Source of the DNA: a virus
IMG/VR virus record: IMGVR_UViG_3300033146_001898
Location: 1-22,913 of that record
DNA length: 22,913 bases
Reading direction: 5' to 3' (one strand)
The notes below the pieces were generated by a model. It was not told where the DNA came from. It did no database searches and saw nothing but the letters and a program-made list of their open reading frames with translations. A program made the translations under genes and the position numbers. This document shows positions 1 to 22,913 of this stretch, piece after piece. The first letter of the stretch is position 1, and every line of letters starts with the position of its first letter.

Positions 1-69
1 ATGGAGGAAGAATTAGCGAAAGTTTGATATGATTTAAACGAAGAAGATATTAAAGAAGGTGTTGAATAG
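1..69 (+). CDS. 3' end of an unidentified ORF (left-edge partial)
   Basis: An open frame runs from the first base to TAG at 67-69 and gives 22 residues with one TGA-glycine. It is rich in Glu and Asp and ends in KEGVE. The ATG at position 1 may be an internal methionine, because the true start probably lies outside the window. Too little is visible to suggest a function. A terminator-like hairpin follows 11 bases after the stop, which fits this being the last gene of an upstream transcript. Confidence 0.45.
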
Positions 70-80
70 CATCTAGTTAT

Positions 81-111
81 GGGAGATAGGGGTAGTAACT
101 TTTATCTCTCC
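81..111 (+). terminator. Terminator-like hairpin, copy 1 of a repeated element
   Basis: GGGAGATA (81-88) pairs over 8 bp (one G-U) with TATCTCTC (103-110). There is no long T-run after it, only CTTACATGG, so termination would be weak unless assisted. The hairpin shares the ATAGGGG and TTTATCTCTCCTT blocks with the strong terminator at 11106-11145, which points to a duplicated element. Confidence 0.5.
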
Positions 112-163
112 TTACATGGATGTTTTATCCCCAAAGGGTATTATATCCTGTTAACGTAATTAT

Positions 164-183
164 ACGGCAGGTAAAACTGTCGT
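164..183 (+). other. Short hairpin upstream of the first tRNA-like element
   Basis: ACGGCAG (164-170) pairs with CTGTCGT (177-183), with one G-U pair, around a GTAAAA loop. It ends five bases before the tRNA-like acceptor strand, so it could be a processing signal or part of the folded leader. No T-run follows, so it is not a typical terminator. Confidence 0.3.
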
Positions 184-187
184 GTAT

Positions 188-255
188 GTACAAATAGCTC
201 AGTTGGTAGAGCTACCGTGTAGGCGGTGTGCATGGGTTCGAGTCCCATTTTGTTA
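188..255 (+). tRNA. tRNA-like gene with a shortened anticodon arm; isotype uncertain
   Basis: The D arm is canonical: GCTC (197-200), loop AGTTGGTA, GAGC (209-212). The T arm is also canonical: ATGGG (232-236), loop TTCGAGT, CCCAT (244-248). The acceptor strands GTACAAA (188-194) and TTTGTTA (249-255) pair at five of seven positions. The anticodon arm is odd: TACCG (213-217) pairs with CGGTG (224-228) around a six-base loop TGTAGG instead of seven, and only three bases remain for the variable region. If T218 is U33 the anticodon would be GUA (Tyr), but this is not secure. It may be degenerate, a decoy, or atypically folded. It is not the UCA-anticodon glycine tRNA that TGA decoding needs. Confidence 0.6.
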
Positions 256-292
256 CAAAGATATGTCGGTAGCATCGACGGGTGCTACTTAT

Positions 293-357
293 GGAATATA
301 GATACTGGGAGATCGTCCCAGTGGGTCTTATACTGAGTTCGATTCTCAGGTATTCCT
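293..357 (+). tRNA. Minimal tRNA-like element (acceptor and T arm intact, body reduced)
   Basis: GGAATAT (293-299) pairs over 7 bp with GTATTCC (350-356). It directly abuts a perfect T arm: CTGAG (333-337), TTCGATT, CTCAG (345-349). Only 33 bases lie between, several fewer than a normal D arm plus anticodon arm plus variable loop need. Two folds compete. A D-like arm GAT...ATC (301-314) would leave no proper anticodon loop. ACTGGG/CCCAGT (304-309, 317-322) with loop AGATCGT would leave no D arm and no U33. It could be a degenerate tRNA or a tRNA mimic; no anticodon can be assigned. Confidence 0.4.
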
Positions 358-519
358 ATCTAAATATGTTCACTCTACTATAACAACAAATGAAGACCAC
401 ATAAAATGAGTGATCCTATATTGTTCTGAACATTTGAAACACCTATGGAAGCACGGTAGGAGATAGACCTACTAAAATCTAAAGGAGTATATAAAGAATA
501 ATTTAACCACTAAAGCAAT

Positions 520-696
520 ATGAAAAAATATCTCAAACAATATTTAAAAGAAGAGTGATACGATCACATTAAAAAATCATCGAGTTTCAAGCGTTATGTA
601 GCTAAACAAGAGACTTGATTATCTATACAAAAAATGGTTGACGCAGTTATTAAAATATCTAAGATTTGTTCTTTTAATCATTTATTAAAGAAATAA
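520..696 (+). CDS. Small hypothetical protein upstream of terminase (58 aa)
   Basis: The ORF runs from ATG at 520 to TAA at 694-696 and encodes 58 residues with two TGA-glycines (residues 13 and 33). It is basic, with an N-terminal KKYLKQYLKEEGYD stretch and a central RYVAKQETGLSIQKMVD segment that could form helices. It sits first in the run leading to the terminase, the usual place for a small terminase subunit or a small DNA-binding protein. It is short for a small terminase, and no helix-turn-helix can be firmly recognised. Its TAA overlaps the ATG of the next gene by one base, which implies co-translation. Function unknown. Confidence 0.55.
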
Positions 697-866
697 TGTT
701 ATACTTGCAAATACTATTAACTATAATTTTCCTATTTATTTGTGCCGTATTTTTTGCCACTAAGACAGGAATGAATAAATGAAATTCTGAATACGAAAAA
801 GACAAGAAAGAATATGCGAAATACAGAAAAAGAGTACTATATCTTTTAGAAAAGAAGCTTAAATAA
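696..866 (+). CDS. Small single-pass membrane protein (56 aa)
   Basis: The ORF starts at the ATG (696-698) that overlaps the previous stop and ends with TAA at 864-866. Residues 2-21 form one strongly hydrophobic segment (LYLQILLTIIFLFICAVFFA). A charged tail rich in Lys, Glu and Tyr follows, with predicted helix or coiled-coil character. This short N-terminal membrane anchor plus charged helix resembles small phage membrane proteins such as holin or spanin subunits, but no lysis enzyme is nearby, so a role should not be assumed. The next gene, terminase, begins two bases after the stop. Confidence 0.6.
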
Positions 867-867
867 T

Positions 868-3663
868 ATGCCTGAGATAAAAAATCTAGAGCCATCAATT
901 AAACAATATCAAGCTTTAATATATCTATGAGCTATACCTATATCAGAAAGAAAAAACGGTAAACGAGAGTTAGTATTAGACGAAAATTGATTAGAGACAT
1001 ACGACTCGAGCACTACTGAATTGGGGTACGGTTGAGCTGCTTGATGATGAAAAATTTTGGGAGATACCAGTTCTCTACTGACAACTTTATGACGAAAGAA
1101 GGGGATAGATGTCAAAGTTTGAGACACATGTGTAGGCTCTGATTGATTACCACAAAAGATAATAGCAATGACAGAGTATATGATACTCCCTAAATGGAGA
1201 GTGTCTTTTTCTGATTGAACACATACTGATGTAGCAGGGGGACATTTATGGACTGCACGAAAATCTAGAGAGTCATTAAGAAAATGATGAAAAAGATTAT
1301 TCTGACAAGACTCAGCACAAGTAGTTGAGACAAAGACTCTAAAAAAACGGATAAATAATAGTGATTGAAATAGATGAATGCCACTAATACCAGTTAATGA
1401 AGAGGTATATTTTGATCAGTCAAATACACCGAATTTAAAAATAGACCCATATTTGTTATGAGTTTTATTATGAGATTGAAGTATGACTAAAGACACAACA
1501 ATCTCATGGTATTGTAGTTGAGAAGATATGGAGTCATACAAAGATATATTTTGATACAGAGATATTAACTATCATAGTAAGCCAATACAGAATGGACAAA
1601 CAAAACATAGCATAACTATTGTAGGAACTAGATTAATGGAATTAAGAGAATGATTAAGAAAATATTGACTAATTGGTACGTATTCCGATACAAAATTTAT
1701 ACCAGAAGAATACAAGTTGTCTTCTATAGAAGAAAGGTACGAAATAGTGCGTTGATTACTTGATACAGATTGAAATAAGGGTAAGTGAAAATATACAACC
1801 TATTACGACACCACTTCAAAGCAATTGGCTGATGATATGGCGTTTATATTGCGTTCATTATGAGCTGTTGTAACAATTAGTAGTAGAATGTGAAAATACA
1901 GAAAGGATTGAGTAGTAATAGAATGCAAGAGATGTTATAGTCTATATATAAAACATAGAGATCCAGATAAATTATTTAAGTTAGATAGAAAGAAATTGGG
2001 TTTAAAACCAAAAGAAATAAACAAGAGAGTTATTAGTGTAGAGCAATTAGACGAGACCATCAAATGAAGATGTATAACAGTATCTAATCCAAACTGACTA
2101 TATATAACAGATGATTTTATAGTAACTCACAATAGTTGGTTATGATGTAATCGAATATATATAATGTGTATGAGATATCCTTGAACAAGACGATTTATAG
2201 CAAGGGAAGAGTTGAAGAAACTAAAGGATTCCACATTACTCACCATGCGAGAGATATTGTGAGATAAGTGACTAAAAAGAGACCATTGATATCATTATAA
2301 TGACATAAGTTGAAGGATTACTTTAGATAATTGAAGTATGATTTTCCTGTTATCGTTAAAAAATGAGCCTTCCGATCCTAAATTTACTAGATTCTGATCT
2401 ATGGAACTTACTTGATGATTCATTGATGAAGCAAACGAATGTCCAATAAGGTGATATTGAGTATTGATATCAAGAATAAGATACAAATTAGAGAATTTTT
2501 GTCCTCTATGTGCATGAAAGATGACAATACACGATAGATTAGGGGTTGTAAAAGTAAAAAATCCTAATCAAACATGTAAAGATGATGAATATATGGAGAA
2601 AAACCTATATTTATGTCCATCTTGTAAGAGACGTAATCATTGACTATCTCCAAAGGTACTAAGTGGCTTTAATCCAGATAAATGACGGGTTCTTACTAAA
2701 TTTTACAGACCTTGGAGTGAGTGAACACAACTAGACCACATAAAGTTTATAAAAGCTCTTGTAACAGATAATAAGAATATTCCTAGAGCATATATAGCTA
2801 ATCTAATGCGTATGGAGAATAAAATAGATAGAGAAAGACTATTACATGGTAATTTCGACTATGATGATTCTCCATGAAGACTTTTTGATTATGATGAATT
2901 ATTATGACTATTTGAAAAACCTCTTGAATCTCAATTACTTAAACAGAAAGAAGATACAGATCCTGACTACAAAGTAGATGTATCAGAATTTGGCAAATGT
3001 CACAGAACTTGATATGAATATAGGATAACCTGTGACCCTGCTAGACACGGTAGGGATTTAGCGATTATTATGGTATGGAATAAGCGAAGTATTGAAGAGA
3101 TATATGTGTATCATTATTCAGATTTGACTGAACTTGAGCAAAGAATAACTATTTTATGGGATAAGTATAATATCTGACCGAGGGAGACGATGGTTGATGA
3201 TGATTGATTATGAGGAGGAATTGTCGATCATATGAAATGTAGATGATTTATAAACAGATCAGCACCCATACAACCTAAAGCAGCAAAGAGAGACCCATTA
3301 AATAGAGTAAATTATTATACTATAAAGGATCAGTGTTACTTTGAACTCGCAAACAATATAGGAAAGGTTTCTATAACACCTGACAATATTTATATATATG
3401 GTAAGAGTCTAAGCAACGCTAACACAACTAAGTTTCAAGATTCTGATAAAAAATTAACATCAAAAGATGTAATAAAAAGAATAATTGAAGAGTTAGACGC
3501 TATGGTAGAGATAGATATTGATATAGATTGACCAAAAAAAGTAATAAGAAAGAAAGAATTGAAAGCAAAATTATGACGTTCCCCAGATTTTGGAGATTGT
3601 ATGATGATGCGTTCATATTGGCATATAAAAAGGAGTAAAAGAGTATTTGTGTTCTCATGATAG
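868..3663 (+). CDS. terL: Terminase large subunit (TerL) precursor containing an intein
   Basis: The 931-codon ORF encodes the DNA-packaging ATPase/nuclease; removing a 361-residue intein gives a 570-residue mature protein, a normal TerL size. The Walker A motif GGAAGGK (residues 55-61) is completed by Ser423 after the intein. Walker B is at GGFIDEANE (516-524). The RNase H-like nuclease acidic residues are visible as D723 (ITCDPARHGRD), D777-D779 (MVDDDG) and D910 (DFGDC). Between ATPase and nuclease lies a CxxC...CxxC pair (545/548 and 583/586), a probable zinc ribbon. Many TGA codons fall on essential glycines, including G59 and G60 of the P-loop. TerL docks on the portal encoded next. A strong terminator follows the TAG stop. 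The family assignment is secure. Confidence 0.93.
1051..2133 (+). other. Class 3 intein with LAGLIDADG homing endonuclease inside TerL
   Basis: This in-frame 361-residue insertion covers TerL residues 62-422 and splits the P-loop between Lys61 and Ser423. The N-terminal block ILGDTSSL...VKVGDTCVGSDG resembles intein block A but lacks the usual Cys or Ser first residue. Block B reads FSDGTHTDVAGGHLW, with Trp128 directly after HL. Block F has Cys402 (GRCITV) where class 1 inteins carry Asp. Block G ends in VTHN followed by Ser423, with Thr420 before His421-Asn422. W128, C402 and T420 make the WCT triplet that defines class 3 inteins, in which the internal Cys replaces residue 1. LAGLIDADG motifs are at 196-204 (LLGVLLGDG) and 293-302 (IVRGLLDTDG). 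Intein and endonuclease are secure; the class is well supported by motif positions. Confidence 0.9.
2500..2625 (+). other. Zinc-ribbon-like insert in TerL
   Basis: TerL residues 545-586 carry CPLC and CPSC separated by 34 residues, with another Cys at 570. The segment lies after Walker B and before the first nuclease Asp. Four paired cysteines with this spacing are typical of a structural zinc site. Zinc binding is inferred from spacing only. Confidence 0.55.
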
Positions 3664-3680
3664 AAAAACATAAGATAAAA
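3664..3680 (+). repeat. Intergenic motif copy 1 (AAAAACATAAGATAAAA)
   Basis: This 17-base motif begins right after the terL stop. It differs at one base from the two identical copies at 5062-5078 and 18228-18244. All three sit at stop codons of late genes, which suggests a shared regulatory or RNA-end element rather than chance. Confidence 0.5.
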
Positions 3681-3719
3681 AATGTATTTTGATTATAATG
3701 TTCAAAATACATTTTTTTT
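3681..3719 (+). terminator. Intrinsic terminator after terL
   Basis: TGTATTTTGA (3683-3692) pairs with TCAAAATACA (3702-3711) around a short AT loop. It is flanked by A-rich sequence on the left and followed by a run of eight T. The flanking As and Ts extend the helix, so it could work in both directions, but every gene here is on the + strand. Confidence 0.8.
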
Positions 3720-3739
3720 AGTTACAAATATTTTGAGTT

Positions 3740-5071
3740 ATGTTTGATTTCATAAAAAATAAGATAACTAATGGTTTCTGAAAGAAATTAAGTAAAAATA
3801 CTGTTACTTCTATAATGAATAGAGCATGATATTCGTATATATCAGACAATATTTCTGATTGTTGAGCTATTACATTTAATTATCAAACAATGTTTGATAT
3901 ACAAAGAATGAATACAGAGGCACAGCAAAGTAAAAATCTTATAGTAAAAATGGTGTGAAAAAAATGAATGAATTTTAAAAACGGTAAAGACATAGTTGAA
4001 GATAAGATATGGGAAGAAAAAATAAAAAATTTATTTACAGATCCTTTGACAGGATCATTTCGTAGTATGAGAGATAAATATTATACAAACAATTTCTGTT
4101 CATGAATGGTGTTTTGATATAAGGCACTTAATTGATTATGAGAACCTGTTATCCAAATACTAGATTCAAGATGAATAGATCAATATACGGATAATTATGG
4201 GAATATTAATAGAATATTATATAATAATAAAGAATTAGATATTCAAAGGGTATTTAGACAGATAAATCTATATGACCCTAACCTACCTAAGCAATGAATG
4301 TCTGTTTATGAGAGTGTTGTATATGATGCGTTTTCTGATAAAGAAACTAGTAAAAGAAATTACTATTTTTTTAAAAACAACGCTATGCCTTGAGTTATAC
4401 TTACATTAGATGATGAGATAGAGAATCCTGAGGAGATAGAAGCTGCTATTAAGCAATTTGAAGAAAACTATAAATGATCTGAGAAGTCTAATAAAGTATT
4501 AGCTAGTGGCTGAATAAAAGAAGTAAGAACTATAGATGTATCAAATAAGGATTTAGAATTATTAGAACTTAAAAAGTTTTCTATTAAGAAAATGGGAGTT
4601 ATATTCTGATTTGACCCTAGATTCTTATGATATAAGGATGATGCCAATTGATCTCATGCTGAGTATCAAGTAATGGCTAATCAATCAGATAAATCTATGA
4701 CTGATTTTGCTGATACATTAGAAGATTTTATGTTTAGAATAGTTAAATCTATATACAAAGATTTTAGATATACTTGAATAGAATTAATTAATGATCAATT
4801 TATGGATGAGGTAGTAAAACAAGAATTAATAGAGAAGAAGGTAGAGAAATGATTGTGTACATTAAAACAATGAATACAAGAATTATGATATAGCACTAAG
4901 AATATACCTGCATATATGGATACATATATACTAAATACTCAATGGAATTCTATTGATAATATATTTAAGAAGGCTGAATTAGATCAAAAACTTACTGATA
5001 AAACAATTAAGCAAACATCAGAAGATAGTAGTAAAGAAAACGATTTAGAGGATGAAGATAAAAAAACATAA
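3740..5071 (+). CDS. Portal protein (HK97-type)
   Basis: 443 codons from ATG at 3740 to TAA at 5069-5071. It forms the dodecameric ring at the capsid vertex through which TerL pumps DNA and to which the neck attaches. The middle carries the familiar portal block: PGVILTLDDEIENPEEIEAA, then KVLASGGIKEVRTID, and then FSIKKMGVIFGFDPRFLGY, matching the segment in which portals place the conserved fold around the VPP-like turn. The C-terminus is acidic and disordered (SSKENDLEDEDKK). Length is within the family range. Glycines are mostly TGA. It sits between terminase and protease, the standard order. Confidence 0.88.
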
Positions 5072-5078
5072 GCTAAAA
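5062..5078 (+). repeat. Intergenic motif copy 2 (AAAAACATAAGCTAAAA)
   Basis: This copy overlaps the portal stop codon and is identical over 17 bases to the copy at 18228-18244. The matching stretch continues loosely (TAGT shortly after both). The AT-rich sequence downstream leads into the protease gene. Confidence 0.55.
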
Positions 5079-5135
5079 ATAGTAATATATGTATAGTGTA
5101 TTAAATAATAACTTTTATTTTATTGATAAATTGAT

Positions 5136-5942
5136 ATGGATTTCACTTCTATGTCTAAAAAAGAATTTAAGGAATATATCAATCAAAATTGATTTTTCGT
5201 AAATTTCAACGCAAAAAAGATAGACAAAAACGATCTAGATCTAACTGAAACTAATTGAGCTAAAAGAATGGCTAAGTTGCCTAAATGAGATAGTATATTA
5301 GTATTTGAAGGTATAGCATCACAAAATTATGCTAAATGAGATAAAAATAGGAATGGATATAAGATAGATCCAAATGGGTGGGATACTAAGAACTATAAAA
5401 ATAATCCGATTATGTTGTTACAACATAATCATGAATATTGAGGAATAGGACACTCTGTTAAACTATCTATAGATAGTGAGTGAAACTTAGTAAATATGTT
5501 CTATGTAGATCTAAATACTCTGGATGAAAAAACAAGATATCAAGTAGAAAATTGATTTATAACTGCTGTTAGTACATCTCATATCACATTAGAGGACATG
5601 ATAGAGGACAATAAAACAGGTAAAAGGATGACTCGAGAAGAAGCTCATGAAGAGTGAGTAGATTTGTGGGGTGTTATGTTCTGATACAATGAGGAATATA
5701 CATTAGTGGTAACTAAAGCAGAAATGATAGAGAATAGTCTTGTTACAATAGGAAGTAATGCAGAGGCTATAGTAACTCACAATAGTGTATGAAATTATTT
5801 TACTAATAAATATATGTCTAATATGACTATTACAGATGAACAAAAAAAAGATCTTCTTGGAAGCAAGTTATCAGATAACTTAAAAGCCAAAATTAATTGA
5901 CTGAAAGTAGAAAACGAATTAGATAAAAAAGATGAATGATAA
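5136..5942 (+). CDS. Prohead maturation protease (HK97/S78-like)
   Basis: 268 codons from ATG at 5136 to TAA at 5940-5942. It would cleave scaffold and capsid N-termini during procapsid maturation. The catalytic His region is NNPIMLLQHNHEYGGIG, with H97 and H99 as candidates. The catalytic Ser is probably S146 in FITAVSTSHI, and the downstream EMIENSLVTIGSNAEA block (196-211) matches the strand after the active site in this family (typically ELSLVPVPANP-like). The last 55 residues are a charged linker and helix. The gene overlaps the scaffold-like ORF by 11 bases, which ties their expression. Family assignment is good; the exact His is not certain. Confidence 0.82.
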
Positions 5943-6411
5943 AACTTCTGAAAATGAAGAATCAAATATTGAAGACAAATCTGAAAACGATGAGTCAAAG
6001 GATGAAAAAGAAACTTCTGAAAACGAAGAATCTAAAGAGGAAGAAAAAACTTCTGAAAATGAAGTAGAAGGTAATGATGATGAAGAAACTTCTGAAAAAG
6101 AGGAATCTAAAGAGGACGAATGAGAGGTTAAGGTAGAAAGTAAAGAAAATGAATCTACTTTACAAAACAAACTAGTAAAAGAATTATCTGCTATGTATGA
6201 TAATAAATTAGTGGAAATCAACAAAGAAATTACTAGTAAAAACGACCAAATCGATTTACTGACTGAATGATTATCTTTAGCTCTGGAGAATTTAACAGAG
6301 ATGAAGAAAAGTTTAAGATGAATAGTGGTTAATGGTGTCCCATTCCATGAAATAAAAGAAGAAAAAAGTGGGACTAGGTTAACAAATGCTATACAAGATG
6401 CTAAAAAATAA
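5932..6411 (+). CDS. Acidic repeat protein, probable capsid scaffold
   Basis: 159 codons from ATG at 5932 to TAA at 6409-6411. Residues 4-64 are almost entirely Glu, Ser, Asp, Lys, Thr and Asn, arranged as about five imperfect copies of TSENEES followed by acidic residues. The rest (STLQNKLVKELSAMYDNKLV...TEMKKSLRGIV) is predicted helical or coiled coil. Helical, highly acidic proteins between protease and major capsid protein are usually scaffolds. It starts inside the protease gene in the +1 frame, with an 11-base overlap, so translational coupling is likely. The repeat tract is probably disordered. The scaffold role is inferred from position and composition. Confidence 0.7.
5941..6123 (+). 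repeat. Imperfect tandem repeat encoding acidic TSENEES units
   Basis: The core ACTTCTGAAAA(T/C)GAAGAATC recurs near 5943, 6013, 6049 and 6088 with drift. The units translate as TSENEESN, SENDESKD, TSENEESK, TSENEVEG and TSEKEESK. Such a tract is prone to length change by slippage. Confidence 0.7.
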
Positions 6412-6437
6412 TTTTATTTATTACTTATTTAATAGAA

Positions 6438-7586
6438 ATGGCAAGTATTTTAGAAAGAATGAACCAACTTAAAGAAGTTGGAGGAGTTGATAACAAAGTT
6501 ATCGAATCACAAGCAAACGAATATAAAGAATTACTTAAAACAAAACAAAATGCAAATGAAGTAGAACATACAGGTAATGTTTGATATGGAAAAGAACTTA
6601 TCCCAGATGATGTTCTTACTAATCAAATATTAACTATTATACCTACTTATGCTACATTCCTTAACGCTCTTAATGGGTTTCATGGAAATAGTATGGGTAA
6701 ATCAGTTACTATGCCTATTTTAGGTGAAGTTTGATATGCTGTAGGGGTAGATGAAAGAACATCTGCTGCATTGGCACACAAACAAGCAAATAGAAGACTA
6801 CCTACTGACAAAGTTACTATTACACAACAAACATTATATGCACAAGTTGATGTATCAAGACAAGAGTTGTTGTATTCAGTAGTTGAATTAGAAAGTATTA
6901 TTAAAAAAAGATTATCAGAATCTTTTGCTAGAACAATCGAATCTGTAATTCTTAACGCTGATTCTTTAGTAGCTGCTACTGGTAATATTAACTCTGATGA
7001 TCAAGATCCTACATTGGCTTTCGTTGATGGAGCACAAGATCATAGATTAATCTACGATAATGGTATAAGAAAAACATTCCTTTCAGGAACAGTTGATGTT
7101 GACTTCAAAGATATAGGAGCTATGTCTTGGGCTAACATTATGGAGACTAGAGGTCTATTAGGTGACTGGTCTTTTGATTTAAGTGATCTTCTTCTTTTGA
7201 TGAACGGAGCTACTTATAATAAAGCTATTACAATACCTGAATTTGCTGACGCATCTAAAAACGGACAAAAATCAACAATTGCTACATGAGCTATAGATAG
7301 AATATCTGGTAATGATGTATACATAGTAAGATCTTATCCTAAAACAGAAGCTGATGGTAAAATATCTACTGTTACTCCTACTAATAACGAAAAGTGAGGT
7401 TTCCTATATATGAAGAAACAAGCTGTACAGTATTGATACGGTGCACCACTAGATATGGAAGTATATAAGATTCTAGGACAAGGTATTTCAATAGTTGCTG
7501 CTATGGAGTTCGGTTTCGCAATCGTAAACAAAAAAGCTGGTAATGTTGATCCATGGATTGTCGGATGAATAAATGTGACACTATAG
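6438..7586 (+). CDS. Major capsid protein (HK97 fold)
   Basis: 382 codons from ATG at 6438 to TAG at 7584-7586. It forms the icosahedral shell. An N-terminal helical segment (residues 1-48) precedes GYGKELIPDDVLTNQILTII, the start of the mature-like domain in HK97 capsids. The protein continues through PTDKVTITQQTLYAQVDVSRQEL, an SESFARTIESVILNADS helix, and a C-terminal DMEVYKILGQGISIVAAMEFGFAIVN segment typical of the A domain. Its glycine codons are unusual for the window: 27 GGN against 6 TGA. It is followed by a terminator-like hairpin. Assignment rests on motifs, size and position. Confidence 0.88.
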
Positions 7587-7604
7587 TATATATATAATAG
7601 AATT

Positions 7605-7626
7605 GGGAATAGGTTGTTCTATTCCC
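7605..7626 (+). terminator. Terminator-like hairpin after the capsid gene
   Basis: GGGAATAG (7605-7612) and CTATTCCC (7619-7626) form a perfect 8-bp stem with a six-base loop. The downstream sequence ACACTTTACTTTAATT is only moderately T-rich, so read-through to the next gene is likely and would set a high capsid-to-neighbour mRNA ratio. Confidence 0.65.
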
Positions 7627-7654
7627 ACACTTTACTTTAATTAATAACTACATT

Positions 7655-8179
7655 ATGAATAAATTTAGATATATATGAAGAGAGCATACTTTTGTATCTC
7701 AAGTAGAAGGGTGACCATCTTTCAAAGTTAAGTCTTGAGATACAATAAAGACAGAGCTTCCTACAAAATTCATGTTGAGCAATCAATTTATAATGGTTGG
7801 TCAAGAAGCAGAGGAATTATCTAGATTATATAGCAGATTTGTAGATTCAGAAAAATCTAAAATAGAAATGATATGATCTAAATACAAATTATTCTGCGAT
7901 GAGTTTGATAAACAAAAAAAAGCTAAGAAAGCTGATTTTGATTTAGCGGTTGAACAATCCGAGATTCTTTTGAAAAAAAGAAAAGAAGAATATATAGCTA
8001 AGTTAGAAGAATTAGCAGCAGATGAAGATAAAGATGTTTCTGTTCAAGCAAAGGTTTTCTTAAAGGAAATTTGAGGGACTGTTAACAAAAAGACTAAAGA
8101 AGCAGAAGCTAAAATGAAAGCAGAAGTAGACGCTGAAAACAAAAAGGCTGAAGAAGCAGAAGCTAAGGCTAAAAAATAG
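7655..8179 (+). CDS. Head-associated hypothetical protein with charged coiled coil (174 aa)
   Basis: 174 codons from ATG at 7655 to TAG at 8177-8179. The first 45 residues are mixed beta-type (HTFVSQVEGGPSFKVKSGDTIKTELPTKFM), followed by long Lys/Glu/Ala helices ending in KAEEAEAKAKK. The N-terminal part resembles small head or decoration domains placed next to capsid genes, but no family is firmly recognisable. The C-terminal two thirds should be a coiled coil. Lying between capsid and connector genes, it probably belongs to the head. It uses five TGA and three GGN glycine codons. Confidence 0.6.
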
Positions 8180-8206
8180 TATATTTTAGATTTTTATTAT
8201 ATAATT

Positions 8207-8746
8207 ATGTTCGCAACTGTAGATGATGTAAAAGGGTTTGTATGACTTCAATATAGCGATGCAAAAATAGAAATGCTACTAGAAGCTACAACAAACGACA
8301 TAACATCTGTAGTATGAGACATAACTTATGGGATAAAAACAGAAGATATATCTATATGTGATATAAATAAATTATCTATTTTTCTAACTAATATACAGGT
8401 TCATAAGATACTTCAAATCAACTGAAAAGATTACGTTGGTAATTATGAAATATTAAAACCTCAAAATAGAAGGGTGATTCTTACAGACATATATTCATAT
8501 ATAAACAACTCTTGAACTAACAAAACATTCAAGATAAAATATATATCGTGATATACTATAATACCTAGCGATATAATATTAGCACAAACATTAATAGTTA
8601 GTGATATGTTAGAAAGCTGATGATGAAGACAGATATCAAAATATAAGATGTGACCTAGAACTGTTGAATATGAGAGTTGATCTACTAGTAGTTATAAAGA
8701 TAAGGCTGAAGAGATATTGAATAGATATAGGCTTTTAAAAATATAA
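8207..8746 (+). CDS. Head-tail connector protein (gp6-like)
   Basis: 179 codons from ATG at 8207 to TAA at 8744-8746. The N-terminus (FATVDDVKGFVGLQYSDAKIEMLLEATTNDITSVVG) has the helical layout of phage DNA-packaging/connector proteins of the gp6 type, which begin with a similar 'VDDVK..lG' helix and form the ring beneath the portal. The end (SGSTSSYKDKAEEILNRYRLLK) also matches this family, in which a final helix closes the domain. It is the first of four short genes with one- to sixteen-base overlaps or gaps that make up the neck. Assignment rests on pattern and gene order. Confidence 0.7.
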
Positions 8747-8756
8747 TGGATATACA

Positions 8757-9125
8757 ATGTGAATAATGGATACATTTTATGATAAAGTTGTAGATATATA
8801 TTCAATAGAGATAACTAAAAGAAGATGAGCTGACGTAAAAAATAAAACATTATTATATAAAAACATAAGATGTGAATATTATATTGCTACTAGAGGTAAC
8901 GTAGTTAACTGGCAACCATCATTATGAGATAGGCAACAAGATCTTGATAGAATAGACCTAGTTATACCTTGATCTGAATATGATATTGCTAAGAAAATCA
9001 AAGCATGATATTATATAGTAACTAATGAGTGAGATTCGTATATAATAGATCAGATAGATTATTATAGGATGCCAGATTGAACATTAGAAAGTATTTATGT
9101 AAGACTAAATCAAAAATGAAAATAA
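8757..9125 (+). CDS. Head closure/head-tail joining protein
   Basis: 122 codons from ATG at 8757 to TAA at 9123-9125; an in-frame ATG at 8766 is an alternative start. The product is a small beta-rich protein (YYIATRGNVVNWQPS, IDLVIPGSEYD, GYYIVTNEGDSYIIDQIDYYRMPDGTLESIYVRL) of the size and character of head completion (stopper) proteins such as SPP1 gp16 relatives. Its position directly after the gp6-like gene agrees. Direct motif support is limited, so the role is mainly from order. It overlaps the next gene by ten bases. Confidence 0.6.
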
Positions 9126-9511
9126 CTTTTGATACAAACGCTATCATAAATAGAATAGCTAAAAAGTATGAAAAGAGATTGGATGAATGATTAGATATAA
9201 CAAAGGAGTATATCGACAATAGAACGCCAGAACTTACACGTGATTTAATACAACATACAAAAATAAAAAAATCTAAGTTAGTTGGTTTACAGATATCTGG
9301 TTCAGTGTATAATGATTTATGAGACTATGAAATAGATGTTGAAAAAGGTAAAGGGATTCCGTTTATATATCATAAGTATCCAGAATGAGGAACTGATCCA
9401 TATAAAAGAGATATATTAAATATTATACCTCAAGAAGGTGCACATATGTTTAGAGATGGTTTTGATGCGGCTAAGAATATTTTAATTGAGATATTGAAAG
9501 ATGATAACTAA
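9116..9511 (+). CDS. Neck/minor tail protein (HK97 gp10-like)
   Basis: 131 codons from ATG at 9116 to TAA at 9509-9511. An N-terminal helix (NAIINRIAKKYEKRLDEGLDITKEYIDNRTPELTRDLI) precedes a beta domain containing GLQISGSVYNDLGDYEIDVEKGKGIPFIYHKYPEGGTDP. It ends with IIPQEGAHMFRDGFDAAKNILIEIL. This arrangement, with 'TP..TG.L..S..v' followed by Y..y.E.Gt and a final helix, is typical of HK97 gp10-type neck proteins. It overlaps both neighbours, which fits tight translational coupling. Confidence 0.68.
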
Positions 9512-9917
9512 TCTAATGATATACGACATAACAAATACATTAGAGAATATCCCAACAATAATATCTATGTTCCCATGATGAATTACTAACGAAGCACCGT
9601 TAACAGCAAAGGTATTTCCATATATGTATGTTGATAAATTCGAATATTGATCTAAGAACGGTCTTACTAGGCGTGCACATGTAGATATGTCAATAGTATG
9701 ATCTCCAGAGATGGTATCAGATGATATAGAGGTAATGTTTTGAGTTATAGATAATGAGATATTAACTAACATCGACTGATGTTCTCCTATATCTGTGCGA
9801 TGAAACGCTGTAACTACTGAAATAACAAGTGGAACAACTAGCAAGACAATGAGGGACATGAAAGAAAATATAGTGATAAGAAAAACATATAATTTTACAT
9901 ATCTAACGCAAACATAA
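9501..9917 (+). CDS. Probable tail terminator/tail completion protein
   Basis: 138 codons from ATG at 9501 to TAA at 9915-9917. Position (last neck gene before the tail tube), length, and an N-terminal helix followed by strands (LTAKVFPYMYVDKFEYGSKNGLTRRAHVDMSIVG...ITSGTTSKTMRDMKENIVIRKTYNFTYLTQT) fit tail terminator proteins of siphoviruses. No diagnostic motif is visible. It starts 11 bases inside the previous gene, and its stop lies one base before the next start. Confidence 0.5.
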
Positions 9918-9918
9918 T

Positions 9919-10116
9919 ATGTGATGTACAGACTGCAAAGATGAAAAGAAAGATAATGTATTAAGCAATAGAAAAAACAAAAACAATAAGAATAAAAAAC
10001 ACAACAAAGAAAATACTAAAAATATTATATCTGTTAAAGAATTAGATAATTTAAAGACTGTAAAAGCATTTAAAAACAAATCTAAATCTTCTAGAACAGC
10101 TATAATTCATTATTAA
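9919..10116 (+). CDS. Tiny Lys/Asn-rich CxxC protein (65 aa)
   Basis: 65 codons from ATG at 9919 to TAA at 10114-10116. It starts MGCTDC, a CxxC pair near the N-terminus, continues with a strongly basic Lys/Asn stretch (residues 8-35), and ends SRTAIIHY. It contains a single TGA glycine at residue 2. It is placed between the tail terminator and major tail genes with one-base spacing from the former, so it is probably translated. Nothing similar is part of the standard tail gene set that I can name. A metal- or nucleic-acid-binding role is possible but only inferred. Confidence 0.5.
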
Positions 10117-10141
10117 TTTTAACTTTATAATTATATAACAA

Positions 10142-11005
10142 ATGGCAAATTTTTCAAAAACAAACGTATCGTATAAAGCTGCTAAGGTGTATATCACACT
10201 ATTTGATCCTGAAAGCACAAAGGCATTAAATATACCAGATAGAACCTTAACTACATTTAACGATAATGTAAGTGCAGTAATCGCATACCTTGAGTCTAAT
10301 TATGTGTTCGATAGAATGGCATGATTTAAAAATGTAAAAATATCAGATGCTTTTGAAAATGAAATAACAGATGAAGTAGATGATTGTGATATTCAAGAAC
10401 GACAAAAGAAGGCTGAAATATCTACAACCTTTTCAGGTGATTGGTTAACAACTCTTGATTTATGAGTTCTTGAAATATTATTAGGGTATGGTTTTTCTTC
10501 TCAAACAGGAGCATCTATAACTGATGATACATTTACTTTGACTGCTAATAGTCGATCACAAGATAAGTTCTACAGACTACCATACCAACATCACGATGCA
10601 AATGGTAATATAATCAAACCAACTGTATTTGCTGCTACAGCAGGAGGAACTGGTATTACTGATGGAACTGACTATAGAATAGAACAAAATTCTTACTGAG
10701 AATTTGGTTTGGTGGTATATGGAACAGTTGCTACAACAAACGAAGTTGTATTAACATACGATCATACAACAATAACAGCTGACTTCTGAGGTTTTGAATT
10801 TGGTGATGTGATACAACCATATATGATAGTTAAGATAGAGACATGTCCTGATGAAAATGGTAAAGTACATTACTACTATATCACAAAGGCTTCACTGTCT
10901 GGTTCATTAGATACAAACTTCATCTCAAAAGGAGAAGTACCATTGTCTTCTATAACATTAGTATGAGGAAAAGGATGAAATAAATACTTCCAAAAATCAT
11001 TATAA
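10142..11005 (+). CDS. Major tail tube protein
   Basis: 287 codons from ATG at 10142 to TAA at 11003-11005. It polymerises into the tail tube. It is beta-rich with few charged helices; KISDAFENEITDEVDDCDIQERQKKAEISTTFSGDWLTTLDLGVLEILLG matches the loop-plus-helix of siphovirus tube proteins, and later strands (FGLVVYGTVATTNEVVLTYDHTTITA) are Thr/Val-rich. The gene lies between neck and tape measure and is followed by the strongest terminator in the window. Its glycine codons are 18 GGN and 6 TGA, like the capsid gene and unlike its neighbours, consistent with high expression. The tube role is well supported by context. Confidence 0.75.
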
Positions 11006-11162
11006 TAATATTGTAAAATATCCTATTTATTAGACTTATTACAATACACTGATGATAGTATATACTACCAACACAATACAATTGGTCTTAAATGATTTTT
11101 TCATTAGGAGGGATAGGGGATTACTGTCCTTTATCTCTCCTTTTTAGCTTATATTATTCATT
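11006..11162 (+). promoter_or_regulatory. Intergenic region between tail tube and tail assembly genes
   Basis: About 157 bases without a gene. The first half is AT-rich with a possible weak stem (TTGTAA near 11011 with TTACAA near 11039). The second half contains the strong terminator at 11106-11145 and then TTAGCTTAT, which is the reverse complement of the AAGCTAA core of the repeated motif found at 5062 and 18228. No promoter sequence could be recognised with confidence. Confidence 0.4.
11106..11145 (+). terminator. Strong intrinsic terminator after the tail tube gene (copy 2 of repeated element)
   Basis: AGGAGGGATA (11106-11115) pairs over 10 bp (one G-U) with TATCTCTCCT (11132-11141), with a possible inner GGG/TCC extension, and is followed by TTTTT. 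It resembles the hairpin at 81-111 in sequence as well as shape. It would separate the highly expressed head and tube genes from the tape measure and tip genes. Confidence 0.85.
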
Positions 11163-11708
11163 ATGTGGTACGATTATCCTATGAAGTGAGAATTTGACGT
11201 GACTATAAATGTAAATATTTGATATTCAAAAATAAACAAAGAGATAAAAGTAGAATTAAAATATAAACAAGCATCTATTTTTGAAACAATACAATTTTTT
11301 AAAGATATTGATACTAAGTGATTGTGATCTTGGTTAGAGAGGTTTTTGAAAAAATATAGTAATGCAAATAAAATCACATTATGAATAATAAAAGTTGATA
11401 AAAATACAATAACAAGAATATTTAATATAATAAAAGATACTAGATTTAGGGGTGTATTCTGAGACAGGGAACAAAAATATGAGTGAAGGAGTAGACCATA
11501 TAACTCAATACTAGTATTATTATCAGAAAGGTTATGAATAGACCCTGATACATTTCAGAACAGATATACAATAGAGCAAATGAATTATTTATTATGATGA
11601 ATAGTATATAATATAAATGAGCAAAGCGATGAATGAAAAGAAATTAATGACAGGGAACAATTTAATAAAGAGAATGCAGACGAAGATCTTTTAGAACTAA
11701 TTAGTTAA
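11163..11708 (+). CDS. Probable tail assembly chaperone-position protein (181 aa)
   Basis: 181 codons from ATG at 11163 to TAA at 11706-11708. It lies between tail tube and tape measure, where siphoviruses place the tail assembly chaperones that coat the tape measure during assembly. It begins with a short strand region (GEFDVTINVNIGYSKINKEIKVELKYKQ), continues with mostly helical sequence (GLGSWLERFLKKYSNANKITLGII, ILVLLSERLGIDPDTF), and ends in an acidic tail. No overlapping second frame or slippery heptamer was found, so the usual G/GT frameshift product is not apparent. Function is inferred from position only. The tape measure starts one base after the stop. Confidence 0.5.
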
Positions 11709-11709
11709 T

Positions 11710-14700
11710 ATGTCAGAAAAATTAGAGGTAACCGTAGATATAGATTTGAGTAATTTAAATGAAAAATTATCTCAAGCGAAAAAACTAATTAGCGATGCTT
11801 GAAAAGATATGGAGAAGCAGGCTTCTACTTCGGCAAGTAAAGCTGCTACTGCTAGTATTGATGCTGATAAGAAAAAACTTGATAGCACTAAAAAAACAAC
11901 TAAGGCACAAGCTGTTAGTATGAAATCATTGTCGGATCTTTCTATAAATGAAGTAGAAAGATTAAAAACTAAAGTAATTAGTAATATGGAAAAGATAGAT
12001 GCTGCATTTAAGTTAGATCCAGCAAAAAATACACGTGCTATGAAAGAACGGGAAGCTGAGATAAGAAGGACATGAATTACAGCTAAAGATACTGGTAAGA
12101 AATTGGATAAAATGGCAGAGAATAGATATATTGAATTGAAAATAGAAAAAAACAAGATGGTTAATGACTTAAATAAAGTCAAATCTCTTATAGCAAAGGC
12201 TACACTATCTCAGCATGTAGATATAGATATAGATAAAGATAAAGTAAAAAAGCAATTAGTAGAGGTTAGAGCAGAATTAAAAAAAGCTACAAAGAGTTGA
12301 AACGATAATATTATACATTTAAGTATATCAAAAGAAGAGGAGCTTATAAGAAAGTTGAAATATCTTGAAGCAAGAAAGAAAGCTGTAACAAAAACTGCTA
12401 CATTAAAGATAAGAATGGAAACAGACGACGTAAAAGCTGCTTTCTCGGAGACGAATAGAGAAATAAAAAATCTAGAAACTCAGTGAAAATCATCAATGAG
12501 TCGTATTTGAAAACACGTTAATAATATTACTAATTCAATTAAAACAGGATTAGCTACAATGATAAGTTGATTTGTAGTATTACAATGAATTAGAAACTTA
12601 ATACAATGACTTAATGATGCTAAAAATGTTGCTTTACAATGGGAAAGCTCTTTTACTGGTGTAAAAAAGACAACCAAGGCTACAGCTGAAGAATTTAAAA
12701 AATTAAATAAAGAATTGGTACAGTTGACTAAAGAGATACCATCTACTTATGAAGAGATAACAAAAATAGCAGAACTATGATGACAAATGTGAGTTCCTAT
12801 AGATCAATTAAAAGCTTTTACAGAGGCTGTGGCGATGATAGGTACAACAACAAATCTTTCTATAGAACAAGCTGCTACACAGTTTGCAAGATTGCATAAT
12901 ATAATGTGACTACCATTAGATAGAATAGATGAGACTGCTAGTGCAGTAGTATCTCTAGGTAATAATTTTGCAGCACAAGAAGATGAAATATTAAATTTTA
13001 CTACAAGGATAGCAGGTAGTTGAAAAGTAGCTAAAATGACAGTATGACAGTTGACATGAATAGCAACTGCACTTACTTCTGTTGGTATCAAGGCAGAAAT
13101 GTGATGATCTGCAGTGAGTAAAGCTATGCTTGAAATGAATTCTGCAGTTTCTAATTGATGAAAAGAATTGGAATGATTTGCAAAAACATCTTGATTATCA
13201 TCAAAAGAATTTAAAGATATGTGGAAAGATGATGCTGCTTGAGCGTTTACTTTGTTCGTAGAGTGATTGTGAAAAGCTTGAGATAAAGCAGACGCTGTAA
13301 TAGCATGATTATTGTGAGATAATGTTAGAACTAAACAATCTTTTCTTAATCTTGCATGAGCTGGAGACTTGTTAAGAAGAGCAATAGAAAATGGTACAGA
13401 GGCACGTAAGTTAAATTTAGCACTATCTAAAGAAGCACAACTTAGATATGGTACAGAAGCTAGTCAACTAAAAATATTGACAAACAAATATGAAGAACAA
13501 CAAAATATAATGTGATGACAACTTGTGTGAAGTTACAAAAATCTTACTAAGTTAAAACTTAGTTTTCTTACTTGAATAGTAAAATTATCAGAAGCTTTAT
13601 GAGGTATGAGTGTTATTCTTACTTGACTGGTATGAATATTATGAGTATTAGCTGTTGCATTTGGTATAATATCTACTCCAATATTATTGGTAATCTGAGC
13701 TGTAGCTGCTGTAGCAGGTTGAATAGCTTTGTTATGAAGAGAGACTAGCTGATATATATCTGAAGTAGAAAAACTTGAGGGGCGTATGATAGATTTAACT
13801 AAATCTATGGAGGCTAATAAAAACGAACAAAGTAAGGTAGAACAACAATATATCTCTGGTAAAATTTCGTTAGAAGAATATAGAAGTGAGATGGAGAAAT
13901 TGTATTCTGAAGAACTTAAAATGAATAAGATAAGAAGCGAAGTTGCTGATGATCTATGAAAACAGAATTGGATGCAGAATAAAATGACAGAGACAAAAAG
14001 AAAGCATAAAGATCTATTAGCTGAAGAGTCAGTTGCAACCAAAGAAGCTACCAAATCACAAGAAAAGTATAATGATAAAAAAGCAGAGTTGGATAGACTA
14101 TTTTTTAATGGTGTAATAACACAAAAAGAATATAATGAGCAACTTGATTTGTCTAACAAAGAGAATATAAAATATCAAAGTTCATTACTTTCAATAAAGG
14201 CTGCTGTGTCACAGAGTAGTAAAGCTATGGAGAATAAAAGACTTATTCTTCGTGCATTAGTTGAAACGACAAATAATGATATAGAAGTTGAAGAAAGATA
14301 TAACGAACTTAAAATAGACAATACTGATGATGTTACACAGATATTAAATAAGACAAATGCTTTAGCAGAAGAAATAGCTAAAGGTAGAGAAGCTATCGGT
14401 GTTGATCTAGCTAGGAAGAAAGTAGAACTTGCCTTAGCAAAAGAAACGGATTCGTGACGAAGATGAGCTGCTAAGTCCGCATTGAAATTTGTGTCTATAT
14501 TCTCACCATGAGTATGAATATGAATGAAGTGACTAGAAGATTGAAAAAATAAGATAACAAATAATCTAGTACAAGAGGTAGACAAACTACAAAAAGCTTT
14601 TGACGATCTAGGTGAACTAAAGGTAGAGCCAATAAAAGTTGTTGATCCAGCATCAGCATGAAACGCAGAGAAAATAGCTAGTGCATTATGATCTATGAGT

Positions 14701-14742
14701 GAATCAGCAGAGCAGAGTTATCTAATGTTTGAAAGTGAATAG
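11710..14742 (+). CDS. Tape measure protein, N-terminal and central part (frame broken at 14740)
   Basis: 1010 codons from ATG at 11710 to TAG at 14740-14742. The protein sets tail length and travels through the tail with DNA. The N-terminus has four copies of a strand-plus-helix unit: VDIDLSNLNEKLSQAKKLI (about residues 8-27), YIELKIEKNKMVNDLNKVKSLI (139-160), HVDIDIDKDKVKKQLVEVRAEL (169-190) and a degenerate one at 229-255. A TP901-type tape measure domain follows (NNITNSIKTGL...AAFTEAVAMIGTTT-like region, about 275-430). A long hydrophobic stretch spans roughly 632-677, then coiled coil to the stop. The natural C-terminus is found later in the same frame (14911-16344), so this ORF is probably the first part of a single ~1544-residue protein. 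Confidence 0.85.
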
Positions 14743-14942
14743 ATAAAGCAAAAGTACAACAACAAATCAAAGAAGCTGAGCTAGCTTTAGCTAAAGCTCA
14801 TTACTTAGAACAACTACAATATACACAAGATCACTTTGATGATGAAGTAGAAAAAGCTCAAATAATAATGAGGTTAAAGGAAGAATATGACGATAGAGTT
14901 AGACAAATAAATGAAGAAGAAGGAATGACAGAGTGCATATAA
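14688..14942 (+). CDS. Out-of-frame middle segment of the tape measure gene (84 codons)
   Basis: An open frame, -1 relative to the preceding ORF, runs from ATG at 14688 to TAA at 14940-14942. From GIDKAKVQQQIKEAELALAKAH onward it reads as a well-formed helix or coiled coil up to RVRQINEEEG, exactly bridging the two in-frame tape measure parts. Restoring one A at 14739 (GAAATAGAT for GAATAGAT) and removing one G near 14922 joins all three into one frame. It is therefore more likely a displaced internal segment than an independent gene, although its own ATG leaves a separate small protein possible. Confidence 0.55.
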
Positions 14943-16344
14943 TTGAATATTAAGTAGTGTTGAGAAATTATCTGACGAACTAAAGGATATGGCGTTAGAC
15001 ATTGCTGAGATTAATGATGATATTTCTGATATAAATTCAGATGCAGTGGAAGATGTAAAAGACAGATACGCTGATATAACCAAAGAGTTAGATACTTTGA
15101 CATGAAAAATAAATGAATTAGAAGCTAAAACAAAATCAGCTAGTATAGAGACATCCAATATGGAAGATGATCGAAAAGCAGTAACTAAACAGATAACAGA
15201 TAGTCAGAAACAAATAGATTGATATCAAAAAAGTATAAGTAAGATTAATGATGATATATCGAGTCTTGACACAACATCAAGCGAACAATTAGCAGAGAGA
15301 TATGTAGAACTATGATCTGAGATAGAAAATAGTCAGACACAACTGGATGAATTAAATGCAAAAGCTACTTTATCTACTGAGGAAGCAGAAAAGAAATTAA
15401 AACTTGAAGAGGATATAGCAAAAGCCAAAGCTGAACAATCATTAGCGGAATCTCAAACAACTGCAGCTGATATAAGTGATGCTACAATTAGAAGTACAGA
15501 GTCTGAGACTGAAAGAATATTGAGAGAAAAAGATGAGAAAAAAGCAGCATACGAACAAGAGCTTATAGACCTACAAGATAAGTTAAATGCAGAGCAAGTT
15601 ATATTAGCTACTGCACAAGTAGAGGAGGCTAATCTTAGGGGTCAGTTAGATAAAATAGAGATACAAGAACAACAAGCTAAACTAGATAAATTACAGAGTC
15701 AACTAGAGTGATATTATGATGATAGAGCAAAATTATTAATAGAGAAAAGACAAGCAGAAAATATCTTAACAAATAAACAACAACAAGATGCGTTGGATGA
15801 AGAATTAACTACAAAGACAGCTTGAATAATAGCAGAGAGAAATATAGATTTAGAGGCTAAAAAACAGGAATTGGTAGATCTTAAAGAATCTAATAAAGCG
15901 AAATTAGATGAAATGAAAGCATATTTTCTCCAAATACTTAGGATGTCAAAAATGAGTAAAGCACAGTTTTGAGAGTCTTTCGATCTAGGGGATTTTAGTT
16001 TTGATGACTTGCAAGGTAATCTATCTTCTTCTAATATAGGCTGATTTACAGAATGATTTAGTGGTGAGTATAAAGATGAGCTAAAGGCACAGGTAGACGC
16101 TACAGAGAAGATAGCTAAACTATGAGATTTGTTTGAAAAACTTAACGAAACAAACAAAAAAGATTCAGATAATATGTTTAGATTATTAAAGATAGTTACA
16201 TGATTAAGAGAGACTGCAGCGTTGCCGCAGACAATAGATCAGAGGATGTTAAAGACCATTAACCAGAATAATAATTTTAGTGTAACTTGATGAATAGATA
16301 TGGCTTCGATAGAGAGTATGTTGAGAAGATCATTAAAGATTTAG
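14911..16344 (+). CDS. Tape measure protein, C-terminal part (477 codons)
   Basis: The frame resumes that of the first tape measure ORF. The first ATG is at 14911 and TAG is at 16342-16344. It is nearly continuous coiled coil (heptads through KINELEAKTKS, QLDELNAKATLSTEEAEKKLKLEE and many more). It ends with a short globular segment and NNNFSVTGGIDMASIESMLRRSLKI, the kind of strand-turn-helix that closes many tape measure proteins. That ending, and the absence of a start-proximal domain, argue that it is the C-terminus of the upstream protein. If the frame changes are real, this part could still be made from ATG 14911, although AAATAA lies immediately upstream and no ribosome binding site is visible. 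Confidence 0.75.
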
Positions 16345-16361
16345 TTCTTATATAAAGCAAT

Positions 16362-17198
16362 ATGATTTGAAGAAATTACGTATATAACTGATTCGATATG
16401 ACAGATAGAGTAGCAATAGCCAATAAGTTTGCTCTTCAGGATGTTGATATATCAGTTGTACAAAGACAAGAAATAACAGACAACGCTAATGATCACTGAA
16501 GCGAGTCTAGTCGTACATTAGCTTCAGGTAGACTATTTTCGTTTTCTTGAAAAGTAGTTTGACTAACAAAAGAGATAAGATGACAAGCATGGGATATGAT
16601 TTGTGACGCAATCAACCTAGAACCATTTATGGGCTCTGAGTACTTACATGATTTATTATTCCAAACAGATTCATGAGAGGATAGACAAGTTAAGGTTCTA
16701 GTAAAAACTGCACCTAAATGAAGTAACTGACTACATAGACCAGAGATAAACTTTGTGTTTGAATTGTACGCACCATGATTCGCAGTATACTGAATATCTG
16801 AAGAATCAGAAAGTTGATCTTCTTCTGTATTTTGATGAACAAGTTTTGCAAATAAATTTGGAGATTCATGGTGATCGTTTTCATGAGATGTTGTATGTAA
16901 CAATGAGTGAAATTATAAAGCATGATGTGAAATAACGGTAACATGAGAACTAGTAAATCCTATAATAAAAAACATTACAAATTGAAATCAATACAAAATA
17001 AACTGAACAACTAATAATTTAGTACTTAATAGTAAGGATGGACGAACAGTAAAAGATTGATGAATAGATATAAGTTATAAGAGGGATTATGGTACAGCTA
17101 TAATGTTGTCTCCATGATTAAATACTATAGTGGTATTTTCTGATTGAGGTAATGCCACATTCACCGTTAAACGGTTTTCAGCTTGGAACACAATATAA
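16362..17198 (+). CDS. Distal tail protein (Dit-like)
   Basis: 278 codons from ATG at 16362 to TAA at 17196-17198. It begins with a short strand (NYVYNGFDMTDRVAIANKFALQDVDI) followed by a RTLASGRLFSFSGKVVGLTKEIRGQAWD segment typical of siphovirus Dit N-terminal domains, which form the hexameric ring at the tube end. The C-terminal half is a beta-rich, galectin-like region (VVCNNEGNYKAGCEITVTGELVNPIIKN...LNTIVVFSDGGNATFTVKRFSAWN). Placement directly after tape measure is canonical. Glycines are 25 TGA to 6 GGN. The next gene starts two bases after the stop. Confidence 0.8.
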
Positions 17199-17200
17199 AC

Positions 17201-18229
17201 ATGGATATAATAATAAAAGTGTATGATAACTACCGAAGCAATGTTGAGAAGTTTAGTTTTTTAACTAAAGAAGCAATAAAGATAGAAGAAGATCTTGATT
17301 CTTTTGATATTGCAACATTTAAGGTTAAATGATATGAGTTGATAGAATATAATAAAATAGAAATATATGAAGTAGGTATACCTGACAAACTAGTATTTAA
17401 ATGATTGGTATATCAACCTGAAAAGAATATATCAATTCTTAGAAACGAAACAATAATCACATGTAGGAGTGAAAGAAATATAATGTCAGATAGAAAAGTT
17501 TTGGTAGAGAGGGATAAAAACGATACAGTCGCAAATATAATAAATGAATTATTATCTGATTATTCTACAGATTCTTGGTCTACTTCTATAGCTTTCCCAG
17601 ATACTATAAATATAAAGTACAATGAATGAGATAGTTATGATAGTATCTTCTCTGAGATAGCTAAACAATGTTGATGATTTTGGGACATAAAAGAATGAGT
17701 AATAATTATGGATTATTTATTGTGAACTGATAAGACATGAGGTAGTAATAAAATAGATGTTGTGTTTACTAAGTCTCAATGAGACAATATAAAAAATGTA
17801 AATATTGTATGACAATCAACTAGATCAAATATAATAATATGAGATGATTGAGTATCAAAATATATTGCACAAGATATGACAGATTGATTTGTATATTGAG
17901 TAACAAAATACAGGTTCAGAGAGGGTGATTTGGCTATAAAAACAGAAAAGATGCTAGAACAATTAAATATAAGGCAAAGAATATTAAATATAGAACTTGA
18001 TCCTAATAAAACTATAGAAGCATATATTTGAGATAAGTTAAATATGGAAATATCTAACGTAAATGATTTAGAGGATATTAAGTGAGAGGTATTGGTAACT
18101 AAGAGAATTATAGACTATAGTTTTGCTAGAAAAAGGGTACAATTATTCTTGTGAGAAAACGTTATAAAAGAAGATTCATTATGAGACATAATAGTAGGTA
18201 TAAAAAGGGAACTAGATATGATTAGCTAA
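17201..18229 (+). CDS. Baseplate hub / tail-associated structural protein (Tal-like)
   Basis: 342 codons from ATG at 17201 to TAA at 18227-18229. It follows Dit, where siphoviruses encode the tail hub that closes the tube. Its first 200 residues have the layout of gp27-like hub domains: DIATFKVKGYELIEYNKIEIYEVG...VFKGLVYQPEKNISI, then a short helix (DTVANIINELLSDYS) and FSEIAKQCGGFWDIKEGVIIMDYL. The last block (RQRILNIELDPNKTIEAYIGDKLNMEI) matches the outer hub beta-barrel. No lysozyme or peptidase domain is visible. Glycines are 18 TGA to 4 GGN. Repeat motif copy 3 begins at its stop codon. Confidence 0.7.
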
Positions 18230-18244
18230 AAACATAAGCTAAAA
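18228..18244 (+). repeat. Intergenic motif copy 3 (AAAAACATAAGCTAAAA)
   Basis: This 17-base sequence is identical to 5062-5078 and again begins at a stop codon. A second AGCTAAA lies just upstream (18224-18230), giving a short direct repeat. Confidence 0.55.
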
Positions 18245-18295
18245 TAGTTAAATTATATATACTAAATGAAGTATATTTTAATAGTAATTTAATAA

Positions 18296-18847
18296 ATGAG
18301 ACGACTTACAAATATATCTGCGGAAACACAATATGGTATAGATACTAATATACCTGACATATGAGAGATAAATGTTCTTGCATGAGCTGTTTTTCCATGT
18401 ACAGATTCTCAGTGAGAATATTTGGTGAATGCTTATGGGCACTTTTTTGAAACTGTATACAATATATGAGGTTCTTGAGAAGTAAACATTTGAAATAATC
18501 TAGGTATTGGTGAATGAGTATATAGTACAAAAACAGGTGCTGTTTTAAACTTCAAATCATTGATTGCATGAGCTGGAATACAAATAACATCAACAGCTAA
18601 CGAGATAACAATAACGTCTACAGCTTCTGCTACGCAAGTATTTGAGGATAATTTTGTATTAACTGCTACAGATATATCTAACTGATATATAGACTTATCA
18701 AATAGTCCAGACACATGATCTATGATAATATTAACAGTGTTTTGAATAATTAATTATGATTATTCGTTAGTAGCTAATAGAATTACATTCTGAGGTACAT
18801 TAAATGTAGAAATATGAGACGAAATAGATGTTACATATTACTTTTAA
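18296..18847 (+). CDS. Tail fibre/tip protein with a phage fibre module (183 aa)
   Basis: 183 codons from ATG at 18296 to TAA at 18845-18847. It is almost wholly beta-rich. The central block GEGVYSTKTGAVLNFKSLIAGAGIQITSTANEITITSTA (about residues 75-113) is a module seen in many phage fibre and receptor-binding proteins, where 'G..vyk.ktG..l.fksL.aG.GI.it....i.I' precedes the tip domain. The C-terminal ~65 residues form a separate strand-rich domain ending DEIDVTYYF. It probably takes part in trimeric fibre formation. Most glycines are TGA. The next fibre gene starts 17 bases after the stop through an AT-rich leader. Confidence 0.65.
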
Positions 18848-18864
18848 TTAATTATATAATATAA

Positions 18865-19950
18865 ATGAAACAAATTATTTGATCAAGACAGATACAAGAT
18901 TTGTCTATCCCTAATGGGAAAATTACGGATACTACATTAGAATTTGGGAAACTAAATACTAATATGTATACAACAGATTTAGCTGTTTCTGCTACTGTTA
19001 CTGAACTAGCTAGAGCGGATGCTATAAAATCTTATGTAGATGGTTTAGTTGATGGTTCATTAAAAACACCAGAAGCTTACAATCCTACAACTACAGGTAA
19101 CTATCCACTAACTTATAGTGGAGCTACTATTCAAGCTGGTGATTCATTCAGAATTACTGCTGCACAAGCAAGTATCGGATGAGGTTCAAGAGATGTTAAC
19201 GTAGAAGATTTATTGATCGCTTTAGTAGATTGAGCTGGAGCAACGACTGACGCTGATTGGATGGTTGCAGAAAGTAATAGAGATCAAGCTACTGAAACAG
19301 CACTAGGTCTTGCTGAATTAGCTACACAAGCTGAAACAGATGCAGGTACTGATGATCTAAGAATAGTAACACCATTAAAATTGACTACTTTCATAGCTAA
19401 TCTAAATATAGATAAAACCGCTGGAGCAGGAATGACAGAAACAACTGGTACATTCAACGTAATAGCTGCTGATCTATCATTAAATATAGCTGCTGATAAT
19501 ATGCAAGTAAATATTGGTAACACAAACGGAACATCATTAGAAGTCTCTGCTACAGGACTAGAACTAGCTTCTAATATTACTGGAGAGAGAACATTTACAG
19601 TAGGAACTTGAAATAATTTTGATATTATTGCTGACGCAAACTTAGCTACATTGAGTTCACAACCTACAGGTACAGTTCCTTTAGCTATTGCTACAGTTGA
19701 TTATGTAGACAACAATGCTGGCGGAACATGGGGTAAAGAAATACATACATTGACAGCTTGAGAAGTTACTGCTGGAGCATTTACAATGTCTCAAACAGCT
19801 ATTGCTAATAGTATGGATTTTATATTCAATGGTTCTGTTCAAACAGAATGAGCATGAAACGAATATACAGTATCAGGTACTACAGTAACACTAGTTACAC
19901 CAGCTGATCGAACAGCAGGAGATGTAATTGTACTTAAATATCAATACTAA
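18865..19950 (+). CDS. Tail fibre protein (361 aa)
   Basis: 361 codons from ATG at 18865 to TAA at 19948-19950. The N-terminus (IIGSRQIQDLSIPNGKITDTTLEFGKLN) resembles attachment segments of tail fibres. Residues about 139-172 (ATETALGLAELATQAETDAGTDDLRIVTPLKL) carry the widespread fibre motif in which 'AT....Gi.elAtq.Et.aGtDd.riVtP.kL' recurs along the shaft. The rest is Thr/Ala/Gly-rich beta structure. Its base use stands out: 28 glycines are GGN and only 7 are TGA, the reverse of adjacent tip genes, which suggests high copy number or a different origin. A hairpin follows its stop. Confidence 0.78.
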
Positions 19951-19964
19951 GAAATAACTTATCG

Positions 19965-19988
19965 GATGAACGGCTACGGTCGTTCATC
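19965..19988 (+). terminator. Terminator-like hairpin after the fibre gene
   Basis: GATGAACG (19965-19972) pairs perfectly with CGTTCATC (19981-19988) around GCTACGGT. The following TAAATAAATTGTTTGTTTT is only loosely T-rich. As with the capsid gene, a hairpin follows a gene with capsid-like glycine codon choice. Confidence 0.65.
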
Positions 19989-20024
19989 TAAATAAATTGT
20001 TTGTTTTACAATTAATATATACAT

Positions 20025-22184
20025 ATGCAACAAATAGAACAGTCACAGATATGACTTAACCAAATGACAGGTAGTTCACTAAACGCCTGATTATGATTCT
20101 ATGATGAAACAAAAGCATATTCTAGTGGAGATAGAGTGAATCGAGGAGTAAAAACATATGAAGCAAATGCTGGGACTAGATGAATTCTAACTAGCTCACC
20201 AGATTTGAGTGTAGATTGGGATGAGGTAGCTGTCTCTAGCTGATGAAGTTATTTATCTAAATCTGTAGTACTATGAGAAGATGTAACAGCATGAGATTGA
20301 CAATGAGCTGTATTCTTTGGATCATGAAATATAGACACAGAAAACACGATACAAGATACATGAGGCTCAGATTTGAATATCTGAGATAATGTTGCAAGAG
20401 AAAAGCAATGATTTATATTCACTCCAAAAGTAGATTGAAATATAGATATATTAAGAAGTTTTAAGTTTAATATAAAAAAGACTTGAGCACCTACAGATAA
20501 TCTAGAATTTAATTTATATGCTAGTGATAAAACAACACCTATTGCAGGATATACACAACAGATTATAGCTGGTTGAGATCTAACTGCATCATATGTACAA
20601 ACACTAATAGATTGATTAGACACTACAATAACAGATTGAACATCATATTTCTTAGAATTTAGTAGAAGTTGAGCATTGGATGCCTCTAACTATTATCAGA
20701 TAGAATATATAACCAGTGATGAGGTAGCTAATTATTGATATTCTACTTATAATTGAAGTGCTTGGACAGATAGTGTAAATGATTTAGATTTTGATGTACA
20801 GTATTGAAAGGATTGTACTATTAACAAAGTACGAAAAACAGATAGTAGATATTTAGAAACAAATAAGTGCGATTGAGTGGTTATAGAATGAGGCTCTGCG
20901 GACGAGTCTAAAAAAATGATTTCACAATGAGATTTAACACAAGGAGATGTGAGTATTTGATCTGATTATTTTATTAGAAATAATAATTTAAATGGATATA
21001 GTCTCGATAGTATGCGGAATAAAGAGACGTTAGATCTATCAGCTACATGACAAGATCCTAGATGACTAGAATTTAATGATGATGGTAGTAAGATGTATGT
21101 TTGATTTACGTCTGACGATGTTATATATGAATATGCTTTGTCGACTGATTATGATATTACAACGGCGATTGCAACAGGTAATACACTAAATACAGCGTGA
21201 CGAGATACAGCACTTTGATGAATTAGATTTAACCCAGACGGGACTAAGTTATATGTAATTGGTGTAACAAACGCTAGGGTGCATGAGCGGGATTTATCAA
21301 CTGCTTATGATATTACAACAGCCACTCACATAGATTACTTACAGATATCAGTAGATACATATATTAGGAATATAGCATTTAATGCAGACTGAACAAAATT
21401 TATTATAATAGGTACTGGTAATCTGCGTATATATGAATACAATTTATCTGTAGCTTATGATATAAGCACAGGTACATACTCAACAAATAATTTGTATGTT
21501 TGAACATTTGTTGCATCAATAGAGTCAATTTGTTTTTCTAATAATTGAGAAAAATTACTTATAACTGGATGAAATGAGTTATTGCAATTTGATTTATGAA
21601 CAGCTTATGACGTAACAAGTGCAAGAATAAACACAACACTAGACGTTAGCTCGGACACAACACAACCGTCTTGATTAGCATTTAACCAAGATTGAAGCAA
21701 GATTTTTTATGGTTGAAATGATAATGACACAATATTTGAGTATTTAATATCAGACAATAAAATAACAGGGTCGTTTTGATTATATGAAAATGATAAATTA
21801 GGAAGCTATAGATTATGAAATTGAATAAACTCAACCAATATAGTATTGATGACAAATGAAGAAAAGTATTGATATTGATTTAAAGATACAATAGACGCAG
21901 CCAATAATACTACTTATCATGCCAAAGAAGATTGATTTGTAACTGCATATGTGACAACTTCTTCATGAACTAATGACCCTGTATCATTACATTGATATGC
22001 TTGAGATGATGATAGTTCTGTATTAGTAGCTCCTTGACACGCTCATTGATATTCTAATGCAAGCCCTAGAGTAACGATTACTTTCCCAGTAAAAGCATGA
22101 CAATATTATAGAGTAAAATATACGTTAAGTTGAAACTTGGTATTGGGGACATTCGAGGCAAAATTTTATCCATTATCTGCATAA
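20025..22184 (+). CDS. Large tail-tip protein with a beta-propeller domain, probable receptor binding
   Basis: 719 codons from ATG at 20025 to TAA at 22182-22184. Residues 1-80 contain a carbohydrate-binding-like segment (YDETKAYSSGDRVNRGVKTYEANAGTRG). About 100-250 is a beta-sandwich region. From about 335 to 570 there are five repeats of roughly 50 residues, each with F(N)xDGxK followed by hydrophobic strands and then LSTAYDITTA-like sequence (turn glycines at 354, 406, 456, 508, 557). This is a WD40/YVTN-type propeller pattern. The C-terminal 140 residues form another beta domain ending KFYPLSA. Glycines are 54 TGA and 23 GGN. Position downstream of fibres and the propeller suggest host-surface binding; the ligand is unknown. 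Confidence 0.72.
21015..21755 (+). repeat. Five-fold propeller repeat within the tail-tip gene
   Basis: Five diverged units are spaced about 50 codons apart (mean roughly 150 bases). Their turn codons are GGT at 21084, GGG at 21240, and TGA at 21390, 21546 and 21693. Amino acid similarity is clear while DNA identity is low, so the duplication is old. A full propeller would normally need six or seven blades; a sixth may be hidden in diverged flanking sequence. Confidence 0.65.
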
Positions 22185-22185
22185 C

Positions 22186-22554
22186 ATGAAACACATATTT
22201 AAATGACCACTTGATAAACTAGAATATCTATGACAATCAGAATTAAAAATCAAAACAACTACATTGTCTATAGAAGATATATCAAAAGAAGACCTAGAAA
22301 AAATAAGTAAATGATATTCTATTGCATATGTTGATTGAGAATTAGAGCTTACTGATACATCTGATATAGAATTAAATATCAAAAAACAAGAATGTAGATC
22401 TAAGATTCTATCTAAATATAAGGAGCATGACCAAAGGAATATAATGTTGTCAGGCACAGAAGAAGAACTAAATACCATGAGAACATATATACAAGCTGTA
22501 TTAAAGGAGTATAGAGATAACTGAAAAGATGCAGATTTTAGCGATATAACATAA
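22186..22554 (+). CDS. Small tail-fibre-assembly-like or tip-associated protein (122 aa)
   Basis: 122 codons from ATG at 22186 (one base after the previous stop) to TAA at 22552-22554. The N-terminal half is mixed alpha/beta (HIFKGPLDKLEYLGQSELKIKTTTLSIEDISKEDLEKISKGYSIAYVDGELEL). The second half is helical (KKQECRSKILSKYKEHDQRNIMLSGTEEELNTMRTYIQAVLKEYRDNG). A helical C-terminus of the type R..iL..y...dQ.N.......eel..m..yI is common in small proteins encoded next to fibres that act as fibre chaperones or caps. The assignment is tentative and rests on position and this helix pattern. Confidence 0.5.
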
Positions 22555-22557
22555 TAA

Positions 22558-22913
22558 ATGGCACAACAAACAGCATTTCTAAATTCATCAGCAGTATGAT
22601 ATAATAAGGATTTTCATCATACAGCTATACACAATGCTCTACTTTGACAAGTATGAGTAATGTTTTCTGACTTAGAGACAAAACCAGAGTTTGAATTATG
22701 AGACTGAATCATAGAATCTGGAAGTTGTATTGTAAAATGTACAAGAACTACTGGAGTTTTTTCAGGCGAAACAATACTAGCGTTGTTTAAATCCACAACA
22801 CAAGAAACAATAGACATATCATGAAACAAAGTAATATATATAGAGATACCAGAATGATATGTGAACGACTGAACTACAATAACAGATACTCTTACATGAG
22901 GTATAAATAATTG
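22558..22913 (+). CDS. Structural-type protein, truncated by the window end
   Basis: The open frame starts at ATG 22558, three bases after the previous stop, and runs off the right edge without a stop; at least 118 codons are visible. The N-terminus MAQQTAFLNSSAVGYNKDFHHTAIHNALLGQVGVMFSDLETKPEFELGDGIIESG and later IEIPEGYVNDGTTITDTLTGGINN are beta-rich with regularly placed glycines. This resembles the start of baseplate or upper-fibre proteins. It is in the same tight gene run as the tip protein. No family is named because the rest is missing. Confidence 0.6.

Follow-up and report, generated by a model that had tools for sequence, protein, structure and literature searches.

Major capsid protein genes of phages that read UGA as glycine are depleted of this reassigned codon relative to its own unreassigned synonyms. 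In 25 lineages using genetic code 25, the stratified odds ratio (OR) for TGA versus GGN in capsid genes compared to the other genes was 0.095 (z −21.6), and only 73 capsid TGA codons were observed where 341 were expected. The tail tube gene behaves like the capsid gene in relatives of the phage from which this study started. We consider translational selection against inefficiently decoded UGA-Gly codons in high-copy phage genes as the best explanation, with a probability of about 0.8.

Two classes of genes in a phage using genetic code 25

The window, by which we mean the whole stretch of DNA analyzed, is a 22.9-kb virus record carrying tail and head genes. These genes are open only if TGA is read as a sense codon, and few open reading frames of at least 100 amino acids exist under code 11. 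All window genes together contain 348 in-frame TGA codons versus 202 GGN codons and 31 TGG codons. In an alignment of capsid proteins, the positions encoded by TGA in the window were occupied by glycine in 77% of the relatives, and glycine was the commonest residue at TGA columns in every lineage having such columns. As these columns are mostly glycine in relatives, TGA specifies glycine, and the window uses genetic code 25. It is part of a tailed phage whose host, judged from the code, should be a code-25 bacterium of the Gracilibacteria or Absconditabacteria type. A scan of 34 sources revealed no tRNA-Gly(UCA) on phage contigs, and a pattern scan of genome contigs for tRNA-Gly(UCA)-like sequences matched only four contigs, all unrelated. 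Code-25 host fragments were not found by a ribosomal protein S12 search of IMG/VR, a TerL search of viral contigs gave no match, and nearly all matches obtained with a TGA-rich P-loop pattern were due to chance.

An earlier note on this DNA had proposed, from hand counts in six genes, that glycine codon choice splits the late genes into two classes. We recounted TGA and GGN codons for every window gene, and the hand counts for the capsid, tail tube, fibre, distal tail, hub, and tail-tip genes all agreed with the exact numbers. In the capsid, tube, and fibre genes, 19 of 92 glycines are encoded by TGA, compared to 329 of 458 in the remaining genes (Fisher p=5e-20), and each of the three differed from all other window genes when tested alone (p=5.9e-8 for the capsid, p=1.2e-4 for the tube, and p=1.4e-7 for the fibre gene; TGA versus GGN). 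Heterogeneity among the genes was pronounced (chi2=104, 20 df), with none of 2000 permutations reaching this value, and was no longer significant without the three genes (p=0.22). Since the heterogeneity disappears once these genes are removed, the term "two classes" is literally true in the window. A small gene at positions 9077-9511 is also low in TGA in the window (3/10), yet not in relatives.

The window genes described below lie on the plus strand. The gene at 6438..7586 (6 TGA, 27 GGN; 6/33 glycines) codes for an HK97-type major capsid protein, as evident from a match to Pfam Phage_capsid (PF05065, E 4.6e-8) and to the PHROG major head protein. For the product of the gene at 10142..11005 (6 TGA, 18 GGN; 6/24) no family match was found. 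A structure model built from six homologues, which is only moderately confident (mean pLDDT 69), gave Foldseek matches to YSD1 (E 3e-7) and to the Chi phage major tail protein (E 2e-5); its top three PDB matches, headed by YSD1, are phage major tail proteins, and the viral library also returned tail proteins. Judged by the modeled fold, the identity of this product as the tail tube protein appears to hold. The gene at 18865..19950 (7 TGA, 28 GGN; 7/35) codes for a putative fibre protein, an assignment suggested by weak PHROG matches. Tail fibres are ordinarily not high-copy proteins. The fibre-like gene groups with the capsid gene by its low ATA usage (0.38) and its high codon adaptation calculated without glycine, and a gene in the equivalent slot of a related contig, L002 (L088, 17381-18193), is TGA-poor as well (4/27).

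The high-TGA class includes the genes for the distal tail protein Dit (16362..17198; 25 TGA, 6 GGN; 25/31), identified by PHROG 33 (E 1.7e-10), the tail hub-like protein (17183..18229; 18 TGA, 4 GGN; 18/22), named by synteny and homologues in relatives, the tape measure protein (11710..14742; 50/69), and the tail-tip protein (20025..22184; 54 TGA, 23 GGN; 54/77). The last of these lies outside the interval 6438-19950 for which the earlier note had described the split. The portal gene (3740..5071; 21/27) also belongs to the high class in the window, and its share in relatives is intermediate (0.44 pooled). In the prohead protease gene (5136..5942), 12 of 21 glycines are encoded by TGA; in relatives, the protease is longer and its TGA share is low (0.24 pooled). 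The gene for the terminase large subunit TerL (868..3663; 56/79) contains an intein.

Depletion of TGA in capsid and tail tube genes of relatives

Capsid searches in IMG/VR yielded the 25 code-25 lineages, which have mutual capsid identities of at most 80% and belong to one capsid family. Capsid TGA was lower than in other genes in 24 of the 25 lineages when compared to GGN, and in all 25 when TGA was compared to GGA alone (OR 0.069). Several lineages have no TGA codon at all among 26-43 capsid glycines, and in the L030 capsid all 35 glycines are encoded by GGA. The window is among the milder cases, and mild depletion was also observed in L019, L021, and L229 (0.34-0.43). In L019, the probable tube gene (13468-14058), placed by position, showed no depletion (TGA 11/16). 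In tube homologues of relatives of the window, the TGA share was 0/22, 1/22, 0/23, 1/22, and 1/12.

Among the closest relatives, designated clade A, per-gene glycine codon counts could be related to copy number, as had been suggested earlier. The pooled TGA share was 0.03 for the capsid, 0.07 for the tube, 0.28 for the protease, 0.48 for the portal, 0.56 for TerL, 0.60 for the tape measure protein, 0.62 for Dit, and 0.74 for the hub, and thus drops with rising expected virion copy number, the copy numbers being those generally known for siphoviruses.

A clade formed by L041, L043, L044, and L060 deviates from this behavior, as its capsid TGA lies above that of other genes when compared to GGN (8/32 versus 48/335 in L060). 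In the genome of this clade the dinucleotides TpC/GpA are depleted: the observed/expected ratio of TC was 0.10-0.38 in all codon phases, and in non-coding DNA both TC and GA were strongly reduced (0.3-0.4 in L060), unlike in the near relative L030. All codons ending in GA (TGA, GGA, AGA) are rare in the clade because of this genome-wide depletion, to which we attribute the capsid excess of L060. Compared to GGA, the capsid TGA share in this clade is still lower than that of other genes (0.42 versus 0.54), a small difference based on few codons.

The L060 pattern superficially resembles what is expected from the gating hypothesis known from work on code-15 phages (cited by PMC9523058 and PMC10746230), according to which recoded stops, TAG in that case, are placed in late genes and delay these. 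For the code-25 phages with this capsid family we regard such gating as extremely improbable, as the L060 pattern tracks the clade's own TpC/GpA depletion and the most typical late genes are those without TGA. The recoded stop is not enriched in late structural genes and is depleted in capsid and tube genes. Early genes are as rich in TGA as low-copy late genes: the genes left of TerL and the low-copy late genes showed similar TGA richness in L003, L004, L017, L019, and L009, and in L006 the genes left of TerL were even richer.

TGA avoidance as part of a general codon adaptation

GC at codon positions 1 and 2 is higher in capsid genes, which could be taken to indicate that base composition or avoidance of a DNA-level motif, unconnected to translation, removes TGA. 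The depletion is, however, restricted to the reading frame, with out-of-frame TGA in capsids at a normal level (OR 1.04 and 1.10), the GC3 of capsid genes is similar or lower, and TGA and GGA differ by a single base, yet this pair shows the strongest effect. A plain compositional bias, which the earlier note had set against its own proposal, was thus not borne out, and we give this explanation next to no weight.

As little credit can be given to a time lag, in which standard-code phages would have been the source of the low-TGA genes, too recently for TGA to have accumulated in them. The same capsid family does exist in standard-code phages, but low capsid TGA was also found in further lineages at 27-75% capsid identity. 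Moreover, fourfold sites of capsid genes are saturated, or nearly so, when relatives are compared, and glycine codons are often swapped among GGN, so that there was enough time for TGA to enter the capsid genes, and the mobile TerL intein has already reached the local TGA level (24/34 compared to 32/45 in the extein). The suggestion that recent genes have adapted less therefore had to be abandoned. Normal out-of-frame TGA, TGA-rich early genes, synonymous saturation, and the TGA content of the intein together led us to reject composition, lateness, and recent acquisition.

A comparison of all codons in 17 lineages identified TGA (OR 0.07) and ATA (OR 0.11) as the most significantly avoided codons in capsid genes; AGG, TCG, CTG, and CCG were likewise avoided. 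The favored codons include GGA (3.7), ATC (4.8), and AGA (3.3) as well as TCT, GCT, ACT, CTT, CCT, TTC, and TAC, i.e., T-ending fourfold and C-ending twofold codons are preferred without GC3 being raised. This shift is coherent across many amino acids and goes beyond composition, as judged by GC3 and the frame control. Phages of this capsid family that use the standard code also avoid ATA (0.17) but favor GGT instead of GGA, indicating that TGA joined a pre-existing list of poor codons and now heads it. With a glycine-free adaptation score trained on the capsids of other lineages, the per-gene TGA share was negatively correlated both in the pooled data (rho −0.49) and after omission of the capsids (rho −0.39, p=3e-9, n=211). 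TGA avoidance stands at the far end of a general codon adaptation to which avoidance of ATA also belongs. The earlier claim that proteins expected in highest copy avoid TGA holds, with the amendment that TGA is not alone, since ATA is avoided almost as strongly. The base at position +4 differs slightly after TGA compared to GGA, with C and T being more and G less frequent.

Decoding of UGA and significance

These observations can be accommodated by a model in which AT-biased mutation would make UGA the default glycine codon, read as glycine in all genes, while selection for efficient translation would remove it from genes whose products each virion requires by the hundreds. AUA and other poor codons would be cleared along with UGA, and GGA and GGU would gain. 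The agent may be slow or limited decoding of UGA by the host tRNA-Gly(UCA), which might be scarce or poorly charged; among the possible mechanisms, decoding speed or the supply of charged tRNA-Gly(UCA) fits best by elimination of the others. Of the earlier proposal that TGA decoding is limited and codon choice tunes expression, the part invoking translational selection is strongly supported, and the part invoking residual termination lacks positional support.

Termination or drop-off at UGA would cost full-length product chiefly in high-output genes, which fits the lower number of TGA codons in these genes and the fact that UGA is an ancestral stop codon. On the other hand, RF2 (prfB), the release factor for UGA, was reported to be missing in all BD1-5 genomes examined (PMC6851277), and the long tape measure genes retain a TGA share of ~0.6. 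The cost of late truncation would predict a TGA gradient along genes; a 5′-to-3′ gradient was absent (OR 0.91, z −1.1), which counts against termination and leaves it an improbable explanation.

Somewhat less remote, though still unlikely, is a selection for accuracy, i.e., UGA-Gly would be misread more often, e.g., as Trp, and high-copy lattice proteins would avoid UGA because wrong residues are poorly tolerated when a shell assembles. In polymers such as capsid and tube, a bad subunit could poison assembly, and infrequent peptides in which UGA positions carried a different residue have been reported (Hanke 2014, PMC4032931). However, in an Akashi-type test TGA was just slightly, and not significantly, less frequent at invariant glycines of non-capsid genes (OR 0.85, z −1.35), ATA showed a like effect (OR 0.90), and the shift across all codons resembles one for efficiency. 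In BD1-5, 97 of 820 high-accuracy peptides were specific for UGA-Gly (Hanke et al., PMC4032931). This number is below our expectation for abundant proteins using UGA no less freely than the average gene, a rough hint from the host side that depends on assumed glycine and TGA frequencies.

Translational selection in the phages might reflect a more general property, which we propose tentatively and with less than even confidence: across code-25 organisms, UGA could be a permanently second-rate glycine codon, because tRNA-Gly(UCA), whose third anticodon base would differ from that normally present in glycine tRNAs, is poorly decoded or charged. Mutation and reductive evolution would then have fixed the reassignment although its translational cost persists, and selection would clear UGA only from genes with the highest output.

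The codon usage described here resembles that of the phages analyzed by Lucks et al. (2008), whose high-copy structural genes show a preference for codons favorable to translation that composition and amino acid effects do not account for (PMC2266997). In contrast to those standard-code phages, a reassigned stop is the most avoided codon here, and the bias is missing from low-copy structural genes. In Blastocrithidia (PMC12153298) and the ciliate PL0344 (PMC10553269), in-frame reassigned stops are also rarer in highly expressed genes, which was interpreted there as a translational burden. These are eukaryotic nuclear codes (Glu/Trp and Lys/Glu, respectively), and UAA still doubles as a stop in Blastocrithidia, whereas UGA-Gly in phages has several close synonyms serving as controls. 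Phages of Absconditabacteria and Gracilibacteria described by Liu et al. (2023) share the code and the dense in-frame TGA, which was suggested to represent codon optimization for efficient translation (PMC10746230); the avoidance of TGA by high-copy genes is the opposite of this suggestion. In code-15 crAss-like phages (Peters et al., 2022, PMC9523058), recoded stops occur in frame in structural genes too, and a delay of late proteins was proposed as the role of recoding, whereas capsid and tube genes are nearly free of the recoded codon in the phages studied here. Our literature search, which was incomplete and does not prove priority, found no earlier report of such a depletion for code 25.

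The depletion provides a replicated statistical readout of how a reassigned stop codon performs in bacteria that are largely not culturable. It argues against dense UGA being a codon optimization in code-25 phages and extends to bacterial viruses the eukaryotic pattern that abundant proteins avoid reassigned stops. For annotation, a low TGA share in genes of code-25 phages likely marks high-output genes. The cost of a change in the genetic code thereby becomes a question that is directly testable on tRNA-Gly(UCA).

Elements in and near the terminase gene

The terminase gene of the window (868–3663, plus strand) contains an intein with a LAGLIDADG endonuclease domain at codons 63–422, which is inserted into the Walker A motif, with GGAAGGGK preceding the intein and S following it. 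Provided that the insertion lies exactly between K and S, the intein begins with Ile (ATT), not with Cys or Ser. A similar intein, likewise starting with Ile, was found in L001, another locus recovered by the capsid searches.

Upstream of the terminase gene, at 188–256, lies a tRNA-like element whose anticodon loop has six bases and whose acceptor stem is imperfect; it may be a degenerate tRNA or an attachment-site remnant. In two code-25 relatives, L004 (3266–3338) and L005 (516–588), a tRNA-Trp(CCA) gene is located upstream of the terminase gene.

Extremes of codon usage

In L004, TGA accounts for 47 of the 110 codons of a GYGDGNG-type frame at 2456–2785. This frame may not be a gene, because on the opposite strand the same repeat is built from TCAGTN units and is of the Ser-Val type. 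The capsid gene of the capsid-search locus L030 (9148–10239) uses GGA at all 35 glycines and ATA at none of its 24 isoleucines, which is codon adaptation at its extreme.

Depletion of TpC and GpA in one phage clade

The phage clade formed by L060, L044, L041, and L043 shows an extreme depletion of TpC/GpA at the DNA level across the whole loci. The observed/expected ratio of TC was 0.10–0.38 in each codon phase, and in the non-coding DNA of L060, 23 TC and 30 GA were observed versus 74 and 77 expected, respectively. GANTC sites numbered only 0–2 in this clade. No such depletion was present in L030, a 72%-identical relative. The pattern in the clade resembles the trace that TpC-specific cytosine deamination, or avoidance of it, would leave.

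What the first reader, a model, noticed from the sequence alone, without database searches (positions are those of the whole stretch)
20025..22184. TGA = glycine can be proved inside this window
In the five blades of the tail-tip propeller the same turn position (F..DG.K) is encoded GGT (21084), GGG (21240), TGA (21390), TGA (21546) and TGA (21693). TGA also supplies both glycines before the P-loop lysine in TerL and the glycines of both LAGLIDADG motifs. TGG still gives Trp (for example DW in the capsid protein). All stops are TAA or TAG. That is code 25, known from Gracilibacteria and Absconditabacteria, and points to such a host.
Basis: partly seen in the sequence, partly recalled or inferred. 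Interest (0 to 1): 0.85.

Follow-up and report, generated by a model that had tools for sequence, protein, structure and literature searches.

The report
Phage reading UGA as glycine, CGA/CGG tryptophan

Summary
All five propeller-blade codons are in frame as stated, 344 in-frame TGAs lie in the 21 genes from 868 to 22911, and all 20 complete genes end in TAA or TAG. TGA = Gly is confirmed without circularity. With TGA masked, 237 aligned sites favour Gly over the next residue by 138 natural-log units. Standard-code homologues alone give +54 over 89 sites. Pfam scores rise under Gly and fall under Trp.

The interpretation 'code 25' is incomplete. The window's 26 CGA/CGG codons behave as Trp, not Arg: 18 aligned sites favour Trp over Arg by 42.8, and no random draw in 20,000 came near. 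In recoded relatives CGA swaps with TGG 107 times, with AGA 4 times and with CGT not at all. The propeller itself has a CGG in a Tyr/Phe column. UGA=Gly with CGA/CGG=Trp is the code predicted for Absconditabacteria, which narrows the host by inference. No host genome or spacer could be linked.

One phage family spans the standard code, UGA=Gly with CGA=Arg (probable, few sites), and UGA=Gly with CGA/CGG=Trp. TGA is strongly avoided in presumed abundant virion proteins. UGA-recoded Absconditabacteria phages are already known. Their sense-codon reassignment was not found in the papers I could search.

The parts
20025..22184 (+). 719-aa protein with five beta-propeller-like repeats; 54 TGA, 23 GGN, 5 CGA/CGG, 2 TGG
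   Evidence: weak propeller Pfam matches only under TGA=G
21084..21086 (+). blade 1 turn Gly, codon GGT
21240..21242 (+). blade 2 turn Gly, codon GGG
21390..21392 (+). blade 3 turn Gly, codon TGA
21546..21548 (+). blade 4 turn Gly, codon TGA
21693..21695 (+). blade 5 turn Gly, codon TGA
21288..21290 (+). CGG in the aromatic column of the blade repeat (Y / CGG / Y / F / Y): internal evidence that CGG is Trp, not Arg
   Evidence: sequence; alignment by eye (blade 4 needs a 2-residue gap)
868..3663 (+). large terminase subunit, interrupted by an intein; 56 TGA, 9 CGA/CGG
   Evidence: PHROG terminase matches; tblastn to phage terminases; alignment
1054..2133 (+). intein between P-loop Lys62 and Ser423 of TerL, LAGLIDADG endonuclease; class 3 signature Trp128, Cys402, Thr420 and no nucleophile at position 1 (Ile63)
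   Evidence: class 3 criteria from own knowledge
2152..2154 (+). CGA at a TerL position that is Trp in three standard-code phages
2191..2193 (+). CGA at a TerL position that is Trp in four standard-code phages
2686..2688 (+). CGG at a TerL position that is Trp in three standard-code phages
964..1350 (+). four CGA/CGG codons (964, 1093, 1258, 1348), three of them inside the intein; TGG at all four in relative L006
10400..10555 (+). two CGA codons (10400, 10553) in the probable major tail protein, TGG in L008 at both and in L001/L002 or L007 at one
3740..5071 (+). portal protein
   Evidence: PF04860 43.1 bits with TGA=X, 57.4 with Gly, 35.8 with Trp
5136..5942 (+). probable head maturation protease
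   Evidence: weak PHROG match
6438..7586 (+). major capsid protein; TGA only 6 of 33 Gly codons
   Evidence: PF05065
10142..11005 (+). probable major tail protein (by position and size); TGA 6 of 24 Gly codons
   Evidence: no family match; annotation inferred
11710..14742 (+). tail length tape measure protein
   Evidence: PHROG 13339 E 5e-66 with TGA masked; PF10145 52.6 bits (X), 72.4 (Gly), 48.8 (Trp)
18865..19950 (+). repetitive virion-like protein; TGA 7 of 35 Gly codons
   Evidence: function inferred
188..257 (+). tRNA-like gene, 42.7 bits, 6-nt anticodon loop UGUAGG, anticodon not assignable; not tRNA-Gly(UCA)

Best explanation
The window is the late (head, packaging and tail) module of a tailed phage with an HK97-type capsid that uses its host's altered code: UGA = Gly alongside GGN, CGA and CGG = Trp alongside UGG, CGU/AGA/AGG = Arg, and UAA/UAG as stops. 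SHOWN by alignment: the three reassignments, here and in most of its recoded relatives. INFERRED: the host is in Absconditabacteria (Absconditabacterales). It would supply tRNA-Gly(UCA) and Trp-charged tRNAs reading CGA/CGG, and would lack a release factor that stops at UGA; the phage's codon choice has drifted to fit that tRNA pool. INFERRED: UGA is a slower or weaker Gly codon, so genes for the most abundant virion proteins are selected to use GGA/GGT instead.
For: TGA=Gly: Gly over Ser by 138 nats and over Trp by 334 at 237 sites with TGA, CGA and CGG masked everywhere; standard-code homologues alone, 89 sites, +53.7; TGA exchanges with GGA 507, GGT 465 and GGG 210 times within recoded relatives; Pfam bits rise under Gly and fall under Trp. 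CGA/CGG=Trp: 18 sites, Trp over Tyr 22.8 and over Arg 42.8; without TerL, 9 sites, Trp over Arg 19.0; 0 of 20,000 draws of Arg-codon sites or of any sites reach the observed value (maxima -12.5 and +5.1); standard-code homologues alone, CGA n=6 +14.1 and CGG n=3 +5.0 over Arg. Exchange partners in the recoded group: CGA with TGG 107, CGG 14, AGA 4, CGT 0; in the standard group CGA with CGC 244, CGG 167, AGA 149, CGT 124. Per-locus control: nearly every standard-code relative gives Trp-minus-Arg below zero, and recoded relatives with enough sites give it above zero except L031/L032 and L058. Usage in the window, CGA 28, CGG 8.5 and UGG 44 per 10,000, resembles the host values in PMC8629427 (CGA under 37; CGG under 7 in all but one species). 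PMC13092985 also states that Absconditabacterales decode CGG and CGA as Trp.
Against: No host genome, prophage or spacer was linked. The one genome scan with the capsid alignment returned only standard-code bacteria, mostly Chloroflexota and Actinomycetota, and its pattern back-translates Gly presumably as GGN, so TGA-bearing prophages may be missed. The CGG assignment alone rests on 4 aligned sites. Three recoded relatives (L031/L032, L058) look like CGA=Arg. No peptide data. The likelihoods use a simple BLOSUM62 model, not Codetta.
Confidence: 0.88

Rival explanations
1. Plain NCBI code 25: UGA=Gly only, CGA/CGG remain Arg, host could be any Gracilibacteria or Absconditabacteria.
For: This is how published patesciphages are annotated (PMC10746230, PMC13059738). 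L031/L032 and L058 in the same capsid family do look like this (CGA n=4 and n=8, Arg favoured by 6.7 and 9.1).
Against: In the window Trp beats Arg by 42.8 at 18 CGA/CGG sites, and standard-code terminases have Trp at 2152, 2191 and 2686.
Confidence: 0.04
2. Code 4: UGA=Trp (Mycoplasma-like or self-recoding phage).
For: UGA=Trp is the commonest UGA reassignment in bacteria; it would also open the frames.
Against: Gly over Trp by 334 nats; Pfam scores drop under Trp; Trp would be 5.3% of residues (counts).
Confidence: 0.005
3. The phage recodes itself inside a standard-code host with its own suppressor tRNA and release factor (late-gene code switching).
For: This window is the late module, and TGA-recoded phages of standard-code hosts exist (discussed in PMC10746230). 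Patesciphage RSA-ATP1 encodes tRNA-Gly(UCA) (PMC13059738). A tRNA-like gene lies at 188-257.
Against: No tRNA-Gly(UCA) and no RF-1 family gene on this or 14 related records, some 30-46 kb. Moving CGA/CGG to Trp by suppression would compete with the tRNA-Arg of a standard host. All these records may be fragments.
Confidence: 0.07
4. The low TGA share in capsid, tail and 18865 genes reflects recent acquisition of those genes from a standard-code phage rather than selection on expression.
For: In a recent arrival, GGN would persist.
Against: The bias recurs in capsid genes of relatives (0-6% TGA in L001, L002, L006-L008, L010, L013, L030, L042; 34-35% in L031, L033) while their terminases and tape measures are TGA-richer. 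The same genes show other marks of translational selection: AGA-only Arg and more TTC, TAC and ATC. The capsid gene has long been in the recoded clade.
Confidence: 0.2

Closest known systems
Absconditabacteria code of Shulgina & Eddy 2021 (PMC8629427): UGA=Gly, CGA=CGG=Trp
   Same: All three reassigned codons, low GC, AGA as main Arg codon, similar CGA/CGG/UGG usage
   Different: Described there for bacterial genomes; here in phage genes, with a model-free codon-exchange test
Code 25 phages and prophages of Absconditabacteria and Gracilibacteria (Liu et al. 2023, PMC10746230)
   Same: In-frame TGA as Gly, coding density collapses under code 11
   Different: That paper uses table 25 and does not mention CGA or CGG; here those are Trp
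Patesciphage RSA-ATP1 of Strigamonas methylophilicida (Bouderka et al. 2026, PMC13059738)
   Same: Tailed phage with UGA=Gly, presumed Absconditicoccaceae host
   Different: Complete genome with tRNA-Gly(UCA); annotated with code 25; sequence relation to this window not tested
Phages predicted to read AGG as Met (noted in PMC8629427)
   Same: Phage that follows a host sense-codon reassignment
   Different: Different codon, amino acid and host; so phage sense-codon reassignment as such is not without precedent

Membership tests
NCBI translation table 25 | UGA read as Gly | tested here: met
NCBI translation table 25 | UAA and UAG are stops | tested here: met
   all 20 complete genes end so; capsid C-terminus matches relatives
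NCBI translation table 25 | All other codons standard, including CGA and CGG = Arg | tested here: not met
   Trp over Arg by 42.8 at 18 sites; exchange counts
Absconditabacteria code (UGA=Gly, CGA/CGG=Trp) | UGA = Gly | tested here: met
Absconditabacteria code (UGA=Gly, CGA/CGG=Trp) | CGA = Trp | tested here: met
   14 sites, Trp over Arg 31.5
Absconditabacteria code (UGA=Gly, CGA/CGG=Trp) | CGG = Trp | tested here: met
   4 sites, Trp over Arg 11.3, plus aromatic blade column at 21288; few sites
Absconditabacteria code (UGA=Gly, CGA/CGG=Trp) | Host tRNA-Gly(UCA), Trp-type tRNA(UCG/CCG), no release factor 2 | not testable with these tools
   window is a 22.9 kb virus record without a host bin
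Phage of Absconditabacteria | CRISPR spacer match or prophage in a host genome | tested here: inconclusive
   capsid alignment found no such genome; spacers could not be searched
Self-recoding phages of standard-code hosts | Phage-encoded suppressor tRNA, RF1 or synthetase | tested here: inconclusive
   no tRNA-Gly(UCA) and no RF-1 gene in 15 records; synthetases not searched; records may be fragments
Tailed phage (Caudoviricetes) late module | TerL, portal, HK97 capsid and tape measure in order | tested here: met
Class 3 intein | Trp (block B), Cys (block F), Thr (block G), no Cys/Ser at position 1 | tested here: met
   Trp128, Cys402, Thr420, Ile63; the three residues conserved in L006; splicing untested, criteria from own knowledge

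The most novel reading that the evidence does not exclude
A single phage family crossed into UGA=Gly hosts (one recoded clade is not rejected, p-AU 0.59) and then followed its hosts' meaning of CGA/CGG. Its members now use three codes: standard, UGA=Gly with CGA=Arg, and UGA=Gly with CGA/CGG=Trp. Within the recoded members UGA stays a penalised codon, avoided in the most highly expressed genes. Phage genomes could then place and order sense-codon reassignment in uncultured hosts.
Probability: 0.4. Interest if true: 0.75.

Novelty: new variant of a known kind. Interest (0 to 1): 0.55.

Why it matters
Phages of Absconditabacteria and Gracilibacteria are annotated with table 25. For this window and most of its recoded relatives that mistranslates every CGA and CGG (26 here) as Arg, including conserved terminase tryptophans. 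Phage genes independently support a bacterial sense-codon reassignment that, as far as I could find, rests on computation alone. CGA/CGG meaning also separates likely host groups that share UGA=Gly. The avoidance of UGA in capsid genes makes it testable whether a reassigned codon is decoded less well.

Tried and rejected
Code 4 (UGA=Trp): rejected. UAG or UAA reassignment: coding density does not rise enough. First-pass inference on all six-frame ORFs (second half of 45) was polluted by antisense frames in GC-rich relatives; redone on validated coding ORFs. First one-clade test (p 0.02) wrongly left three UGA=Gly rows outside; redone (p 0.59). In some searches the code labels are hand-set from the inference; L079, first labelled standard, also reads TGA as Gly. 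Genome scan for a prophage: only standard-code hits. Host-lineage genomes could not be reached. No close relative of the window in GenBank phages, no tblastn match for portal or capsid there. Propeller protein: no relatives found; AlphaFold model too weak to use (mean pLDDT 46.7), so no fold search. The exact tRNA D-arm pattern has no match in viral contigs.

Full report
What is there. The window is a whole IMG/VR record of 22,913 bases, classed as linear, with no host genome. Read with TGA as sense it is one + strand run of 21 genes from 868 to 22911: terminase large subunit with an intein, portal, protease, capsid, tape measure, further tail genes and the propeller protein at 20025-22184. 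Read with the standard code the fraction of the window in long open frames falls from 0.93 to 0.38.

The observation. The five codons at 21084, 21240, 21390, 21546 and 21693 are GGT, GGG, TGA, TGA, TGA in frame and fall in one column of the repeat, with Phe at -4 and Lys at +2 in all five blades. The P-loop and LAGLIDADG claims hold too: three TGA precede the P-loop lysine, and all glycines of the two endonuclease motifs are TGA. All 20 complete genes end TAA or TAG.

UGA = Gly. To avoid circularity, TGA, CGA and CGG were masked as X in the window and in every relative. Each aligned site was then scored once, as the mean log-odds over its homologues. At 237 TGA sites Gly leads the next residue (Ser) by 138 nats and Trp by 334. 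With only standard-code homologues (GenBank phages, GTDB bacterial genomes and three GC-rich viral contigs), 89 sites give +53.7. Pfam profiles agree: portal 43.1 bits masked, 57.4 as Gly, 35.8 as Trp; tape measure 52.6, 72.4, 48.8. Within recoded relatives TGA exchanges mostly with GGA, GGT and GGG.

CGA and CGG = Trp. The same comparison showed that the window's CGA/CGG codons sit where relatives have TGG, and its TGG where relatives have CGA. At 18 sites Trp leads Tyr by 22.8 and Arg by 42.8; without the terminase, 9 sites still give Trp over Arg by 19.0. None of 20,000 random draws of 18 sites with true Arg codons, or with any other codons, came near. Standard-code terminases have Trp in four of four at CGA 2191, and in three of three at CGA 2152 and CGG 2686; the terminases fetched were those of Flavobacterium phage 11b, Bacteroides phage Versailles, Cellulophaga phage phi10:1 and Polaribacter phage P12002L. 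CGT, AGA and AGG align with Arg, TGG with Trp. The model-free count is plainest: in the recoded group CGA is exchanged with TGG 107 times, with AGA 4 times and with CGT never, whereas in standard-code relatives its partners are CGC, CGG, AGA and CGT. The propeller carries its own witness: CGG at 21288 stands in a column that is Tyr, Tyr, Phe, Tyr in the other blades (sequence; aligned by eye).

What this means for the code and the host. NCBI table 25 changes UGA only, so the phage is not plain code 25. UGA=Gly with CGA=CGG=Trp is the code that Shulgina and Eddy (PMC8629427) predicted for Absconditabacteria; some Gracilibacteria were predicted to share CGG=Trp only. A 2026 study (PMC13092985) repeats that Absconditabacterales read both as Trp. 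Codon usage in the window (CGA 28, CGG 8.5, UGG 44 per 10,000) resembles the host values in the first paper. The host call is therefore Absconditabacteria, by inference: no prophage, spacer or bin was linked, and the single genome scan found only standard-code bacteria.

Relatives. In the capsid tree the UGA=Gly phages fall almost wholly in one part, and one common clade of 25 rows is not rejected (p-AU 0.59). L058 and L079 lie elsewhere. Most recoded relatives with enough sites favour CGA/CGG=Trp. L031/L032 (4 CGA sites) and L058 (8 sites) favour Arg. Standard-code members lie close by. The family thus appears to span three codes; the CGA=Arg group rests on few sites.

UGA is avoided where expression should be highest. 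TGA makes up 70-92% of Gly codons in terminase, portal, tape measure and several tail genes, but 18%, 25% and 20% in the capsid gene, the probable major tail gene and 18865-19950 (chi-square 104, 20 df, p 2e-13). In nine relatives the capsid gene has 0-6% TGA, and in L031 and L033 34-35%. The same three window genes show further marks of translational selection (AGA-only Arg, more TTC, TAC, ATC). That UGA is decoded less efficiently is my inference.

Machinery. No tRNA-Gly(UCA) and no RF-1 family gene was found on the window or 14 related records, so the simplest view is that the host supplies the decoding. RSA-ATP1, a complete Absconditicoccaceae phage, does carry tRNA-Gly(UCA) (PMC13059738), and these records may be fragments. 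L001 and L002 carry a normal tRNA-Trp(CCA) upstream of the terminase.

Novelty. UGA=Gly phages are known (PMC10746230, PMC13059738), so the finding as given is a known kind. Neither paper mentions CGA or CGG in its main text, and my searches of the held library found no report of phages with CGA/CGG=Trp. A phage precedent for another sense-codon change (AGG to Met) exists in PMC8629427. Subscription papers and preprints were not searchable.

Noticed in passing
window 1054-2133: Intein inserted in the TerL P-loop between Lys62 and Ser423, with class 3 signature residues (Trp128, Cys402, Thr420, Ile at position 1) and a LAGLIDADG endonuclease; L006 has it too, L001, L008 and L030 lack it.
   Followed up: partly
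window 60-360: Dense structured RNA region: stable hairpins (91-101 nt stretches, z -2.8 and -5.8), a tRNA-like gene with a 6-nt anticodon loop at 188-257, and a second tRNA-like fold at about 293-357 with a good acceptor and T arm but a single fused arm between them.
   Followed up: partly
L001 3266-3338, L002 516-588: tRNA-Trp(CCA) with A1:U72 and G73, upstream of the terminase in relatives that read UGA as Gly; it might guard UGG from misreading by tRNA-Gly(UCA).
   Followed up: no
window 6438-7586, 10142-11005, 18865-19950: TGA strongly under-used as Gly codon in presumed abundant virion proteins; the capsid gene shows the same in relatives.
   Followed up: partly
L031/L032 and L058: Relatives that read UGA as Gly but seem to keep CGA as Arg (4 and 8 aligned sites), L031/L032 nested among CGA=Trp phages.
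   Followed up: partly
L079: Distant relative outside the main recoded clade that also reads TGA as Gly (29 sites) and perhaps CGA as Trp or Tyr (3 sites); a possible separate crossing.
   Followed up: no
window 1-69: Open frame from the first base, MEEELAKV(TGA)YDLNEEDIKEGVE then TAG, cut off at the record's start or a short gene.
   Followed up: no
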